From the NCBI GenBank assembly GCA_902762795.1, contig CACWPM010000007.1:1-64000 (forward strand): a stretch of DNA of 64,000 nucleotides. The letters are read 5' to 3'. The notes beneath the pieces were generated by a model. That model ran no database searches. It saw nothing but the letters and a program-made list of their open reading frames with translations, and had not been told where the DNA came from. The translations under genes were made by a program, and so were the position numbers. This document shows positions 1 to 64,000 of the stretch, in pieces. This DNA is from Fibrobacter succinogenes (GTDB lineage: Bacteria > Fibrobacterota > Fibrobacteria > Fibrobacterales > Fibrobacteraceae). Position 1 is the first letter of the stretch. Each line of letters opens with the position of its first letter.

Positions 1-456
1 GACGCGGATAAGACCGCCGCGGGCACGGGCTTCGTCACGGTACTTGGTCTTGAACTGGTAGAGCATCACCGGCAGCTGCTTGTAGCTGTTGAGCACGTAG
101 CGCACGAGGTCGGTCATGGCTTCTTCGTGCGTCATGGCGAGCACCATGTTGTGGTTGTTGCGATCCTTGAAGCGGAGCAGTTCTTCGCCGATAGCCTGGT
201 AACGGCCGGATTCGCTCCAGAGTTCAGCGGTCTGCACCACCGGCAGGTCCACTTCGATACCGCCAATCTTGTTCATTTCTTCGCGGATGATGTTTACAAT
301 CTTCTGAATCACGCGGAAGCCCATCGGCATCATGGAGTAGATACCGGTAGAAACAGGCTTGATGTAGCCGCCGCGCATCAGGAAGATGTGGCTTGGCATA
401 GTGGCATCGCTCGGCGTTTCGCGGAGCGTGACGTAAAAATACTTGGAGAGTTTCAT
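1..456 (-). CDS. proS: Prolyl-tRNA synthetase, N-terminal part (cut by window edge)
   Basis: A reverse-strand frame of 152 codons begins at the ATG complementary to 454-456 and runs off the left edge, so only the N-terminal part is visible. It begins MKLSKYFYVTLRETPSDA and carries the class II synthetase motif 1 helix (GFRVIQKIVNIIREEMNKIG) and the motif 2 region (YQFKTKYRDEARARGGLIR), with THEEAMTDLVR between them. Motif 2 of this form is typical of bacterial ProS, which charges tRNA-Pro in the cytoplasm. A modest Shine-Dalgarno (AAAGGTC) precedes the start. Editing domain and anticodon-binding domain lie outside the window, so the ProS subtype cannot be settled. The forward frame over 127-519 is a shadow of this gene. 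Confidence 0.93.
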   Translation of the reverse strand, partial: MKLSKYFYVTLRETPSDATMPSHIFLMRGGYIKPVSTGIYSMMPMGFRVIQKIVNIIREEMNKIGGIEVDLPVVQTAELWSESGRYQAIGEELLRFKDRNNHNMVLAMTHEEAMTDLVRYVLNSYKQLPVMLYQFKTKYRDEARARGGLIRV

Positions 457-490
457 TGTAATGACCTTTTAAAATTTTACGGCGTAAATT

Positions 491-530
491 TAGAAATTAG
501 AGTAGAGAGTAGAGACTAGAGGCGAGAGAA
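491..530. repeat. Heptad-repeat array, AGAGTAG/AGACTAG type, single arm
   Basis: Reading from 491 the sequence falls into 7-base steps: AGAAATT, AGAGTAG, AGAGTAG, AGACTAG, AGGCGAG, AGAATAT. No inverted second arm is seen before the next gene at 569. It belongs to the same AGACGAA-like family as the arrays at 5148, 41979, 57131 and 60620. Confidence 0.75.
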
Positions 531-568
531 TATTAATCTTATTGAATGTTTTTTAGTATTTTGCATCC

Positions 569-1720
569 ATGGATTTTTTAGACAGATTGCGGGATAAGGC
601 CGCAGTGCAAAAAGCAGAACGTTTTTTTCCGGCATTCGCTTTTTTAGGTGGGTTTAGTTGGGACTCTTGGACAATCGGGAGTAAGGTCTATGAGACGGAC
701 CTCGTTTTTTTGTCGTTATATTATCTAATTGCGCTCGGTTCAATTTATTTCATTGCTACAAGAAAATTAGCTGATTGTTGCGATAAAACGAACGATGATA
801 TTACACCTATTGTAAATGTGCGTGATTTTTTTAATCGGTTTTCATGTCGCGAGTGGCCATCCTCTTGGATTGCTCGATCAACTTGGGTCGTGCAATTTTG
901 CTTTGGCAACCTCTACAGCGCGCTCGTGATTTGCTATTTCAAAAGTTCAGGGACCGTTGCTGCGTTCATCATCGTGTTAATCCTGGCCGCTCTCCTTGTG
1001 GGAAACGAATTCTTGAAGGCTAAATACGAAAATTTTGGTGTTTGCCTTGCGTTCTTTTGCCTGCTCGGGACAATGTTCTTTAACTTTCTAATTCCGCATC
1101 TGGTGCACGGAATGGGTACGTTCTGGTTCTTCTTCAGTACGATTTTGTCTATAGGAATCTGTTACTTACTTTGGCTAAAATCTTCAAATGAATTTTCGCA
1201 CAACAAGCGTTTTTTGATGGCGCCCTTTACCATAAGTATTGCTCTTTCCATTTCCTATCTCGCAAACTGGATAGCTCCGGTTCCGCTCGTTTTAAAACAG
1301 CAAATCGTTTGCAAAAATTTTAGTCGAGAAACGTACGCTTGCGATGTAGACAAACTAGATTTTTGGCAACGGATGGGTTTAAAAAGTACGACAATCCATA
1401 AGGAAGATGGTGACGAAATTTATTTTATGTCATCGGTTTATGCACCGGCAGAACTCAAGGCTCCGATTGAATTTCGTTGGTTTTACAAGGATCCATCTAC
1501 AAATAAATTTAAATTGACGGATAAAATTACTTCAAACCGTATGGTTGTTCGAGGTGGGCGAGACCAGGGGTTCCGCAGCTATTCTAAAAAGAAAAATATC
1601 CCTGCAGGTACCTATCGTGTCGAAACGGCATTCAAAGATGGTGCGGTAATAGGTTCAGAAACCTTCAATGTATTGGAAGGACTTCCAAAATACGGGTTTG
1701 TTCGTGATTCGTTGCATTAA
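569..1720 (+). CDS. Integral membrane protein with C-terminal DUF2914-like domain
   Basis: The 383-residue protein has about six or seven hydrophobic segments between residues 45 and 260 (for example FLSLYYLIALGSIYFIA, AAFIIVLILAALLVG and MAPFTISIALSISYLANWIA). A soluble C-terminal part of about 110 residues follows. It contains IEFRWFYKD, then RSYSKKKNIPAGTYRVE, ending with GSETFNVLEG. That pattern (RW-F/Y, then a tryptophan or serine-lysine segment, then G-x-x-RVE) matches the DUF2914 domain found at the ends of bacterial membrane proteins; the function of that domain is unknown. No clear Shine-Dalgarno is visible, and a heptad array ends about 40 bp upstream. It stands alone between proS (opposite strand) and the lipoprotein gene at 1814. 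Role unassigned. Confidence 0.8.
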   Translation: MDFLDRLRDKAAVQKAERFFPAFAFLGGFSWDSWTIGSKVYETDLVFLSLYYLIALGSIYFIATRKLADCCDKTNDDITPIVNVRDFFNRFSCREWPSSWIARSTWVVQFCFGNLYSALVICYFKSSGTVAAFIIVLILAALLVGNEFLKAKYENFGVCLAFFCLLGTMFFNFLIPHLVHGMGTFWFFFSTILSIGICYLLWLKSSNEFSHNKRFLMAPFTISIALSISYLANWIAPVPLVLKQQIVCKNFSRETYACDVDKLDFWQRMGLKSTTIHKEDGDEIYFMSSVYAPAELKAPIEFRWFYKDPSTNKFKLTDKITSNRMVVRGGRDQGFRSYSKKKNIPAGTYRVETAFKDGAVIGSETFNVLEGLPKYGFVRDSLH

Positions 1721-1813
1721 TTATACGTTTCATTGTAAAAAAATATGCTATATTAAAAACCAAATTTAGGAATAGAGTTTCCTAGCGATTTTGTCTTTAA
1801 GGAGTCTTTAATA

Positions 1814-3139
1814 ATGAAACTGAAAAAGATTGCTCTTGGCACTGCTGCTCTTGCTTTGTTTGCTTGTGGCGATGCCCAGAAACCGGTTACTCAAATAGCA
1901 GCTGTTTCACCGAATTCCACAGACGACCAAAAATTTGCCTACATGCTCGGTGCCCAGTTCGGTCTTCAAAATTTTTCGAACCTTCCGTGGCAAACTGGTG
2001 AAGGCATTGACGAAGACGTGGTTGTACAGGCGTTCCATGATGCCTTGGGCAATTTGACGGATTCAACGGTCAAGCTCCAGCTTACTCACGATTCTCTCGC
2101 TGTAGTCAGCAGACGTATCCAAAACAATATGCGTGACCGCTACTTCAAGACACAGCCGGATTCGAACATGATCAAGAATATGGACGAAAAGCAGATTCGT
2201 GCATACGTAGATTCCGTCCGTAAGGCTCAACCGGTGACGGCTGCACCTGAAGTTAAGAACGAAAAGGTAACGCTTCCGGCCGATCCGTCCGAACAGCAAA
2301 AGTTCTCTTATCTCGTCGGTGTCCAATTCGGTAATCAGTTCTATAACATTGGTCGCCAGTTCCAGACTGATTTTGATGGAGACTACTTTGTTCTCGGTCT
2401 TCGTGACGCTGGCAAGAAAGTCCGTGATTCCTCTTTTGTTATGGTTCTCCCGGACGATTCTCTTAAGGCTGTTGGGGATCGTTACAACGAAAAGATGAAG
2501 ACAATCCGTGAAGAAATGATTAAGAAACAGCAGGCCGAAGAAGAAAAACTCAAGGCTGAAGTAGCATCACTTCGTGGCGATACGCTTATAAACGGAATGC
2601 CTGCCAAGATGAACTTCAAGGTGAAGACGACGGGTATTACGGTCAAGGGCGAAGATTTGAGCGCATTCGCCGGTAAGCCTCTCCTCATGTTCTACTTTTC
2701 TGCCACATGCGGTCACTGCGCACATGCTGCTCCGCAAATCCTCGAAATTGCGAAGGAATTTGCGCAGAAAGGCCTTACGACAGTATCTGTCGCTAGCGGT
2801 GGAAATAACAAGCCGGGCATTCGTCGCTTTATCGATGATGCCAAGTTTGACGAGACCGTCAGCGTTGTGTGGGATGAAGCCCGCCAGTTCGGTGAACTTT
2901 ACAGCGATGGCTACGTTCCGAAAGTCTATCTCGTGAATCCGGACGGCTCTTATAAGCAATACGCCGCTTTCGAAAGCGAGAAGGAAACCTTGAAGAAGGA
3001 AATCGCAGAACTTCTCCAGGGCAAGAATGTCGAATGGAAGATCGAAGTCAAGAAGCCGGCAGAAGATGCTGCTCCGGCTCCCGAAGTAAAGAAAGACGTG
3101 AAGAAGGCTGAAGCCAAGCCCGTTAAGGCCAAGAAGTAA
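1814..3139 (+). CDS. Lipoprotein with two FKBP_N-like domains and a thioredoxin (TlpA-like) domain
   Basis: The 441-residue protein starts with a lipoprotein signal (LALFAC, Cys18 as the lipidated residue), so it is probably membrane-anchored and periplasmic. Two copies of an FKBP N-terminal (dimerisation) type segment follow: KFAYMLGAQFGLQNF near residue 40 and KFSYLVGVQFGNQFY near 165, each followed by a helical stretch. A charged coiled linker (about 230-255) leads to a thioredoxin fold with a CGHC active site at Cys299-Cys302 and the cis-proline region YVPKVYLVNPDG. The tail is rich in Lys, Ala and Pro. No FKBP catalytic domain is present, so the FKBP_N parts probably dimerise a disulfide-active domain rather than a prolyl isomerase. 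The Shine-Dalgarno is AAGGAG. A terminator follows at 3162, so it is likely monocistronic. A fitting role is periplasmic thiol-disulfide exchange (inference). Confidence 0.85.
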   Translation: MKLKKIALGTAALALFACGDAQKPVTQIAAVSPNSTDDQKFAYMLGAQFGLQNFSNLPWQTGEGIDEDVVVQAFHDALGNLTDSTVKLQLTHDSLAVVSRRIQNNMRDRYFKTQPDSNMIKNMDEKQIRAYVDSVRKAQPVTAAPEVKNEKVTLPADPSEQQKFSYLVGVQFGNQFYNIGRQFQTDFDGDYFVLGLRDAGKKVRDSSFVMVLPDDSLKAVGDRYNEKMKTIREEMIKKQQAEEEKLKAEVASLRGDTLINGMPAKMNFKVKTTGITVKGEDLSAFAGKPLLMFYFSATCGHCAHAAPQILEIAKEFAQKGLTTVSVASGGNNKPGIRRFIDDAKFDETVSVVWDEARQFGELYSDGYVPKVYLVNPDGSYKQYAAFESEKETLKKEIAELLQGKNVEWKIEVKKPAEDAAPAPEVKKDVKKAEAKPVKAKK

Positions 3140-3161
3140 TCTTTCTGACAAAATTTTTAGA

Positions 3162-3196
3162 AACGCATCTCGCATCGCGGGGTGCGTTCTTTTTGT
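3162..3196 (+). terminator. Rho-independent terminator after the TlpA-like lipoprotein gene
   Basis: The arms AACGCATCTCGC and GCGGGGTGCGTT pair with two G-U wobbles, with a 3-base loop, and are followed by CTTTTTG. It lies 22 bp after the stop codon. Confidence 0.8.
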
Positions 3197-3245
3197 AGTG
3201 CGTTTTTATATAGCCGCATTGTCTCATTTTTTTTAAATTTGGCGC

Positions 3246-5159
3246 ATGATTATCGCAGAATTTGATGTTGTTGTCGTCGGTGGAGGTCACGCCGGAATTG
3301 AAGCTACGCATGCCGCATGGAAAATAGGCGTTAAAACCGCAATGCTCACGATGGATTTGAATGCTATCGGCAGGATGTCGTGCAACCCGGCAGTCGGTGG
3401 CGTTGCGAAAGGTCAGATTGTCCGCGATATCGATGCGCTTGGCGGCCTCATGGGGCTTTTGACCGACAAGGCGGGCATCCAGTTCCGTATGCTGAACATG
3501 AGCAAGGGGCCCGCTGTTTGGGGACCGCGTGCGCAGTGCGATATGAAATATTACAGCGAAATCGCCCGCGAAACGATGGAAAGTTTGCCGGGACTCACGC
3601 TAATCCAAGGTGAACTTGCTGCGTTTGAACGCATGAACGACGGACGCTTGGAACTTACGCTTTTGAATGGCGACCGCTATATCACGCGTGCGATTGTGGT
3701 GACAAGCGGAACGTTTCTTGCCTCCAAGATGTTCACCGGGCTTGAAACAAGCATCGGTGGGCGAGTGGGCGAACCAAGTGCGGATAAGCTCTCTGAATGC
3801 TTGGCGAAGAATGGAATACGCTTGCGCCGCCTGAAAACGGGAACGCCGAGCCGCTTGGATCCGGATTCTATCGACTTCAACGAATGCGATGTGCAGCATG
3901 GCGACGAATATCCGTGGCCGATGAGTGACCGTCATTTGGCTGAAACGGTTCCCGGCCGTGACGAAAATTATTTCTGGGGAGACCCGATCAATAAGTTTAT
4001 CCGCAACGATTGCGTTTGCTGGATTACGCGCACGAACCTCAAAACGCACGATATTTTGCGCAGTGGCTTCAAGGACAGTCCGATGTTCAGCGGCCGTATT
4101 CACGGCAAGGGCCCGCGCTACTGCCCCAGTATCGAAGATAAGATCAACCGCTTTGGCGACCGCGACGGGCATCAACTGTTTCTGGAACCGGAACAAGCTG
4201 ACATCGGGCGTGTTTACATCAATGGCTTTAGTTCCAGCTTGCCTGCTGACATCCAGCTTGCCGCCATCCACACAATTCCTGGCCTTACCCGCGCGAAAGT
4301 GCTCCAGATCGGTTATGCTGTGGAATACGATTCTGTCGATGCCACGCAGCTTTACCCGACGTTTGAGTGCAAGAATGTACCCGGCCTCTATTTTGCCGGT
4401 CAAGTGTGCGGCACGAGCGGTTACGAAGAAGCCGCCGGTCAAGGCCTTATGGCGGGCATCAACGCAGCGCTCAAGGTCAAGGGCGAAGAACCGTTCATTC
4501 TCGGGCGTTCCGAAAGCTATCTCGGCGTGATGGTCGATGACCTCGTGAATATCCTGCTTGACGAACCATACCGTATGTTTACCAGCCGTGCCGAATACCG
4601 CTTGTTCCTCCGCAGTGACAATGCCGAAATGCGCCTCAAGGAAAAAGCCCGCAAGATTGGCATGATCAGCGACCGCGATTGGGAAAACTGGACTCGTCGC
4701 CGTGATCTCATGGCTAATCTCAAAACACAATTTGCAGAAACATCCGCTACGCCAGAAGATGCGAATGTCATTCTGGAAGCGGGCGGACAGGCACTTGCCT
4801 CGGAACGTACCCGCTGGATTAACGTGCTCCGCCGTCCGGGAATAGACCCGGAGACGTTCTTCAGGGTGGCTGCTCCTGATGCCAAAATCACGCGCCGTGA
4901 TCAATGGTATATGTATGCCGAAGAGCTCTATGCCGGATTTTTCGACCGTCAGGAACGTGAAATCGATGATCAAAAGAAGATGGAAAGGGTGAAGCTTTCT
5001 CCAGATTTTGATTACATGTCCATCACTGCAATTAGCATTGAAAGCCGCCAGCGTTTGAACGCCCACAAGCCGCTCACGCTTGGGCAGGCAAGCCGCATTC
5101 CCGGAGTGCGCCCCGCCGACATCACAGTCCTCGCGCATTGGCTGGAATCTAGAGACTAG
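3246..5159 (+). CDS. mnmG: tRNA uridine-5-carboxymethylaminomethyl modification enzyme MnmG (GidA)
   Basis: The 637 residues match the family length of about 620-640. The N-terminal FAD-binding loop is VVVGGGHAGIEATHAA (residues 6-21), followed by the MnmG signatures SCNPAVGGVAKGQIVRDIDA and GPAVWGPRAQCD. Later come LKTGTPSRL and CGTSGYEEAAGQGLMAG (the C-terminal FAD motif). With MnmE this enzyme installs cmnm5U at the wobble position of certain tRNAs. The last codons (LESRD and TAG) lie inside a heptad-repeat array that starts at 5148, so the natural tail of the protein has been replaced or extended by repeat DNA. The long reverse-strand frame over 3600-5138 is a shadow. Confidence 0.97.
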   Translation: MIIAEFDVVVVGGGHAGIEATHAAWKIGVKTAMLTMDLNAIGRMSCNPAVGGVAKGQIVRDIDALGGLMGLLTDKAGIQFRMLNMSKGPAVWGPRAQCDMKYYSEIARETMESLPGLTLIQGELAAFERMNDGRLELTLLNGDRYITRAIVVTSGTFLASKMFTGLETSIGGRVGEPSADKLSECLAKNGIRLRRLKTGTPSRLDPDSIDFNECDVQHGDEYPWPMSDRHLAETVPGRDENYFWGDPINKFIRNDCVCWITRTNLKTHDILRSGFKDSPMFSGRIHGKGPRYCPSIEDKINRFGDRDGHQLFLEPEQADIGRVYINGFSSSLPADIQLAAIHTIPGLTRAKVLQIGYAVEYDSVDATQLYPTFECKNVPGLYFAGQVCGTSGYEEAAGQGLMAGINAALKVKGEEPFILGRSESYLGVMVDDLVNILLDEPYRMFTSRAEYRLFLRSDNAEMRLKEKARKIGMISDRDWENWTRRRDLMANLKTQFAETSATPEDANVILEAGGQALASERTRWINVLRRPGIDPETFFRVAAPDAKITRRDQWYMYAEELYAGFFDRQEREIDDQKKMERVKLSPDFDYMSITAISIESRQRLNAHKPLTLGQASRIPGVRPADITVLAHWLESRD

Positions 5160-5262
5160 ACGAGAGAACGGGCTTACGGCCCTACAGACGAGAGAGTAAT
5201 AATGGCACTTCGCGCATGAATAAATAAAATTCTCTCATCTCTCGTCTTTCGTCTCTCGTCTA
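5148..5262. repeat. Heptad-repeat inverted pair, AGACGAG type, overlapping the mnmG stop
   Basis: The left arm (5148-5194) contains AGAGACTAGACGAGAG and AGACGAGAGAG, with a small hairpin (GGGCTTACGGCCC) inside it. The right arm (5231-5262) is the inverse, CTCTCATCTCTCGTC followed by TTTCGTCTCTCGTC. Steps of 7 bases are regular in both arms. The mnmG stop codon TAG is part of the left arm. Confidence 0.8.
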
Positions 5263-5339
5263 ACCCCTCTCTTGCATTTTCCCAAATTTTTACTATTTTT
5301 GGGCGCGTCAATTCTAACAATTTTCCAAGAGGTATATAT

Positions 5340-5645
5340 ATGGCAGAAGAAGCAGAAGTCAAATCCACAGAAGAAGTTAAGCCTCAGGAAACAAAATCCC
5401 AAGAAAAATCTCAAGTAAAGAAGGCTCCGTCCAAGAAAAAGCGCCCGTTCAACGGCAAGCGCAAGGGCGCTGCTCCTGCTGCTAAGAAGCCGGCTATCTT
5501 TAGTGATTCCCTGGAAGAACGTTTCCCCAACCTCGCTGCAAAGCTCAAGAAGTCCATCGAAGATGGTATCAAGCAGAAGATCAAGGATGCTCAGAACGAT
5601 CCGAAGGTCAAGGCCGCCTCTAAGAAATTTGCTAAGGATAAGTAA
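5340..5645 (+). CDS. Small lysine-rich basic protein of unknown function
   Basis: The 101-residue protein has three parts: an acidic-polar N-terminus (EEAEVKSTEEVKPQETK), a strongly basic low-complexity middle (KKAPSKKKRPFNGKRKG, residues 27-43), and a C-terminal helix (SLEERFPNLAAKLKKSIEDG) ending in more lysines. There is no signal peptide or membrane segment. It could be a nucleic-acid-binding or ribosome-associated protein, judging only by composition. The Shine-Dalgarno AGAGG is well placed, codon use resembles the neighbours, and a strong terminator follows 20 bp after the stop, all of which support a real, separately expressed gene. I do not recognise the family. Confidence 0.75.
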   Translation: MAEEAEVKSTEEVKPQETKSQEKSQVKKAPSKKKRPFNGKRKGAAPAAKKPAIFSDSLEERFPNLAAKLKKSIEDGIKQKIKDAQNDPKVKAASKKFAKDK

Positions 5646-5666
5646 TTTTACTTCTCAAAATCTTTT

Positions 5667-5700
5667 GAAAATGCTCCGCACTGCGGGGCATTTTTGCTTT
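5667..5700 (+). terminator. Rho-independent terminator after the small basic protein gene
   Basis: AAAATGCTCCGCA pairs with TGCGGGGCATTTT with one G-U wobble, followed by TTGCTTTT. Confidence 0.88.
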
Positions 5701-5720
5701 TAGAATAATTAAAATATCAA

Positions 5721-5785
5721 AAGGCGAATGCCGCGGCCATCCTTGTATGGTCATGGTTGAGCTGTAAGGTTGCGCTTGCGCTAGG
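5721..5785. repeat. Intergenic repeat with AAGGCGAATGCCGCG core, copy 1
   Basis: AAGGCGAATGCCGCG at 5721-5735 and CATGGTTGAGC at 5752-5762 recur in the same order near 48593 and 48628, with a similar gap (31 against 35 bp between starts). The sequence between them differs. It continues into GCGCTTGCGC, a small dyad. Confidence 0.65.
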
Positions 5786-5835
5786 ATGGGGAGGGTGCTG
5801 GGTGGTAAATGCGTCATCTTCGCGTATGCGAAGAT

Positions 5836-5890
5836 CCATACAATTCTTATCGCATAAAAAAATGTATGGTTCCTCCTTCGGAGGATGACG
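5836..5890. repeat. Palindromic intergenic repeat (GGATGAC family)
   Basis: CCATACA and TGTATGG enclose an AT-rich loop, followed by TCCTCCTTCGGAGGATGACG, a hairpin that ends in the GGATGAC motif shared with other intergenic sites here. Apart from this, the copy at 5721 and the riboswitch, the 436-bp gap 5646-6080 holds nothing I recognise. Confidence 0.6.
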
Positions 5891-5993
5891 AGATTGGATT
5901 GCCCGCTTGATGACTGAAAGAAACGCTTCTACTCATGGCAGAAAGCCTTATCCTAACTTGCCAAATACCCCTCCAATAGTTAATTTTATCGTG

Positions 5994-6075
5994 TTTACGG
6001 GAGCTCGTAGAACGGGCTGAGAGGAAGTTGAAAACTTCGACCGAACCTGATTTGGATAATGCCAACGTAGGGAGG
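5994..6075 (+). promoter_or_regulatory. TPP (thiamine pyrophosphate) riboswitch
   Basis: The conserved thi-box elements are all present. ACGGGAGCTCG is followed by GGGCTGAGAGG (6014-6024), a variable hairpin (GAAGTTGAAAACTTC), then GAACCTGATTTGGATAATGC and CAACGTAGGGA. The 3' end of the aptamer runs straight into GGAGG (6071-6075), the Shine-Dalgarno of thiS, so ligand binding probably hides the ribosome site (translational control). No terminator hairpin is visible between aptamer and start. Confidence 0.95.
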
Positions 6076-6080
6076 TTCTT

Positions 6081-6287
6081 TTGAACTCAAATCCAGTCAA
6101 AATCAACGGTGAAAACGTCGCGGCTGCAGGCATGACCATAGCCGAATATTTAGCGTCCGCGAATTACGATACAAAGCGCATCGCCGTTGAACGCAACTTG
6201 GAAATCGTCCCTAAAGCAAAGTACGCCGAGGTCGTTCTCGAAGCGGGGGATGTCGTCGAAGTTGTGAACTTTGTCGGGGGCGGGTGA
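6081..6287 (+). CDS. thiS: Sulfur carrier protein ThiS
   Basis: The 68-residue protein has a ubiquitin-like fold pattern (MTIAEYLAS, IAVERNLEIVPKAKYAE, EAGDVVEVVNFVGGG) and ends in the Gly-Gly needed for adenylation and thiocarboxylation. ThiS delivers sulfur for the thiazole ring of thiamine. The start is TTG at 6081, five bases after a perfect GGAGG that belongs to the riboswitch's 3' edge; no ATG lies nearby in frame. It overlaps thiF by one to four bases, which points to translational coupling. Confidence 0.95.
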   Translation: MNSNPVKINGENVAAAGMTIAEYLASANYDTKRIAVERNLEIVPKAKYAEVVLEAGDVVEVVNFVGGG

Positions 6288-6931
6288 TGGCCTGCGATAA
6301 AATCCCGAGCCGGGAAGAGTTCAGACGTGCTCTTGTCCAAAAGCAGGGCGAAGAAATCGTTCAGAAACTGGAACAGGCCACAGTTGCAATCTGTGGTGTA
6401 GGTGGACTCGGCTCTAACGTCGCTATCAATCTCGCACGTGCCGGCATCAAGAAGCTCATTCTCGTGGATTTTGACCGTGTTGACATGACGAACTTGCAGC
6501 GCCAGCAGTACAAGGTATCTCAAGTCGGAGTGCCTAAAGCGCAAGCTCTCGTCGAGAACTTGAAAGAAATTGCGCCGTACATTGAACTTGAAGCGTACGA
6601 TGAAAAAATCACGGAAGAAAACATCGACAAGTTTGTTGCAAATGCCGACGTTGTGTGCGAAGCGTTCGACAATCCCGAAGCAAAATCGATGCTTGTAAAT
6701 GCAGTGCTTGAAAAGTATCCGCAAAAGTATCTCGTGGCAGCCTCCGGGATGGCAGGCACGGATGATGCGAATTCTATCAAGACACGTAAGATTTCAAAAC
6801 ATTTTTACCTCTGTGGCGATGGCAAGAGCGACGTGACTCAAATGCTTGCGCTCCTCGCTCCACGTGTGCAGATTTGCGCAGCGCATGAGGCGCTCACGAT
6901 TATCCGGATTATTGCCGGTCTAGAAGTTTAA
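6287..6931 (+). CDS. thiF: ThiS adenylyltransferase ThiF (short family)
   Basis: The 214 residues include the E1-type nucleotide-binding motif [21 protein letters not shown], of which the core is GxGGLGS near residue 40, followed by [17 protein letters not shown]. This protein activates the C-terminal glycine of ThiS with ATP. The length fits the short ThiF form seen in anaerobes rather than the E. coli protein of about 250 residues, and the usual two CxxC zinc pairs are not seen. ATG at 6287 overlaps the thiS stop (TGATG); GTG at 6284 is an alternative start. It is part of the riboswitch-controlled thiSFGH cluster. Confidence 0.92.
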
Positions 6932-6947
6932 CATAAAGGACATGCAA

Positions 6948-7718
6948 ATGAATTCTGACAAACTTGTTATTGGCGGTCATGAATTTGATTCTCGTTTTAT
7001 TCTCGGTTCTGGAAAGTATTCCCTCAAGCTCATTGAAGCTGCGGTTAAGGATGCTGGCGCTCAGATTGTAACGCTTGCCGTTCGTCGTGCAAATACGAAG
7101 GAACACGAAAACATCCTCGACTACATCCCGAAAAACGTCACGCTATTGCCGAACACGTCGGGCGCCCGCAATGCCGAAGAAGCGGTCCGTATTGCAAGAC
7201 TTTCCCGTGAACTCGGTTGCGGCGACTTCGTGAAAATTGAAATCATGCGCGATTCCAAGTACTTGCTCCCGGACAATGCCGAAACCATCAAGGCAACCGA
7301 AACGCTTGCGAAGGAAGGCTTTGTGGTGATGCCGTACATGTATCCGGATCTGAACGTGGCTCGCGATCTCGTGAATGCGGGGGCTGCCGCTGTGATGCCG
7401 CTTGCATCGCCGATTGGTTCGAACAAGGGACTTTGCACGAAAGACTTTATCCAGATTTTGATTGACGAAATTGAACTCCCGATTATCGTGGATGCGGGCA
7501 TCGGAAAACCGTCCGAAGCTTGTGCCGCCATGGAAATGGGCGCTGCCGCTATTATGGCAAACACCGCTCTTGCAACGGCTGGCGATCTCACACAAATGGC
7601 AACCGCATTCAAGCTGGCGATTGAAGCAGGCCGCAAGGCTTACCTCGCTGGGCTTGGTCGTGTGCTTTCCCGTGGAGCATCCGCCTCTGACCCGCTTACA
7701 GGATTCTTGAGGGACTAG
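6948..7718 (+). CDS. thiG: Thiazole synthase ThiG
   Basis: The 256-residue TIM-barrel enzyme starts with [20 protein letters not shown], the ThiG signature. The Schiff-base lysine region lies in [11 protein letters not shown] and the phosphate-binding loops in [12 protein letters not shown] and [11 protein letters not shown], followed by [12 protein letters not shown]. It condenses 1-deoxyxylulose 5-phosphate, dehydroglycine and ThiS thiocarboxylate to the thiamine thiazole. ATG at 6948 is preferred over ATG at 6942 because AAAGGA (6935-6940) is then 7 bases away instead of 1. The stop codon touches the first heptads of the repeat at 7716. Confidence 0.96.
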
Positions 7719-7806
7719 GATGGGGGTTTTGGGCTATGGGCTCGGACCTTGCGGTCCTTTGGGCAGTGAGCAATAACGATTACTTTTTTGCTCATAGCTC
7801 AAAAGC
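7716..7806. repeat. Heptad-repeat inverted pair, GGGCTAT type, inside the thi cluster
   Basis: The left arm reads GGGTTTT, GGGCTAT, GGGCTCG. The right arm (7790-7806) reads GCTCATA, GCTCAAA, the inverse of the left with G-U pairs. The loop contains the hairpin GGACCTTGCGGTCC. It lies between thiG and thiH, so it is probably transcribed in the thi mRNA. Confidence 0.7.
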
Positions 7807-7949
7807 GTGCAAAACGAGAGTCGCGGGCGACAGCTTGCAGGCGCACATGACCGAGTGCAGCCGCGGACGCCGAAGGCGTCAAAGCGAAGCGACCCCAAAG
7901 CGAGTTTACGAGCGACCTCATAGCGTGCATTTATAAATCGAATTTTATT
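7807..7949. other. GC-rich non-coding spacer with dyads between thiG and thiH
   Basis: There is no convincing frame here. It holds the perfect hairpin GACGCCGAAGGCGTC (7866-7880) and repeated CGAGNG/GCGA words (AACGAGAGTCGC, CAAAGCGAAGCGACC, AAAGCGAGTTTACGAGCGA). Such words resemble other intergenic palindromic DNA of this window, but I cannot place it in a family. Confidence 0.4.
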
Positions 7950-7961
7950 TTGACTAAAGCA

Positions 7962-9227
7962 ATGACAACAGAACGCAAAGACAACAATTACTTTTTTGAT
8001 TCTGGGAATCTTTCTCCGGCAGCTCTAGAACGTAAGCACCGGATCGAAACAGATCCGTCTGTCCGCACGGACATTATGGAATACCTGCCGGGAATGGAAG
8101 TGATTCACTCCGACATCCGCGACAAGGTTCTCGATGCATTCGAAAGCTACGATGCATCCAAGTACACCGCTCGCGATGTGAAATTCGCATTGCAGCACGA
8201 CACCTGCTCCATCGAAGATTTCAAAGCTTTGCTTTCACCTGCAGCCGCTCCGTTCCTCGAACAGATGGCCGCCAAGGCAAAGATTGAGACGGGCCGTCAT
8301 TTCGGCAACAACGTTTACCTCTTTACGCCGCTCTACATCGCGAACTACTGCGAAAACTACTGCGTCTATTGCGGATTCAACTGCTACAATCACATCAAGC
8401 GCATGCAGCTGAACATGGAGCAGATTGAGCACGAGATGAAGGTCATTGCCGACAGCGGTATGGAAGAAGTCTTGTTGCTCACGGGTGAAAGCCGCGCAAA
8501 GAGCAGTGTCGAATACATCGGCGAAGCTTGCAAACTCGCTCGCAAGTACTTCAAACTGGTGGGCGTCGAAGTTTACCCGGTGAATGTCGATGAATACAAG
8601 TACTTGCACGAATGCGGCGTCGATTATGTGACGGTGTTCCAGGAAACGTACGACCGCAAACGTTATGAACAACTTCATTTGCTCGGTCACAAGCGCGTGT
8701 TCCCGTACCGCTTCGATTCTCAAGAACGTGCCCTCATGGGCGGTATGCGCGGTTGCGGATTCTCTGCGCTTCTCGGGCTTTCGGACTTCCGTCGTGACGC
8801 TCTCGCTAGCGCCCTGCACGTTTACTACTTACAAAAGAAGTATCCTCATGCCGAAATGAGCCTCAGCTGCCCGCGTTTACGTCCGATTGTGAACAACGAA
8901 AAAATCAGCCCGCTCGACGTCCACGAAAAGGAACTCTGCCAGGTGCTTTGCGCTTACCGCATCTTCCTCCCGTTCGTGGGCATCACGGTTTCTAGCCGCG
9001 AAAGCAAGGAATTCCGCAACGGCATCGTGAAAATTGCCGCGACGAAAGTTTCGGCGGGCGTTTCGACCGGCATTGGCGACCACGAAAGCAAATATAGCGG
9101 CCACGATGACGGGGAAGGCGGCGACGAACAGTTCGAAATCAATGACGGCCGCAGCATCGACAAGATGTATGCCGACATGAGTGGCGAAGGCATGCAGCCT
9201 GTACTGAACGACTACCTGTACGTTTAG
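7962..9227 (+). CDS. thiH: 2-iminoacetate synthase ThiH (radical SAM)
   Basis: The protein of about 421 residues carries the radical SAM cluster CENYCVYCGF, preceded by LFTPLYIANY. Later ThiH features are LLLTGESRAKSS, VEVYPVNVDEY, VFQETYDRKRYEQLH and PRLRPI. ThiH cleaves tyrosine to dehydroglycine for ThiG. ATG at 7962 is chosen; TTG at 7950 is possible, and neither has a good Shine-Dalgarno. The gene is separated from thiG by a repeat-filled 230-bp gap, unusual inside a thi operon. Its stop codon TAG is itself a heptad of the following array (TTTAGGC, TTTAGGT, ATTAGGG). Confidence 0.95.
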   Translation: MTTERKDNNYFFDSGNLSPAALERKHRIETDPSVRTDIMEYLPGMEVIHSDIRDKVLDAFESYDASKYTARDVKFALQHDTCSIEDFKALLSPAAAPFLEQMAAKAKIETGRHFGNNVYLFTPLYIANYCENYCVYCGFNCYNHIKRMQLNMEQIEHEMKVIADSGMEEVLLLTGESRAKSSVEYIGEACKLARKYFKLVGVEVYPVNVDEYKYLHECGVDYVTVFQETYDRKRYEQLHLLGHKRVFPYRFDSQERALMGGMRGCGFSALLGLSDFRRDALASALHVYYLQKKYPHAEMSLSCPRLRPIVNNEKISPLDVHEKELCQVLCAYRIFLPFVGITVSSRESKEFRNGIVKIAATKVSAGVSTGIGDHESKYSGHDDGEGGDEQFEINDGRSIDKMYADMSGEGMQPVLNDYLYV

Positions 9228-9288
9228 GCTTTAGGTATTAGGGCTATAATCGCGCCTTCGGCGCAGTTACTAGTCATTAGTTATTCGT
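9224..9288. repeat. Heptad-repeat array, TTTAGGT type then ACTAGTC type, overlapping the thiH stop
   Basis: From 9224 the steps are TTTAGGC, TTTAGGT, ATTAGGG, CTATAAT. A hairpin GCGCCTTCGGCGC follows, then TTACTAGTCATTAGTTATTCG, a second heptad type. The two arms belong to different heptad types, so pairing is poor. Confidence 0.6.
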
Positions 9289-9320
9289 TGAATTCAGGCA
9301 GCTTTGTCGCAGTTGCAAGA

Positions 9321-9356
9321 AAACGCCTCGGAGTTAATCCGGGGCATTTTTCCTTT
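9321..9356 (+). terminator. Rho-independent terminator after thiH
   Basis: GCCTCGGA and TCCGGGGC pair with one wobble around GTTAA, followed by ATTTTTCCTTTT. The forward T-run suits the end of thiSFGH. Confidence 0.85.
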
Positions 9357-9381
9357 TAACAGACAATATTTGTCGAGCCTC

Positions 9382-10164
9382 TTATTTCATTTTCTTCGAG
9401 CAACCTTTGGGTCCGTAAGTCGAGAAGCAGGTGCCGTTGTCAGACATATATGCCGTGTTCCAAGAGCCTTTGTTCGGAAGCAAGAATACTTCAACGGAAT
9501 AGCCCGGATTGTCGGGATCAGACCAACGAATGTTTACGGTATAACGCGTATTTTCTTTAAGTTTACCGAAATTTAACGCCTTGCTTATGAACATCGCATT
9601 TTTAGGTGCGGTGCGGTAGTCGGTTCCACCAGAGGCGTTTTTGTATTCTTTTGAAGTGTAGGTGTCGCCACCGGATTTATAGGCGTTTCCGCCTTTGAGT
9701 CTTGCCGCGATAATATCGGCTACACCGTCAAAGTTTGCGTCTTTGAGTGCTGTATAGAATGTACCGCTAGAGCCAATCATTTCACAAACGTTATATTTTG
9801 TATTGATTTTACTATGGTTACCCTGGACATTTACAGTAAGAGCACTATGCAATTCTATCACGAACAAGGCTGCTCCACCATCTGATGCAAGTCCTTCGGC
9901 CAATTTGTTCCTAAATGTTTTTTTAATGGTTTCATTTTGGGCCTTTACTGGCGAATAACTATTCATTGCATCAGAATCCTCGATAAGCGCTAAATTGATA
10001 ACGTTTCTGAGGTCATAAAGTTTCATGAGGTCAATTTTCTCGCGTGTCTTTTCACCAACACCGAAAAATTTTGGCATGGCTACAGAGGAGAGGATGCCCA
10101 TAATAGCGATAACTACCATAAGCTCCATGAGAGTAATACCTCTCTTTGAATTTACAGTTTTCAT
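9382..10164 (-). CDS. Type IV pilin-like protein / pseudopilin
   Basis: The 260-residue protein begins with a short positive leader (MKTVNSKRG) and a prepilin peptidase site, G followed by ITLMELMVVIAIMGILSS, with Glu at +5 of the mature protein. The hydrophobic helix is followed by a globular domain with two cysteine regions: VCEMIGSSGTFY, and GTCFSTYGPKGCSKK at the C-terminus, a possible disulfide loop. It is larger than minor pseudopilins and fits a major type IV pilin. Type IV pilins have been linked to cellulose adhesion in Fibrobacter (established knowledge; assignment here is inference). The Shine-Dalgarno AGGGAG precedes the start. It interrupts the thiamine genes on the opposite strand and has no pilus-assembly genes beside it. 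Confidence 0.9.
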   Translation of the reverse strand: MKTVNSKRGITLMELMVVIAIMGILSSVAMPKFFGVGEKTREKIDLMKLYDLRNVINLALIEDSDAMNSYSPVKAQNETIKKTFRNKLAEGLASDGGAALFVIELHSALTVNVQGNHSKINTKYNVCEMIGSSGTFYTALKDANFDGVADIIAARLKGGNAYKSGGDTYTSKEYKNASGGTDYRTAPKNAMFISKALNFGKLKENTRYTVNIRWSDPDNPGYSVEVFLLPNKGSWNTAYMSDNGTCFSTYGPKGCSKKMK

Positions 10165-10343
10165 AATATCGCTCCCTATGATGTTTCTTAGGATTGTGAT
10201 TCCTTTTTATGAAAAATAGATAATGTTTATAAGTCGTGTCACAATTACGCAATAAAAAAGTAATATTTGTGAGAAAACTCACGGTTTTAAGGCTTCAAGC
10301 TGCTCTATTCCAAAGCGGAATATTTTTTTCTACCTTTAAAATC

Positions 10344-10976
10344 ATGAAAAATATCGATACGACGCTCTATTTTATTACGGATAGTTCTTGTGTTCCGGCA
10401 GATCGTTTTTTACCCACTGTCGAGGCGTCTTGCAAGGGAGGCGCTTCGCTAATCCAGCTTCGTGAAAAGAATCGCTCGACACGAGAATATTTGGAACTTG
10501 CCTGGGCTACGCATGAAATCACCAAACATTATGGTATCCCGTTGATTATTGACGACCGTGTAGATGTGGCTTTGGCTGTCGGCGCTGAAGGCGTCCATGT
10601 TGGGCAGACGGACATGCCTGTAAAAATCGCGCGGCAGTTGATGGGTGCAGATAAAATAATTGGAGCGACGACGAAGACGGTTCCGCAAGCGCTTGAAGCG
10701 TATGAACAGGGCGCAGACTATCTGGGCGTTGGCGCCATTTATCCGACAACAACTAAAGTCGTTACTATTCTCACCAGCGTAGATACGCTGAAATCTATCG
10801 TGAAGGCTGTTCCAATCAAGGTCAATGCAATTGGCGGACTCAACAAGGATAACATTGATATTCTCAAGGGCTCCGGCATTTCGGGTATTTGTGCGGTTTC
10901 TGCAATCATGAAGGCCGCTGATCCGGAGCGTGCCACACGGGAATTGAAGCAAGCGTTTTTAGGTATTAGGGGTTAG
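10344..10976 (+). CDS. thiE: Thiamine-phosphate synthase ThiE
   Basis: The protein of about 210 residues shows ThiE signatures in order: LIQLREKN, IIDDRVDVALAVGAEGVHVG, QTDMP, IIGATTKT, GADYLGVGAIYPTTTK and VNAIGGLNKDNI. It joins HMP pyrophosphate and thiazole phosphate into thiamine phosphate. ATG at 10344 is chosen because the longer upstream frame to 10236 has no similarity to the family. There is no clear Shine-Dalgarno. The last residues (FLGIRG) and the stop TAG are encoded by a TAGGTNT heptad array. It completes thiazole-branch genes together with thiSFGH; thiC and thiD are not in the window. Confidence 0.94.
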   Translation: MKNIDTTLYFITDSSCVPADRFLPTVEASCKGGASLIQLREKNRSTREYLELAWATHEITKHYGIPLIIDDRVDVALAVGAEGVHVGQTDMPVKIARQLMGADKIIGATTKTVPQALEAYEQGADYLGVGAIYPTTTKVVTILTSVDTLKSIVKAVPIKVNAIGGLNKDNIDILKGSGISGICAVSAIMKAADPERATRELKQAFLGIRG

Positions 10977-11083
10977 GTAATAGGTTTTAGGCTAATAATC
11001 GTGGCTCTGCCACCCTATACCAATGCCCGAAGTGTATGATTCTTTTCCTAAAACCTAACACCTATAACCTGTAACCTAATTAT
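10957..11083. repeat. Heptad-repeat inverted pair, TAGGTNT type, overlapping the thiE stop
   Basis: The left arm (10957-10994) has TAGGTAT, TAGGGGT, TAGGTAA, TAGGTTT, TAGGCTA. The right arm (11047-11083) has the inverse CCTAAAA, CCTAACA, CCTATAA, CCTGTAA, CCTAAT. TAGG is constant and the other three bases vary, also between paired heptads. The loop holds GTGGCTCTGCCAC. This is the clearest example in the window. Confidence 0.88.
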
Positions 11084-11100
11084 TACTATCTTTTACCGCG

Positions 11101-11925
11101 ATGAAAAAGAATTTAAAGAACTCTTTGTCTTTTGTAGTCGATGTGGGCAACTCGCACACGGTACTTGGCATATTCAAGGGTGACAAGGTTATCGATCATT
11201 GGAGACTCACGACCCGCAAAGAAACGACTTCGGACGAAGTGATGAACCGTGTTGGAGGGCTCATCCATTTTTCTAAAATCAAACCGGAAGCAGTGACTCA
11301 TGTTGGGCTATCGACTGTGGTGCCCTCGCTTGAACGCCCGTGGGTCAAGGCTTTGCAAACGCTTCTCAAGCGTCCGGTGCAAGTGGTGAGTTCCACAAAC
11401 TGTTTGAATTGTCCGATTGCCTACCCGAACCCGAGCACGCTTGGATCCGACCGTCTGTGTAATGTCATCGCACTCAAGGACCGCGGATTTTCCGATGCGA
11501 TTGTTATCGATATGGGCACTGCGACAACTTTTGACGTGATGAAGGACGGCGGTTTTGCCGGCGGTATCATTATCCCCGGTATTAGTGCAAGTCTCGATGT
11601 GCTTACCGAAAAAGCGGCTAGGCTATTGCCCGTGAGTATCGAATGGCCAAAGCGTCTTATTGCAAATAACACCGATGATGCCATCCGCGCGGGTCTATTG
11701 TTCGGTTTCATGGCGGAACTTGAAACTCTGGTTGCCAAAATCAAACAGGAAATGGGCAAAAAGGATGTCCCTGTTTTTGCAACGGGTGGTTGGGGACGAA
11801 CAATCGTCGGCCATACCAAAATTATTGACACTTATGATCCTTATTTGACTCTTGATGGAGTCCGACTGGTTGCACTTCGCGGAGATTCCGCTGCAGAGGT
11901 CATCGATAGGGATGCCGAGGAATAA
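11101..11925 (+). CDS. coaX: Type III pantothenate kinase CoaX
   Basis: The 274 residues contain the ASKHA-fold motifs of CoaX: phosphate-1 loop VVDVGNSHTVLGIF near residue 13, LGSDRLCNVIAL, the second nucleotide motif IDMGTATTFDVM, GGIIIPGI, and FATGGWG near the end. It phosphorylates pantothenate, the first step of CoA synthesis. No Shine-Dalgarno is visible and a heptad hairpin ends 17 bp upstream of the ATG. The Wzi-like gene starts 18 bp downstream, so the two are probably cotranscribed. Confidence 0.95.
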   Translation: MKKNLKNSLSFVVDVGNSHTVLGIFKGDKVIDHWRLTTRKETTSDEVMNRVGGLIHFSKIKPEAVTHVGLSTVVPSLERPWVKALQTLLKRPVQVVSSTNCLNCPIAYPNPSTLGSDRLCNVIALKDRGFSDAIVIDMGTATTFDVMKDGGFAGGIIIPGISASLDVLTEKAARLLPVSIEWPKRLIANNTDDAIRAGLLFGFMAELETLVAKIKQEMGKKDVPVFATGGWGRTIVGHTKIIDTYDPYLTLDGVRLVALRGDSAAEVIDRDAEE

Positions 11926-11943
11926 CAACATCGTGAGGGGCTA

Positions 11944-13473
11944 ATGAAAGCGCTTTTGTTGGGCTTAGCATTGACAGCGATTGCATTTGCTGAAACAGGT
12001 CGTTCGACGGTAATCGGTTCTGAGCGTACTCGCAATTTGCGTGGATTGGATTACGCACCGATGCTTTTCGAATATCATCGCCAGACGGTGGATGATGGAC
12101 GCCATTTCTTTACCTATCCGCGTCGCGACACGACATTCCGTAAGGATTTTTTCAAAAATCACAGGAATGCGATGGCTTTTTTCGAAAGCGATAGCAATGC
12201 TTCGCACCAGTTTGCTATTGCTGTTTCTCCAATTCTTGGGATAGACTACAAGTCGTCTTCAGTTTTGGGGGATATAAAGTCTTCGTCCAAGTCCAACCTT
12301 TCTTTGGGTGACACCATCTGGCCTTCCATTGATGGCGGGCTTTATATCCGAGGCTTTGCCGATTCCATTGACTTTGATCTCGATGCTCGAATTTATTCTG
12401 AAGGGCATTCTTCCCAAAGACCGAAGAGCTACGACCACGAAGTTTTCGATGTTCAGAGCAAGGAAAATGGCGATGGCGGAGTAGACTACGTGAGCTACGC
12501 CCGTTATCGCGCCCATTTAGGGATCAATTACAGTTGGGCTCGCCTTCAGCTTGCACGAGATGTATTGCACTGGGGACCTGGCTATTACAACAACTTGTCG
12601 TTGAACCAGTTCGCGCTTCCGTACAACATGCTATCGCTGGATTTCACGTTTGGTCCCTTGCGCATTTACAGCGTCTACGCCGATCTTCGCGTGACATCCT
12701 GGAGTTACAGTAAAGACAACCTTAAAGACCGCAACCTTTACGCCCATCGTTACGAACTTGCATTCGGTAATTTTACTTTCGGTATTTCTGAGTTGCAAAT
12801 TCTCTACGACGAAAACAAGCCTTGGCTCTTTGTCCCGGTGGCACCGCTTTTCATAGAAAAGGGAAATTACTCGGAACGCGTGAACAACGGCGCGCTAGCT
12901 CTCGACATGAACATCCGGCTATTCAGGATGGCCCGCATTTATGGCGAATTTTTCCTCGATGATATGGAATCTCCTTACGCCGTGTACCAGAACCGTTACA
13001 GCAACAACCGTTGGGCGGCCATGCTCGGTTTCCAGTTGGCTCATGATGCAGAGGTGAAAGGGAAGTTGCTCCAGTTCGGAACGATTGCGGAAATTGCCCG
13101 TGTAGAACCGTATACGTATTGCCATTACGATACGGCCCAGGCGCAGATTGCTCACCTGGGACTCCCGCTCGGGAACCCGAACGGTCCGAACTCGCTTGCA
13201 ATAGACTGGACCGTTTACAGCCGCTTGTTCTGGAATTCTTCGATGTCGTTCTTCTTCGGATTACATAACAAGTGGCTTTGGAAAGGTATTGATTACGGAA
13301 GCAACATCGACGACCCCTACAAGACCGTAGCAAAGCGGTTTACCCATAATGCTCCGCTCCAGTACACGATTTCTCCTTCGTTGAGTTATAGCGGAATACA
13401 TGCGTCCTTCGAACTTGAGATGACTTTTGGCGAAGAACGGGCCTTTTTTGTTCGATCGAGCTTGCATTGGTAG
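11944..13473 (+). CDS. Wzi-like outer-membrane beta-barrel protein, copy 1
   Basis: The 509-residue protein has a signal peptide (MKALLLGLALTAIAFA, cleavage near residue 16) and many short amphipathic strands ending in an aromatic residue (SSLHW), as outer-membrane barrels do. HWGPGYYNNLSLNQFALPY, FGPLRIYSVYADL and YGEFFLDDMESP resemble the Wzi/capsule-assembly barrel family. The same blocks recur in the gene at 29436 (EWGPARRNHVILRG, GELLWDDMKSP, then N-RWAA against NKWAA). Wzi proteins bind surface polysaccharide at the outer membrane. The next genes (a WbpM-type dehydratase and a Wzc-type kinase) support a polysaccharide role. The Shine-Dalgarno is GAGGGG. Confidence 0.8.
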   Translation: MKALLLGLALTAIAFAETGRSTVIGSERTRNLRGLDYAPMLFEYHRQTVDDGRHFFTYPRRDTTFRKDFFKNHRNAMAFFESDSNASHQFAIAVSPILGIDYKSSSVLGDIKSSSKSNLSLGDTIWPSIDGGLYIRGFADSIDFDLDARIYSEGHSSQRPKSYDHEVFDVQSKENGDGGVDYVSYARYRAHLGINYSWARLQLARDVLHWGPGYYNNLSLNQFALPYNMLSLDFTFGPLRIYSVYADLRVTSWSYSKDNLKDRNLYAHRYELAFGNFTFGISELQILYDENKPWLFVPVAPLFIEKGNYSERVNNGALALDMNIRLFRMARIYGEFFLDDMESPYAVYQNRYSNNRWAAMLGFQLAHDAEVKGKLLQFGTIAEIARVEPYTYCHYDTAQAQIAHLGLPLGNPNGPNSLAIDWTVYSRLFWNSSMSFFFGLHNKWLWKGIDYGSNIDDPYKTVAKRFTHNAPLQYTISPSLSYSGIHASFELEMTFGEERAFFVRSSLHW

Positions 13474-13537
13474 ACTTTTATAACTATTTTGTAATGTAAA
13501 GAAAATTTAATGACCAGGTAAGACAAAAAGCTTTACT

Positions 13538-15520
13538 ATGTCCAAATTGAAGGGTTTCTTCACTAATTTTAGAGTGCGTAAGCGCATCTTGGCGCTGGCG
13601 GACATGTTTATTGTCGTTGTCGCGGGATTGTTCGCGAACTTTCCTTTGCCTCTGTTCGCGAAAGCCATTGACCGGGCGGACCTATTTGGCATTTTCTTTT
13701 TAAGCGTCATCTTGTGTTTTAGCAGTCTGCTTTTCTTTGGGGCGTACAACAAGCTTTGGCGCTACATGAACCGGACTGACTTCCTCAGTTGCATCAAGGG
13801 TGTGTTTATCGGCTTGTTCGTGACGCATCTTTTCTTTTACATGATGAGGGACGTCCTTTACTGGGAGTTTGCCATTGCCCATGCGTTTATTGCAAGCTTT
13901 GGCGTTTGTTTGTTCCGTTACATGTTCAGGAACGCGTTTGTGTCCATCATGGAAACTGGGCACCGCGAGGCCATGAAAAAGCGTACCATGATTATCGGTG
14001 CGGGCAGTGCGACCAAGCTTTTGCTCGATGAAATCAAGAATAGCGTCAAGGATGCCGAAAAAGGTCTTTCCACATCGGAAGCCGCCAAAATCAATCCTGT
14101 TTGCCTTATCGACGACGACCGTTACAAGATTGGCAAGCCTTATGAAGGCGTTCTCGTTGCCGGGACTACAAGCGACATTCCGAAGATTGCAAAGAAAGAA
14201 AATATTGAACTTATTCTTTTCTCGATCCCGAGCTGCCCTCCAAAAGACCGTCAAGTCATCATGGACTTGTGTGGTAAGACGGGGCTTCCGGTCAAGGTCC
14301 TTCCTTTTGTCGGGAGCCTTCTGGAGTACTCGGATGGCGAAAAGTTCACGGGAAGCTATGTAAACCAAATTCGTGACATCAAGGTCGAAGACTTGCTCGG
14401 CCGCGATCCCATCAAGTTCGAAAACAAGGACATTCGAGCTTATATTGAAAATAAGGTTTGTATGGTGACCGGCGGCGGTGGTAGTATCGGAAGTGAACTT
14501 GTACGTCAGATTGCAAAGTACAATCCCAAGCGAATCATCATTGTCGATATTTACGAAAACAACGCTTACGATATCCAGCAAGAACTGATGATGGAATACG
14601 GAAAGTCGTTAGACTTGGTGACGCTCATTGCAAGTGTCCGTGACTACTTCCGCATGAATCAGATTTTCAAGAAGTACCACCCGGAAGTCGTTTTCCATGC
14701 TGCGGCGCACAAGCATGTCCCGTTGATGGAAAATAACCCGATGGAAGCGATCAAAAATAATGTCGTCGGAACGTTCAACGTAGCGACTCTTTCGATGTTC
14801 AATGACGTGAAAAAGTTCGTGATGATCAGTACTGACAAAGCCGTTAATCCGACTAACGTCATGGGTGCGTCCAAGCGCTGCTGTGAAATGATTGTCCGAT
14901 ACATGTCCATGCAAAAAGACAGCCATACGGAATTTGTCGTGACGCGTTTCGGAAACGTTCTTGGCAGTAACGGTAGCGTAATCCCGCTATTCAAACGCCA
15001 AATTGAACAGGGCAAGCCGGTGACTGTCACTCACCCCGAAATCATCCGCTATTTCATGACGATTCCTGAAGCCGTAAGCCTCGTGCTCGAAGCTGCAAGT
15101 ATAGCTCAAGGTGGCGAAATTTTCGTGCTCGACATGGGTATGCCCGTAAAGATCGTGACGCTTGCCGAAAACTTGATCCGAATGTACGGCAAGGTTCCAT
15201 ACAAGGATGTGCCTATCAAGTTCACAGGACTTCGCCCGGGCGAAAAGATCAAGGAAGAGCTCTTGATGAACGAAGAAGGTTTGAAAAAAACCAAAAACAA
15301 GCTTATTTTCATTGGAAAGCAGATTGACATCGATACTCCCAAGTTTGTCAACGAATTGTGGAAGTTGAAAAATGCGGCTGCAGAAAATAAGGACGATGTC
15401 GCCATCCGGGCTTTGCATGAAATTGTTCCGACTTTCACGACCCCGGAATCGTTCAACAAGCCAATCCTCGAACAGACTGCCTCGTCAGATAGTAAAGACA
15501 AAAAGTCTAATGACGGGTAA
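13538..15520 (+). CDS. Membrane-bound nucleotide-sugar 4,6-dehydratase, WbpM/PglF/CapD type
   Basis: The 660 residues have four or five N-terminal membrane helices (for example LADMFIVVVAGLFANFPLPL, LFGIFFLSVILCFSSLLFFG). A first Rossmann-like region follows (TMIIGAGSATKLLLDEI), then the catalytic SDR domain with VTGGGGSIGSELVRQI near residue 310. The catalytic segment is STDKAVNPTNVMGASKR, with Met where ordinary SDR enzymes have Tyr (MxxxK). That substitution is normal for this UDP-GlcNAc 4,6-dehydratase group. The product would feed deoxyamino sugars into a surface polysaccharide or glycan. A downstream Wzc-type kinase and upstream Wzi-like barrel give the context. Confidence 0.9.
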   Translation: MSKLKGFFTNFRVRKRILALADMFIVVVAGLFANFPLPLFAKAIDRADLFGIFFLSVILCFSSLLFFGAYNKLWRYMNRTDFLSCIKGVFIGLFVTHLFFYMMRDVLYWEFAIAHAFIASFGVCLFRYMFRNAFVSIMETGHREAMKKRTMIIGAGSATKLLLDEIKNSVKDAEKGLSTSEAAKINPVCLIDDDRYKIGKPYEGVLVAGTTSDIPKIAKKENIELILFSIPSCPPKDRQVIMDLCGKTGLPVKVLPFVGSLLEYSDGEKFTGSYVNQIRDIKVEDLLGRDPIKFENKDIRAYIENKVCMVTGGGGSIGSELVRQIAKYNPKRIIIVDIYENNAYDIQQELMMEYGKSLDLVTLIASVRDYFRMNQIFKKYHPEVVFHAAAHKHVPLMENNPMEAIKNNVVGTFNVATLSMFNDVKKFVMISTDKAVNPTNVMGASKRCCEMIVRYMSMQKDSHTEFVVTRFGNVLGSNGSVIPLFKRQIEQGKPVTVTHPEIIRYFMTIPEAVSLVLEAASIAQGGEIFVLDMGMPVKIVTLAENLIRMYGKVPYKDVPIKFTGLRPGEKIKEELLMNEEGLKKTKNKLIFIGKQIDIDTPKFVNELWKLKNAAAENKDDVAIRALHEIVPTFTTPESFNKPILEQTASSDSKDKKSNDG

Positions 15521-15590
15521 ACGTAAAAAAACTATTTTTACCTTCAATTAAAGGCTAAGCTTTCTGCTTGCCTAGTTGTTAGGATTTATC

Positions 15591-17738
15591 ATGAACGCAA
15601 AAGACGAAAACAGAGTCATTAGTCAGGCCATTATTCAAAATCCACAGAATGCCAATACGATTACATTGCTTGAGGCTTTGGCCATTCTTTGGGAAAATAA
15701 GTTCACGTTATTTTTGTTCCTTGTTTTTGGTGGCGGAATTGGATTTGGAATAGCCAACTGGCTCCGCCCGCAGTATTCCAGTGACGTTCTTTTGCAAATT
15801 GATGTCAAGGGCAACAAAGCGGGAAAAGCTATGGGTGAAATGGGAGCCCTCCTCGAAGTGGCAAGCCCGGCTGATGCAGAAATAGAGCTCATCAAGAGCC
15901 GCATGGTTTTAAGCTATGTCGTCGATGCGGAACGTCTATGCTTCAATGCGGTTCCGATGGGGGCAAGCGAGCGTTTTATGCACCGTGAAGGCCGCATGGA
16001 CCTTGATTCCCTCTACATTCCCGAAATTGCACGAGAAGAAAACTGGACGGCAAGAGTTATCGCTATCGATTCCTTTGAAGTCATCACTCCCGAAGAAAAC
16101 GTTCTCCTCAAGGGCAAGGTGGGAGAACTCTGCAAAGGGGCATACGCAGGCGATACACTGGATATCCGCGTGTCCAAGTTGCTCGCTTTGCCGGGACAGA
16201 TGTTCACGCTCTCGCAGTCCAGTGAACTGAGGACAATTGCCGCCTTGAAGGAAGCCCTGAAAGTCAGCGAAAAAGGAAAGCAGACCGGCATTATAGAAGC
16301 AAGCTACAGCCACCGCTACCCGGACAGGGCGGCTTCGATCTTGAATACGATCGCAAGGACTTACTTACGGCAGAATGTCGAAATGAGGAGCGCCGAGGCT
16401 GAAAAGACGCTTGAATTTTTGGAAAAGCAACTCCCTGGCGTGAAGGCTAAGTTGGACAGCGCCGAAAAGGTTTTGGCGGATTACCGCTTCCGTATCGGTT
16501 CGGTCGATTTGACCGGTGAAACTCAAGCTCACTTGCAAAAGGAAAGCGACTTGCAGAGGCAACTGTTGGAACTGGAACAGCAGCGTCAAGCCGCAACGCG
16601 CTTGTTCAAGGAAGAGCATCCGAACGTACAGACCATCGTAAAGCAGCAACAGAAGCTGAAAGCTGAACTTGCCAAGTTGAAGAAGAATGCCGAAAAAATG
16701 CCTTTGACCCAGCAAGAAGTTTTGCGCTTGAAAGAAGATGTTGCCGTCAATAATGAAATATACACGACCATGTTGAACAACGTGCAGCAGCTTCGAGTGG
16801 TGCGCGCCGGCGAAGTGGGGAACGTGCGTATCGTAGACTTTGCCCGAGTCGATTCCATTCCGAGCAAGCCGAAAAAGATCAATATCATCATTTGCTCGGT
16901 TGCGGCATCGTTCATGCTCGGCGTTTTATTGGTGTTCCTGCTCCGCATGATGAAAAATGGTGTTCGCAGTGTTACCGAAATCGAACGGGAGACCAACACA
17001 AGCGTTCTTGCTAGGGTGCCTGAACATCCCAACAAGTTCCGCAGCAGGTCCTACAAAATTTTTGTCCAGGAAAATCCGGAGGATCCGGTCAGCGAAGCTA
17101 TCCGTTCTGTCCTTACGGCTATTGATTTTTCATTCGAAGAAAACAAGGACCACCAGATTATCATGGTTGCAGGTCTTGTTCCGCATGTAGGCAAGAGCTT
17201 TGTTTCGTTGAACCTGGCTGCATCGTTTGGCCTTGTCGGCAAAAAAGTCTTGTATATCGATGCCGATATGAGAAAGGCATCTTGCCGTTTTACGCATGTA
17301 GGGCTTACCGATGTCCTTATGGGCAGGATGTCTTTTGAAGACGCTGTTTTCAGGGGTACCGGCATTGACACGCTCGATGTCTTGGAATCCGGCAAGTTCA
17401 AGATGGCCGCGTTTGAACTTCTGCGCGGAAAAATGTTCAAGGAACTTCTTGAAAGATTGCGCCCGAATTACGACAAGATTATTATCGATACTCCGCCGAC
17501 CAATCTTCTTGCGGACGCCTACATGATAGCCCCGTTGGCCGATATCAACCTCATCGTTTTGCATTACGGGCTCCATTCCATGGAAGCCATCCAGGAATCC
17601 TTGCAGAACATGAACCGTTATTCCGACAAGCCGAAGGCGTTCATCTTGAACCATTGCGAACATAGATCCGGTTATGGCTATGGATATGGCTATTATGGCT
17701 ATGGAAGCTATGGCAAAAAATCCAAAAAACACAAATAA
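15591..17738 (+). CDS. Wzc-type polysaccharide co-polymerase / bacterial tyrosine kinase
   Basis: The 715-residue protein starts with a Wzz-type region and first membrane helix (LFLFLVFGGGIGFGIANWL). It continues with a periplasmic part holding a coiled coil (residues about 265-370) and the GNVRIVD/VDSIPSKPKK motif, then a second helix (IIICSVAASFMLGVLLVFLL). A cytoplasmic BY-kinase domain follows: Walker A GLVPHVGKSF near 530, Walker A' LYIDADMRK near 550, and Walker B IIIDTPPTN near 630. The end is a tyrosine cluster (GYGYGYGYYGYGSYG), the usual autophosphorylation tail. It controls chain length and export of exopolysaccharide or capsule. ATG at 15591 is chosen because AGGA sits 8 bases upstream. 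A terminator follows. Confidence 0.92.
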   Translation: MNAKDENRVISQAIIQNPQNANTITLLEALAILWENKFTLFLFLVFGGGIGFGIANWLRPQYSSDVLLQIDVKGNKAGKAMGEMGALLEVASPADAEIELIKSRMVLSYVVDAERLCFNAVPMGASERFMHREGRMDLDSLYIPEIAREENWTARVIAIDSFEVITPEENVLLKGKVGELCKGAYAGDTLDIRVSKLLALPGQMFTLSQSSELRTIAALKEALKVSEKGKQTGIIEASYSHRYPDRAASILNTIARTYLRQNVEMRSAEAEKTLEFLEKQLPGVKAKLDSAEKVLADYRFRIGSVDLTGETQAHLQKESDLQRQLLELEQQRQAATRLFKEEHPNVQTIVKQQQKLKAELAKLKKNAEKMPLTQQEVLRLKEDVAVNNEIYTTMLNNVQQLRVVRAGEVGNVRIVDFARVDSIPSKPKKINIIICSVAASFMLGVLLVFLLRMMKNGVRSVTEIERETNTSVLARVPEHPNKFRSRSYKIFVQENPEDPVSEAIRSVLTAIDFSFEENKDHQIIMVAGLVPHVGKSFVSLNLAASFGLVGKKVLYIDADMRKASCRFTHVGLTDVLMGRMSFEDAVFRGTGIDTLDVLESGKFKMAAFELLRGKMFKELLERLRPNYDKIIIDTPPTNLLADAYMIAPLADINLIVLHYGLHSMEAIQESLQNMNRYSDKPKAFILNHCEHRSGYGYGYGYYGYGSYGKKSKKHK

Positions 17739-17759
17739 TCTGTAAAGTATCCAGAATAT

Positions 17760-17788
17760 GCCCGTTTCTTTGGAAATGGGCTTTTTTT
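17760..17788 (+). terminator. Rho-independent terminator after the Wzc-type gene
   Basis: GCCCGTTTC and GAAATGGGC pair around TTTG, followed by TTTTTTT. Confidence 0.9.
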
Positions 17789-17881
17789 GTGCGAGGATAA
17801 AGGTAATAGAGATGCATCGAAGACATGACTTTTCGTCAATAATTTTTTTGAGGAGAAGCGTGCTTTTTCCCATAAAAAAAT

Positions 17882-17921
17882 GGATTTTTAAAGAGTGATG
17901 AAATGAATTTTTAAAAGAGTC
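17882..17921 (+). promoter_or_regulatory. Direct repeat upstream of the GH30 gene
   Basis: GGATTTTTAAAGAGTGATG and GAATTTTTAAAAGAGTCAAG are two near-identical copies with starts 23 bp apart, ending about 20 bp before the TTG start. They could be a regulator site or a promoter duplication; the sequence does not say which. Confidence 0.35.
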
Positions 17922-17939
17922 AAGAATGGGGGTGATACA

Positions 17940-19973
17940 TTGAAGAGTAAACTGATTTGGATGGTTGCTGCATTCATCGCTTGCGGAACCGCTCTTGCAC
18001 AGACAAAGGTCGTCGTCGATCCGGGCAAAAAATACCAACTGTTTGAAGGCTGGGGTACAAGCCTTTGCTGGTGGGCAGAACTCGTCGGAGCGTGGGACGA
18101 GGCTAATTACACGAAGCTCCTGGATGCCGTTGCCGACCCGGATACTGGGCTCGGCTACAATATATTCCGCTACAACATAGGCGGGGGCGACCAGCCCGGT
18201 CATAATCATTTGACCAAAGGCGACGGTGGCGCTGCCGTTCCCGGCTACAAGCCTACTGAAAAAGGCGATTACGACTGGACGGCAGACCCGCACCAGCGTA
18301 ATATTATATTCGCTCTAGCCAAAAAAGTCAAGAATCCGATTTTCGAGGCGTTTTCAAATTCTCCGCCATGGTGGATGACGAACAGCGGTTGCGTTTCTGG
18401 CGGTGTGAACGGGGCGGACAACCTCAAGTCCGATTACTTTGACGACTTTGCGGACTACCTCTCCGAAGTGGCAAAACATTTCAAGGAAGAGTGGGGGATT
18501 ACATTCCGTACGATTGAACCGTTCAACGAGCCGAGTGCCGGCTGGTGGACTGCAAATGGCAGCCAGGAAGGCTGCGGATTCAAGAACAAGCAGTCCGAAA
18601 TGATTGTCGAACTCGGCAAGGCTCTCAAGAAGAAAGGACTTTTCCCGGCGACATCCGTAAGCGCTGCCGACGAATCGAATATCGGCGATGCCTTGGCGCG
18701 TTTCAATAGTTACAGTTCTGAAGCTCGGTCTTACATGTTCCAAGTGAACACTCATAGCTATTCCGGCTATGATTCCCGTGGCAAGCTTTACAATGCGGCC
18801 TTTGCCAACGACAAGCGCATTTGGCAGTCCGAATCGGGACCGCTTTCCAAAAGCGGAGACCTCGACATCACGCTCTGGATGGCAGACGTCATTTTGCATG
18901 ACTTACGCGACATGAAGGCGAATGCCTGGGTTGACTGGCAGCTTTCGGATCCCGCCGAAAACTGGCGCACGATAAAGGCGGACCATAAAAAGCAAACATT
19001 CTCGTATGCTCCGCGATTCCATATGCACGCCACATTTAGCAGGGCGATCCGTCCGGGTTCGCGTTTTATCGATAGTGACAATAACAATACTTTAGCCGCC
19101 ATCAGGGAAGACAGTTCGCTTGCTCTCATCGTATTGAACACAGGGAAGAGCAGCGTCAAGTACACGTTTGACTTGAGCAAGTTCACGACCATCGGAAACA
19201 AGGTCAAGGTTCACCGCTTTACGCTCCCGGCAGCTCTCAAGGCCGATTCCGACATTGACGTTTCTAACAAATCATTTACAGTTACGGCGGGCGCGCAATC
19301 AATCGTCGCTATGGTCATCGAAAATGCAACGGGTGGCGTTTGCGAAGCAAGCAAAATAAATTCCTACGTCAAAATTCACAATGGCGATTGGAGTGAAGCA
19401 ACCGAAGTCAAGATAAGACCAGGCGATTCGCTTGTGATAGGCCCGCATCCATACGAAGGTGGCCGATGGACATGGAATGGCCCTAATGACTTCTATTATT
19501 TGGGCCGAGAAGTGCGCTTCAAGAATTTGCAATGGCAAAGCAGTGGCATTTATACGGGAACTTATGTGAATCCGCACGGTTGTGAAAGCACTGTGGATGT
19601 AAAAGTCATCGTCGATGATCCGGCACATCCGTATGTCGATCCGCCAAAGCCTGACACGGGCAAGACCCAAATGCATCCAAGTCCCATGCAACTTGATTTT
19701 GGAATCGTCTCCGTTAAGAGAAACGGGGGAGATTTGATTGTGAATTTATTGCAAAACGCAAAGCCTGCAAAAGCGGCGTCTTCTGTCAAATCTACTTTGT
19801 ATACAAAAAACAGGCCGTTACAGTTCACTATTCACGACTTGAATGGAGTGCTTTTGATGTACCGCCAAATTTATGCCGATGAGGTAATTCCGGTTGCTCA
19901 TTTCGCTCATAAACCTTATGTTGTAAAAATTAAGAATGCAGGCAAAATTATATATCAAAAAATTTTGGAATAA
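17940..19973 (+). CDS. Secreted GH30-family glycoside hydrolase with Ig-like module and sorting-type tail
   Basis: The 677-residue protein has a signal peptide (cleavage after ALA, residue 20). A GH30 catalytic domain follows with FEGWGTSLCWWAELVG, YNIGGG, NSPPWW, acid/base Glu197 in EPFNEPSAGWW and nucleophile Glu298 in WQSESGPLS. A beta-rich GH30 side domain ends near 465. The Cys-starting module that follows (CEASKINSYVKIHNGDW, then RWTWNGPNDFYYLGREVRF) looks like an Ig-like or carbohydrate-associated domain. The last 70 residues end VVKIKNAGKIIYQKILE, like a type IX secretion sorting domain (inference). GH30 enzymes of this look include beta-1,6-galactanases and xylanases; specificity is not fixed by the sequence. 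The start is TTG with GGGGGTGAT upstream. Confidence 0.87.
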   Translation: MKSKLIWMVAAFIACGTALAQTKVVVDPGKKYQLFEGWGTSLCWWAELVGAWDEANYTKLLDAVADPDTGLGYNIFRYNIGGGDQPGHNHLTKGDGGAAVPGYKPTEKGDYDWTADPHQRNIIFALAKKVKNPIFEAFSNSPPWWMTNSGCVSGGVNGADNLKSDYFDDFADYLSEVAKHFKEEWGITFRTIEPFNEPSAGWWTANGSQEGCGFKNKQSEMIVELGKALKKKGLFPATSVSAADESNIGDALARFNSYSSEARSYMFQVNTHSYSGYDSRGKLYNAAFANDKRIWQSESGPLSKSGDLDITLWMADVILHDLRDMKANAWVDWQLSDPAENWRTIKADHKKQTFSYAPRFHMHATFSRAIRPGSRFIDSDNNNTLAAIREDSSLALIVLNTGKSSVKYTFDLSKFTTIGNKVKVHRFTLPAALKADSDIDVSNKSFTVTAGAQSIVAMVIENATGGVCEASKINSYVKIHNGDWSEATEVKIRPGDSLVIGPHPYEGGRWTWNGPNDFYYLGREVRFKNLQWQSSGIYTGTYVNPHGCESTVDVKVIVDDPAHPYVDPPKPDTGKTQMHPSPMQLDFGIVSVKRNGGDLIVNLLQNAKPAKAASSVKSTLYTKNRPLQFTIHDLNGVLLMYRQIYADEVIPVAHFAHKPYVVKIKNAGKIIYQKILE

Positions 19974-20158
19974 CGGGAAAACTTTGTTATGTTCAGGCTT
20001 TGCCATGTTCTAGAAAGAACTCGGTGATGGTTGATTTTTTAGACAGGTGTTCCATATAATACACTTTGTACTTTTTAAGAGGCATATTCTGTTCATTTCC
20101 TCGTTATTACCTCATTTTTATACTTCATTTTGAAGGATTTTTATATAATTTTGTTAAC

Positions 20159-21088
20159 ATGAAAAAGCGTGTACAATTTCTTTTAATTTCCTCGATTGCA
20201 GCGATTTTTTCATCGTGCAATAATTCAACATCAAGTCCGGAAGCGATTTCGGAACCCATTGCTTACACTCCAGATGGCATATGTACTATTGAAATGTTGA
20301 ATGAAAAAACGCAAAAACAATTGGACTCATTGCGCGCTTTTTGCGATACCATTTTTGTCCGTAGCGTCGTGAATTTTAATAAAGATACCGTTTACGACGA
20401 TACTTTGATTACAGACGAAAAAAAGTACACTAGCTTTATTTATTTAGATCGTAATACAGATAAGTACGATACGCTTACCAATCTCACGGCTGAAAAGAGC
20501 GGGGAGATGGGGCCGTGCGGTAGCGTGCCTATTTATTGCATTCTTGATTCTTCTGACGTTAAAAAGAAGTTTAGCTGCACACAAGCTAGCGTATGTTATT
20601 TGCGTGATGTGATAAGTGATGTTAAAGCAGCGGTTACTCTTTTACCGGATGCTTATGATTCTGTCTATGTTCCGGCAAATGCGTTTTTGTGCTCTCAACC
20701 GGGGTATCGCTGTGTGATCGATTCTGTTTATCACACATTCCATACGACATTACGTACGATTGCCCGTGACACAACGTTCCTGAATTATGGGGTAAACGCC
20801 TGGACGGATTATGTTCCTGCCGTGAATGCGCCCGCATTTGATACGGCTGCGTTCCGCAATGCGTTGGATACGCTGGATACGCAAAATGAAATTTTTGGAA
20901 TGGATACTTTGTTCTCAGGATATTCTGTTTCGGTAGAAGGATTGCCGGACTGGGCATCGACAAGAAAAAAAGATGTGTGTAAGACGGTTAAGGATTCTGC
21001 ATCGTTTTGCGTTGTTACAATTACGGATGTGCTTCGCCCTTATGGAATAGCATATACTTACCCAACGCCTTATTACCTTGGAAATTGA
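20159..21088 (+). CDS. Lipoprotein of unknown function
   Basis: The 309-residue protein starts at ATG 20159, giving the lipoprotein signal LLISSIAAIFSSC. The longer upstream frame to 20066 would bury this signal. The mature part has many Thr/Asp/Tyr-rich strands, repeated DTLDT-like words and several cysteines that may pair. I see no catalytic motif. It is likely attached to the outer or inner membrane surface. The gene follows the GH30 gene after 185 bp that contain nothing recognisable, so cotranscription is uncertain. Confidence 0.7.
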   Translation: MKKRVQFLLISSIAAIFSSCNNSTSSPEAISEPIAYTPDGICTIEMLNEKTQKQLDSLRAFCDTIFVRSVVNFNKDTVYDDTLITDEKKYTSFIYLDRNTDKYDTLTNLTAEKSGEMGPCGSVPIYCILDSSDVKKKFSCTQASVCYLRDVISDVKAAVTLLPDAYDSVYVPANAFLCSQPGYRCVIDSVYHTFHTTLRTIARDTTFLNYGVNAWTDYVPAVNAPAFDTAAFRNALDTLDTQNEIFGMDTLFSGYSVSVEGLPDWASTRKKDVCKTVKDSASFCVVTITDVLRPYGIAYTYPTPYYLGN

Positions 21089-21159
21089 AATACAGATATT
21101 ATAATGGTAACAATTTCAAAAATCTTGATTCCCTGACCATCACGACGCTGTTTAGGGGC

Positions 21160-21356
21160 TTAAGTTCCGAGTTCTAAGTTTTGAGTTACTAGAAAATGGC
21201 GCAGTCATCCTCGAACGAAGTGAGGGGATCCATACTGTTCTAATTTAGAACTTAGATCTTAGATAATGCTTTACTTCTAAGTTCTGAGTTACTAGTTATT
21301 AGGAACTTTCATATTAAAAATTCTAGTAACTATTAACTAGTATCTAGTAACTAAAT
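21160..21356. repeat. Nested heptad-repeat hairpins (AAGTTCT and CTAGTAA types) with a GTCATCC palindrome in the loop
   Basis: The first left arm AAGTTCC, GAGTTCT, AAGTTTT, GAGTTAC faces the right arm AGAACTT, AGATCTT, AGATAAT near 21246. Between them sits GTCATCCTCGAACG...GAGGGGATCC. A second pair follows: TTCTAAG, TTCTGAG, TTACTAG and, from 21324, CTAGTAA, CTATTAA, CTAGTAT, CTAGTAA. The palindromic family has landed in, or grown inside, the heptad loop. Confidence 0.8.
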
Positions 21357-21371
21357 TGTTATATTAGCATC

Positions 21372-21638
21372 ATGCTAAGTACATGTTCAATTTGTAAGAA
21401 AGAGTTTAACGATAAGGTCGGGATGTCGCCTTTGCAGGGAAACCTCGCCATTCGTGTCCGCAATAAGATTGGCAATATCTGCCCTGAATGCCGCCGCGAA
21501 ATTTGCAAGACCAAGCGCGGTCGCCGGAAGATGTTCTTCTACGATTTGAAAGTCGGCTTCATGTGCTTTTGGTTCTTAGTGCCCATTGCCATTATCTTTA
21601 TCGCGTTTACGCTTTATCTCGCGTTTTACGTGCTTTAG
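21372..21638 (+). CDS. Small zinc-ribbon membrane protein
   Basis: The 88-residue protein has two CxxC pairs (CSIC at residues 5-8 and CPEC at 38-41), fitting a zinc ribbon. A basic segment (KTKRGRRK) and one C-terminal membrane helix (FWFLVPIAIIFIAFTLYLAFYVL, of which the core is IAIIFIAFTLYLAF) follow. It stops 5 bp before the TraB/GumN gene and is probably cotranscribed with it. Family not recognised. Confidence 0.75.
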   Translation: MLSTCSICKKEFNDKVGMSPLQGNLAIRVRNKIGNICPECRREICKTKRGRRKMFFYDLKVGFMCFWFLVPIAIIFIAFTLYLAFYVL

Positions 21639-21643
21639 CCTTT

Positions 21644-22570
21644 ATGACTTTAAAAATAAAGTTGTTTTGCCTGCTGGTCATCGAGTTTCTCTTGGTGTCC
21701 TTGTCGGGATGTTCGCTAAAAGATAAACCCCGTCAACATTTTCTTTGGAAAATCTCCGATCAGAATTCTAGCGTTTATATTCTCGGGAGCATTCACTTTG
21801 CCGATAAGACGTTTTATCCGCTTGATGCTGTTATCGTAAATGCGTTTGACCATTCCGATGAACTGGCTGTAGAAATTGACGTGAGCGATACTTCCGTTTA
21901 CCAGAAGAGCGTTCTTCTTTCTTCTTTGTTGGGAAACCTTGATGGCGACAAAACTTTGGATATGCTTCTCCCCGAAGATGCCCTTTATTCGCTCGATAGC
22001 CTTTGCCTGGCGTGGTCTATTCCGTTGGATTTCTTTAGTGGCTATAAACCTTGGGCGGCGGCTATGACTCTTAGTTCTATAGCCAATCAGCGTTCGGGAC
22101 TTGATGCGAAATTGGGTATTGATTTGTATTTCTTGACCAAGGCTCGGGAAATGAAAAAGAAAATTACTTCACTTGAAACTGTTGAATTGCAAGTGAAATT
22201 GTTTACGGGTATGGACATTCCTGATTCCATCGGTGTTTTTGCCTTGAAAAATATGATAAAAGATATTGTCTTATTGGATTCCTCTATTGCCAAATTCAAA
22301 ATGGCATGGAAAACAGGGAATGATTCGTTGTTCACGTATGCTGCGAATATGGGAATGGACCGGTTTAGCCATGAGGATTCTTTGATGCATGAATTTATGA
22401 ATGATAAGGTTTTGTATTCGCGAAATGGCCGGATGGCTGATTCTGTTTCCAAGTTTCTTGATGAAAATCGCAATGTCTTTGTTGTTGTCGGGGCTGCGCA
22501 TCTGGCCGGCCATAAAAAAAATGTCCTTGAAATTCTGCGTCGCAAAGGCCTGACCGTCGAACAATTGTAA
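21644..22570 (+). CDS. TraB/GumN family lipoprotein
   Basis: The 308-residue protein has a lipoprotein signal (FLLVSLSGC, Cys near residue 24). The TraB/GumN signature comes in two parts: YILGSIHFADKTFYPL near residue 45 and VFVVVGAAHLAGHKKNVLE near the end, with the paired GxxH motifs. TraB-family proteins related to Tiki are proposed metal-dependent proteases; the activity of bacterial GumN members is poorly known. ATG at 21644 is chosen since the longer frame to 21488 lies within the preceding gene. It is probably in an operon with the zinc-ribbon gene. Confidence 0.87.
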   Translation: MTLKIKLFCLLVIEFLLVSLSGCSLKDKPRQHFLWKISDQNSSVYILGSIHFADKTFYPLDAVIVNAFDHSDELAVEIDVSDTSVYQKSVLLSSLLGNLDGDKTLDMLLPEDALYSLDSLCLAWSIPLDFFSGYKPWAAAMTLSSIANQRSGLDAKLGIDLYFLTKAREMKKKITSLETVELQVKLFTGMDIPDSIGVFALKNMIKDIVLLDSSIAKFKMAWKTGNDSLFTYAANMGMDRFSHEDSLMHEFMNDKVLYSRNGRMADSVSKFLDENRNVFVVVGAAHLAGHKKNVLEILRRKGLTVEQL

Positions 22571-22595
22571 ATCGCGAACCACTTAGAGATGGCGG

Positions 22596-22635
22596 CGTCA
22601 TGGCGGACCCGATCCGCCATCTGTCCGCCATGACG
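22596..22635. repeat. Large perfect palindrome with alternative inner pairing
   Basis: CGTCATGGCGGAC (22596-22608) and GTCCGCCATGACG (22623-22635) pair perfectly over 13 bp. Inside, ATGGCGGA can instead pair with CCGCCAT around CCCGAT, so two exclusive hairpins are possible. It follows the TraB/GumN stop by about 25 bp but lacks a T-run directly after the stem. Confidence 0.75.
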
Positions 22636-22772
22636 TTGTTTAATCGTAGAAGTTGAACATTCTACTTCTGACTCCACTTCTTGTTTACAGCTGTAACATA
22701 TTCCAACAGGAATCTCGAATTTCACGGGACATTTTTGTGTATATTAAGTTCAAATTAAAATTAAAGGCTATT

Positions 22773-22790
22773 GCCCGACCGATGTCGGGC
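22773..22790. repeat. Short hairpin upstream of the DXS-like gene
   Basis: GCCCGAC and GTCGGGC pair perfectly around CGAT, 53 bp before the start codon. Function unknown; no poly-T follows. Confidence 0.45.
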
Positions 22791-22843
22791 TTGGCAAGTA
22801 AAAAATTTGTTAGGCGATGCAGCAAAGGGCGTTCAGAAGTTAA

Positions 22844-24592
22844 ATGTTCTTAGAAAAAATCCAGTCCCCAGCCGACGTGAAGGCGTTGGATGTCAAGAGT
22901 CTCGAACAGCTTGCCGTTGAAATGCGTGCGGCGATTATTAAAAAGCTTTCCGCATGTGGCGGTCACGTGGCGCCGAATCTCGGGTTTGTCGAAGGCTCAA
23001 TAGCGCTCCATTACGTTTTCGATTCTCCGAAGGACAAGATTGTTTTTGACGTGAGCCACCAGAGCTATTGCCACAAGATGCTTACGGGCCGAGCCCAGGC
23101 GTTCCTAAACGAGGCGCATTACGGAGATGTGACTGGCTACAGCGAACCGGCCGAAAGCGAACATGATTTTTTCATGGTGGGGCACACTTCTACGTCGGTA
23201 AGCCTTGCGCTTGGACTTGCGACCGCTCGTGATGTATTACGTGAAGCGGGCAATGTGATTGCCGTGATCGGTGACGGTTCCTTGAGCGGTGGAGAAGCGT
23301 TTGAAGGCCTTGATAACGCAGGCGAATACGCAACGAATTTTATCGTGGTGGTGAACGACAACGAAATGTCCATTGCCGAAAACCATGGCGGACTTTACAA
23401 ATCCTTGGCAGACCTCCGTAAGACTGCTGGTAAATCCGAAAATAATTATTTCAAGTCTCTTGGTTTTGATTATAAATATTTGGAACGAGGTAACGACATA
23501 GCCTCGCTCATAGAAGTTTTCAAGTCCGTAAAAGATGCTACGCGCCCTGTCGTAGTGCATATACATACGCAAAAAGGTCGTGGTTTCTCGTTTGCCGAAC
23601 ATGACCGTGAAACGTGGCATTGGGCGGCTCCATTCAATCCCGAAACTGGTGAAATCAACTGGGGGAGTGGTGAAAGCTATAGTGAAATTCTCGGCCTTTA
23701 CTTGATGGCGAAAATCAAGAGCGACCCGAAGGTCATCGTGATTCATTCCGCAGTGCCTGCGGGCATCGGCTTCCATGCGGCCCGTCGTAAGGAGGCCGGT
23801 AAACAGTATATCGACGTGGGCATTGCCGAAGAACATGCGATAGCACTTGCTTCCGGGCTAGCCAAGGGTGGGGCAAAGCCTGTTTACAGTACGCATGGTA
23901 CGTTCCTCCAGCGTACTTACGACCAGATTTCGCAGGACTTGTGTGCGAATAACAATCCTGCAACGTTGTTTGTAACAATGTCGGGAGCGGACGGCATGAA
24001 CGATACGACGCACCTTTGCATTTTTGATATTCCGATGCTCTCGAATATCCCCAATTTAGTTTATCTGTGCCCCACTTGCGTCGAGGAATTCAAGGTAATG
24101 GCTGACTGGGCGATTGACCAGACGGAACACCCGGTGGCGATTCGCATACCGAACGCGGTTCATCATCGCAGCGATGTTTTCGAAAAAGACTATTCCGCGC
24201 TCAACAAGTTCAAATTGGAACATCGTGGTGAGCGTGTAGCGTTGATTGGCCTAGGGGACTTTTACCATCGAGCCGTGGCCGTGGCGCTTGAGCTGCGTCG
24301 AAATGGTCTTGATGCGACCCTTGTAAATCCGCGTTATGCAAGCGGTGTCGATAAGGATATGCTTCTTGAACTTGCAAAGACTCACGATGTATTCGTAACG
24401 CTCGAAAACGGCGTTGTCGAGGGCGGTTTTGGTCAGAAGGTCGCGACGGCCCTTAGCGAAACGAGCGCAAGAGTGCTTGTTCGTGGGCTTTCGAAAGAGT
24501 TCTACGACAAGGAGAGCTTTACCGATTTGTGTGAAAAGAATCACTTGATGCCCGCACAAATCGCAAAAGAGGTCTTTGCAATAATTTCTTAA
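22844..24592 (+). CDS. 1-deoxy-D-xylulose-5-phosphate synthase-like enzyme (divergent)
   Basis: The 582-residue protein has the three-domain transketolase layout: a TPP domain with VIGDGSLSGGEAFEGL...VNDNEMSI, a pyrimidine domain with DVGIAEEHAIALASGLAKGG, and a C-terminal transketolase domain. DXS features include LGFVEGSIALHYVFDSPKDK and FDVSHQSYCHKMLTGR. The latter reads DVSHQSY where classical DXS has DVGHQAYPHK. It is about 40 residues shorter than E. coli DXS. DXP feeds isoprenoids, pyridoxal and the thiamine thiazole made by ThiG here. The divergence leaves open whether this is the housekeeping DXS or a paralog. No convincing Shine-Dalgarno is seen. Confidence 0.82.
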   Translation: MFLEKIQSPADVKALDVKSLEQLAVEMRAAIIKKLSACGGHVAPNLGFVEGSIALHYVFDSPKDKIVFDVSHQSYCHKMLTGRAQAFLNEAHYGDVTGYSEPAESEHDFFMVGHTSTSVSLALGLATARDVLREAGNVIAVIGDGSLSGGEAFEGLDNAGEYATNFIVVVNDNEMSIAENHGGLYKSLADLRKTAGKSENNYFKSLGFDYKYLERGNDIASLIEVFKSVKDATRPVVVHIHTQKGRGFSFAEHDRETWHWAAPFNPETGEINWGSGESYSEILGLYLMAKIKSDPKVIVIHSAVPAGIGFHAARRKEAGKQYIDVGIAEEHAIALASGLAKGGAKPVYSTHGTFLQRTYDQISQDLCANNNPATLFVTMSGADGMNDTTHLCIFDIPMLSNIPNLVYLCPTCVEEFKVMADWAIDQTEHPVAIRIPNAVHHRSDVFEKDYSALNKFKLEHRGERVALIGLGDFYHRAVAVALELRRNGLDATLVNPRYASGVDKDMLLELAKTHDVFVTLENGVVEGGFGQKVATALSETSARVLVRGLSKEFYDKESFTDLCEKNHLMPAQIAKEVFAIIS

Positions 24593-24628
24593 TCATCGTC
24601 TCTTACGATTTTTTGTATAATGTAACCC

Positions 24629-25792
24629 ATGAAAAAAGTGAAGATAATCGCTATGATTATTCCGTTGGTGCTACTTTTTATAGCATCGGCGATTTACGTT
24701 TATTTTGCTAATGCCGAAGCCTTGCGCGATGTTCAGTTGGACTGTACTTCCGTCATTGACGTGCACCCGGATGTTATTGAAAAATCATTGTCTAAAGTAG
24801 AGACCGATATAGAACTTGGCGAACCTTATAGGGTCTACCCGATTGAAACGAATCCGGACAGCCAGAGGGTTTTTCGATCAACGCTTGTCGAGTATCCTTT
24901 TAACAGTTCACCTCGAGCGGATGCGCAAGACAATGCAAGCTTGCGCGGGATCATTTTGTATGTGCATGGCTATAACGATTATTTTTTCCAGAAAGAGCTT
25001 GCTGAAAAAGCGGATTCTGCGGGCTTTGCCTTTTTTGCTATAGATTTACACTATAACGGCCGTTCCTACGTGTCGGATGAACCGCGTAGCGACATGCGCA
25101 ATATCAAGGAATTCTATGCGGAACTGGACGTGGCCGTTGAACTTAGCAAGAAAATAGCCGTAGATGATTACGAAGAAGCGGAACATATACCGTATGTCAT
25201 TATAGGACATTCCCAAGGCGGTCTGATTTCTTCGTTGTACGTGAATGACCGCAGCGACGCGAACTTCGCCGCACTCGTGTTGAACAGTCCTTTCCTCGAA
25301 ATGAACTTTAATTGGTTTATGCGCAAGATCGGTCTCCCTCTAATTTCAGAAATAGCGCTTTTCTTGCCGGATTTTGCTGTTGGTACGACCGGGGATCCGA
25401 ATTACGCGTACTCTCTTTTGAAAAGGGAAAAGGGGGAATGGGAATATAACGAAAATGTGAAAAGCGTAACGCGCCCGACTCAATATTTGGGATGGCTCCG
25501 CGCGATTATGAACGGTCAGGAGCGCGTCCATTCGAAACTTAAAATTAAGCCTCCCGTGCTCGTAATGCATAGCGATTGCTCGACCGAGGGCGAAGAATGG
25601 AAAGAAGACTATTTGCATTGCGATGGTGTCTTAAACGTGGATCAAATTGAAGAATGGGCGCCTTATCTTGGCGAAAAGGTGACGACAAGGACTATCCAAG
25701 GTGGGCTTCATGATTTATTTCTGTCCCGCAGGGATGTCCGCGATAAAGCATATCGAGAAACTTTTGAATTTATCGATGCCCACGTGAAGTAA
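24629..25792 (+). CDS. Membrane-anchored alpha/beta hydrolase (monoacylglycerol lipase / S33-like)
   Basis: The 387 residues begin with one membrane helix (IAMIIPLVLLFIASAIYVYF). The hydrolase domain has an oxyanion region LYVHGYNDYF near 113, the nucleophile elbow GHSQGG (Ser195), an acid candidate in VLVMHSDCS and the catalytic His in IQGGLHDLFLS near 362. It looks like a lysophospholipase/monoacylglycerol lipase; substrate unknown. It follows the DXS-like gene by 36 bp and may be cotranscribed. The anchor implies a periplasmic or membrane-facing active site. Confidence 0.85.
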   Translation: MKKVKIIAMIIPLVLLFIASAIYVYFANAEALRDVQLDCTSVIDVHPDVIEKSLSKVETDIELGEPYRVYPIETNPDSQRVFRSTLVEYPFNSSPRADAQDNASLRGIILYVHGYNDYFFQKELAEKADSAGFAFFAIDLHYNGRSYVSDEPRSDMRNIKEFYAELDVAVELSKKIAVDDYEEAEHIPYVIIGHSQGGLISSLYVNDRSDANFAALVLNSPFLEMNFNWFMRKIGLPLISEIALFLPDFAVGTTGDPNYAYSLLKREKGEWEYNENVKSVTRPTQYLGWLRAIMNGQERVHSKLKIKPPVLVMHSDCSTEGEEWKEDYLHCDGVLNVDQIEEWAPYLGEKVTTRTIQGGLHDLFLSRRDVRDKAYRETFEFIDAHVK

Positions 25793-25912
25793 ATCGGAAA
25801 GTCGACTCGCAGGCACGTGCATGGTCAAAGAAATAACGTTTTAATGCTGATCTAGCTTATGAAGATATCAAAAAATACTAGCTTTTATAAATTATTTCAA
25901 GGAGTTATGGAA

Positions 25913-26353
25913 ATGAATAAGTTTTTGGCAATTTCGTTCTGTGCGGTGGTGCTTACCACGGCCTGCAATTCTTCAGAAGAACCGAAGGCTCAGGCAATCG
26001 CGCAAAAGGTCGAAACTGTTCAAACGGCAGCGGCAACTGTTGAACAGAAAGTGGCTCCAATTACAACGATCGATTGGAACAAAGCTTTCGAGATGAACAA
26101 GGCCGGTGCTCTTCTTATTGATGTGCGCACACCTGCCGAAGTAGCAAAGGGGATGGCCGCAGCCAAAGCTATCAATATTCCTCTCCAAGAAATGCCGCAA
26201 CGCTTGGGCGAGTTTCCCAAAGACAAGGATTTGTTGATTTACTGTCGCAGTGGAAAGCGCAGTATGGCCGCTTCGAAATTCCTTGTCGATAATGGTTATA
26301 CTCGCGTGTACAACATCGACGGTGGCTTCCTGGCTCTTCCGCCAAAGAAGTAA
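25913..26353 (+). CDS. Rhodanese-domain lipoprotein
   Basis: The 146 residues start at ATG 25913, 8 bases after a good AAGGAG; upstream ATGs at 25859 and 25907 are badly spaced. The lipoprotein signal ends LTTAC (Cys18). The single rhodanese domain has LLIDVRTPAEVAKG and the active-site loop YCRSGKRSMAA (Cys111). It is likely a periplasmic sulfurtransferase or sulfur carrier. The 107-bp gap after the hydrolase gene suggests its own promoter. Confidence 0.9.
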   Translation: MNKFLAISFCAVVLTTACNSSEEPKAQAIAQKVETVQTAAATVEQKVAPITTIDWNKAFEMNKAGALLIDVRTPAEVAKGMAAAKAINIPLQEMPQRLGEFPKDKDLLIYCRSGKRSMAASKFLVDNGYTRVYNIDGGFLALPPKK

Positions 26354-26425
26354 GTTTTTTTGATTCGGCTTTGTGGATTTTTCCCTGCTTTATGCAGGGA
26401 TCCTTATCTTGATTTGCAATAACTA

Positions 26426-27733
26426 ATGAGCGCAGAAATCACAAACTACATGCAGCTGGCTTTGGAGCAGGCTTTCTTTGCGATAGGCGAGAGCCGTCCC
26501 AATCCGGCGGTGGGTGCCGTAGTCGTAAAAGACGGGATTGTTGTGGGAAAGGGGCGGACGCAGCGCCCTGGGAGCGCTCATGCCGAAGTCATGGCGTTAC
26601 GTGATGCGGGGGAGCTCGCTCGTGGTGCTTCTATCTTTGTAACGCTTGAACCTTGCTGCCATTATGGTCGAACGCCGCCATGCACTAAGGCCATCATTGA
26701 AGCCGGGATTCGGAAAGTTTTTTTTGCGCATTCCGATCCGAACCCTGTTGTGCATGGAAAGTCGCGTTCGATCCTTGAAAATGCCGGGATTGAAGTCCAT
26801 GAAGGTCTGGACGCCTGTATTTGTTCTTGCGTCGAAGCCTGCCCTAATGGGGAATCTTCCACGGAATGCCGCGTTTTTGAATTCTCAAATTTATCGTATC
26901 AAGACAAGGCCGCACGAGAAGCCGAAGGTCACGATATTTTTGCCAAAGTGGAACGCTTCTTTGAAGCGTATGATTATTTTGTGCGTACCAAATGTACGTT
27001 TGTCGAAGTGAAATCTGCGGTTTCGCAAGACAACTTTATGGGATGTATCGATAAATCGGGCAAACGTTTGCCACTTACGATTACAAAACAAGGAGCGAAT
27101 TGCTGGAATCATGAACTCCGGGCGATGAGCGATGCCATACTCGTTGGCGCAGGAACGCTTCTTGCAGACAATCCAAGCCTGGATGTGCGTTATGCTGTCG
27201 GCAATAATCCTGTAAAAATCATATGGGCGGGGCATCATGAATTTAGCGCTGAAGAATTTTCGCGTTCGAAAATTTTTAGCGCAGTCTGTACAACCGACAA
27301 GAAACCGCTTGTATTCTCATGCGTGGAGCAGCCAAATTTGCCGGATATTGCCGATAGCGTTGTGCTTTCCTGCAATTCCTTTGCCGAAAATTGGCTTGAA
27401 ATGCTTGCGAATTTAAGTGCCCGTGGGATGCACCGCTTGATGGTGGAGCCTGGAGCAGGACTTGCACGCGAATTGTTTGGCATCGATAATCGCGACAGAT
27501 CAGAGAATTTGCAAGAAACGCAAAATGCTTCGGAGAATTGGCGGCCGCTTTGGAATCGCCTCGATTTATGGCGTTCCACCGATACGTTTATCGATGAAAC
27601 TCTAGAGAAGCTTATTGAAAACGGTATTGTCAAAGCCGCTGTGGAATACCCTGAATTGCCTGCCAACATAATCGCCAAGGAAGCTGCCGTTATAGGTCCG
27701 GATGTCTTGACTGTGTATTATCTGAACCCTTAG
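26426..27733 (+). CDS. ribD: Bifunctional riboflavin biosynthesis deaminase/reductase RibD with a Cys-rich insertion
   Basis: The 435 residues begin with a CMP/dCMP-type deaminase domain: SRPNPAVGAVVV, HAE (52-54) and PCCHYGRTPPC (76-86), the zinc site. The C-terminal reductase domain contains SDAILVGAGTLLADNPSL and a late MVEPGAGLAREL. Between them lies an unusual insertion (residues about 130-185) with CICSCVEAC and then a charged helical part (AREAEGHDIFAKVERFFEAY). Family members normally go directly from the deaminase into the VTLK-type reductase strand. The reductase also has a longer loop near 355-370 (NRDRSENLQETQNASENW). It performs steps 2 and 3 of riboflavin synthesis. No FMN riboswitch is seen upstream, only a small hairpin (TCCCTGC/GCAGGGA) at 26382. 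Confidence 0.92.
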   Translation: MSAEITNYMQLALEQAFFAIGESRPNPAVGAVVVKDGIVVGKGRTQRPGSAHAEVMALRDAGELARGASIFVTLEPCCHYGRTPPCTKAIIEAGIRKVFFAHSDPNPVVHGKSRSILENAGIEVHEGLDACICSCVEACPNGESSTECRVFEFSNLSYQDKAAREAEGHDIFAKVERFFEAYDYFVRTKCTFVEVKSAVSQDNFMGCIDKSGKRLPLTITKQGANCWNHELRAMSDAILVGAGTLLADNPSLDVRYAVGNNPVKIIWAGHHEFSAEEFSRSKIFSAVCTTDKKPLVFSCVEQPNLPDIADSVVLSCNSFAENWLEMLANLSARGMHRLMVEPGAGLARELFGIDNRDRSENLQETQNASENWRPLWNRLDLWRSTDTFIDETLEKLIENGIVKAAVEYPELPANIIAKEAAVIGPDVLTVYYLNP

Positions 27734-27780
27734 TTTCTTTTATAAGCGGTCTGCGGACTTTCTCGAATTTGATGTAAACT

Positions 27781-27815
27781 ATTGGTTATTGCTGATTAAT
27801 GATCAATAACTAATA
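27781..27815. repeat. Short heptad palindrome, TTGGTTA type
   Basis: ATTGGTTATTG and CAATAACTAAT pair around a short loop. The steps GATTAAT, GATCAAT, AACTAAT show the 7-base period. Confidence 0.6.
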
Positions 27816-27857
27816 TTTTATTTATCACTTTCCTCTTTCTTTAAGTATATTAAAAGT

Positions 27858-28880
27858 ATGCAAAACGATATTATTCAAATTTCTCCGAGCATTCATGAGT
27901 ACCTGTTGACTCATGATTATACTGAAAATTTTTCCGTGACTCCCATAGCCGGTGCGGGTTCTGGAAGGCGTTATTTCCGTATTGCCGATGGCGAACGGAG
28001 GTGTGTCTTGCAGGTCAGTGCCGAGGTGAATGACGATTTTAAGCATTTTGTCGAGTATTCCAGGACTTTTAGGGAATATGGCTTGCCCGTTCCGCGCGTT
28101 TTTTGCGTGGATGAAGTTGCTTGCCAGGTCTTGCAAGAAGATTTGGGCAAACGAAGTCTTTTAGACGAGGCATACCCGAATGGAACTCAGGCGCTCTCGG
28201 GGAGTGTCCGAATACTTTATCCAGAAGTAATCGATGCGCTTATCCAGTGGCAAAACGCGAGCCATCAGCTTTTCAGCCATCATACGGAAATTTGGCTCCG
28301 CCGCTTTGACTTTGCTGCGCTCAAGTGGGAATCGGATTACTTTACCGGAAATTACCTGAAACTTTACAAAGGGATTGAAGAAATTCCAGAATCGGTACGT
28401 AATTTTTATTCGCTTGTCGCTGTTTCTGTCGAAGCGCAGACAAAGGTGCTTATGCACCGCGACTTCCAGAGTCAGAACATTATGATTCGGCCGAATTCAG
28501 AAGTGGCTTTTGTGGATTTCCAGGGGGCGCGCCGCGGTTCCATGTTTTATGACATTGCATCGCTCTTGTGGGATCCGTATGTATGCCTACCTCTTCCGAT
28601 GATAAAAGACTTCTTTGAATACTGGCGCGGATTGTACCGTGGAACAAGAATTTATACGAAAGACGATGCTTGGGAAGGCTTTGTTCACGCAAGTTTGCAA
28701 CGTTTGATGCAGGCTCTTGGTGCTTACTGTTTCCTCTCGAAAGTCAAAAAGATTGAAAAATTCGAACAGTACATTGAACCTGGCAAGGCCCAGCTTCGTA
28801 CATTGTTTGGCGAATTCAGGCCTATCGCTAAAGCGACTGATCCTGAGGTCTTTAAATTTATGGATTGGGCGCTGCAGTAA
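27858..28880 (+). CDS. Aminoglycoside-phosphotransferase-fold sugar kinase (AmgK-like)
   Basis: The 340-residue protein has the APH kinase layout: a Gly-rich loop GAGSGRRYFRI near residue 32, the catalytic loop HRDFQSQNIMIR (Asp in HRD) and the metal-binding DFQGARRG. Length and the DFQGAR-G motif resemble AmgK-type kinases, which phosphorylate MurNAc or GlcNAc at the anomeric carbon for cell-wall recycling. A MurU-like nucleotidyltransferase, the usual partner, is at 48781, far away. The next gene overlaps its stop by one base (TAATG), so the EIIA-like protein is translationally coupled. Confidence 0.75.
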   Translation: MQNDIIQISPSIHEYLLTHDYTENFSVTPIAGAGSGRRYFRIADGERRCVLQVSAEVNDDFKHFVEYSRTFREYGLPVPRVFCVDEVACQVLQEDLGKRSLLDEAYPNGTQALSGSVRILYPEVIDALIQWQNASHQLFSHHTEIWLRRFDFAALKWESDYFTGNYLKLYKGIEEIPESVRNFYSLVAVSVEAQTKVLMHRDFQSQNIMIRPNSEVAFVDFQGARRGSMFYDIASLLWDPYVCLPLPMIKDFFEYWRGLYRGTRIYTKDDAWEGFVHASLQRLMQALGAYCFLSKVKKIEKFEQYIEPGKAQLRTLFGEFRPIAKATDPEVFKFMDWALQ

Positions 28881-29302
28881 TGGTTCCTATATATACGCGT
28901 ATTTATGCGCAGCCGGTTGAATTCAATCGGGCTCTCGGTTATGCTTACGATGCTCTTGTGAATGGTCCTTATAAGTTCGATGCGATGTCGGCTTGGAAAG
29001 GACTTTCGGAGCGTGTGGCTCAAGGCATTTATATGGGGCAGGGGTTATTGCTTCCGCATACGCGTGTTCCTAGTTTAAAAGGACCGCTAATGGCGTTTGT
29101 CGTTTGTCATGGGGGCTTTAAAGGCGTCAAAACGCGCAATGAAGAAATCGCGCAATTTTTATGCGTGCTGCTTTCTCCTGCAGAATCGGCCATGGCGCAT
29201 ACGGTCGCGATTGCGAACGTTGCCAAGCTCTTGTTGAATCCTGAATGGAAAGAAAAAGTCCTCGCCATAACCGACGAACAAGAATTGAAGAATTTGTTCT
29301 AA
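28880..29302 (+). CDS. PTS EIIA (PtsN/fructose family) domain protein
   Basis: The 140-residue protein contains GIYMGQGLLLPHTRVPSLKG, the EIIA-2 phosphorylation-site pattern with His in LPHTRV, and the following strand LMAFVVCHGGF. ATG at 28880 overlaps the preceding stop; the longer frame to 28865 lies inside the kinase gene. Stand-alone EIIA proteins of this group are usually regulatory phospho-carriers rather than sugar transporters. No EI, HPr or EIIBC gene is nearby. Coupling to a sugar kinase suggests it regulates that kinase (inference). Confidence 0.75.
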   Translation: MVPIYTRIYAQPVEFNRALGYAYDALVNGPYKFDAMSAWKGLSERVAQGIYMGQGLLLPHTRVPSLKGPLMAFVVCHGGFKGVKTRNEEIAQFLCVLLSPAESAMAHTVAIANVAKLLLNPEWKEKVLAITDEQELKNLF

Positions 29303-29317
29303 ATCTAGAACTGTATA

Positions 29318-29339
29318 GATCCTCCTAGCGGAGGATGAC
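29318..29339. repeat. Palindromic intergenic repeat (GGATGAC family)
   Basis: GATCCTCC and GGAGGATGAC form a hairpin around TAGC. Confidence 0.6.
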
Positions 29340-29408
29340 CGTGGACGTGACACATGCCTATTGATGTTGTTCGAGGATAACGAAAACGGATGCTGTTCCC
29401 TCTTGCGT

Positions 29409-29440
29409 CCCTAAAAACTAATACCTAATCCCTATTTACC
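29409..29440. repeat. Heptad-repeat array, CTAATAC type, at the stop of the second Wzi-like gene
   Basis: CTAAAAA, CTAATAC, CTAATCC, CTATTTA, CC. On the reverse strand this is TAAATAG, GGATTAG, GTATTAG, and it begins with the stop codon TAA of the gene at 29436. Confidence 0.72.
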
Positions 29441-30866
29441 ATTGTACGCTGCCGGAGGCATAAGCGCGGTATCCTTCGTAATCCCCGAAGAACCTTGTAT
29501 AGCTCGTCCTGAAGCTAAACCAGTGCCACGGCTTAACACTTACCGTAAATCCAAGTTCCTTGTAACGGATGGTCGTTTCGTCATACAGAAATTTTTTGTC
29601 CATGGCGCTTTCGGGGGTGTGAAGGTCATTGATGCGCCCGCCGAAGGCCGTGTCTTTTGCGACAGCACCAAAGAAGAGTGTTGCCTTGACGAAGTTGTAT
29701 GTGGCCGTCAATTCGGTGTGGAGTTCTTGGCTGTTCGGGCCGAGGTCGCTGCCTAGGCTCTGGGCGTAGCTTGCATATGTGTAACCGCCCCCTTTGTGGT
29801 GCGTGTAAACCCAGGGCTCGATGTGCGTGTATTCGAACATCCAGTCGAGATTTACAGGACCGATTTCAATTTTGTCACGTGCGACGCCTACTGTAGCCGC
29901 CCACTTGTTACCCCACCAACTATCGTCAAACATGCTTGTCGGTGATTTCATGTCATCCCATAAAAGTTCCCCGTAAAATTCCCAGTTCGGGATTGTCTTT
30001 ACGCTCAAGTCGAATGCAAGCGAGATATTGTCCTGGTCCCCTTGCAAATGCTCTTGGAAAACGAAGGGAATGAACGGAATGGCATATGCCCATTCGAATT
30101 CGCGGCCAGTGCTATCGCCATCGGGGTTGGGGTTGGAGCTTGCCGCTTCAGTGGTGGTGCCGTAAAGCGAAGTTTCAGAAATACCGAGCGTGATATCTTT
30201 CGGGAGTTTCAGGTTGAGACGGTGTGCGTGAAAATACTTGCCCAAGTTCTTCTTTTCATAGAGCTTGGCGGCGTACTGTGTGTATTCAATAGGGCCAAGC
30301 GTGAACTGGTAGCCAAAAAAGGGCGTCGGCGCTGCGTCCGGGATACGGCTGGAACTGTCTTGCCAAGGACGGTAAATGTTCCGTTCGCCACGTAAAATCA
30401 CGTGGTTGCGTCGTGCAGGCCCCCATTCTAAAAAATCAAATCCAGCGAGGAGCTTTACAGGCTTTAGTTCATAGCTCACGTTAGCGGCAAATAAATCCCA
30501 CGTGCGTTTATTTTCACTTTGCTTGTTGAAGGGGATGCCTTCGTCCGGATTGTACATGTTGAAGTTTATAAATCTGTTTGTATAATCCGTGCTGATTTTG
30601 GCGCGCGTGTCGAATAAGAATTTGTCTGTGAATTTTCCGCTTGCAAAAAGCCGAACCGACATGGAATTATCGTAATGCGTTTTCGCATTCGTGAGATTCG
30701 TGATGGCGACGGAGTCCATCAACTGTGCGTTGATATGGAGTTCCTTGTCATGCGCGGAATCCGAAAACGTGATGTGGTGTGGCATGTCGACCGGGTGTGC
30801 CGAGTAGGCTAGGGCGGTTCCAAAGATAAAGCTGAGGGCGAAGGCCGATTTTTGCCACGGTTGCAT
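29436..30866 (-). CDS. Wzi-like outer-membrane beta-barrel protein, copy 2
   Basis: The protein of about 476 residues starts at the ATG complementary to 30864-30866, giving a signal peptide (AFALSFIFGTALAYSA). The longer frame to 30932 lies in the upstream gene. The barrel shows alternating strands and ends SGSVQW. It shares blocks with the protein at 11944: EWGPARRNHVILRG, TLGPIEYTQYAAKL, YGELLWDDMKSP, GNKWAATVG, and EPWVYTHH followed by SLGSDLGPNSQ. The two are therefore diverged paralogs. Here the partner genes are a MauE-like membrane protein 2 bp upstream and a tiny membrane protein, not polysaccharide genes. The stop codon opens a heptad array. Confidence 0.78.
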   Translation of the reverse strand: MQPWQKSAFALSFIFGTALAYSAHPVDMPHHITFSDSAHDKELHINAQLMDSVAITNLTNAKTHYDNSMSVRLFASGKFTDKFLFDTRAKISTDYTNRFINFNMYNPDEGIPFNKQSENKRTWDLFAANVSYELKPVKLLAGFDFLEWGPARRNHVILRGERNIYRPWQDSSSRIPDAAPTPFFGYQFTLGPIEYTQYAAKLYEKKNLGKYFHAHRLNLKLPKDITLGISETSLYGTTTEAASSNPNPDGDSTGREFEWAYAIPFIPFVFQEHLQGDQDNISLAFDLSVKTIPNWEFYGELLWDDMKSPTSMFDDSWWGNKWAATVGVARDKIEIGPVNLDWMFEYTHIEPWVYTHHKGGGYTYASYAQSLGSDLGPNSQELHTELTATYNFVKATLFFGAVAKDTAFGGRINDLHTPESAMDKKFLYDETTIRYKELGFTVSVKPWHWFSFRTSYTRFFGDYEGYRAYASGSVQW

Positions 30867-30868
30867 TA

Positions 30869-31591
30869 CTAGGCGTCCTTGTCTTTTTTCCAGATTGCAA
30901 TGAGGCTTTTGTTCTTGCGGAAGGCAAGCCAAAGGGTCGGCCAGATAAGAATGAGGTCGCGGATGAGGCTTGTCCAGGCTTCGGCCTTGTCGTGGGCGTT
31001 TCCGTCTTCGAGTTCAAAGCATCCGCAAGTGATGCCGAGATCGTTCCAGAGCGCCCAGGCGAGCGCGATGATGAAGCTCACGAACATCCAGAAAATGGCA
31101 AATGAAGATTCACGGACAAACGGCGAGACAATCATGGCGAGGCCGAACCAGAATTCAAATTGCGGATAGACCAGCGCAAAGAAGTTGTTTACAAAGTCGA
31201 TGTGGAGCGCCGAGAAAAACTGGTACTGCGCAACGAGTGTTGCGAATTGGTGCGGGTCCTGGATTTTGAAAATCGAAGCGAAGATGAACATGCCGCCGAT
31301 GCCGATACGGCAGAGCGTTTCGAGGGCTCTGACGGCAAAGTCTTTTTGAATCTTGAGTGCGGGGGCAATCAACGCGCAAGCGACAGCAACAGCGAAAACG
31401 CCAACGTGGATGTTGTAGCGGTAGGCTTTGGGCCAAATGTTCAAAAGCCAATCCTGATCGGTGAACGTGAGGATTGTTTCGGGGAAGCTGATTTCTGCAA
31501 CGCCGACGGCGACAAGGAATGTGGCAAGCGTAAGAAGAACGCCCGCGATAATAGTACGCTTGAGGTTTGTTTTTTCAAAACATGCAATCAT
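30869..31591 (-). CDS. MauE/DoxX-like membrane protein
   Basis: The 240 residues have about six hydrophobic segments (for example TIIAGVLLTLATFLVAVGVA, VGVFAVAVACALIAPAL, GIGGMFIFASIFKI, IFWMFVSFIIALAWALW). The segment GITCGCFELED between the last helices resembles the CGCF motif of MauE and related DoxX-fold proteins, which act in disulfide or redox maturation of periplasmic proteins. GGMFIFASIFKIQDPHQF is typical of DoxX/MauE. It has its own Shine-Dalgarno (AAGGAG) overlapping the previous stop and sits between a tiny membrane protein and a Wzi-like barrel on the same strand. Link to the barrel is unknown. Confidence 0.8.
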   Translation of the reverse strand: MIACFEKTNLKRTIIAGVLLTLATFLVAVGVAEISFPETILTFTDQDWLLNIWPKAYRYNIHVGVFAVAVACALIAPALKIQKDFAVRALETLCRIGIGGMFIFASIFKIQDPHQFATLVAQYQFFSALHIDFVNNFFALVYPQFEFWFGLAMIVSPFVRESSFAIFWMFVSFIIALAWALWNDLGITCGCFELEDGNAHDKAEAWTSLIRDLILIWPTLWLAFRKNKSLIAIWKKDKDA

Positions 31592-31600
31592 GGTCGCTCC

Positions 31601-31795
31601 TTACAGAATGTCTGCCGGCTTTTCGAGGATTTCTTGGGAACCGATCCAATTGACGGATTTGGCATCATCGACTCGAATGTTATTGATGATGGCTAGGACG
31701 ATGCAGAAGGCTGCGATGCCAAGCAGGACAATCCAGTTAAGGGATTTGAGATAGATGAGAGCGTTGTTTTTAAATTTTTCAAAGAAATCTTTCAT
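31601..31795 (-). CDS. Tiny membrane protein upstream of the MauE-like gene
   Basis: The 64-residue product has one helix (NWIVLLGIAAFCIVLAIINN) and a short outside tail (RVDDAKSVNWIGSQEILEK). ATG complementary to 31793-31795 is preferred; TTG at 31804 gives three more residues. The tail resembles the linker that, in membrane-anchored rhodanese proteins, leads into the rhodanese domain, but the frame stops there. It could be a shortened relic or a genuine small subunit. Ten bases separate it from the MauE-like start. Confidence 0.55.
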   Translation of the reverse strand: MKDFFEKFKNNALIYLKSLNWIVLLGIAAFCIVLAIINNIRVDDAKSVNWIGSQEILEKPADIL

Positions 31796-31804
31796 GTTGG
31801 TCAA

Positions 31805-32314
31805 TATATAAAATTATTGGTCCGGTGTTTTGGTGCGCAAATGCTGATTTTGAAAAAATGCTGATTTGGAGGTAAAAAAACTGATAAAGTACCAAAGCGC
31901 TGGAATGTTGAATTGTAGGAATGCAGGAGTGCTGGCGCGGCGAGTAGGTGCCGTCGCGCTGGGACGCCAGATTGTAGGAATGCGTCGCGCTGGGGTTGAA
32001 AAAAAAGCTGATTTTGAAAAATGGGCGTTTTTTACGTAAAAAGCTGGACGTTTGTGCAATTTTTGACGTAAATTTTTTAGTTTGTATGTTGCTTTGGGAT
32101 GCCGAAATTTGTTTCTGTGGGGAAAAATGCTCTAAAACGTCGGTTTTGGGACTAAAAACAGCCGGAATCTGAGGTGTTTCTTGCCTACAAACCGCTTTTT
32201 CTTGTTTAATTTGTTTTTGTTTATGTAGTTTGTTTGAAATTTTACGTAAAAAATGGAATTTTGAGGTTGTTTTGACGTAAAATTAGACGTTTTTTCGATT
32301 TTTGCTTTTTATTA
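31805..32314. other. Unexplained 510-bp non-coding region with repeated TTNACGTAAA dyads
   Basis: No plausible gene is seen. Four copies of a TTTACGTAAA-like dyad occur: TTTTACGTAAAAA near 32031, TTGACGTAAATT near 32063, TTTTACGTAAAAA near 32240 and TTGACGTAAAAT near 32271. GCTGATTTTGAAAAA appears near 31840 and 32007, GTAGGAATGC near 31917 and 31977, and GTCGCGCTGG near 31953 and 31984. The top strand is rich in G and T. The region lies between the metG terminator and the promoter side of the MauE-like operon. Confidence 0.5.
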
Positions 32315-32343
32315 ACAAAAAAAGACTCGCCGAAGCGAGTCTG
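32315..32343 (-). terminator. Rho-independent terminator after metG
   Basis: On the reverse strand GACTCGC and GCGAGTC pair perfectly around TTCG and are followed by a run of seven T. A second perfect dyad GCCCGC/GCGGGC lies at about 32375-32390, nearer the gene. Confidence 0.9.
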
Positions 32344-32410
32344 GAGAAAGTTTTCTTTCGTCTTTAGTCTGTAGCCCGCTATAGCGGGCGTTCTAAAGTT
32401 GAGCGGTCGC

Positions 32411-34466
32411 TTAATGCACTCCGTTGCCGTCGGCGACATCGCAGGTCACAGGCTTGCCGTTCACTTCAAGAGCGAGCGCATCACAGAACACTGCGCCACC
32501 CTTTGCGGTGAGTGCAATCTTTTCGAAGTCCTTGACCTTGAGCTCGCGCGGTTCGCTCGGTGCAACGCCCTTGAACAAGGCGCGGTCGCCCGGCTTGGCG
32601 TCTTCGGGGACGGAGACGAGGCGGCAAGTGTGCGTGGCGGCATCGAGGTCGCCCGCAAAGAGCATGCCCTGGCTCATGATGCCACGCAGTGCACTCGGCT
32701 TGAGGTTTGCGAACAACAGAATCTTGCGGTCCTGGAGTTCTTCTGCCTTGTAGCTGCTCTTGAGGCCGCTGCAAATCGTGCGGAGTTCGCCTTCGCCGGC
32801 ATCGACCTTGAGAACGTACAAGCTGCTGGCGTCCGGATGGTCGGCCACTTCCTTGATCTGGGCAACGCGCATGTCCATGGCGGCCGGCACATCAGCTGCC
32901 ATAAGCGGCTTGTTCTGTTTAGGCTTTTGCTGCGGTTCAGCCTTCTTGACTTCTTCCTCGATACGCGGGAAAAGCGGCTTGCCTTCGCCGAATTTTTCGC
33001 CACCCTTGAGGATGCCCCAAACGAGGTCGTCGGCACTCTGGAATTTGCAACCGAGCATGGCGAGGCCTTCTTTGGCCTTGGTCGGAATCACCGGCCACAA
33101 GAGGCAGAGCGAAAGGCGCACGGCTTCGGCAGAAACATAAAGCACGTTAGCGAGTTCGTCCTTGGCATTCGGATCCTTGGCGAGCTTCCACGGGGCCTTG
33201 ACTTCGAGGTAACGGTTCACGCTACGTACGAGAGACATGATTGTTTCGATAGACTGGGAGAGGCGAGCCTGCGGCATGCCTTCCTTTATATCATTGATGA
33301 CTGTTTCAGAAAATTTGACAATAGCAAATTCTTCTTGAAGATCATCAGCATACCTTGGATTGTCGTTAAGAGTTGTAAGTTCGTTAATTTCCAAAACAGC
33401 TCTTTCTGGTTCAGGGAGCACGCCTTCAAAGTTGTTGAGCACCAAGCGGTGCACGCGGTTCAGCACGTTACCGAGGTCGTTGGCGAGGTCGCTGTTGATG
33501 CGGCGGACAAAGCCGTCGTGCGTGAAGTTAGCGTCTTGACCGACGACCATTTCGCGGGCGAGGAAGTAGCGGAACGCGTCGATGCCGTACTTTTCCATGT
33601 AGTCCATGGGGTTCACGACGTTACCAGCGGACTTGCTCATCTTTTCGCCACCGTTCACGAGCCACCAGCCGTGGGCCAAGATGTGTTGCGGAAGCGGAAT
33701 GTCGAGAGCCATGAGCATCGTCGGCCAGTACACGCTATGCGTGGTGAGGATGTCCTTGCCGATGAGGTGGTAGGTGGCAGGCCAAATCGGTGTGCCGTCG
33801 GCATAAGTCTTGTGGAAGGCGGTCGAGGCGCTTACGTAGTTGAGCAAAGCGTCGAACCAAACGTAAGTCACGTAATCCGGGTCGAACGGCAGCGGAATGC
33901 CCCAGCTGAGGCGGATCTTCGGGCGGCTGATGCAAAGGTCGTTCAGCGGTTGGCGCAAGAACCCGCGGATTTCGTTCCAGCGGTAGTCCGGCACAATCCA
34001 GTCCTTGTGGCTTTCCAGGAAGTCAATCAGCTTCTGCTGGTAAGAACCCATCTTGAAGAAGTAGTTCTTTTCCTTGAGCCATTCCACCGGGCGGTGGCTG
34101 ATGGGGTCGCACTTGGTAAATTTCACCCTTGTCCCAGAGCTTCTGCAAGCATTCTTGCACGTAAGCCTTGTGTTCCGGCATCGTGGTGCGGATGAAGAAA
34201 TCGTTTCCGATATTCATCTTCTTCCACAAATCTTCGAAGCGGTGGTAGTATTCATCCACGTGTTCCTGCGGAGTCACGCCACGCTTCGCGGCGGCGCGCT
34301 GCACCTTCTGGCCGTGTTCGTCCGTGCCGGTCAAGAAGAATGTCTGGTAGCCGATAATCTTGTGGAAGCGGGTCAGGATATCTGCGAGAACAGTCGTGTA
34401 GGAATGCCCGATATGCGGGGCATCGTTAACATAGTAAATTGGAGTTGTAACGTAAAATTTTTTCAT
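32411..34466 (-). pseudogene. metG: Methionyl-tRNA synthetase, broken by an out-of-frame internal deletion
   Basis: Two adjoining frames make one MetG. The first (34466 down to about 34113) begins KKFYVTTPIYYVNDAPHIGH with the HIGH signature, then TGTDEHGQKVQ. The second (about 34126 down to 32411) starts near KCDPISHRPVEWLKEKNYFF, has KMSKSAGNVV (the KMSKS loop) and ends in a Trbp111-like tRNA-binding domain (DMRVAQIKEVADHP). The frames join at AAATTTACCAAGTGC (34111-34126). The first frame reads GEIYQ, the second KFTKC. The conserved W/Y-containing connective segment usual between these points, about 15-25 codons, is missing. This looks like deletion between two AAATTTACC repeats, or an assembly collapse. 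MetG is normally essential. Confidence 0.85.
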
Positions 34467-34483
34467 GTGCGCAAATATAGTAT

Positions 34484-34519
34484 TTTAGAACTTGGAGCTT
34501 AGAGCTTAGAACTCAGAGA
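34484..34519. repeat. Heptad-repeat array, TTAGAAC/TTAGAGC type, single arm
   Basis: TTAGAAC, TTGGAGC, TTAGAGC, TTAGAAC, TCAGAG: five regular 7-base steps upstream of metG. Confidence 0.78.
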
Positions 34520-34547
34520 TTTATTGTAATAAGACAAAAGATAGGAC

Positions 34548-34580
34548 GTCATTGCGAGCGCCGCGGCCACGGTCTTTCTC
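34548..34580. repeat. GC-rich intergenic repeat (GTCATTGCGAGCG type)
   Basis: GTCATTGCGAGCGCCGCGGC is a common-looking bacterial palindromic repeat motif, close to the heptad array. Only one copy of this exact type is seen. Confidence 0.4.
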
Positions 34581-34600
34581 GACCCTAATAACCAACACCA

Positions 34601-35704
34601 TTATTTCTTATACCACTTAGGGAGTTTTCCTTCTTTTTCCAAAAGTGATTTTTTGAACATATCTGTTTTATCTGTTTTCTTGGCAACATTCCAATTGCTA
34701 ATGTCTTCGTTGAATTGAGACTTTTCAAACATTCCGGCCATGTTATTGACTTTGGACACATCCCAATTGCTGATGTCACCGTTGAATTCGGAGCCTGCAA
34801 ACATTTCCACCATGATCTTGACTTTGGACACATCCCACTTGCTGATATCTCCGTTGAATTTGGAGCCTGCAAACATTTCCAACATGTCTTGAACATGTGA
34901 TACATCCCATTTGCTGATGTCCCCGCTGAATTGTGAACCCGCAAACATTTGCATCATCTCCTTGACTTTGGACACATTCCATTTGCTGATATCGCCGTTA
35001 AATTGAGAACGTGAAAACAATCTGACCATGTTATTGACTTTGGATACATCCCAATTGCTAATATCGCCATTGAATTGAGAATCTTCAAACATTGCTAGCA
35101 TCTCTCGAACATGCGACACATCCCAGTTGCTGATGTTTCCGTTGAATTTGGAATTATTAAACATGAAGCTCATGTCTTGAACACGGGAAACGTTCCATTG
35201 GCTGATGTCGCCAGTAAATTGAGAACCAGCAAACATTTGTGTCATGTCCTTGACTTTGGACACGTTCCATTTGCTGATATCTCCATTGAATTTGGAATCC
35301 GAAAAAATGAAGCTCATGTCCTGAACATGCGATACATCCCAATTGCTGATGTCACCGTTGAATTCGGATTCCGAAAACATGAAGTTCATGTCTTGAACAT
35401 GTGACACATCCCAATTGCTGATATCACCGTTGAATTTTGATTCTGAAAACATGAAGTGCATGTCTTGAACATGCGATACATCCCATTTGCTGATATCTCC
35501 GTTGAACATGCTTTTCTCAAATAAATGACTCATGTCGGTTACTTGAGAAACGTCGATATCATTCAGATCGCAATTGTTGCCGTTGGTCTTGATACGGTTT
35601 TTGATGATATTTATCAAATTCTTTTTGTCTTTTGCGATCGTAATGGTTTGGCCCGCGGCATTTTTTATCTTCTTCTTTTGAACAATAACTTTTTCTTCCG
35701 ACAT
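34601..35704 (-). CDS. 24-residue solenoid repeat protein (DUF285/BspA-like), no signal peptide
   Basis: The 367-residue protein has a basic N-terminus (KVIVQKKKIKNAAGQTITIA) and then twelve 24-residue repeats of the form FNGDISNWDVSHVQDMSFMF followed by four residues. This is the DUF285-type repeat known from BspA-like surface proteins and Mycoplasma lipoproteins. Here no signal peptide, lipobox or sorting tail is visible, so the product is probably cytoplasmic or leaves by an unusual route. The 72-bp units are very similar at the DNA level, which favours copy-number change. The Shine-Dalgarno AAGGA is well placed. Proposed roles for such solenoids are protein binding or adhesion; nothing here decides. 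Confidence 0.85.
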   Translation of the reverse strand: MSEEKVIVQKKKIKNAAGQTITIAKDKKNLINIIKNRIKTNGNNCDLNDIDVSQVTDMSHLFEKSMFNGDISKWDVSHVQDMHFMFSESKFNGDISNWDVSHVQDMNFMFSESEFNGDISNWDVSHVQDMSFIFSDSKFNGDISKWNVSKVKDMTQMFAGSQFTGDISQWNVSRVQDMSFMFNNSKFNGNISNWDVSHVREMLAMFEDSQFNGDISNWDVSKVNNMVRLFSRSQFNGDISKWNVSKVKEMMQMFAGSQFSGDISKWDVSHVQDMLEMFAGSKFNGDISKWDVSKVKIMVEMFAGSEFNGDISNWDVSKVNNMAGMFEKSQFNEDISNWNVAKKTDKTDMFKKSLLEKEGKLPKWYKK

Positions 35705-35911
35705 TGTTTGAATCCTTTTTTCATAATGAAATATATCATTTCCCGTTCGATTGTCCTAAATTTTTTAAAGGAAACCTTATTGTTGCCGTTTGATTTTTTG
35801 TCAAGAGGCAATCTGGAAAAAATTCGCCCTAAAGTAGCATGTTTTCTATCAACAAACTTGACATGAAAATATTGTTTTTATAAATATATAAGAAAAATGA
35901 AAGGAGATTTT

Positions 35912-36433
35912 ATGTCTTTTATTGAATTAGCCAGAAATCGTTTCAGTTGCCGTTCTTTTAGTGAGCAAGAAGTGGAACCCGAAAAACTCTTGCAAATACT
36001 CGAAGCGGGCCGCATCGCACCGACCGCCGTAAATGGTCAACCTGTTATCATCAAAGTGCTTCAATCCCCCGAAGCGCTCAAGAAAATACGAGGCATCACG
36101 CGCATGGCCTACAATGCTCCTGTTGTGCTCATGGTCTGCTATGACGAAAACAAGGTCTACTCTCCGACTACTTATATGGACGATTTCAAAAGCGGCATCA
36201 TGGATTCCAGCATTGTCGCAACATCGATGATGATGCAGGCTACGGAATTGGGGCTTGGAACCCTCTGGGCTCGCGGTTTTAGCGCAGCTCATATCGAACA
36301 TGAATTCGGTTTCCCCGAAAATATCAAGCTTGCTTGCCTTTTGGATATCGGTTATGCAGATCCGGTGAACGGAGTGCCTTCGCCGCGCCATGATTTGCGC
36401 AAGCCGTTGAATGAATTTGCTGAAAAATTATAA
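35912..36433 (+). CDS. Nitroreductase-family FMN protein
   Basis: The 173-residue protein starts MSFIELARNRFSCRSF, the typical nitroreductase opening (FMN phosphate contacts in RxSxRxF). It has APTAVNGQPVIIKVL, where Pro-Ser is usual, and ends with GIMDSSIVATSMMMQATELGLGTLW and LLDIGYAD. ATG at 35912 is chosen for the AAGGAG seven bases upstream; an ATG at 35897 lacks one. The substrate is unknown; relatives reduce quinones or nitro groups, or dehalogenate. It stands alone and has its own terminator. Confidence 0.9.
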   Translation: MSFIELARNRFSCRSFSEQEVEPEKLLQILEAGRIAPTAVNGQPVIIKVLQSPEALKKIRGITRMAYNAPVVLMVCYDENKVYSPTTYMDDFKSGIMDSSIVATSMMMQATELGLGTLWARGFSAAHIEHEFGFPENIKLACLLDIGYADPVNGVPSPRHDLRKPLNEFAEKL

Positions 36434-36448
36434 AATTTATTTGTAAGA

Positions 36449-36487
36449 AAACGTAAAACCCCGGAACATTCGTTCCGGGGCGTTTTA
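36449..36487 (+). terminator. Rho-independent terminator after the nitroreductase gene
   Basis: AAACG...CCCCGGAAC pairs with GTTCCGGGGCGTTTT; the loop is ATTC. The strong stem is flanked by A and T runs, so it may also work on the reverse strand. Confidence 0.9.
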
Positions 36488-36510
36488 GTCAACAGAGATA
36501 CTTTTTGAAG

Positions 36511-36611
36511 GTTTATAGGTTGTAGGCTACAGGTTGTAGGTTAGTTAGGCGGCTTTGCCTCGATTATAAAAATCCTAACACCTAAAACCTATCGCCTAAT
36601 ACCTAGAACTA
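36511..36611. repeat. Heptad-repeat inverted pair, TAGGTNT type, overlapping the amtB stop
   Basis: The left arm is TATAGGT, TGTAGGC, TACAGGT, TGTAGGT, TAGTTAGG. The loop is GGCGGCTTTGCCTCG. The right arm is CCTAACA, CCTAAAA, CCTATCG, CCTAATA, CCTAGAA, and it ends at the amtB stop codon (reverse TAG). Confidence 0.85.
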
Positions 36612-37883
36612 CATGTTGCTGAAGATTTGGAATCCACTATAAGCTTCACAACCATGTTCGCTTTGGTCGAGACCGCGCATTTCTTGTCTTTCGGTCACGC
36701 GCAGTCCAATCGTCTTCTTGATGGCGAAGAAAATCAGGCTTGCGGCTGCGAAGCAGGGGATTGCATAGGCAAGAACACCAACTGCTTGAGTGCCGAGCGT
36801 GTAGGAACCTGTCATGTCGAAGATACCGACTGCGAGCGTGCCCCAGACGCCGTTCACCAGGTGAACCGAGAGAGCGCCGACCGGATCATCCAGGTGCAAA
36901 CGGTCGAACATGAAGACTGCTCCGACGACGAGCACACCAGCGATAGCTCCGATAATCCAGGAAGAAAGCGGTGTCACGACGTCTGCACCAGCGGTGATTG
37001 CAACGAGACCGGCAAGGCATCCGTTCAAGGCCATCGTAGCGTCCGGCTTCTTGGAAACGATCCAGCTTGTAAGCGTTGCCGTGATGATTCCTGCAACAGC
37101 GGCAAGGTTTGTGGTCACGAGAATCCAGCTAGTTGCCTTCGGATCGCCGGAGAGTGCAGAACCGGCGTTGAATCCCCACCAACCAAACCACAGCATGAAC
37201 ACACCGACGGTTGCGAGCGGAATGTTGTGAGCCGGAATAGCATGAACCTTTCCGCCGACATACTTGCCGATACGCGGTCCGAGAATCATCACGCCAGCAA
37301 GAGCCGCCCAACCGCCAACGGAGTGTACGAGCGTAGAACCGGCGAGGTCGTGGAAGCCGTGAGCACCGAAGGTAGAAAGCCAGCCGCCGCCCCATGTCCA
37401 GCTACCGACAATCGGGTAGACGAGAGCCACGTAGGCGATGGTAAAAATCAGGAAGGAGTTGAGCTTCACGCGTTCAGCAACGGCACCGGAGACAATCGTT
37501 GCTGCTGTGGCGGCAAACATTGCCTGGAAAAGCCAGTCCGAGAACAATGTGAAATGCCCATTGTAGGCGGAGGTGAAGTTTGCCGGATTGGCCCAATCAC
37601 CGATTCCAAAACCCGAGAATCCAAGCCAGCCCGCAATGGCGTTAAAGTTGCCCGGATACATGAGGCCAAAGCCAAGCGCTGCGTAAACCGTGATACCGAT
37701 GGCCGGCACCGCGATGTTTTTGAAAGCGACGTTTGCAGAGCACTTTGCGCGAACAAGGCCTGCTTCGACACACGCGAAACCGAGACCCATGATGAATACC
37801 AACATGGCACTGATCATGATCCAAATGTTTTCCGTCATAAAAATGGCGTCGTTGACGGTGGCGACTGTTGCTACTTCGTTCAT
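36609..37883 (-). CDS. amtB: Ammonium transporter AmtB
   Basis: The 424-residue protein has about eleven membrane helices with Amt motifs: FACVEAGLVRAKCSANVAFK, the pore region DLAGSTLVHSVGGWAALAG (first twin His), FMLWFGWWGFNAGSAL and the second twin His in GALSVHLVNGVWGTLAVG. It imports ammonium. The gene lies 150 bp downstream of a PII gene on the same strand, the classical glnK-amtB pair, so the PII protein probably plugs this channel. A heptad hairpin lies between the two genes and another touches the amtB stop. The Shine-Dalgarno is AAGGAAA. Confidence 0.96.
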   Translation of the reverse strand: MNEVATVATVNDAIFMTENIWIMISAMLVFIMGLGFACVEAGLVRAKCSANVAFKNIAVPAIGITVYAALGFGLMYPGNFNAIAGWLGFSGFGIGDWANPANFTSAYNGHFTLFSDWLFQAMFAATAATIVSGAVAERVKLNSFLIFTIAYVALVYPIVGSWTWGGGWLSTFGAHGFHDLAGSTLVHSVGGWAALAGVMILGPRIGKYVGGKVHAIPAHNIPLATVGVFMLWFGWWGFNAGSALSGDPKATSWILVTTNLAAVAGIITATLTSWIVSKKPDATMALNGCLAGLVAITAGADVVTPLSSWIIGAIAGVLVVGAVFMFDRLHLDDPVGALSVHLVNGVWGTLAVGIFDMTGSYTLGTQAVGVLAYAIPCFAAASLIFFAIKKTIGLRVTERQEMRGLDQSEHGCEAYSGFQIFSNM

Positions 37884-37911
37884 TGGTTATTTTCCTTTAT
37901 TAAAAACATGA

Positions 37912-38031
37912 TGGGTTTTAGGTGTTAGGTTGTAGGTTTTAGGAAAAGTTTCACGCACTTCGTGCGTTTGTGATAGGGCGGCGTAGCCGCGTTTTTTTAC
38001 CTAATCCCTATCACCCTATAACCTGAACCCT
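37912..38031. repeat. Heptad-repeat inverted pair, GGTTTTA type, between glnK and amtB
   Basis: The left arm is GGTTTTA, GGTGTTA, GGTTGTA, GGTTTTA, GG. The right arm is CCTAATC, CCTATCA, CCCTATA, ACCTGAA, CCC. The loop has two tight hairpins, CGCACTTCGTGCG and GCGGCGTAGCCGC. It lies inside the predicted glnK-amtB transcript and could affect relative expression. Confidence 0.85.
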
Positions 38032-38034
38032 CTT

Positions 38035-38376
38035 TTATCCAATCGCCTCCGGTCCTGTTTCACCGGTGCGGATGCGGATGCACTGTTCAAGAGTTGTGAC
38101 GAATATTTTTCCATCACCGATAGCTCCTGTGCGAGCGCCAGCGATAATCGCATCGATGCAGGGCTGTACAAATTCGTCATTTACCGCAATCTTCAAACAA
38201 ATTTTCTTGAGCAAATTAACTTCAGTCACAACGCCACGGAATCGTTGGTTGTAACCTTTCTGCTGACCGCAGCCAAGTACGTTTGTAACAGACATCTTGT
38301 AAATCTTGTTTTCGTAAAGCGCTTGCTTCACGAAATTGAGCCGTTCTGGTTGAATGTAAGCTGTAACGAGCTTCAT
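38035..38376 (-). CDS. PII-family nitrogen regulator (GlnK-like) lacking the modifiable Tyr51
   Basis: The 113-residue protein matches PII along its length. The B-loop is [13 protein letters not shown] and the C-terminal segment is [13 protein letters not shown]. The T-loop reads [19 protein letters not shown], where E. coli GlnB has QKGHTELYRGAEYMVDFL: Tyr46 becomes Phe and Tyr51, the uridylylation site, becomes Thr. Control would therefore depend on ATP/ADP/2-oxoglutarate binding rather than on uridylylation. Its genomic partner is amtB. Its promoter matches sigma-54 (38422-38437). The Shine-Dalgarno AAGGAAA is present. Confidence 0.93.
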
Positions 38377-38421
38377 GTTGGTTTCCTTTTTTGAGGTTTT
38401 CTTTTTGTACGCTCTCGAAAA

Positions 38422-38437
38422 TGCAAAATGTGTGCCA
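38422..38437 (-). promoter_or_regulatory. Sigma-54 (-24/-12) promoter for glnK-amtB
   Basis: On the reverse strand the sequence is TGGCACACATTTTGCA, a full match to TGGCACRNNNNTTGCW. The predicted transcript would start near 38411, about 35 bp before the glnK ATG. Sigma-54 control of glnK-amtB is classical in Proteobacteria. No NtrC-like site was recognised upstream, where a terminator of the next gene lies. Confidence 0.8.
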
Positions 38438-38452
38438 AAAAAAATTCAACGA

Positions 38453-38495
38453 CAAAAAAAGCCCGCAATCCCTTATTCTATGCGGGTTTGCGGGC
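38453..38495 (-). terminator. Rho-independent terminator after the AAA+ ATPase gene
   Basis: On the reverse strand GCCCGCAA and TTGCGGGC pair around a 19-base loop, followed by seven T. Confidence 0.75.
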
Positions 38496-38578
38496 GGTGT
38501 AGGGGAGAGTCTTCCCTTAAACGAAATGTTTACAGGAATTGTAAAAATTGATTTTTATTTACAAACCATGAAATTTTT

Positions 38579-40360
38579 TTACGAAAAGTCAGAGGCGATA
38601 ATCTTGCTGACATCGGCCTTTCCCAAATCAGATAATGCGGCGAGACGGTTCGCTTGCTTTTCGATGACTTTTTCAAAAAGATTTCGCACGTAGCGTCCGT
38701 TTCCGAAATGGCTATCCTTGTTGTGGACCGCGATAGCGATGCGTTTTTTCATGGCGACCTCGGCATCGTAGTTCATCTTGTAATCGTACTTCGACAAAAG
38801 CAACTTGAATATTTCTGCAAGTTCATCTTCAGTATAATCAGGGAATTCGATATACCTATTGAAGCGCGAAGAAAGTCCGGGATTGGAATTTACGAAATTC
38901 CTGATTTCGTTCGTGTAACCGGCTATGATGACTACGAGTCTATCTCGATCATCTTCCATGCGCTTGAGGAGCGTGTCGACAGCTTCTTGACCGTAATCGT
39001 TTTCGGCATTTTTAGAAAGCGTGTAGGCTTCGTCAATAAACAAGACTCCATCGATAGCGCTGTCGATAACTTTGTTTGTTTTAATAGCCGTTTGTCCCAT
39101 ATAGCCTGCGACCAAGTCGGCGCGCGATGTTTCTACCAGGTGTCCTTTGGCAAGGACGCCCAAATCCCTGAAAATTTCAGCCATGATTCGAGCTATTGTC
39201 GTTTTGCCTGTTCCGGGATTTCCAGAAAACACGAGATGGTAAGAGGTTGGCGGCACCGAGAAGCCTTTCTTCTTGCGCTCGTTCTGGATCTTGATGAAAT
39301 TGCGGAAGGTGACAATTTCGCGTTTCACCGTGGAAAGCCCTGTGAGCTCGTTCAATCTTCTCATCACGTCGGCGCTTACAAAATTATCTGGCTTACTTGC
39401 GGATGATTTTGTGGCCACAAAAGTATTGAACGGTTTTTTGTAATTGACTTGACGTGGTGTGAATTTCGCAAGTCCCGTATTGCGTTTTTGAACGCGGTAA
39501 TTGCCGATGAAACGTTCCAAGTGTTGTAGCCACTGGACCTCTTGCGGCGTGAGTTTACGGTCTATGTTTGCAAGCGCTGCCGAAAAATCGTACATCAGGC
39601 GCATATATTTATGGACCGCGTCCGGTGAAAATTCCGCAAAAATCGAGGCGAACAGAAAAATTTCTCCCGAAGCTTCGATCTGGGCGTGGTTCCTTTCCAA
39701 ATTTTGTAGCATTTCGTTCAAGTCGATGATTCGATCAACGAAGGCCTGATAGACGAGACGGTTCCAGTCCGTATTTTCTGGTGCGTTTGTACGCAACCGC
39801 ATCAATAGCGTTACAAAACCGCACGATTCGAAAGAATCAAAACCGACTTCATGTCCAAGCTTTGCTGAAAGAAAAGCGATATCCGAAAGAAATACAGTTG
39901 AAAGTTCCTGGAACGTGTCATTCCCGGCACCCAACGAAAAATGCTGGCGCAGCTTTTCGGCAACGCCGTTATAATGCAAAAAGTCATCGAAAAATTTCGA
40001 AATCGCAGAAACAGTCGGTTCAAGCCGCTTCATGCAACGAACAAGATCCGGATTGATCGTTCCATCGGGCTTTATTGCAACGGCATAACCGGAATTATCC
40101 GCACCGGCATTTTCCAGCGGGGTAGTCAACGCTTCTTTCATGAGGTCCGCAATCTGTTGCGATGTCTCGTTTTCGCGGTACCTGCTCCAAAAAAGAAAGC
40201 CCGCAACAATGACAATTAGGGTAAATGCTACAAAAAAGAGGTAGGCGACAGGTCCGTAAACAGTTGCTAGTTTAACGACGACAATTGTTCCGAACAATAA
40301 TATCATCAAAATGATTAACGTTAATCCTTTGACCAAATTCTGGTTTTTCTGACTTGACAT
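38579..40360 (-). CDS. Membrane-anchored AAA+ ATPase, CbxX/CfxQ (EccA-like) type
   Basis: The protein of about 593 residues starts at the ATG complementary to 40358-40360, seven bases after AAGGA. Two adjacent membrane helices (LTLIILMILLFGTIVVV and PVAYLFFVAFTLIVIVAGFL) come first. A helical middle region of about 230 residues follows (with ANIDRKLTPQEVQWLQHL, possibly TerB-like). The AAA+ domain is C-terminal: FSGNPGTGKTTIARIM (Walker A), GVLFIDEAYTL (Walker B), VVIIAGYTNEI (sensor 1), GLSSRFNRYIEF (arginine finger). The AAA part is CbxX/CfxQ-like, the group that includes Rubisco activase CbbX and the ESX protein EccA. No Rubisco or ESX genes are nearby; the partner is unknown. Confidence 0.88.
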   Translation of the reverse strand: MSSQKNQNLVKGLTLIILMILLFGTIVVVKLATVYGPVAYLFFVAFTLIVIVAGFLFWSRYRENETSQQIADLMKEALTTPLENAGADNSGYAVAIKPDGTINPDLVRCMKRLEPTVSAISKFFDDFLHYNGVAEKLRQHFSLGAGNDTFQELSTVFLSDIAFLSAKLGHEVGFDSFESCGFVTLLMRLRTNAPENTDWNRLVYQAFVDRIIDLNEMLQNLERNHAQIEASGEIFLFASIFAEFSPDAVHKYMRLMYDFSAALANIDRKLTPQEVQWLQHLERFIGNYRVQKRNTGLAKFTPRQVNYKKPFNTFVATKSSASKPDNFVSADVMRRLNELTGLSTVKREIVTFRNFIKIQNERKKKGFSVPPTSYHLVFSGNPGTGKTTIARIMAEIFRDLGVLAKGHLVETSRADLVAGYMGQTAIKTNKVIDSAIDGVLFIDEAYTLSKNAENDYGQEAVDTLLKRMEDDRDRLVVIIAGYTNEIRNFVNSNPGLSSRFNRYIEFPDYTEDELAEIFKLLLSKYDYKMNYDAEVAMKKRIAIAVHNKDSHFGNGRYVRNLFEKVIEKQANRLAALSDLGKADVSKIIASDFS

Positions 40361-40477
40361 AAAAATCCTTTTTCCCAATACAAATCTATAATAATTCCAA
40401 TCTAGTCAAAACCATAATACAAAAACACGCAGCATTCTAAACAATGCTACGTGCAATTTTCACTTTGTTTTTACGGC

Positions 40478-41050
40478 TTACTTTGCAATTTTCAAACCAT
40501 CGCTGAAAGCCTTGCCGACAATTTCTCCGACAACGCGGTAGGCATGTGCCGCGGAGTCATAGGAAATCGGCTCGACCTTCCCGAGATCCACCTTGCCGTC
40601 TGCGCCAAGCACGCGTTCGTCGGCGCTTGTGTTTACGACTCTACCCACGATGTATGTGCTCCCGTCAAAATCCGGGCTGCATTCCTTGAGTTCGCATTCA
40701 AGCGTCAACGGAAATTCCTCGAACATCGGAGCATCGACATGGGCACTCTTGATGACGTGCACGCCCGATTTTTCGACCTTGTTTGGCATTTTCTTGCCGC
40801 TGACAACGCCAAAGAAATCCGAAATTGTTTCTGTCTGGCGCGTGCCAAAACTTACTGTAAAGGCCTTACGTGCCTTGATATTCTCGGTCGTCTTGTGGTC
40901 CGTGCCCAGGCAAATCGAAATCTCGTCTTCTTCGCGCTGGCCGCCCCAAGCCGCATTCATGGCGTTCGGAGAGCCGTCTTCGTTGTATGTTGCAATGATA
41001 AGCACGGGGAGGGGAGTGATGATAGCTTTTTTGCCGAAATCTTTACGCAT
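40478..41050 (-). CDS. Flavin reductase-like FMN-binding protein
   Basis: The 190 residues begin MRKDFGKKAIITPLPVLIIA, followed by NAMNAAWGGQREEDEISICL and TENIKARKAFTVSF, the flavin reductase-like (FMN-binding split barrel) pattern of proteins that often have no partner monooxygenase. ATG complementary to 41048-41050 is chosen for AGGGA upstream; the longer frame to 41176 adds a hydrophobic stretch without support. It probably transfers electrons via bound FMN. It is monocistronic. Confidence 0.88.
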   Translation of the reverse strand: MRKDFGKKAIITPLPVLIIATYNEDGSPNAMNAAWGGQREEDEISICLGTDHKTTENIKARKAFTVSFGTRQTETISDFFGVVSGKKMPNKVEKSGVHVIKSAHVDAPMFEEFPLTLECELKECSPDFDGSTYIVGRVVNTSADERVLGADGKVDLGKVEPISYDSAAHAYRVVGEIVGKAFSDGLKIAK

Positions 41051-41228
41051 ATAATTCCCTATTGAAAGTAATCTTATATAAAATATAATACATGACAAGA
41101 AATTATAACGAAAACAAAATCGGAATACCGATAAAAAAGTTGTTTTTGTATATTGTTCTGGCAAATAAGACCCCATAGATACGTCTTTCGACGAAATTGA
41201 TTTAAGAAATCTCGAAAATCATTTTCCT

Positions 41229-41732
41229 TTGTGTTGTATCAATTTACTAGAAGACAATAATTCTCAAAAAGACTCATTGACGATTCTCAGGCAGGCTGAA
41301 TGTTCTTTAGAGCAAGCCATATATTATGCGCTAGCACATGATCGTTCTATTGATGATCCTTTGGGTTGCAATTGGCATAGTCAAGTTGCAGACTGTAAAG
41401 TTCAATTTAGTGACAATAAACTTTTGTTCAACGTTCTGTCCGAAGCGAAACAGATAAAAACATCGGTAACTCTAGCAGACGGAATAGCGACGATTCAAGA
41501 AATTTTTTCAAACTTTATAAGCGAAACGAAATTCGCAGAATTCTGTAATTTTCACAAAAATGATCCAAATGTAGCGCATGTTGAATGTTTCGACAGAACC
41601 ATAATTTATACCATGAAAGAAAAATTCATCATTGACAACATGAAAAATCTTGTTGATGATTTTATATCTATATGCAATATTTGGGCATCAAGAGACAAAG
41701 CACATTGTGAAATTTTTAATGGGGAGAATTAG
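41229..41732 (+). CDS. Hypothetical protein with uncertain or lost start
   Basis: The frame stays open from 41169, reading SFDEIDLRNLENHFPL before the first possible start TTG (41229). No ATG, GTG or Shine-Dalgarno suits the start, so the N-terminus may be lost or begin with a rare codon. The 167 residues have no signal or membrane helix. They contain QAECSLEQAIYYALAHDRS and DGIATIQEIFSNFISETKF, typical of a small soluble helical/beta protein. I do not recognise the family. AT-rich codon use suggests an accessory gene. Confidence 0.45.
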   Translation: MCCINLLEDNNSQKDSLTILRQAECSLEQAIYYALAHDRSIDDPLGCNWHSQVADCKVQFSDNKLLFNVLSEAKQIKTSVTLADGIATIQEIFSNFISETKFAEFCNFHKNDPNVAHVECFDRTIIYTMKEKFIIDNMKNLVDDFISICNIWASRDKAHCEIFNGEN

Positions 41733-41869
41733 TTCCTTTGGAGAAACGCTGGAATAAATAAAAAGGATATTTATCGCAATAGTTTGGTTTACATAATCCG
41801 CATTATCGGCAATGCTAGTTTGGAAAGGGGAGCCTTGCTAAAGCCGTTTGTTTCACATTAAAACACTTT

Positions 41870-41900
41870 TTGACGTTTTTTTGTTGGCATAGTATTTGCT
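41870..41900 (+). promoter_or_regulatory. Promoter region of grpE: overlapping sigma-70-like and sigma-54-like elements
   Basis: TTGACG (41870-41875) and TATTTG (41893-41898) are 17 bp apart, a fair sigma-70 match. Overlapping them, TGGCATAGTATTTGCT (41885-41900) fits the sigma-54 pattern TGGCAC-N5-TTGCW with one mismatch and exact spacing. Which is used cannot be told from sequence. No CIRCE element is present. Confidence 0.5.
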
Positions 41901-41927
41901 ATCTTTGTGTCGGAATTGTAAAACAGA

Positions 41928-41941
41928 TGTCCGCACGGACA
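41928..41941. promoter_or_regulatory. Dyad TGTCCG-CA-CGGACA in the grpE leader
   Basis: A perfect 6-bp inverted repeat with a 2-bp centre lies about 25 bp upstream of the grpE start codon and just after the predicted promoter. It could be an operator; with a 2-base loop a stable RNA hairpin of all six pairs is unlikely. Confidence 0.4.
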
Positions 41942-41965
41942 ATTTTTAAAGGATATTGATAAATC

Positions 41966-42661
41966 ATGGCTAAAAACTTAGACGAAAGACAAGAGACGAA
42001 AGACGAAAGTAATTCTTCTTCGGAACAGGCAAAATTTGAACAGGATGTGCTGAAAGCCGCCCAGGACGCAATGAATCTCGAAGCCGAGGCGAAAAAAGAC
42101 GAGAGTGTCTCGAATGAAGAAGCCGCCGACAAGCCCGCTGACGCCGAAAGCCAAAATGCCGAAGCGCCAAAGGCCGAAGAAAAAGCCGCAGATCAGCCCG
42201 CTGCACCTTCCGCCGAAGAAATTTTGAAACAGCAGCTCGCCGATGCCAACGACCGCAACTTGCGCTTGATGGCTGAATTCGAAAACTTCCGCCGCCGTAA
42301 CGCCAAGGAACAGCTCGAACTCATCGAAACGGCAAACGGCAAGCTTCTCGAAAAATTCTCTGAAGTCCAGGATAATTTCGAGCGTGCTTTTGCTGCCGAG
42401 AACAAGGCGAAAAATCTTGAAGCCTTCGAAAAAGGAATGCAGATGATCTACAACCAGTTCGCCAAGGTTCTCACGGACGCAGGCCTTGAACAGATTGATC
42501 CGACGGGCAAGGAATTCGACCCGAACCTCCACGAAGCATTGATGCAGCAGCCCTCCGATACCATTCCCGAAGGTCATGTTGTCACTGTTTTCCAGAAAGG
42601 TTACAAGCTCAAGAATAAAATCTTGAAGACTGCTAAGGTCATCGTTTCCTCTGGGAAATAA
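41966..42661 (+). CDS. grpE: GrpE, nucleotide exchange factor of DnaK, with repeat-derived N-terminus
   Basis: The 231-residue protein has an acidic, low-complexity N-terminal half (to about residue 80). The GrpE core follows: long helix NDRNLRLMAEFENFRRRNAKE, then QVDNF-like VQDNFERAF, and the beta domain with FDPNLHEALMQ, GHVVTVFQKGYKLKNKIL and AKVIVS. GrpE releases ADP from DnaK. Residues 5-15 (LDERQETKDES) are encoded by four AGACGAA heptads of the intergenic repeat type, so repeat DNA has become coding. The Shine-Dalgarno is AAAGGA. dnaK and dnaJ are not adjacent. Two terminators follow. Confidence 0.95.
   Translation: MAKNLDERQETKDESNSSSEQAKFEQDVLKAAQDAMNLEAEAKKDESVSNEEAADKPADAESQNAEAPKAEEKAADQPAAPSAEEILKQQLADANDRNLRLMAEFENFRRRNAKEQLELIETANGKLLEKFSEVQDNFERAFAAENKAKNLEAFEKGMQMIYNQFAKVLTDAGLEQIDPTGKEFDPNLHEALMQQPSDTIPEGHVVTVFQKGYKLKNKILKTAKVIVSSGK
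41979..42010 (+). repeat. Heptad-repeat array, AGACGAA type, inside the grpE coding region
   Basis: From 41979: AGACGAA is preceded by T, and the steps AGACGAA, AGACAAG, AGACGAA, AGACGAA, AGT follow. The frame is kept through a 7-base period, so successive heptads are read in different frames. Confidence 0.8.
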
Positions 42662-42688
42662 GTTGCCTGTATTCCGGGCCTTCCCTAT

Positions 42689-42748
42689 AGAGGACTTCCC
42701 CACTGTCCTTTTTGTTTACAAACCCGCTCTGAGCGGGTTTTCTTGTTT
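42689..42748 (+). terminator. Tandem rho-independent terminators after grpE
   Basis: The first is AGGAC, a 9-base loop, GTCCT, TTTTG. The second is ACCCGCT, CTG, AGCGGGT followed by TTTCTTG. Confidence 0.82.
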
Positions 42749-42804
42749 TTTCTCTCCGAAATTTATATTTTGACACTCACGTTCATTTTAAACAAGAGAA
42801 ATAA

Positions 42805-43578
42805 ATGTTTAAATTCAAGGCTGTCGCCATTATCTGTCTTTTAGGACTTTTTTCAGGATGCGCCTCATCTATTCCAAGAGAACTTGCCGAAAAAAAATTT
42901 ATTCCTGGCGGGCAATATTTTGGAAAAGCGGACAATTACCGTCCCAAAGAAATCAAGTACCAGAAACTTCCTGACGATGTTCAATACGTCCGTGCAAATG
43001 ACGCCCTTGTCATTGACACTTACAACAAGCTAAAAATAGCGCTTTCTACCGAAGAAGACCACTTGGCCATCGCGAAAATACTTTTTATCATGTCCGGAAC
43101 CTGGGATAATCTTGTCACTAAAAAACAAGATGGGACATTCAATAGACGAAGAAACTCTTACACTTTTGATACCGGAAAAGAAAAATTCAAGTTCCACTAT
43201 GCTATCCCGAAAACAGCCAAGTCAGCAAGAAACGCTTGGAATACTGTTAAACATGAAATCCGCCGCCCCAATATCTATACCGCAGAAGCTGGTAGCGACG
43301 AAGCAAACGCCCTTGCGGAAATCAACATCCGTGCTATAAGTACAGAAGAAATGGAAACAATAGGTTGGTTTACGCCCTTCAAGATAATCGAACCCATTTT
43401 TGTTGTCAACGACAGGTATCTTTTGGGTTTCAACAGCGAAGGCAAGCTCGAAGTTCTGGATGAAATCCCCTACTATGTTCCCTTCTACGAAAAACTGAAA
43501 GTTGTCAAGGCCGAACAAGAACAGCAAAGAAAGGAAATGCTTCAGAAACAACAGCAAATTCTGCTACAGAATGAATAA
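42805..43578 (+). CDS. Lipoprotein of unknown function with coiled C-terminus
   Basis: The 257-residue protein has a lipoprotein signal ending LFSGC (Cys near residue 19). It continues with a mixed alpha/beta body (SGTWDNLVTKKQDGTFNRRR, then IGWFTPFKIIEPIFVVNDRY) and a Gln/Lys/Glu-rich helical end (EQEQQRKEMLQKQQQILLQ). I do not recognise the family. It converges on dut with no bases between the two stop codons, so there is no separate terminator between them. Confidence 0.72.
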   Translation: MFKFKAVAIICLLGLFSGCASSIPRELAEKKFIPGGQYFGKADNYRPKEIKYQKLPDDVQYVRANDALVIDTYNKLKIALSTEEDHLAIAKILFIMSGTWDNLVTKKQDGTFNRRRNSYTFDTGKEKFKFHYAIPKTAKSARNAWNTVKHEIRRPNIYTAEAGSDEANALAEINIRAISTEEMETIGWFTPFKIIEPIFVVNDRYLLGFNSEGKLEVLDEIPYYVPFYEKLKVVKAEQEQQRKEMLQKQQQILLQNE

Positions 43579-44013
43579 TTAAATTCCCGTAGAACCGAAA
43601 CCGCCGCGGTCGTTGCCGTCAAGCGCATCTTCCTCGAAAATGAGCGTCGGCTGGATTTCCATGATGCGGAACTGAGCAATGCGGCTTCCCTTTTCAATTA
43701 CCACGTCGCGGGTGGCGTATACTGGCATTTTCCACCAGTCGTTCGCGCCGCAGTAACTGGAATCGACCACGCCCACGGAATTTGTCTGCAGAATGCCGAA
43801 ATTTTTGAACGTAGAACTGCGTGGTGCAATATGCGCCTCGTAACCCTCGGGCAACTTCATCGCAACACCTAAATGAATCAGGCGAAACTCCCCCGCTTTG
43901 AGTGTCACGGTCTCGGCCGCAGCGAGGTCAATCCAGTCCGATTTGCCACCAATGTAAGCGAGTTTCGGAATTGATGCATCGAGATATTGAATTTTTATTG
44001 TCTTCGTGGTCAT
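43579..44013 (-). CDS. dut: Deoxyuridine 5'-triphosphate nucleotidohydrolase (dUTPase)
   Basis: The 144-residue trimeric-type dUTPase has its five motifs recognisable: LAAAETVTLKAGE (motif 1 region), PRSSTFKNFGI (motif 2), GVVDSSYCG (motif 3, nucleophilic-water Asp), GSRIAQFRIM (motif 4) and the P-loop-like tail DRGGFGSTGI (motif 5). It hydrolyses dUTP to dUMP and keeps uracil out of DNA. NDWWKMPV after motif 3 is longer than in E. coli. The gene starts 6 bp from the end of the small helical gene upstream and is probably cotranscribed with it. Confidence 0.95.
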   Translation of the reverse strand: MTTKTIKIQYLDASIPKLAYIGGKSDWIDLAAAETVTLKAGEFRLIHLGVAMKLPEGYEAHIAPRSSTFKNFGILQTNSVGVVDSSYCGANDWWKMPVYATRDVVIEKGSRIAQFRIMEIQPTLIFEEDALDGNDRGGFGSTGI

Positions 44014-44019
44014 AGAACC

Positions 44020-44352
44020 CTACCGAGTCCTCGATATAAACATATCAAAATCACGTTGAATTTTTTCACCATTCGACTGATAAAAATTATTGCCCAAATA
44101 ATAATCACAAATAACCTCCCTCATGCGAAGAAATTCCTTGAGAGAATGTTTCCCCCGCTGAGCTTCAATAGTCAAATCTATCAATTCTAACGCTCGAAAA
44201 ACAGCACGTTCCATCTGCTCTCTGTAGCCCTTCCCTTTCCAGCGATTTGCACGTGAAATTTCACTCCCAATATTTAACATCTGGAGCGAAAGCGTCATTT
44301 CAGCCCATCGGCCAGCAGCTAAACTTTTATGCTGAACATTATCTACTTGCAT
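44020..44352 (-). CDS. Small helical protein (unnamed conserved family)
   Basis: The 110 residues are predicted mostly helical: MTLSLQMLNIGSEISRANRW, then YREQMERAVFRALELIDLTI and LKEFLRMREVICDYYLGNN. The pattern NIGSE...W...A..RALELIDLTI...REVICDYY is one I recall from short hypothetical proteins in diverse bacteria, without a known function. Its start overlaps the stop of the frame at 44343-44488 by ten bases, suggesting translational coupling with that (now frameshifted) gene. Confidence 0.65.
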   Translation of the reverse strand: MQVDNVQHKSLAAGRWAEMTLSLQMLNIGSEISRANRWKGKGYREQMERAVFRALELIDLTIEAQRGKHSLKEFLRMREVICDYYLGNNFYQSNGEKIQRDFDMFISRTR

Positions 44353-44488
44353 AGGTTTTTGATAATCTCCGTAATTGCATTCCTTATAGCCAGATCTTCT
44401 ACGCCACGGCTACGATTGCCTTGATTTGGACGAATATTGATAATTCCAACAATATTTTTTTGTCAAACGGTTCAGAATAAATAACCAT
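44343..44488 (-). pseudogene. Short gene interrupted at a poly-A tract
   Basis: A good Shine-Dalgarno (AAGGA) precedes ATG (complement of 44486-44488). The frame reads MVIYSEPFDKK, reaches seven A, and would then end after 18 more residues. One base earlier in frame it continues sensibly as NIVGIINIRPNQGNRSRGVE to LCK and TAG, overlapping the next gene. Adding a single A restores a 47-codon gene. The cause may be decay, phase variation or a sequencing error in the homopolymer. Confidence 0.55.
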
Positions 44489-44598
44489 AAAAGTCCTTTT
44501 TTTGCTAATATAATAAATGCGAAATTAAAAGATTCATTTTTAAATTGCGTAGCACAAAAAATGTATACTTAACCAAAACTTTTTTACAAGAGGACCAA

Positions 44599-45007
44599 AT
44601 GTCAGACTATATTCAATTTTTCCTACCCATTGTAACCATGCTCCTCGGTTCTTTCTTAACATATTATTGGGGTATAAGAGTAAAAAAAACGAAGCTTCAC
44701 TAAAAAGTAAAGAAGAACATTACTCCAAATTGCTTATAAAGCTTCAAGGTTTTGTCGGATCTACTGCAATTCACAGACAAAAAAAGAATTTTTTGAAGAG
44801 CAATACAAAAGTTGGTTATACTGTTCTGATGAAGTAGTAAAATCAATCAATGCAATGCTTTCTTTAGTAATAAATGAATATGGTAAAGCGCCAAATCCAG
44901 AGGAAGGCCGAAAAGCTATAGGAAACATTGTATTAGCGATGCGAAAAGATCTAAACGAGAAAACTAAACTTAATTATGAAGATTTCAGATATACCGATGT
45001 AAATTAG
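44599..45007 (+). pseudogene. Small membrane protein gene interrupted at two poly-A tracts
   Basis: The Shine-Dalgarno GAGGA precedes ATG 44599. The frame begins MSDYIQFFLPIVTMLLGSF (membrane helix) and KK, then shifts at eight A (44682-44689) and again at seven A (44789-44795). Adding one A at each place gives a continuous protein of about 135 residues: one helix, a charged coiled part (NEASLKSKEEHYSKLLIKLQ), then EFFEEQYKSWLYCSDEVVKS and an end at YTDVN. Its family is not recognised. Confidence 0.6.
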
Positions 45008-45101
45008 TGATAAAACAATCTCGCCATTTTTCAATTCGTCCAAAGAAATTGGAACACAGCCAGAAATGCTCTAAAATGCAGAGTATAAATCAAAGGAGAT
45101 A

Positions 45102-45117
45102 CCCGCTCAGAGGCGGG
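45102..45117. repeat. Small GC hairpin upstream of the HTH regulator gene
   Basis: CCCGC and GCGGG flank TCAGAG; it may terminate the upstream accessory transcript, although no T-run follows. Confidence 0.35.
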
Positions 45118-45160
45118 AATAGAAAAGTATTACATTTTACACAACGCAACAGCCTGTTTC

Positions 45161-45189
45161 TTGATTTTGCGCTAGAGCGTTGGTATATT
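45161..45189 (+). promoter_or_regulatory. Sigma-70-like promoter of the HTH regulator gene
   Basis: TTGATT (45161-45166) and TATATT (45184-45189) are separated by 17 bp, ending 28 bp before the ATG of the regulator. The spacer contains a CGCTAGAGCG dyad that could be an operator. Confidence 0.6.
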
Positions 45190-45217
45190 TGAGCCGTGGT
45201 CCATTAAAGGAGATTCT

Positions 45218-45661
45218 ATGACAACACAAGATATTTTGAAGAGCATTCGCGAAAAACACAACCTCACGCAAGACCAGATGGCAGAACGCATTCACGTAAC
45301 TCGTCAGGCTGTTAGCCGCTGGGAAACGGGCGAAACTCAGCCGAACACCGAAATGCTCAAAGTGCTTTCGAAGGAATTCAACGTTTCCATCAACACGCTG
45401 CTTGGCGCTCCGCGAGAACTCTTTTGCCAATGCTGCGGTATGCCGCTCGGTGACGATGCTATGATCAGCCGCGAAATAGACGGAAGTTTCAACGAAGATT
45501 ACTGTAAATGGTGCTATGATGGCGGTAAGTTCGCTTACACGAACAAAGACTCTTTGCTCGATTTTTTGCTTTCGCACATGCCGAATCCCGAAAACACGCC
45601 TGAAGCCGAACGCCGCAAGTTCTTCGATTCGCACTTGTCTCAGCTGAAGCACTGGAGATAG
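45218..45661 (+). CDS. XRE-family HTH regulator with C-terminal zinc ribbon
   Basis: The 147 residues begin with a helix-turn-helix of the Cro/CI type (NLTQDQMAERIHVTRQAVSR, residues 15-34). A short linker leads to a zinc-ribbon domain with FCQCCGMPLGDD and EDYCKWCYDGGKFAY (four cysteines in two CxxC pairs). This ribbon matches the putative zinc-ribbon family often fused to small HTH proteins. It may sense metal or redox state (inference). Excellent Shine-Dalgarno (AAAGGAG), good promoter. It stands alone next to decayed accessory genes. Confidence 0.88.
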   Translation: MTTQDILKSIREKHNLTQDQMAERIHVTRQAVSRWETGETQPNTEMLKVLSKEFNVSINTLLGAPRELFCQCCGMPLGDDAMISREIDGSFNEDYCKWCYDGGKFAYTNKDSLLDFLLSHMPNPENTPEAERRKFFDSHLSQLKHWR

Positions 45662-45702
45662 TTTTTTTCGCATTGTCTCCCCGGCCTCGTAATCCTCGAA
45701 CC

Positions 45703-45732
45703 CGTCATCCTCGGAGCGACGCGTAGGGGATT
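45703..45732. repeat. GTCATCC-type intergenic repeat
   Basis: GTCATCCTCGGAGCGACGCG followed by TAGGGGATTC resembles the copy at 21203 (GTCATCC...GGGGATCC). Confidence 0.5.
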
Positions 45733-45789
45733 CATTATTACTTGTACTCGCATTTGTTCCGGGGCGCTATACACAATTATATTTTTTTT

Positions 45790-45816
45790 CAAACAATTTC
45801 GTTTTGAAATTGTTTT
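45790..45816. promoter_or_regulatory. AT-rich inverted repeat upstream of the FdtA-like gene
   Basis: CAAACAATTTC and GAAATTGTTTTG form a 10-bp stem around about five bases, ending 15 bp before the start codon. It could be a leader hairpin or an operator. Confidence 0.4.
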
Positions 45817-45830
45817 GTTATATTAAGGGC

Positions 45831-46262
45831 ATGGAATGGAACGAAGAACAGTTTAAAGAACCTCGTTTAATTGATATCCCTATCGCTCATGACCAGCGTG
45901 GGAATTTGAGCGTTGTTGAAGGTGGCGAGCTCATCCCGTTCGATATCAAGCGCGTATACTATCTATATGACGTTCCTGGCGGAACAACGCGCGGTGGCCA
46001 TGCCCACCGCAGGCTCCGTCAGCTGATTATAGCCGCTAGCGGTAGCTTTGATGTGATTTTGGACGATGGCAAAACGCGTTCCAAGTATTCTCTGAACCGA
46101 TCTTATCACGGGCTTTACATTCCGACAATGCACTGGCGCGAAATCGAGAATTTCTCTTCGGGGGCTGTCTGCATGGTGCTCGCTTCCGAGCATTACGATG
46201 AATCCGATTACATCTATGAGTATGAGGATTTTGTGAAAGAGTGCTTAGAACTTAGAGTTTAG
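45831..46262 (+). CDS. FdtA/WxcM-like nucleotide-sugar 3,4-ketoisomerase
   Basis: The 143-residue cupin has RGNLSVVEGGELIPFDIKRV, YYLYDVPGGTTRGGHAHRR and the end WREIENFSSGAVCMVLASEHYD. The RGGHAH motif contains the cupin histidines. FdtA-type enzymes isomerise dTDP-4-keto-6-deoxyglucose to the 3-keto sugar on the way to Fuc3NAc or Qui3NAc. ATG at 45831 is chosen over 45804, which would add a hydrophobic stretch crossing the leader hairpin. The last residues LELRV and the stop lie in TTAGAAC heptads. A FemAB-like acyltransferase is the convergent neighbour; no aminotransferase is nearby. Confidence 0.85.
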   Translation: MEWNEEQFKEPRLIDIPIAHDQRGNLSVVEGGELIPFDIKRVYYLYDVPGGTTRGGHAHRRLRQLIIAASGSFDVILDDGKTRSKYSLNRSYHGLYIPTMHWREIENFSSGAVCMVLASEHYDESDYIYEYEDFVKECLELRV

Positions 46263-46264
46263 AT
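46244..46264 (+). repeat. Heptad-repeat array, TTAGAAC type, at the FdtA-like stop
   Basis: CTTAGAA, CTTAGAG, TTTAGAT: three heptads, of which the last contains the stop codon TAG. Confidence 0.65.
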
Positions 46265-46270
46265 GGCGAC

Positions 46271-46303
46271 GTCATGGCCCTGAGCGCAGTCGAAGGAAGC
46301 CGG
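46271..46303. repeat. GTCATG..CTGAGCGNAGTCGAAGGA intergenic repeat
   Basis: GTCATGGCCCTGAGCGCAG followed by TCGAAGGAAGCCGG parallels the CTGAGCG...GTCGAAGGATC copy at 48201. Confidence 0.5.
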
Positions 46304-46328
46304 AATCTATCAACTAAGTTCTACCAAC

Positions 46329-47303
46329 TCATTTTTCATATCTTGCATTTACGCACGGGAGTGCGCCGAACGCTTCTTTAAAGCGATAGAGATTTTCGTT
46401 TAAATAAGCGCCACCATCTTCAGTTGAAATACCCCATGAAAACTTATCGCATCCTTTTTGCGCTGCTTCCCGCATGGCGTAAATAAAAAGCGCTGTCGTT
46501 GCGTTTGTATCGCGCATGGAATCATCCGGACCGAGATACTGGAAATGGAATGTCTTAGCTTGTTTAAAATAAAAAATCATCATTCCAGAGAGGTATGTTT
46601 CGTCTTGTACGTTTTGATTTTTTTGCCAGACGCCTCGGAATAAAATTTCTTCAGGAAAGCGTTTTTTTAAATCATATAGTTCATCAAGAGAATGAACTGG
46701 TTTTGTGTTATGGCGTGCCTTTGACAGTTTGAGGAGTTCGTAAAAATGTTCCATGTTGCTATCAGGAATTTCACCATATCTTAAATTTAATTTTTCGGCT
46801 TGTCTAAAATTATGGCGACATTCGCGTTTGCAGTTTTCAAGCGGGTCTACGTTATTTACAATAGGCGTATAGCAGCTGAGTTCCGTATGGCGACTGTAGC
46901 CTGTTTGTTCCAAAGCGTAATCCACTAAATCAGTGGGCACTGATGCAAAAATTGGAGATGTCGGTTTAAACTTTACGCTTTTGAAATTTTGGGTAACATA
47001 ATTATCAATAGCCTTGATGATTCCAAGAATTTTATGCCCCGAATAAAAATCTTTTGAAATGACGGGACCGCCAAAAGTGGATCCCTGATGCGAAATGAAT
47101 TTGCCATCGACATTACAGCCGGGAACGACAGCTACAATTATACCGCTCTTTTCGACAAGGAAAGACGCATCCGTAAATCGACCTTCGGGATGGTAGTTCA
47201 AGAATTTACGCGTTTGCAAGAACGTTCCGTTCATGGCATCTTCCATGACAAAGTGATCCCACCGCTGTTCCTGTTCAGAGCTGTATGGCAAAATTTGGTA
47301 CAT
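46329..47303 (-). CDS. FemAB-like GNAT-fold acyltransferase
   Basis: The 324-residue protein resembles the FemAB/peptidoglycan-bridge or GNAT-like group. NGTFLQTRKFLNYHPEGRF is near the start, NFRQAEKLNLRYGEI in the middle, and FHFQYLGPDDSMRDTNATTA followed by FIYAMREAAQKGCDKFSWGIS near the end. These are the hallmarks of the second GNAT domain of sugar or amino-sugar acyltransferases. With the FdtA-like gene converging on it, it may acylate a 3-amino sugar of a surface glycan (inference). ATG with GGAGATGAT upstream. Confidence 0.72.
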   Translation of the reverse strand: MYQILPYSSEQEQRWDHFVMEDAMNGTFLQTRKFLNYHPEGRFTDASFLVEKSGIIVAVVPGCNVDGKFISHQGSTFGGPVISKDFYSGHKILGIIKAIDNYVTQNFKSVKFKPTSPIFASVPTDLVDYALEQTGYSRHTELSCYTPIVNNVDPLENCKRECRHNFRQAEKLNLRYGEIPDSNMEHFYELLKLSKARHNTKPVHSLDELYDLKKRFPEEILFRGVWQKNQNVQDETYLSGMMIFYFKQAKTFHFQYLGPDDSMRDTNATTALFIYAMREAAQKGCDKFSWGISTEDGGAYLNENLYRFKEAFGALPCVNARYEK

Positions 47304-47321
47304 ATCATCTCCGGCGTAGTA

Positions 47322-48131
47322 CTACTTAGATCTCTGCGATTTTTCGGCTTTCGGCGTTTCAGCCTGTTCAGCATTCTGCGCCGCCTGCTTTGCAGCCTTT
47401 TCTGCAGCGTGCTCCAAGCGCGCGGGCTTCCCCGCCAAATTGCGCAAGAGACCAAAAAGTGCCGAAAGTTCGTTACGCGTCGGGTGTAAGCGCTGCAGAA
47501 GCGTGTTGAGGAAGCTATCGCGCCAAGCTTGATCGTGGTATTGACCCGTCAAGTAACGGTCGAGGAATTTTTTGAATCCATCGATTTGTTGAATGGTTGC
47601 AGGGCCCGTTTCGGCAACGCCTCGCGTTGTGCGCTTCGCGCGGCCCTCGCCGTTCGCGAGTGCCCCGGAACGGCAAAGTTCATACAAGCTAATCGAAACC
47701 GCTTGGCCAAGGTTCAAGCTCATGAGTCCTGGCACCGGAATTTCGCACTGGTACGTGCAAGCGTTCACTTCTTCAAGCGAAAGCCCGCAAGATTCACGAC
47801 CGAACACAAGCGCAATCGTTCCGTCTTCCGGAAGCATATCAGACAAATTCTGCACCATCGTATGCTTGATGGAACTTGCAAAAATACGGCGGCTGTAGGC
47901 AACCGCGCAAGAGCAATCGCCAATGGCATCTTCGAACTTGTGGACAACCTTAGCATTGTCCAGAATGTCATGGCTATTCGCTGCCGTATGGTAAGATTTG
48001 TCCAAGACTTTGTCGCGCTTCGGGTAGATTATGTAAAGTTCCGGCAACGCATAGCAATGCATCGCTCGTGCAACAAATCCCACATTGTGCGGGTGTTCCG
48101 GTTCAACAAGTACAATTCTAAATTTACGCAT
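47322..48131 (-). CDS. TrmJ/SpoU-type RNA 2'-O-methyltransferase
   Basis: The 269 residues contain the SPOUT motifs: LVEPEHPHNVGFVARAMHCY at the N-terminus, ALVFGRESCGLSLEEV in the middle and the knot end PGLMSLNLGQAVSISLYEL. A helical extension follows, with an Ala/Glu/Lys-rich tail (EKAAKQAAQNAEQAETPKAE). TrmJ methylates tRNA position 32; without the tail the fit is also to other SpoU family members. The start codon is immediately preceded, without any Shine-Dalgarno, by a TAGGTNT heptad array. Confidence 0.88.
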   Translation of the reverse strand: MRKFRIVLVEPEHPHNVGFVARAMHCYALPELYIIYPKRDKVLDKSYHTAANSHDILDNAKVVHKFEDAIGDCSCAVAYSRRIFASSIKHTMVQNLSDMLPEDGTIALVFGRESCGLSLEEVNACTYQCEIPVPGLMSLNLGQAVSISLYELCRSGALANGEGRAKRTTRGVAETGPATIQQIDGFKKFLDRYLTGQYHDQAWRDSFLNTLLQRLHPTRNELSALFGLLRNLAGKPARLEHAAEKAAKQAAQNAEQAETPKAEKSQRSK

Positions 48132-48168
48132 GGTTAGGTAGTAGGTTATAGGTTTTAGGGATTAGGAC
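48132..48168. repeat. Heptad-repeat array, GGTTATA/GGTTTTA type, at the trmJ start
   Basis: From 48133: TTAGGTA, GTAGGTT, ATAGGTT, TTAGGGA, TTAGGA. On the trmJ strand it runs into the ATG with only CC between. Confidence 0.8.
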
Positions 48169-48248
48169 AACTTTTTGCAGTATAGCATGATTAGACAACG
48201 GTGTCATCCTGAGCGAAACGCGTTAAGCGTGGAGTCGAAGGATCTCAA

Positions 48249-48530
48249 TCACTGCATCAAGTTATTCCATTCAGGATTCATCTGATTTATAAGCATTACC
48301 TTTTTCTCTCGTTTCCTTCCTTTTAACTGTTTTTCTCGCTTAATAGCATCCAATACTTCTGTATATCGTTCAAAATAAACAAGTTTATTAATCATGTATT
48401 TAGACGTAAAAGTTGCACCAGCCCCTTCAATATGTTCTAACGCTCGACGTTCAATATTATTCGTTACACCAATATACAAAGTAGTATTACTTTGATTTGT
48501 CATTATATACGTGTAATAATTATTTGGCAT
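48249..48530 (-). CDS. GIY-YIG domain endonuclease-like protein
   Basis: The 93-residue protein is essentially one GIY-YIG domain: YYTYIMTNQSNTTLYIGVTN (GIY and YIG strands), NIERRALEHIEGAG (catalytic Arg and His region), KLVYFERYTEVLDAIKREKQ (Glu) and KGRKREKKVMLI. It belongs to the short stand-alone group often labelled UvrC-like or UPF0213-like. ATG complementary to 48528-48530 is chosen; the frame upstream to 48791 is repeat DNA that happens to be open. It is enclosed by palindromic intergenic repeats on both sides. Confidence 0.85.
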   Translation of the reverse strand: MPNNYYTYIMTNQSNTTLYIGVTNNIERRALEHIEGAGATFTSKYMINKLVYFERYTEVLDAIKREKQLKGRKREKKVMLINQMNPEWNNLMQ

Positions 48531-48592
48531 ATTACTATTCGCTTTAGATCCTGCTCCTTCGAACCTAACTCTACTAGGCAACAAAAGCATAC

Positions 48593-48640
48593 AAGGCGAA
48601 TGCCGCGACAGGCTGCTTGCAGACTGGCATGGTTGAGCCG
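48593..48640. repeat. Intergenic repeat with AAGGCGAATGCCGCG core, copy 2
   Basis: AAGGCGAATGCCGCG (48593-48607) and CATGGTTGAGC (48628-48638) match copy 1 at 5721 exactly in both blocks; the spacer differs. Confidence 0.65.
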
Positions 48641-48778
48641 AAGTTGCGGATGCCAAAGGCATCAACTTGCCAAGTATCGTATATCGGCTACGAACCTTCG
48701 GTTCGGAGTTTACCCTGAGCTTGTCGAATGGGCTCAGGATGACACATAAAAAATGGACAATCTGTTTACATTCAGGAT

Positions 48779-48801
48779 GACTATTGACCATTGACTATCC
48801 A
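48779..48801. repeat. Heptad-repeat array, TTGACTA type, at the nucleotidyltransferase stop
   Basis: TGACTA, TTGACCA, TTGACTA, TCC. On the reverse strand GTCAATG, GTCAATA, GTCAT encode the last residues and the stop of the gene. Confidence 0.65.
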
Positions 48802-49683
48802 CTTAAATCCTTTTCCTCGAATTTCATCCTGAACAAATTCGTTTTCAGAAATTACAGCACCCTTATATAAAACAGAATGAACAATTCTTGCCGAAGCGGG
48901 GACATTCACGCCAGGTTCCACAACCGCTTCATTCTTGTCGCGGCTAAGTTCTTGCTTGCGTGCATCCACCGCCGCCATGAGCCCTTCGGGCGATCCCATG
49001 TCAATCCATGAGGCATTCAATTGCGACATATCGACGAACGGAGCACGACCCGCTGCGATTTCCTGCTTCCAAAATTCACGGATATCGAACTCTCCGTCAC
49101 GAATCCGGGCCAGGGCATCGTCACTGTACCACGAGATTCCTGAGAATGTCGCCGCCGTTCCGACTTCGCTTCCGAAACGCCCGGCAACGCCCACGAGACA
49201 ACCATCTACCCCCACGCGGAACGTATTCACCTTCGGGAAATCTACGGCCAATAGCGCTACCTCACAGCGGTTTGACCCATCGGCCTTCCCCGCTTCGTAT
49301 GCGGCACGTGCATTTTGCACAAACGCGTTCAAATCAAAATTGCAGTACGCGTCGCCATTCATAATCAAGAGGCCGCCGCGATACCCGGCCGCATAAATTC
49401 GGCGTAAAGGGCCGGCAGTTCCAAGGATTTCCGGAGTTTCGATCCAGACTTTTTCAAAGCCAAGGCGCTTGCCTTCGCGCACCACTTGTTCTGCCAAATA
49501 ATGCGCGTTAGCATGCAAGCGGACATCGCCAAGCGATTTCGCCCGATCCGTCTGGATTTCGAGAATGCTTTTATCATAAACGCGAACTAACGGTTTGGGG
49601 ATTTCATTGGTCAAAGGCCTAAGCCTTGTGCCAAGTCCTGCCGCAAGAATCAACACGTTCAACTTTTCGTCAGTTCGCGTCAT
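48781..49683 (-). CDS. Sugar-1-phosphate nucleotidyltransferase (MurU/mannose-1-P guanylyltransferase-like)
   Basis: The 300-residue protein opens with LILAAGLGTRLRPLTNEIPK, the nucleotidyltransferase signature GxGTRLxP...PKP. It continues with LLIMNGDAYCNFDLN (metal-binding Asp) and DMGSPEGLMAAVDAR. Size and sequence style resemble MurU, which makes UDP-MurNAc in the AmgK/MurU recycling route, and related mannose-1-phosphate guanylyltransferases. A possible AmgK partner is encoded at 27858. It is the last gene of the lipid A block. Its final residues (VNGQ) and stop codon are encoded by heptad DNA. Confidence 0.8.
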   Translation of the reverse strand: MTRTDEKLNVLILAAGLGTRLRPLTNEIPKPLVRVYDKSILEIQTDRAKSLGDVRLHANAHYLAEQVVREGKRLGFEKVWIETPEILGTAGPLRRIYAAGYRGGLLIMNGDAYCNFDLNAFVQNARAAYEAGKADGSNRCEVALLAVDFPKVNTFRVGVDGCLVGVAGRFGSEVGTAATFSGISWYSDDALARIRDGEFDIREFWKQEIAAGRAPFVDMSQLNASWIDMGSPEGLMAAVDARKQELSRDKNEAVVEPGVNVPASARIVHSVLYKGAVISENEFVQDEIRGKGFKWIVNGQ

Positions 49684-49688
49684 AGCGC

Positions 49689-50126
49689 TTAAACCATCGC
49701 TGCGCTGAAATCAGCCTTGCAAACAAGTGTTTCGCCCAGGAAAATTTCTCCGGAATACTTGTAAATACCATGACGAGACATGACAAGCGTCACCTTGAGA
49801 GTCAAATCCTGCGGCGGAACAACCGGAGCACGGAAACGACAGTTTTCGACACCCATGAATGCCGGGCGTCTACCATTGACTTCGCCCTTCCTTGCAATCA
49901 TCGTCAGAAGCGTTGCCGCCTGAGCCATGGATTCAATCTGGATTACGCCCGGAAGCACCGGATTACCCGGGAAATGACCGTCAAAGAACTTTTCCTTACC
50001 TGTCACGTGCCACACGGCAACTATAGCCGGCTGGTCACCTTCGTTGATTTCAAGGATTTCGTCCACAAAAGCAAACGGAGCTTTCTGAGGCAGGAGGGCA
50101 TGAACTTGTTCTTCATTATAAAGCAT
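49689..50126 (-). CDS. fabZ: 3-hydroxyacyl-ACP dehydratase FabZ
   Basis: The 145-residue hot-dog-fold protein has LLPQKAPFAFVDEI, the active-site stretch FFDGHFPGNPVLPGVIQIES (His, then Glu), and RFRAPVVPPQDL. FabZ dehydrates 3-hydroxyacyl-ACP, competing with lipid A acyltransferases for the same substrate. Its start overlaps the end of lpxC by 11 bp; in several phyla the two are fused, here they are separate but coupled. Catalytic residues are intact. Confidence 0.95.
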   Translation of the reverse strand: MLYNEEQVHALLPQKAPFAFVDEILEINEGDQPAIVAVWHVTGKEKFFDGHFPGNPVLPGVIQIESMAQAATLLTMIARKGEVNGRRPAFMGVENCRFRAPVVPPQDLTLKVTLVMSRHGIYKYSGEIFLGETLVCKADFSAAMV

Positions 50127-51045
50127 AAGGCAACACCTTTTCTAGGATGGTTCTGTGGCTCAAATGTCCACCGTTGATGATTTCCAGACGCACTTTCGGG
50201 AGTGCAGGTTTTGCAAAGCAAAGATCTCCCAGCAGGTCTAGAATTTTATGACGAGCGGGTTCGCTTTTAACTCTGAACGAAGGAAAGGATTCCGTAACAG
50301 AATTGTCAAGCAAAAGCCCACAAGATTTATCGACCCCGCCAAGCAAACCTGCCTTGCGGGATTCTTCAAATTCGTTTTTTAAAATAAATGTTCTTGCGGC
50401 AAAAACGTTGTACAAGTCTTCCGCCGAATAGATCGAAACATCTGCAGCAGACTTGAACGAATTTACGCCGTCATTCCTTTCTAGAATGTATTCCACTTCG
50501 AAAGTTTCGCTTGGCGTAATTTTTACAGAACCATATGGTTTTTGTGCCTGCGTGGATTCCTCGACATCCGAGCGATATAAATCCCATTCGGCGTGTACCG
50601 GAACATCGTAAAACGCAAGTTCTTCAGGGATGCCGACATAACGGCGGAGCGCACTAAAGAACGGAAGCGCACTGCCATCCATCATCGGAACTTCAGCCAC
50701 TCTTTCTCTATCGTTTTCTTCGTTACAAGCGACGTCCACAATAAAGCGGCGAGTCGGCCACATTAGGAATACAGGAGCAAGGTGTTCGGGAGATGCAAGC
50801 TTCGATGCGTGAATACCTTCGCCGGATTCGTAAATGGCTGTACGAGCAACACTGAACTTCAAATCCATAAAACATTTGGCACAGTCCGTACTGTAAAAAG
50901 AACGACCACCAACGCGCCATTCGACACGAGGTTCCTGTTGCGGATTGTACTCCTGGACTTCAATTTTTACGTTCGCCTTGCTATAAGACAAAGACGCAGA
51001 ACCAAATTCCCACTCACGTGGACTTTTTCGAGAATCATTTTTCAT
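50116..51045 (-). CDS. lpxC: UDP-3-O-acyl-N-acetylglucosamine deacetylase LpxC (divergent)
   Basis: The 309-residue protein keeps the LpxC framework. SPEHLAPVF supplies the first zinc His, VPMMDGSALPFFSAL is the MDGSA motif, and ARTFILKNEFEESRKAGLLGG is the middle block. EPARHKILDLLGDL supplies the zinc His and Asp, and GGHLSHRTI the C-terminal motif. The region after the first His (LMWPTRRFIVDVACNEENDRE) lacks the usual GIDN-type segment, so it is a divergent member. LpxC commits UDP-GlcNAc derivatives to lipid A. It is overlapped by fabZ and separated from lpxD by 229 bp of repeat DNA. Confidence 0.88.
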   Translation of the reverse strand: MKNDSRKSPREWEFGSASLSYSKANVKIEVQEYNPQQEPRVEWRVGGRSFYSTDCAKCFMDLKFSVARTAIYESGEGIHASKLASPEHLAPVFLMWPTRRFIVDVACNEENDRERVAEVPMMDGSALPFFSALRRYVGIPEELAFYDVPVHAEWDLYRSDVEESTQAQKPYGSVKITPSETFEVEYILERNDGVNSFKSAADVSIYSAEDLYNVFAARTFILKNEFEESRKAGLLGGVDKSCGLLLDNSVTESFPSFRVKSEPARHKILDLLGDLCFAKPALPKVRLEIINGGHLSHRTILEKVLPYAL

Positions 51046-51103
51046 TTAGGTAACAGGAATTTACAAAAATATTTCGCTTTCAACTGTAACACAAGAACGA
51101 AAT

Positions 51104-51262
51104 AGTGGTTAGTAAACAGTGGTTTGTATACAGGGATGTAAAAGGAACGTTCTTATGGCAATCTTAACTAAGCAATAAACTTCGCTGGATCCCTCGTCGC
51201 TTCTCGGGATGACGTTTCCTTTTTACTTGTACTTCCTACAGCTTGCTAATCACTAATCATTG
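51104..51262. repeat. Heptad-repeat inverted pair, AGTGGTT/ACTAATC type, between lpxD and lpxC
   Basis: The left arm is AGTGGTT, AGTAAAC, AGTGGTT, TGTATAC, AG. The right arm (51244-51262) is GCTAATC, ACTAATC, ATTG. Between them lies GGATCCCTCGTCGCTTCTCG followed by GGATGAC (51187-51214), a copy of the palindromic family. Confidence 0.6.
51187..51214. repeat. Palindromic intergenic repeat (GGATCC...GGATGAC) in a heptad loop
   Basis: GGATCCCTCG and CTCGGGATGAC enclose TCGCTT. As at 21203 the palindrome sits between two heptad arms. Confidence 0.55.
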
Positions 51263-51273
51263 CCGCGCAGAGC

Positions 51274-52293
51274 CTACTTCTTCCCCATCATTCGGAGTTT
51301 TACGACGGAGCGACGCCACACATCGATATCTTCGGCTGGGTAACCTGCATACGTCTTTCCCGCCTTGAGGCTTTTCGTGACGCCGGCCTTTGCCGCTACG
51401 CGAACCCCTTTGCCAATCGTCAAATGCCCTGCGGATTGCACACCTCCGGCGAATTCCACATCGTCTTCCATGATAACGGAACCCGCAACGCCAGACTGCG
51501 ATGCCATCATGATGTTGTTCCCAAGGCGGCAATTATGCGCCACTTGCACGAACGTATCGAAATGGCAATCGTCGCCAATCACTGTCGGAGAGACAAATCC
51601 CGCGGCGACAACATCATTCGCGCTAAAGCTACAGCGGTTCCCTATGCGGACTCCCGCCAAATGCGGTACCATACGGCGCTTGCCCCCGTATTCGTAAAAC
51701 CCGAAACCGCGGGGTCCAATAACGGCTCCCGCCTGGAACACGCAGTCTTCACCAATCGTCACTCGCGGATAAACTGTCACGTTCGCTTCAAGAATTGTGC
51801 CTGCGCCAATCGAAGCTCCTTTCATCACCACGCAATTCGGGCCCACGACGACATTCTCGCCAACAACGCCCTCGACAACAGCCGATGCATGAACCTGTGC
51901 CGTGGCCGCTATTTTTGTCGGTTCAAAAGATTCGCGATGTTCTACAAATTCCTGCATGAACGAAACCATCGCATGATATGGATTTTCGACGGGACACACA
52001 AAATGCACATTCGGCAAAAGATCAGAACGACCATCTACGCAATACTTTTCATACAAACTGGGTACAAAGAGGAGACCTGCCGAAACACCTGCAAAAGCAC
52101 TCGTGCTTACACCACCGGCATTCCCTGCAAGTCCAGTTTCGGTTTTAGCATCCCCCGTCCAGAACGAGACGTCGTGCGGCCCCGCCTGATCGAGCGAAGA
52201 AAATCCCGTCAGTTCAAAATTTAAAGAGCCCTCGTCTGAAGGCTTCTTTAAATTCATTTTTTCAAGAACTTCCGATATACTTACCGAAAGCAT
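51274..52293 (-). CDS. lpxD: UDP-3-O-(3-hydroxyacyl)glucosamine N-acyltransferase LpxD
   Basis: The 339-residue protein has an N-terminal uridine-binding domain (FSSLDQAGPHDVSFWTGDAK). A left-handed beta-helix of hexapeptide repeats follows (VVEGVVGENVVVGPNCVVMK and on), with the catalytic-His segment FVQVAHNCRLGNN and SQSGVAGSVIMEDD. The C-terminal helix is DVWRRSVVKLRMMGKK. It is slightly longer in the N-terminal domain (SAFAGVSAGLLFV) than usual. It adds the second hydroxyacyl chain in lipid A synthesis. The start overlaps the lipid kinase stop by one base (TAATG). Confidence 0.95.
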   Translation of the reverse strand: MLSVSISEVLEKMNLKKPSDEGSLNFELTGFSSLDQAGPHDVSFWTGDAKTETGLAGNAGGVSTSAFAGVSAGLLFVPSLYEKYCVDGRSDLLPNVHFVCPVENPYHAMVSFMQEFVEHRESFEPTKIAATAQVHASAVVEGVVGENVVVGPNCVVMKGASIGAGTILEANVTVYPRVTIGEDCVFQAGAVIGPRGFGFYEYGGKRRMVPHLAGVRIGNRCSFSANDVVAAGFVSPTVIGDDCHFDTFVQVAHNCRLGNNIMMASQSGVAGSVIMEDDVEFAGGVQSAGHLTIGKGVRVAAKAGVTKSLKAGKTYAGYPAEDIDVWRRSVVKLRMMGKK

Positions 52294-53258
52294 TATTCCT
52301 CCAATGAAAGCATACGCACTTGCGTTGCAAATTCAATCGTCACGCGATTGCCGACTTTACCGCTCAAATCTTCTCCGTCCAATTGGATAAATTCGTTGTC
52401 GGCAAGGTCGAGCGTCAACGCCCTCACCTTCCGCGACTTGAGCAAATATTTTTTCATAATGAAGCCTACGACCGGGACGTTACCTACCGCAATCGCAAGC
52501 AAAAAGTTCAGCATATTGGGTACACAGACAACTTCTAAATAGCCATCGGACATGTCAGATTTAAAGAACGGATTAGCTCCACTGGCAAAGCTCGGTATGT
52601 TCCCTACAATAACCGTTTTGTGTCCCATCAGATCGATGTTTTCGACAAATTCAGAATCGCGGTCCACCATAGAAATTCGACCGCGTTTCAAATAATAGGC
52701 TCTATCCGCAAAGAAACGTTTGACGTAATGCAATTTATTCGCAATAACGGAATTCGAAGAAATGACTCCTGTTGCGCGATCCTGGTTGAAATCGTGCGCT
52801 ATACGCGCATCAATGCCTGCCGAAAAATAATTCGCTAGCGCAAATTTACCATTCACAGTCCAGATATCAAACGGTCTTGACTTCGCCATCAAGAGCCTTC
52901 GCACTAGATACAAAAGTCCTTTGTCCACAAAAGGTTTGTAAAGCCCAAGCACACGAGCAAGATCGTTTCCCGTACCAAGCGGAATAAGCCCAATCTGCAC
53001 GCGGTTTGCAAACTCAGATGCAAGCATAATGGAAAGTACGGAAGAAACCGTGCCATCCCCGCCAACGGCAATAAGAGTTTCTGTCGAAGAAAGGGCGCTC
53101 AGGATTTGTTCATCCATTCCATCCTTGCGCGTAAATTCTGACTTCCATTCGTCAGCCTTAAAATCCATAGACTCCATAATCTCTGGCAGGAATTTATGGA
53201 TAACTTTACCTTGACCGCCACCGCTTACCGGATTTATGAGGAAAAAGAACTTATACAT
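52293..53258 (-). CDS. Diacylglycerol kinase-family lipid kinase
   Basis: The 321 residues begin FFFLINPVSGGGQG, followed by the nucleotide motif LIAVGGDGTVSSVLS (GGDGT at 66-70) and IPLGTGNDLARVLGLY. The C-terminal beta-sandwich contains SDGYLEVVCVPNML and IQLDGEDL. These are the DgkB/YegS/LCB5 lipid kinase signatures. It phosphorylates diacylglycerol or a related lipid. It is coupled to lpxD (one-base overlap) and to the gamma carbonic anhydrase gene (eight-base overlap), so it is probably part of envelope-lipid metabolism. Confidence 0.92.
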   Translation of the reverse strand: MYKFFFLINPVSGGGQGKVIHKFLPEIMESMDFKADEWKSEFTRKDGMDEQILSALSSTETLIAVGGDGTVSSVLSIMLASEFANRVQIGLIPLGTGNDLARVLGLYKPFVDKGLLYLVRRLLMAKSRPFDIWTVNGKFALANYFSAGIDARIAHDFNQDRATGVISSNSVIANKLHYVKRFFADRAYYLKRGRISMVDRDSEFVENIDLMGHKTVIVGNIPSFASGANPFFKSDMSDGYLEVVCVPNMLNFLLAIAVGNVPVVGFIMKKYLLKSRKVRALTLDLADNEFIQLDGEDLSGKVGNRVTIEFATQVRMLSLEE

Positions 53259-53766
53259 CTTTCAAAAGTTCATCCTTTGCATCCAGGTAGTGTTCTACGC
53301 CAATTTTTACGTTTTTAAGTTCATCTGTTGTCAAAGTTCTGACAACATGTGCCGGAGATCCCATCACGAGAGAGCCTTCCGGAAATTCTTTGCCATGCGT
53401 TACAAGAGCGCCAGCACCGATAATGCAATTCTTTTTTATGTGAGCTCCATCCATAAGAATTGCACCCATGCCTACAAGGACATTATCCTCAATCGTGCAA
53501 CCGTGAAGGACCGCACCATGACCAACAGTCACCTCGTTTCCAATATTCACGCCGACACCCGTGGACACGTGGATACATACATTGTCCTGAATATTTGTAC
53601 GCTCGCCAATCTTAATTTCGGCAAGGTCAGCACGTATTACGGCATTATAAAACACAGATGAATCATCGCCGATACTCACGTCGCCAACCAGGCAAGCACC
53701 ATCAGCGATAAAAACACGTGCGCCTATTTGAGGGGCTTTGCCTTTATACTTAATCAAGGAACTCAT
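53251..53766 (-). CDS. Gamma-carbonic-anhydrase-like hexapeptide protein (YrdA family)
   Basis: The 171-residue left-handed beta-helix protein contains NAVIRADLAEIKIGERTNIQ, DNVCIHVSTG (first zinc His), VTVGHGAVLHGCTI (second and third His) and GMGAILMDGA. These are the residues expected in gamma-CA/YrdA relatives. Many of these bind metal without strong carbonic anhydrase activity. It heads the reverse-strand lipid A block and overlaps the lipid kinase gene. Confidence 0.92.
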   Translation of the reverse strand: MSSLIKYKGKAPQIGARVFIADGACLVGDVSIGDDSSVFYNAVIRADLAEIKIGERTNIQDNVCIHVSTGVGVNIGNEVTVGHGAVLHGCTIEDNVLVGMGAILMDGAHIKKNCIIGAGALVTHGKEFPEGSLVMGSPAHVVRTLTTDELKNVKIGVEHYLDAKDELLKDV

Positions 53767-53853
53767 ATTTTTAATTTACAAAATTACATGCGCAAAAGAA
53801 ATAAGAACTCTTTTAAAAAAGCTTTGTTTTTACTATCGAAAATGCGTCATTCA

Positions 53854-53879
53854 GTTCAATAAGTTCTATCTTATTGAAC
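53854..53879. promoter_or_regulatory. Perfect 10-bp inverted repeat at the start of the aldehyde dehydrogenase gene
   Basis: GTTCAATAAG (53854-53863) and CTTATTGAAC (53870-53879) with TTCTAT between, directly touching the ATG at 53880. It occupies the place of the Shine-Dalgarno, so it could be a repressor operator or an RNA hairpin that hides the start. Confidence 0.7.
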
Positions 53880-55331
53880 ATGAACGAAATATATGGGATC
53901 GACATCGAAAAAATATTCGAAGCGCAAGGGCAAAATCGTTGGAAAATTGCCCAAACCACTGCCAATGAGCGTATTCAAAAGCTGAAAAAGCTCCGTGACG
54001 CCGTAGTCAATCACCAAGAGGAATTTTACGATGCCGTATGGCAGGACTTTCACAAGCCACGTTTCGAGGCATGGCTTAGCGAAATATTCCCTACCATCGA
54101 AGAAATTGATTACAACATCAGTCATTTGAAAAAATGGATGCGCGACAAGAACGCTAGTCGAGTCTTTTTTTTGCCCACATCCAAAAGCCGTCTCCATTAT
54201 GAGCCGAAAGGTCGTGTTCTTATTTTCGCACCATGGAACTATCCGTTCTTGCTGCTTGTGAATCCTATTATTTCGGCGATTGCGGCAGGCAACGTTATCA
54301 TGGCGAAGCCTTCTCACAAAACGCCTCACGTGAGTGCTTTTTTGCTTTGTTTATTCAAAGGACTTTTTCCAGAAGACGAAATCGCACTTGTTGAAGGCGA
54401 AGGCTCTGAAATTGGAGACAAACTGTTATCGCTTCCTTTTGATCACATTTTTTTCACCGGAAGTCCCAAAGTGGGTAGGCACATTGCTGAAATGGCCGCA
54501 AAAAATCATGCAAGCATCACTCTTGAACTCGGTGGAAAATCGCCAGCAGTATTGCTGCCGGGAATAAAGATCAAACAACATATCAAGCAAATCGCATGGG
54601 GCAAGACTCTAAACGGCGGGCAAACGTGCATTGCCCCTGATTACGCTCTTTGCCCGGAAGATAAAGTTCAGGAATTTGCAGAAGCTTTCGCTGAAGAAAT
54701 CAAGCGCATGTTCGGGGAAACTGAAGCAATGCGGCACGATTGCGAAGATATCGTTCACATTGTAGATAGACATGCGACAGAACGCCATGCGGCTCTAATC
54801 AAGGATGCTATTGCAAAAGGTGCTACTCAAGTTTTTGGCGGTGTAAGCGATATCGAAAATTGCTACACGCCCGTTACCGTACTCACAAATGTCACGCCCG
54901 ACATGGAAATCATGAAGAGCGAAATTTTTGGACCGATACTCCCAATTGTCGCGTACAAGACTCTTGATGAAGCTGTTGAATTTATTCAAAACCGTCCGAA
55001 GCCTCTTGCATTGTACATTTTCGGAAAAGATAAAAACGATATCGATTACGTTCTTGACCACACAACATCGGGATCTACCTGCGTAAATAATGCGATTGTT
55101 CAAATTGAAAATTTAGACGTACCGTTTGGCGGTGTGGGCATGAGCGGCACAGGCAACTACCACGGTTTCTACGGATTTAAAACATTCAGTCATGAACGCA
55201 ATATCATGCAGCAAAAATATTTTGATGTCGTGACATTTTTCCATCCGCCTTACGGAATTATTCCAGGCAATTGGCATTGCAAAATACAAAAATTCGCCGA
55301 AAAAGCATTGCGCTTTTTAAAATCTATGTAG
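53880..55331 (+). CDS. Class 3 / fatty aldehyde dehydrogenase-like enzyme
   Basis: The protein of about 483 residues has the ALDH motifs: LIFAPWNYPFLL, FFTGSPKVGRHIAEMA, the general base ITLELGGKSPAV and the nucleophile GKTLNGGQTCIAPDY, later EIFGPILPI and PFGGVGMSGTG. It lacks the N-terminal extension of class 1/2 enzymes and ends in a hydrophobic-basic tail (HPPYGIIPGNWHCKIQKFAE), like membrane-associated fatty aldehyde dehydrogenases. ATG at 53880 is chosen; TTG at 53874 lies in the inverted repeat. The alcohol dehydrogenase gene starts 9 bp later, so the pair probably interconverts an alcohol, aldehyde and acid. Confidence 0.92.
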   Translation: MNEIYGIDIEKIFEAQGQNRWKIAQTTANERIQKLKKLRDAVVNHQEEFYDAVWQDFHKPRFEAWLSEIFPTIEEIDYNISHLKKWMRDKNASRVFFLPTSKSRLHYEPKGRVLIFAPWNYPFLLLVNPIISAIAAGNVIMAKPSHKTPHVSAFLLCLFKGLFPEDEIALVEGEGSEIGDKLLSLPFDHIFFTGSPKVGRHIAEMAAKNHASITLELGGKSPAVLLPGIKIKQHIKQIAWGKTLNGGQTCIAPDYALCPEDKVQEFAEAFAEEIKRMFGETEAMRHDCEDIVHIVDRHATERHAALIKDAIAKGATQVFGGVSDIENCYTPVTVLTNVTPDMEIMKSEIFGPILPIVAYKTLDEAVEFIQNRPKPLALYIFGKDKNDIDYVLDHTTSGSTCVNNAIVQIENLDVPFGGVGMSGTGNYHGFYGFKTFSHERNIMQQKYFDVVTFFHPPYGIIPGNWHCKIQKFAEKALRFLKSM

Positions 55332-55340
55332 GAGGATTCC

Positions 55341-56561
55341 ATGGCTTCTTTACTGTACAGATTCGCTTGTCGGGCTTTCCAGAAAACTTTTTTTCTCGGC
55401 ATACATTTTATGCCATGGCGCGAACCGCAGATCGTTCACGGAGCAGGAAGTTTGCAAAAACTCCCCAATCATCTCAAGGCAAATGGAATCGGTAATGTCC
55501 TCCTTGTAACAGATAATTTTCTTGCGCAGACAAAGTATTTCCAAGACGTCAAGAAATTTTTGGAAGAAGCGAAAGTCCATTACGCCATTTACGACCAAAC
55601 TATTCCGAATCCGACTATTGAAAACATCAACGAGGCCACGCGCATTTACAAGAAAAATAAATGCGAAGGCTTGGTCGCTTTTGGCGGAGGCTCCGCTATC
55701 GATTGTGCAAAAGGAGTCGGCATTCGCATTGCAAGACCGTGGACGCCGATTTCTTTTATGCGTGGGACTTTGCGTGTCTTGCGGAAAATTCCGTACTTGG
55801 TCGCAATCCCGACAACAGCGGGCACCGGGAGCGAAGCGACTGTTGCCGCAGTCGTTTCGAACCCGAAAACTCACGAAAAATACCCCATCAATGACTTTGT
55901 CCTCATTCCCCGACTAGCCATTCTCGATGCAAACATCACACTAGATCTTCCGCCGCATCTTACGGCAACAACCGGCATGGATGCACTCACGCACGCAATC
56001 GAAGCCTACATTGGCAACAGCAATTTTGGCGGGAGCGCCGAAGCGGCTATCATTGCGGGTCGCCTTATCATCGAAAATATACAGACCGCTTACCGTGACG
56101 GGCATAATATTAAAGCGAGAGAAAATTTGCAAAAGGCATCGTATCTAGCGGGCTTTGCTTTCACACGGGCTTATGTCGGTTACGTTCACAGCATTGCTCA
56201 CAGTCTTGGCGGCATGTACCACACGCCTCACGGGCTTGCTAATGCGGTCATCTTGCCGCATGTTCTCGATTATTATGGCGAAGCGGCAGAAAAACGCCTC
56301 GGTTTTTTCGCAAAGGCGATTGGAGCTGTGCCTGCAGAACTTGACAACCACGAAGCTTCCAAACTTTTCATCATGCAAATTCGCGAACTCAACAGCGCGA
56401 TGGGCATTCCAGAACATCTGGACGTTATTCAGAATGAAGACATTCCGACGCTAGCCAAATCCGCAAGCAAAGAGGCTAACCCGCTTTACCCCGTACCCAA
56501 AATTCTAAATGCAAAAGAACTGGAAACGCTCTATCGCATTGTGAAAGGGACGAAAATGTAA
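55341..56561 (+). CDS. Iron-containing (group III) alcohol dehydrogenase
   Basis: The 406 residues contain AFGGGSAIDCAKG (NAD loop), IPTTAGTGSEATVAAVV, and the metal ligands in TGMDALTHAIEAYIG, YVHSIAHSLGGMYHTPHGL (three His). The N-terminal 30 residues (SLLYRFACRAFQKTFFLG) are an amphipathic extension beyond the usual start, possibly for membrane association. Good Shine-Dalgarno (GGAGG), 9 bp after the aldehyde dehydrogenase. Substrate is unknown; long-chain alcohols are possible given the fatty-aldehyde-type partner. Confidence 0.92.
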   Translation: MASLLYRFACRAFQKTFFLGIHFMPWREPQIVHGAGSLQKLPNHLKANGIGNVLLVTDNFLAQTKYFQDVKKFLEEAKVHYAIYDQTIPNPTIENINEATRIYKKNKCEGLVAFGGGSAIDCAKGVGIRIARPWTPISFMRGTLRVLRKIPYLVAIPTTAGTGSEATVAAVVSNPKTHEKYPINDFVLIPRLAILDANITLDLPPHLTATTGMDALTHAIEAYIGNSNFGGSAEAAIIAGRLIIENIQTAYRDGHNIKARENLQKASYLAGFAFTRAYVGYVHSIAHSLGGMYHTPHGLANAVILPHVLDYYGEAAEKRLGFFAKAIGAVPAELDNHEASKLFIMQIRELNSAMGIPEHLDVIQNEDIPTLAKSASKEANPLYPVPKILNAKELETLYRIVKGTKM

Positions 56562-56603
56562 AAAAGGAGATGCCGCCCCGGAATAAGCGCAAACACAAGA
56601 AAT

Positions 56604-56664
56604 AATGGATTCCCATCCTAACGGTCGAGGATGACAAGGCTGGCTCAAGCCGGCATGACATCCA
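56604..56664. repeat. Palindromic intergenic repeat between convergent genes
   Basis: The ends AATGGAT and ATCCATT enclose CCCATCC...GAGGATGAC and the hairpin GGCTGGCTCAAGCCGGC. It fills the space between two convergent genes and may terminate both. Confidence 0.6.
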
Positions 56665-57096
56665 TTACTTGACCTGGAAACGGTCTTTGATTTCTTGAGG
56701 GATGGCGAACGGGCGGGCGCGTTTCATGTCCATCAAGACCCACTGCGTCTCGGATTCGAAAATAATTTTGCCATCAGAGATGCGTTCAAAGCGGCACTTG
56801 CGCACGCTCATCACCTTGCTGTAACTTGCAACCCACGTCGTTCCACGAACTTCATCGTCCAGGAATGCTTGATTCTTGTATTCCACAAACTGCGTGTGGA
56901 TCATCCAGCCGCATCCCAGCTGGTACATGACGTCCGTTGCACCGACTGAATCGGAATGAGCTATCGAAATATCCTGAACCCATTGTACCGCCCACACATT
57001 GTTCATGTGACGGTTTTCATCAATCATCTCGGGTGTTACCTTAAAAAGTTTCTCAAACTTCATCGGGTTTGCATTTTCTTCCATTACTACAGCCAT
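56665..57096 (-). CDS. Acyl-CoA/acyl-ACP thioesterase, 4HBT hot-dog family
   Basis: The 143 residues show the 4-hydroxybenzoyl-CoA thioesterase pattern: FKVTPEMIDENRHMNNVWAV, where the family has D-x-x-GH-x-NN-x-x-Y, then MIHTQFVEYKNQAFLDDEV and FESETQWVLMDMKRARPFAI. The usual Asp-to-His pair near the start is replaced by ENRHMNN. ATG follows a good GGAGG. It would hydrolyse an acyl thioester, which fits the neighbouring fatty aldehyde/alcohol genes, but it is on the opposite strand. Confidence 0.88.
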   Translation of the reverse strand: MAVVMEENANPMKFEKLFKVTPEMIDENRHMNNVWAVQWVQDISIAHSDSVGATDVMYQLGCGWMIHTQFVEYKNQAFLDDEVRGTTWVASYSKVMSVRKCRFERISDGKIIFESETQWVLMDMKRARPFAIPQEIKDRFQVK

Positions 57097-57130
57097 TGAA
57101 AGCCTCCATTCCTAATAAATGTAACAAAAA

Positions 57131-57252
57131 AATCTAGACGAAAGAACGCTTGCAATGCAAGCTAAAGACTGGAGACGAAAGAGTATTATTCGCAACAGTA
57201 ACCAAAACACTCTCAGCGACAAACCTGTGACTAATGACAATTGACTAACAAC
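57131..57252. repeat. Heptad-repeat arrays, AGACGAA type and TTGACTA type
   Basis: TCTAGACGAAAG, the hairpin GCTTGCAATGCAAGC, then AAAGACTGGAGACGAAAGAG; after 40 bp, GTGACTAATGACAATTGACTAAC. The two heptad types are next to each other and not inverted. Confidence 0.65.
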
Positions 57253-57366
57253 CTCCTTCTATGTACTAAACATCCCAAATACTACTGTTTTTATTGGCAT
57301 CAATTGCATAACATTCTCATTTTATGTTATTTTTCATTGCGTTAAAAACATTAAGTGAGAAAAGAT

Positions 57367-59583
57367 ATGGAATGGAATGATTTTACCAGCCTCACAGCCG
57401 AGAACATGCAAGCTATCTGGGATTTCAAGACTAAGGATCCGTTTTCAATTTTAGGCATCCACCCGCTCGAAACCGATCGCGGGATCAAGACTGTCATTCG
57501 CACCTACCAGCCGCAGGCTAGTTTTGTCCGCGGCGAATCTTGTGACGGCTCTGAAGAATTCGATTTTGTGAAACTTGGCAACACAGGATTTTTCGAAGCC
57601 ATCCTCGATATGGAATTCGAACCGTTTTTTTACAAGTTAATTATTCGCCAAGAAGACGGGAACGAATACACGCTCGTTGATCCCTATGCGTTCATGCCGG
57701 TTCTTTCCGAATATGACCGCTACTTGATTGGCTCTGGCACCCACTACGAACTCTACCGCAAGCTTGGAGCAAACCTCGTTGAACACCAAGGTTTCAAGGG
57801 CGTGCAATTTGCCGTTTGGGCGCCAAACGCACAAGCCGTTTCCGTTGTCGGCAATTTTAATAGCTGGGATGGTCGTCGTCATCAAATGCGCATGCTCGGT
57901 TCCAGTGGCATCTGGGAAATTTTCATTCCAAATATCGGCGAAGGCGAACTATATCGTTTCGAAATTCATGGTGCTGATGGACAGCTCCATGTGAAGGTGG
58001 ACCCGCTCGCAAAGCTTGCCGAAGTCCGTCCGGCAACAGCATCTATTACGACCCACCTCGACGGTTATCAATGGGGCGACGATCTTTACATGCAAACGCA
58101 CTGGGCGACAAAGGTCTTCGGCTCCCCGATGAACATTTACGAAGTTCATGCGGGCTCCTGGCGTAGAGACCCGTCCAACCCGGATCGTTTCCTCAATTGG
58201 GATGAACTTTCCGAACGTCTCATTCCGTACCTCAAGGAAATGGGCTACACACATGTGGAATTTTTACCGCTTGCGGAACACCCACTTGACGAATCTTGGG
58301 GTTACCAGGTCACGGGTTACTACTCACCCACCAGCCGTTACGGCACACCGGACCAGTTCCGCCACTTTGTGGACCTTTGTCACCAGAACGAAATCGGTGT
58401 GATCTTGGACTGGGTTCCGGCACACTTCCCGAAGGACGCTCACGCCCTCGGACGTTTCGACGGCACTGCATGTTACGAGCACGCCGACCCGCGCCAGGGC
58501 GAACACCCGCACTGGGGTACATACATCTTTAACCTCGGCCGTAACGAAGTCAAGAACTTCCTCATTGCAAACGCCATGTACTGGCTCAAGGAATTCCACT
58601 GCGACGGTCTCCGCGTCGATGCGGTTGCCTCCATGCTCTACCTCGACTACGGTAAGGGTCCGGGCGAATGGGTGCCGAACAAGGACGGCGGCAACATCAA
58701 CTACGATACGCTCGAATTCCTGAAGCACTTGAACAGCATCATGGGCCGCCTCACACCGCATGCAATCCTCATCGCCGAAGAATCCACGAGCTTCCCCTCC
58801 ATCACGCGCCCGCCAGAGCAGGGCGGTCTCGGCTTCCATTACAAGTGGAACATGGGCTGGATGAACGATTTCTTGAGCTACATCCAGCACGAACCGATCC
58901 ATCGCAAGTATCACCACAACCAGCTCACGTTCAGCATGGTCTACGCTTATTCTGAAAATTTCATCCAAGTATTCAGCCATGACGAAGTGGTGCACGGCAA
59001 GGGTTCCATGCTTGGCAAGATGCCTGGAGACAACTGGCAGAAGTTTGCAAACCTCCGCCTCACCTACGCATTCCAGTACGCACACCCGGGCAAGAAACTC
59101 AACTTCATGGGCAATGAATTCGGGCAGTTCCGCGAATGGAACGAAAAGCGCTCACTCGACTGGCATCTCGTGAGTTGGGATAGCCACGGCAAGCTTTTGC
59201 AGATGATGAAGGTGCTAAACCACATCTACAAGGAAAATTCGCCATTCTGGGAAATCGATCATTATTACACGGGGTTCGAATGGATCTGGTGTGACGATGC
59301 AGACAATTCCATCGTCAGCTTTGTCCGTAAAGATGACCACGGCAACATGATTTTGTGCGTATTCAACTTTACGCCGGTTGTCCGTAATGATTACCGTCTG
59401 GGTGCTCCTGCACGTGGCGCTTGGAAAGAAATTTTCAACACCGATGCGGCCATGTTCGGTGGCTCTAACGTCGGCAATCTTGGAGAAGTCTGGACACAAG
59501 ACATTCCATGGCAAAGTCGCGATTGTAGCTTGAATATCAAGCTTCCGCCACTAGCAGCGGTCTACTTCAAGTTGGAAAGATAA
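57367..59583 (+). CDS. glgB: 1,4-alpha-glucan branching enzyme GlgB
   Basis: The 738-residue protein starts with an N-terminal branching-enzyme region (FKTKDPFSILGIHPLETDRG), then a CBM48 domain (FAVWAPNAQAVSVVGNFNSW). The GH13 barrel has YTHVEFLPLAEHPLDESWGY, the nucleophile Asp in DGLRVDAVASMLYLDY, the acid Glu in AILIAEESTSFPS, and the transition-state Asp region VFSHDEVVHGKGS. It makes alpha-1,6 branches in glycogen; a glycogen store is known for Fibrobacter (established). ATG at 57367 is chosen over GTG 57355. No adjacent glgA or glgC. The long reverse frames are shadows. Confidence 0.97.
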   Translation: MEWNDFTSLTAENMQAIWDFKTKDPFSILGIHPLETDRGIKTVIRTYQPQASFVRGESCDGSEEFDFVKLGNTGFFEAILDMEFEPFFYKLIIRQEDGNEYTLVDPYAFMPVLSEYDRYLIGSGTHYELYRKLGANLVEHQGFKGVQFAVWAPNAQAVSVVGNFNSWDGRRHQMRMLGSSGIWEIFIPNIGEGELYRFEIHGADGQLHVKVDPLAKLAEVRPATASITTHLDGYQWGDDLYMQTHWATKVFGSPMNIYEVHAGSWRRDPSNPDRFLNWDELSERLIPYLKEMGYTHVEFLPLAEHPLDESWGYQVTGYYSPTSRYGTPDQFRHFVDLCHQNEIGVILDWVPAHFPKDAHALGRFDGTACYEHADPRQGEHPHWGTYIFNLGRNEVKNFLIANAMYWLKEFHCDGLRVDAVASMLYLDYGKGPGEWVPNKDGGNINYDTLEFLKHLNSIMGRLTPHAILIAEESTSFPSITRPPEQGGLGFHYKWNMGWMNDFLSYIQHEPIHRKYHHNQLTFSMVYAYSENFIQVFSHDEVVHGKGSMLGKMPGDNWQKFANLRLTYAFQYAHPGKKLNFMGNEFGQFREWNEKRSLDWHLVSWDSHGKLLQMMKVLNHIYKENSPFWEIDHYYTGFEWIWCDDADNSIVSFVRKDDHGNMILCVFNFTPVVRNDYRLGAPARGAWKEIFNTDAAMFGGSNVGNLGEVWTQDIPWQSRDCSLNIKLPPLAAVYFKLER

Positions 59584-59644
59584 AGTTTCTTGACTAAAAA
59601 GCCCGCGACAGTTCGCATCGTACTTCATCAAGTGTTTGAACAAA

Positions 59645-59688
59645 GTATTCATACGACCGTCTGCAAGTTCCAGCGGTTGTATGAATAC
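59645..59688. terminator. Large inverted repeat downstream of glgB
   Basis: GTATTCATACGACCG and CGGTTGTATGAATAC pair over 15 bp with one G-U, around a 14-base loop. The stem is strong but no T-run follows, so it is a transcript-end or processing hairpin rather than a classic terminator. Confidence 0.5.
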
Positions 59689-59717
59689 GGTTGCCATTTA
59701 TCAAGGCGAACAGCAAA

Positions 59718-59760
59718 CAATTAATGACTAATAGCTAAAGGCGATTAACCATCGCCTAAC
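59718..59760. repeat. Heptad-repeat remnant, AATGACT type, with hairpin
   Basis: TTAATGACTAATAGCTAAAGG, then the hairpin GGCGATTAACCATCGCC, which ends at the eamA stop and is followed on the forward side by ATTATTTTTTT. Confidence 0.55.
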
Positions 59761-59762
59761 AA

Positions 59763-60656
59763 TTATTTTTTTACAGCTATCAGTACGACGGAGCCGAGGA
59801 TTAAGATAATCCCTGCAACGAGGCGTGTTGTGAGAGTTTCACCGAAAACGGTCACGCCAATAGCTACGGCTGTTACGGGTTCCAGTGCTCCAAGAATCGC
59901 AGTGGGCGTGGAGCCGATAATTTTCACTGCCTTGACCATGAAAATAAGCGAGAGCACTGTCGGTACAAAGCCAAGCATAAACCCCCAGCCCCACGAACTA
60001 GCCTGTATAAAAAGCGGCGGGAGGCCAGCGCCAAGTGTCACTGAATAAAGCAGCAAAAACACAAGGCAGAAGCAAATGGCGTAAAAAGTCATCTTCACGG
60101 AACCCATCTGCAAGTTGATACGGTTCGCCATTACCATGTAAATCGCATAGCTCAATGACGAGGCGAAAACGAGAGCAAGCCCGACCGTACTAAGCGAAAC
60201 TCCATCTCCGCCGCGATACAAGAGCGCAATACCCGCCATAGAAACCACGATAGAGGCAACTGTCCAAGCTTTTATTCTTTCCTTGAAGAATACCGCCATG
60301 AGCACCGAGACTTCAAGCGGGTACAGGAACAGGAGCGTCGAGGCAAGGCCTGCGTCCATGTACTTGAACGAGGCGTAATACGTAAGCGAACTCACTGCAA
60401 AGAGGAAACCGAAAGCGACAAGTGCGCGGAACTCGCGAAAAGAAATCTTGAAGTGCGAACCTTTCGCAAGCACAACCGCAAAAAGAAGAACCGCCGCCGT
60501 GAAAAAACGGTAAAAGAGAACCGTCTCGGGCGAGTAATTCTGTGCGTAAAGATGCAATGCTCCCAGTGGATTCGTTCCGTAGCAAATCGCGGAAAGAGCT
60601 GCGAGGGCGAAGCCTTTTAAAGATGAAAGACGAGAAACGGCAGACGAGAGAATCAT
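59763..60656 (-). CDS. EamA/DMT-family transporter with repeat-derived N-terminus
   Basis: The 297 residues have ten membrane helices in two EamA repeats: FALAALSAICYGTNPLGALH opens the first, and LALVFASSLSYAIYMVMAN opens the second. It ends ILGSVVLIAVKK. EamA proteins export amino acids or other metabolites; the substrate is not evident. The first twelve residues (MILSSAVSRLSS) are encoded by AGACGAA-type heptads (reverse TCTCGTC, TGCCGTT, TCTCGTC, TTTCATC), and no other start exists before the first helix. There is no clear Shine-Dalgarno. Confidence 0.9.
   Translation of the reverse strand: MILSSAVSRLSSLKGFALAALSAICYGTNPLGALHLYAQNYSPETVLFYRFFTAAVLLFAVVLAKGSHFKISFREFRALVAFGFLFAVSSLTYYASFKYMDAGLASTLLFLYPLEVSVLMAVFFKERIKAWTVASIVVSMAGIALLYRGGDGVSLSTVGLALVFASSLSYAIYMVMANRINLQMGSVKMTFYAICFCLVFLLLYSVTLGAGLPPLFIQASSWGWGFMLGFVPTVLSLIFMVKAVKIIGSTPTAILGALEPVTAVAIGVTVFGETLTTRLVAGIILILGSVVLIAVKK
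60620..60654. repeat. Heptad-repeat array, AAGACGA type, inside the eamA start
   Basis: Forward strand: AAGATGA, AAGACGA, GAAACGG, CAGACGA, GAGAATC, ending at the start codon. Confidence 0.78.
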
Positions 60657-60667
60657 AAAACTTTACT

Positions 60668-60710
60668 GGATCCTTCGACTACGATGCTACGCATCTTCGC
60701 TCAGGATGAC
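60668..60710. repeat. Palindromic intergenic repeat GGATCCTTCGAC...CTCAGGATGAC
   Basis: It has the same end motif (CTCAGGATGAC) as the segment at 48201-48746, with an inner dyad GATGCTACGCATC. Confidence 0.65.
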
Positions 60711-60718
60711 ACTGCCAT

Positions 60719-61015
60719 CGTGAGCCACAAGCGGCACTGAGCAAACGTGCCGTGATGGCGAGAGCGAGGCGAAGAAGGAATTTTTCCATCTGCGATAGAG
60801 CCGAGCGGTCTAGAAATCGTGAGCCACAAGCGGCACTGAGTAAACGTGCCGTGATGACGAGAGCGAGGCGAAGAAGGAATTTTTCCATCTGCGATAGAGC
60901 CGAGCGGTCTAGAAATCGTGAGCCACAAGCGGCACTGAGTAAACGTGCCGTGGTGGCGAGAGCGAGGCGAAGAGGGAATTTTTCCATCAGCGATAGAGCC
61001 GAGCGGTCTATATAG
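60719..61015. repeat. Three tandem copies of a 99-bp unit touching the smc stop codon
   Basis: Units start at 60719, 60818 and 60917, each with CGTGAGCCACAAGCGGCACT and CGATAGAGCCGAGCGGTCTA. Copies 1 and 2 differ at only two bases, and copy 3 carries about eight further changes. GGCAC and GTGCC flank a short loop in every unit, so each can form a hairpin. The length is a multiple of three and the unit is open in several frames, but none looks like a protein. The smc stop TAG lies in the last bases of copy 3. Together with the palindrome at 60668, this fills the 351-bp gap between eamA and smc. Confidence 0.85.
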
Positions 61016-64000
61016 CAAATTTTGTAGCGTCGGCGAGCTGCACGCTTGCGATGCGGGAAATGCCCTTGATTTCCTGGGTCACACCGTAGAGCATGTCGGC
61101 TTCGGCCATGGTACGCTTGTTATGCGTCACAACGATGAACAAGGTCTGCTTGCTGAATTCACGGAGGAGCGCCATAAAGCGACCGACGTTAGCGTCATCA
61201 AGCGGACCGTCCACTTCGTCCAGCACGCAGTACGGAGACGGTTTTTCCATGTAAATGGCGAACAGGAGCGCCGTTGCAGTCAATGCATGCTCACCACCAG
61301 AAAGCGCCTTGATACCGCGCATCTTCTTGCCGGTCGGGCGGACGTTGATTTCGATATCGGCATCGAGAATGTCCATGGGCTTGCCCATTTCGTCCACGCG
61401 TTCCACGAGGTTCATCTTCGTTTCGCCATTGAGGAACAGCTTACTGAACACGAATTGGAAGTTCTTCTGGATGCGGGCAAACGTATCCAGGTAACGCTGG
61501 CGGGCAATGTCGTCGAGCTTTGTGATGGTGCGGTCGAGCGAGGCACGGGCGCGGTCGAGGTCGTCGAACTGTTTTTCGACTTCTTCGAGGCGCTTCTTTT
61601 CGTCTTCGTAATCTTCCATCACATTGATGTTAATCGGGCCCAGCTCCTTGATCTTGCCGCGGAGTTCACGAATCTCGCGGTCGGCTTCGGGCTGCGTGTA
61701 TTCCACGCGTTCGACGTTCTCGGGATTGTCCAAGTCGACAGTCCATTCGTTCGTGATGCGTTCGCGGAGGCGGTCGAGATTGTTCTGGAGGGATTCCTGA
61801 CGACGGCCAACGTCATTCAGTTCCTTCATCTTTTCAATCATGTCGTCGCGGAGGCGGTTCACCTCGTCGCGCCAACCTTCAAGGTCACCGCTCACGAGGT
61901 CATAGCGTTCACGAGCGAGGTCGCGGTTGCGTTCAAGTTCGCGGAGCGCATTGTCCTTGACCTGCGCTTCGTCGGCGAGCTTGTTGCAATCCGTCTCAAA
62001 CTTTTCAATCGAAACCGTATTCTTTTCGATTTCTTCGCGGCGGTTGCGAATCGTGTTGTCCAAGAATTCCATCTGGTCGGCAATAGCGACCAAGCGGTTC
62101 TGATTCTGCTTGAGGCGAGAAGTCTTGTCTTGCGCGCTGCGTTCGAGTTCGCGGACATCCTCTTCTTTTTCGCGGAGCATCGTCTCGTTTTCGCCGAGCT
62201 GGTCCGAAATCGTCTGGTAACGTTCCTCGACCTTTTCGACTTCGCTTTCGGCTTCGGCAAGTTCAGCATCGCTGTTCTTGGACTGCGCCGCCGCATCAAT
62301 TCTGTTCTGCGCGTTCGTCACTTCCCCATTCAACTGGTTCAAGCGACGCGTGCAGTTTTCAACCGTATTCCTGTGAATGCGGATAGAAGCATCGCCACCG
62401 CGCAGAGAATCGCGCTTTTCGCGGATTTCATCGACCAAGGACGAAAGCATCTGCGAATCTTCTTCGGTCAATTCACGCAAACGGTCGACGTTTTCTTCGC
62501 CGGCCGAAATATCGCCAAGCACACGCTCCAACAGAGCTTCGGCATCTGCAATTTCGTTCTTGCGGGAGAGCGCGCCCGACGTCGAAACGCCAAACGACAC
62601 AAGGCCGCTTGTACGCACAATCGTATCGGACGTGACAAAGTTCAAATTTTCGCCGCGGTATTCCTTCGCCAAGTTGAGCGCCGTCTGCAAAGAATCTACA
62701 ACAAAATAGCGAGATAGAATTCCCGAGAGCCACGGAGAAACTTCGTCATCCGTCTTGACAAAATCCTTGAGCGAACCGACAACGCCCGGATTGTTCACCG
62801 GCTTATCGTAAGCTGGAGCGGCACTCGAAACAAGCGACATGAGCACCTTGCCCACGTTTTCGCTCTTGAGGGCATCTACAATTTCGTTCACGGCACTGTC
62901 GCCATTCACGACAACAGAATCAAGGATTTCACCGAGAGCGGCTTCGACGCTCGACGCGTATTCCGGTGTTGCCTCGATGCGTTCCGAAACAAGACCGCCA
63001 ATGAGGTTCGCCTTGTTTTCCTTGAGGTAACGGTTTGCGTCCGAGCCTTCGTTCATCACGCTCTGGAGCACATCGATTCGAGACTGCAAGCGCGCTTCTT
63101 CGTTCTTTAAGCCTTGCAATTTCTGTTGCGCTTCGGTCAGTTCCGCACGTTCAGATTCCAGACGTTCTTCACGCGTGGCGTGCTGCTCTTCGAGATTTTC
63201 GATTTCGCGGTTCGTGTCCTCGATGCCCGCCTGGATTTCGGCGATGTTCGCTTCGGCATCGGACTTTTGCTTGTCGAGGCCTTCGATTTCGGTCTGCCAC
63301 TTCGCGATGTTCGTCTGAAGCATGTTGACTTCTGCGTCCATGCGTTCAAAACGCCCGCGGAGGGAGTTCACGCGGTTCGTCGCCTGCAAGCGTTCGTTCG
63401 AAAGTTCACGGGACTGCGTACGCAAGTCATCGACCTTGTCGCGCATGACCTGGAGAGTTTCGCGTTCACGTTCCAAAAGCGCATTCAGTTCGTCCATGTC
63501 GTTTTCGCTACCGAGAACGGCAATTTCTTCTTCGAGGCGAGCTTTTTCTTGTGAAAGTTCCTGCGACTTGAGTTCGCTGCGTTCGATTTCGCCCTGGGCC
63601 TTTTCGTTCGAAGACTGGAGGCCCGACATGGAATCGCGCAAACGGACAATGTTGTTGTTCAGGTCATTGAGCGCAATCGTTGCCGCCTGGACTTCGCGTT
63701 CCAAATCGCGGTAAGCGTTTTCGTCTTCGCTAATGGCGAGCTTCTTTTCTTCAATCTTCGCCTGGAGCTCGGTGGCCTGCGTCTTGGAAGATTCCACTTC
63801 GTGGTTCATGCGCTTGGTCGTAGAATCAAGCGTCGCGAGGCCTTCCTTGTAATCTTCAAACTTATCGAGACTTACAGACAAATCGAGTTCGCGGAGGCGC
63901 GTATTCAATTTCTTGTAAGCATTGACCTTTTCGGCCTGAGTCTCATAGAGACGGACAGAACGGCGCACGCTGCGCAAGTTGTCTTCGACACGTTCCATGT
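61008..64000 (-). CDS. smc: Chromosome segregation protein SMC, hinge to C-terminus (cut by window edge)
   Basis: About 997 residues are visible; the N-terminal ATPase head lies beyond the right edge. Long coiled coils (VYDLE-rich, heptad pattern) surround a hinge with NLIGGLVSERIEATPEYASS and VVVNGDSAVNEIVDAL. The C-terminal head has KALSGGEHALTATALLFAIY (the signature motif, with His where Lys is usual), the Walker B stretch YCVLDEVDGPLDDANVGRF (Gly where Ala is usual) and LFIVVTHNKRTMAEAD. SMC organises and condenses chromosomes with ScpA and ScpB, which are not in the window. Its stop codon is shared with the 99-bp repeat. The reverse-frame ORFs over this gene are shadows. Confidence 0.95.
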   Translation of the reverse strand, partial: MERVEDNLRSVRRSVRLYETQAEKVNAYKKLNTRLRELDLSVSLDKFEDYKEGLATLDSTTKRMNHEVESSKTQATELQAKIEEKKLAISEDENAYRDLEREVQAATIALNDLNNNIVRLRDSMSGLQSSNEKAQGEIERSELKSQELSQEKARLEEEIAVLGSENDMDELNALLERERETLQVMRDKVDDLRTQSRELSNERLQATNRVNSLRGRFERMDAEVNMLQTNIAKWQTEIEGLDKQKSDAEANIAEIQAGIEDTNREIENLEEQHATREERLESERAELTEAQQKLQGLKNEEARLQSRIDVLQSVMNEGSDANRYLKENKANLIGGLVSERIEATPEYASSVEAALGEILDSVVVNGDSAVNEIVDALKSENVGKVLMSLVSSAAPAYDKPVNNPGVVGSLKDFVKTDDEVSPWLSGILSRYFVVDSLQTALNLAKEYRGENLNFVTSDTIVRTSGLVSFGVSTSGALSRKNEIADAEALLERVLGDISAGEENVDRLRELTEEDSQMLSSLVDEIREKRDSLRGGDASIRIHRNTVENCTRRLNQLNGEVTNAQNRIDAAAQSKNSDAELAEAESEVEKVEERYQTISDQLGENETMLREKEEDVRELERSAQDKTSRLKQNQNRLVAIADQMEFLDNTIRNRREEIEKNTVSIEKFETDCNKLADEAQVKDNALRELERNRDLARERYDLVSGDLEGWRDEVNRLRDDMIEKMKELNDVGRRQESLQNNLDRLRERITNEWTVDLDNPENVERVEYTQPEADREIRELRGKIKELGPININVMEDYEDEKKRLEEVEKQFDDLDRARASLDRTITKLDDIARQRYLDTFARIQKNFQFVFSKLFLNGETKMNLVERVDEMGKPMDILDADIEINVRPTGKKMRGIKALSGGEHALTATALLFAIYMEKPSPYCVLDEVDGPLDDANVGRFMALLREFSKQTLFIVVTHNKRTMAEADMLYGVTQEIKGISRIASVQLADATKFAI

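Follow-up and report, generated by a model that had tools for sequence, protein, structure and literature searches.

Degenerate heptanucleotide arrays of many families at shared intergenic sites in Fibrobacter genomes

Gene context and array loci in the window

The window, the whole 64-kb stretch of DNA analyzed here, derives from contig C7 of a draft genome of 3.93 Mb (G000). This genome is a succinogenes-like Fibrobacter, and the CoaX-like protein encoded in the window has 92-96% identity to its counterparts in F. succinogenes and allied rumen Fibrobacter metagenome-assembled genomes (MAGs). A thiamine gene cluster, comprising ThiG, a radical-SAM protein and ThiE, is headed by a TPP riboswitch (RF00059, 59.3 bits, at 5987-6090), the only Rfam match in the window. 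Arrays of tandem heptads sit between the genes of this cluster, at places where the relative G014 has a few bases only.

The element at the site between thiE and the coaX-like gene (10955-11081) has five heptads in each arm, NNNTAGG on the left and CCTANNN on the right, with two hairpins between them. A first-pass annotation, made from the sequence alone, had described inverted arms around a small GC hairpin, and the anatomy at 10957-11083 agrees: a TAGG arm is followed by a pair of small GC hairpins and then by a CCTA arm. The thiE reading frame (10236-10976) ends inside the heptad array, so that the array supplies the thiE stop codon, and the last residues of ThiE are rewritten relative to array-free relatives. 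The array loci of the window are listed in Table 1; gene calls came from a simple hexamer model and give approximate start sites, and some array sites (e.g., 7716 and 46244) were called by eye.

Table 1. Heptad arrays and associated hairpins in the 64-kb window
Feature	Coordinates	Strand	Detection	Remarks
TAGAGAC/AGACGAA-type array	483-537	+	lag scan	
AGACGAR array, G-rich arm	5148-5210	+	by eye	nested hairpin GGGC-TTAC-GCCC
TCTCTCG array	5224-5273	-	lag scan	C-rich arm of 5160 element
GGGCTAT-type array and hairpin	7716-7775	+	by eye	between ThiG and radical-SAM (ThiH-like) gene
G-rich NNNTAGG heptad arm	10955-10994	+		starts within thiE 3' end; provides thiE stop codon
Central hairpin A, GTGGC-TCT-GCCAC	11001-11013	+		compensatory stem changes between copies
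Central hairpin B	11023-11037	+		16 double-sided changes, 4 stem pairs, 11 copies
C-rich CCTANNN heptad arm	11043-11081	-		adjoins presumed promoter of coaX-like gene
Composite TTAGAAC and CTAGTAA arrays	21163-21362	.	lag scan	flank hairpin
TTGRCTA-type array	27773-27839	+	lag scan	
CCTAAAA-type array	29408-29447	-	lag scan	one arm
TTAGARC array	34474-34525	+	lag scan	one arm
TAGG arm	36508-36542	+	lag scan	paired with CCTA arm 36569-36610
CCTA arm	36569-36610	-	lag scan	partner of TAGG arm 36508-36542
TAGG arm	37904-37949	+	lag scan	two-hairpin centre on right side
AGACGAA array	41970-42015	+	lag scan	within grpE N-terminal coding region
TAGG array	48130-48171	+	lag scan	adjoins start codon of minus-strand SpoU methylase gene
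AGTGGTT-type array	51100-51133	+		14-bp unit
AGACGAA array	57131-57185	+	by eye	nested hairpin
AGACGAA-type array	60616-60653	+	lag scan	over start of EamA transporter ORF

Other repeats were also observed in the window. Three tandem 99-bp copies, 96% identical, occupy 60717-61010 at the start of a large minus-strand ORF (61008-63998) and are apparently a repeated start codon and leader region, and a protein of DUF285 repeats is encoded by 72-bp DNA repeats at 34604-35704. Dispersed hairpins of the form GTCATCCTGAGCGAA...GGATCC lie at 21200-21240, 48200-48245 and 56580-56670 and are sometimes the centre of heptad arms. At the place of the grpE array, the relative G001 has a single TTAGACGAA, as if it were a seed.

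Abundance and specificity of the period-7 arrays

Thirteen runs with at least 19 of 28 matches at lag 7 were found in the window, as against none after order-2 Markov shuffling and 0-5 at other lags. Similarly, 464 kb of the window's genome contained 70 arrays of period 7 and only 1-11 at each of the other periods from 4 to 13; by extrapolation, the genome-wide total is about 600. The excess over shuffled sequence and over other periods rejects chance as the source of the arrays, whose mean length is 4.7 heptads.

These results bear out the exact 7-base periodicity reported in the first-pass annotation. The lag scan returned arrays at or near the positions that it gave (10954-11087, 36508-36610 and, in Table 1, the arrays beginning at 483, 5224, 21163, 27773, 34474, 37904, 41970, 48130 and 60616), weaker arrays were recognized by eye at 5148, 7716, 46244, 51104, 57131 and 57227, and one at 48775 was recovered by a more sensitive scan. 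The annotation had also placed the arrays between genes, which is true for most (60 of the 70 are intergenic) but not for those at 41979, in grpE, and 60620, at the start of the EamA-type transporter ORF. Every kind of gene pair is represented among the array-bearing spacers; a terminator role was rejected, as convergent gene pairs showed no enrichment for arrays.

Anatomy of the arms and their hairpins

Among arm pairs less than 130 bp apart, 33 had the G-rich arm on the left and the C-rich arm on the right and a single pair was reversed. The first-pass annotation had described many arrays as inverted arms around a hairpin; single arms are common, however, and the opposite arms of some elements belong to different families. 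Besides TAGG, the families, which were assigned using hand-made templates, include AGACGAR, TAGTCAW, GTAGRMR, TAGTGGT, TTAGARC, CTAGTAA and GGGGTWT, and these have their own centres or a single arm only.

TAGG elements at 11 loci in three genomes can be aligned over their full extent, in both orientations and with their asymmetric two-hairpin centre. Such whole-length alignment would be expected of non-autonomous mobile elements of the fold-back or MITE-like type, that is, a unit of about 127 bp inserted by a transposase for which the heptads are binding sites. The conserved polarity of the arms resembles terminal inverted repeats, and G014, L009 and L012 are empty at a site where the window's genome has about 95 bp extra. 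Against this, no autonomous partner was seen, as the 1.3 Mb sampled (about 450 kb from the window's genome and 859 kb from G004) contained no long dispersed repeat. Y1 transposases number only 0-2 per genome, are absent from the array-rich G006 and show no correlation with array abundance, on which ground a RAYT/REP system was also rejected. In addition, filled/empty pairs inspected by eye showed the loss of a few bases and no evident target duplication. The two arms of an element may differ in family, single arms are common, and loci do not have their heptad order in common. We consider mobile elements an unlikely source of the arrays.

The order of heptads in TAGG arms is close to that of random draws between loci, and the arms are thus not recent copies of one master; simple copying as the origin of arms at separate loci was rejected for the same reason. 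The earlier suggestion that arms are not kept identical is supported. A strong division of heptad positions into constant and variable ones, another feature of the first description, was rejected, since the variance (0.073) exceeded that of a uniform-mutation null (0.058) only slightly.

In hairpin B, both sides of the stem have changed in 16 cells, at four pairs, and the TAGG/CCTA pairs are nearly invariant. Single-strand folds of the arms were better than those of shuffled sequences, with z of about -3 to -7. On the G-rich strand, TAG is enriched about 3-fold and TAA (0.5) and TGA (0.3) are depleted. Insulation by stop codons (TAG in all frames by virtue of period 7) was rejected as the main cause of the arrays, because a need for stop codons would not deplete TAA and TGA while enriching TAG.

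Polarity relative to gene boundaries

The G-rich strand points away from the nearest gene boundary in a ratio of 52:10 in the window's genome and 78:19 in G004. The same polarity was found (43:5) in a group of species whose CoaX identity is 83-86% and whose heptads are in part different, and array-free control segments (87:85, 125:177 and 68:79) had no bias in that direction. This polarity is independent of the reading direction of the nearest gene, which argues for a cause at the DNA level. The same strand polarity has been described in words for the heptamers of Xanthomonas and Nostoc (PMC4692102).

The strong polarity, the good folding of the arms, the compensatory changes in hairpins and the TAG enrichment that is not a stop-codon effect could also indicate selected functional sites, in which TAG-core heptads would bind a DNA- or RNA-binding protein, or hairpins would act in mRNA ends, at slots with a regulatory function. 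However, a polarity that ignores gene direction is contrary to an RNA or promoter role, and no array matched Rfam above the gathering score.

Conserved sites with changing heptad families

The genomes compared are draft MAGs, and the statistics on array sites are drawn from samples of 464 kb (window's genome), 859 kb (G004) and 455 kb (G014). Over 156 gene pairs, with spacers of any length, arrays were present in both the window's genome and G004 at 23 sites, in the former only at 10, in the latter only at 13 and in neither at 110. G004 therefore has an array at 23 of the 33 array sites of the window's genome, vs. 13 of the 123 other sites (odds ratio 19, p=4e-11). The family at a shared site is, by contrast, random between the species: the dominant family agreed at 6/23 sites, for which the permutation mean was 4.6 (P=0.31).

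The thiE-coaX site is an example of this turnover. TAGG arrays occupy it in the window and at L010 and L013, TAGTCA arrays at L011 (G001) and in G004, TTAGTGG/GTAGG at L014-L016 and TTAGAGC at L055, and there is no array at L009, at L012 or in G014. An IS200-like Y1 transposase was observed beside a TAGG array upstream of thiE in G001 (L011; G001:C12:10089-10445). At several sites the left boundary is shared and the heptad that follows it differs: after GCAATTTTTA, one sequence continues as ATAGG and the other as GTCATTGG, and in a second example CAAATTTAG is followed by TAAATAGTGG in one and by AAAAAAGACGAG in the other.

Tight gene spacing may partly force this pattern. The empty G014 spacers at array sites had a median length of 26 bp, vs. 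67 bp elsewhere (p=0.11), and are often so short that they would force the same insertion point. This would suit neutral microsatellites of the ordinary kind, with slots in common only because few intergenic positions tolerate insertion. Tight gene junctions, though, are expected to be less tolerant, and neutral repeats leave the polarity, the inverted pairing and the TAG core without explanation; as a full account of the arrays, they appear improbable.

Arrays at orthologous sites are not uniformly identical and ancient, and their presence differs among relatives. G014 has an array at only 1 of 16 sites, and in a nine-locus tree (midpoint-rooted, with mixed interior support) this array-poor genome is the sister of the array-rich G001, with G004 outside, implying that arrays come or go quickly. 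Whole-genome counts of TAGG x4 were 152 in the window's genome, 178 in G001, 268 in G006 and 324 in G016, as against 13 in G004 and 7 in G014, and about ten further genomes had 0; reversed-pattern controls were near 0. Counts of AGACGAR and TAGTCA also differ among the genomes, and Fibrobacter species have their own heptad dialects.

The conservation of the slots is favorable to the functional sites considered above. The absence of nearly all arrays from G014, the sister of G001, and the free swapping of families at shared sites are less so. Selection for a protein-binding role is the strongest rival to our preferred explanation, and we judge functional selection of this kind to be rather unlikely. 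A trans-acting activity that measures 7 nt and lays TAG-core heptads inward from gene boundaries at fixed slots, in a species-specific dialect, and that was lost in, e.g., G014, is distinctly doubtful.

Growth of the arrays by whole heptads

Orthologous arrays of relatives were compared in 36 pairs. Length was equal in 20 pairs and differed by at least 5 bp in 16; 12 of these 16 differences were exact multiples of 7. The steps were 7, 14, 21, 63, 70, 77 or 84 bp, and indels in a period-7 context in other close pairs were 7, 14 and 21 bp. Changes of length by whole heptads point to unit-wise slippage or unequal exchange. The first-pass annotation had proposed one generating process of strict period 7 for the many heptad families, through slippage or template-directed repeat addition; the single process and the slippage are both supported. 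Within arrays, heptad identity drops mildly with distance, from 0.74 to about 0.60-0.64.

Template-directed addition has fared differently. A reverse transcriptase or telomerase-like enzyme acting at broken DNA ends, which are then joined, would be consistent with the species-specific dialects and with the polarity, as the G-rich strand would extend the 3' end at both sides of a break. No match to the RVT_1 domain was present in the window's genome or in the array-rich G001 or G004, however, and in the one orthologous case inspected the extra heptads were interior to the array and not at the loop end. Furthermore, the TAGG centre is a homologous structure and not random filler. This mechanism is largely refuted already and we regard it as highly improbable.

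Other candidates for the growth of arrays were also rejected. MutS is present in 20/20 genomes, excluding its loss as the cause of slippage, and SbcD was found in array-rich genomes too. The signal for growth from a flanking seed was weak and ambiguous (percentile 0.63, p=0.01). In favor of the explanation that we prefer (see Discussion) is a 31-bp hairpin-plus-heptad unit which is present in G004 between direct repeats and absent in G014 (site C7:135167).

Exchange between species

Several arrays are more similar between species than the sequences around them. At the thiE-coaX site, the arrays of the window and L013 have 96% identity (flanks 79/84%) and those of G001 and G004 have 95% (flanks 78/82%), and the array at 7718 is identical to that of L015 over 233 bp (100%; flanks 92/90%). 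The species groupings disagree among three array sites within 6 kb, from which it follows that vertical descent alone is insufficient. Nevertheless, interspecies exchange that is specific to arrays was rejected, since array-free spacers show similar exchange: those at 1720-1814 and 10128-10344, compared with G014/G001, have 93-95% identity and flanks of 74-86%. These patterns of identity suggest that short-tract recombination is frequent among rumen Fibrobacter, and exchange at array-free spacers implies a general trait of the species, with arrays carried along.

Discussion

With about even confidence, we interpret the Fibrobacter arrays as fast-evolving heptad repeats in fixed intergenic slots, maintained by 7-bp slippage together with recombinational replacement. 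A slot, once opened, would persist, and its contents would be overwritten repeatedly by array sequence copied from other loci or from the DNA of other strains, possibly where matching heptads permit template switching or recombination over short tracts. The newcomer array would then be amplified by slippage. The inverted arms and small hairpins may be products of fold-back template switching on single-stranded DNA, and copying of this type would hold stems complementary without selection, such that the arrays would require no host function. Slippage alone does not predict the TAG core common to many families, the polarity at gene boundaries or the near-random order of TAGG heptads. No donor locus was identified for any array replacement. 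One published guess for the unit of 7, as cited in PMC4692102, is the polymerase footprint.

The period-7 excess, intergenic bias, whole-unit variation and G-rich polarity of the arrays place them in the class of intergenic heptanucleotide simple sequence repeats. The first-pass annotation knew of no match to this form; intergenic heptamer arrays have in fact been reported in Beggiatoa, cyanobacteria, Bacteroidetes and Xanthomonas (PMC4679880, PMC4692102), although the Fibrobacter form differs in detail. The closest parallels are the GGGAATC/GGGGAYT heptamers of Xanthomonas and Nostoc (Rehm et al. 2015, PMC4692102), which are likewise of period 7, intergenic and near gene ends, occur in some cases as inverted pairs, and recur between the same genes of related species, where their length and sequence vary. 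Those arrays consist of one near-perfect G-quadruplex heptad, whereas each Fibrobacter genome has at least eight degenerate families, swapped at shared sites, and hairpin centres. The TAACTGA repeats of Beggiatoaceae, Cyanobacteria and Bacteroidetes (MacGregor 2015, PMC4679880), for which a translational role was suggested, are also intergenic, often abut start codons and have a phylogenetic scatter without explanation, but they comprise one invariant heptamer in one orientation with practically no inverted pairs in Beggiatoa. In the SPADE survey (PMC6344855), heptamers, the same prime period as here, ranked first in abundance among the intergenic tandem repeats of a wide range of prokaryotes, and its authors had no clear clue to their function; the comparison is at survey level, and the text makes no mention of Fibrobacter or of orthologous-site analysis.

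The STRR heptamers of cyanobacteria such as Calothrix, which receive a mention in PMC4692102, are tandem heptanucleotides, as in Fibrobacter, with, to our knowledge, fewer and less degenerate families. REP, BIME and REPIN sequences are dispersed intergenic hairpins with inverted pairs, as are the Fibrobacter elements, but we know of no heptad arrays in REPs, and the Fibrobacter arrays have no RAYT-like association. No description of heptad arrays in Fibrobacter was found in the literature searched (supplementary files excepted). What is new here is that the arrays are degenerate and of many families, that they have hairpin centres and species dialects, and that families are swapped at fixed slots.

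Bacterial 7-base repeats are known to be abundant but have not been accounted for, and the Fibrobacter arrays make them easier to test. Fibrobacter provides a natural experiment, since arrays number in the hundreds per genome, sister species may be rich or poor in them, the same slots are refilled with different heptads and a polarity rule applies; slippage, recombination, transposition or selection can thus be tested directly. The arrays also serve as a warning that in Fibrobacter very fast turnover affects spacers and 5' leaders and extends even to the ends of genes, those of the thiamine cluster included.
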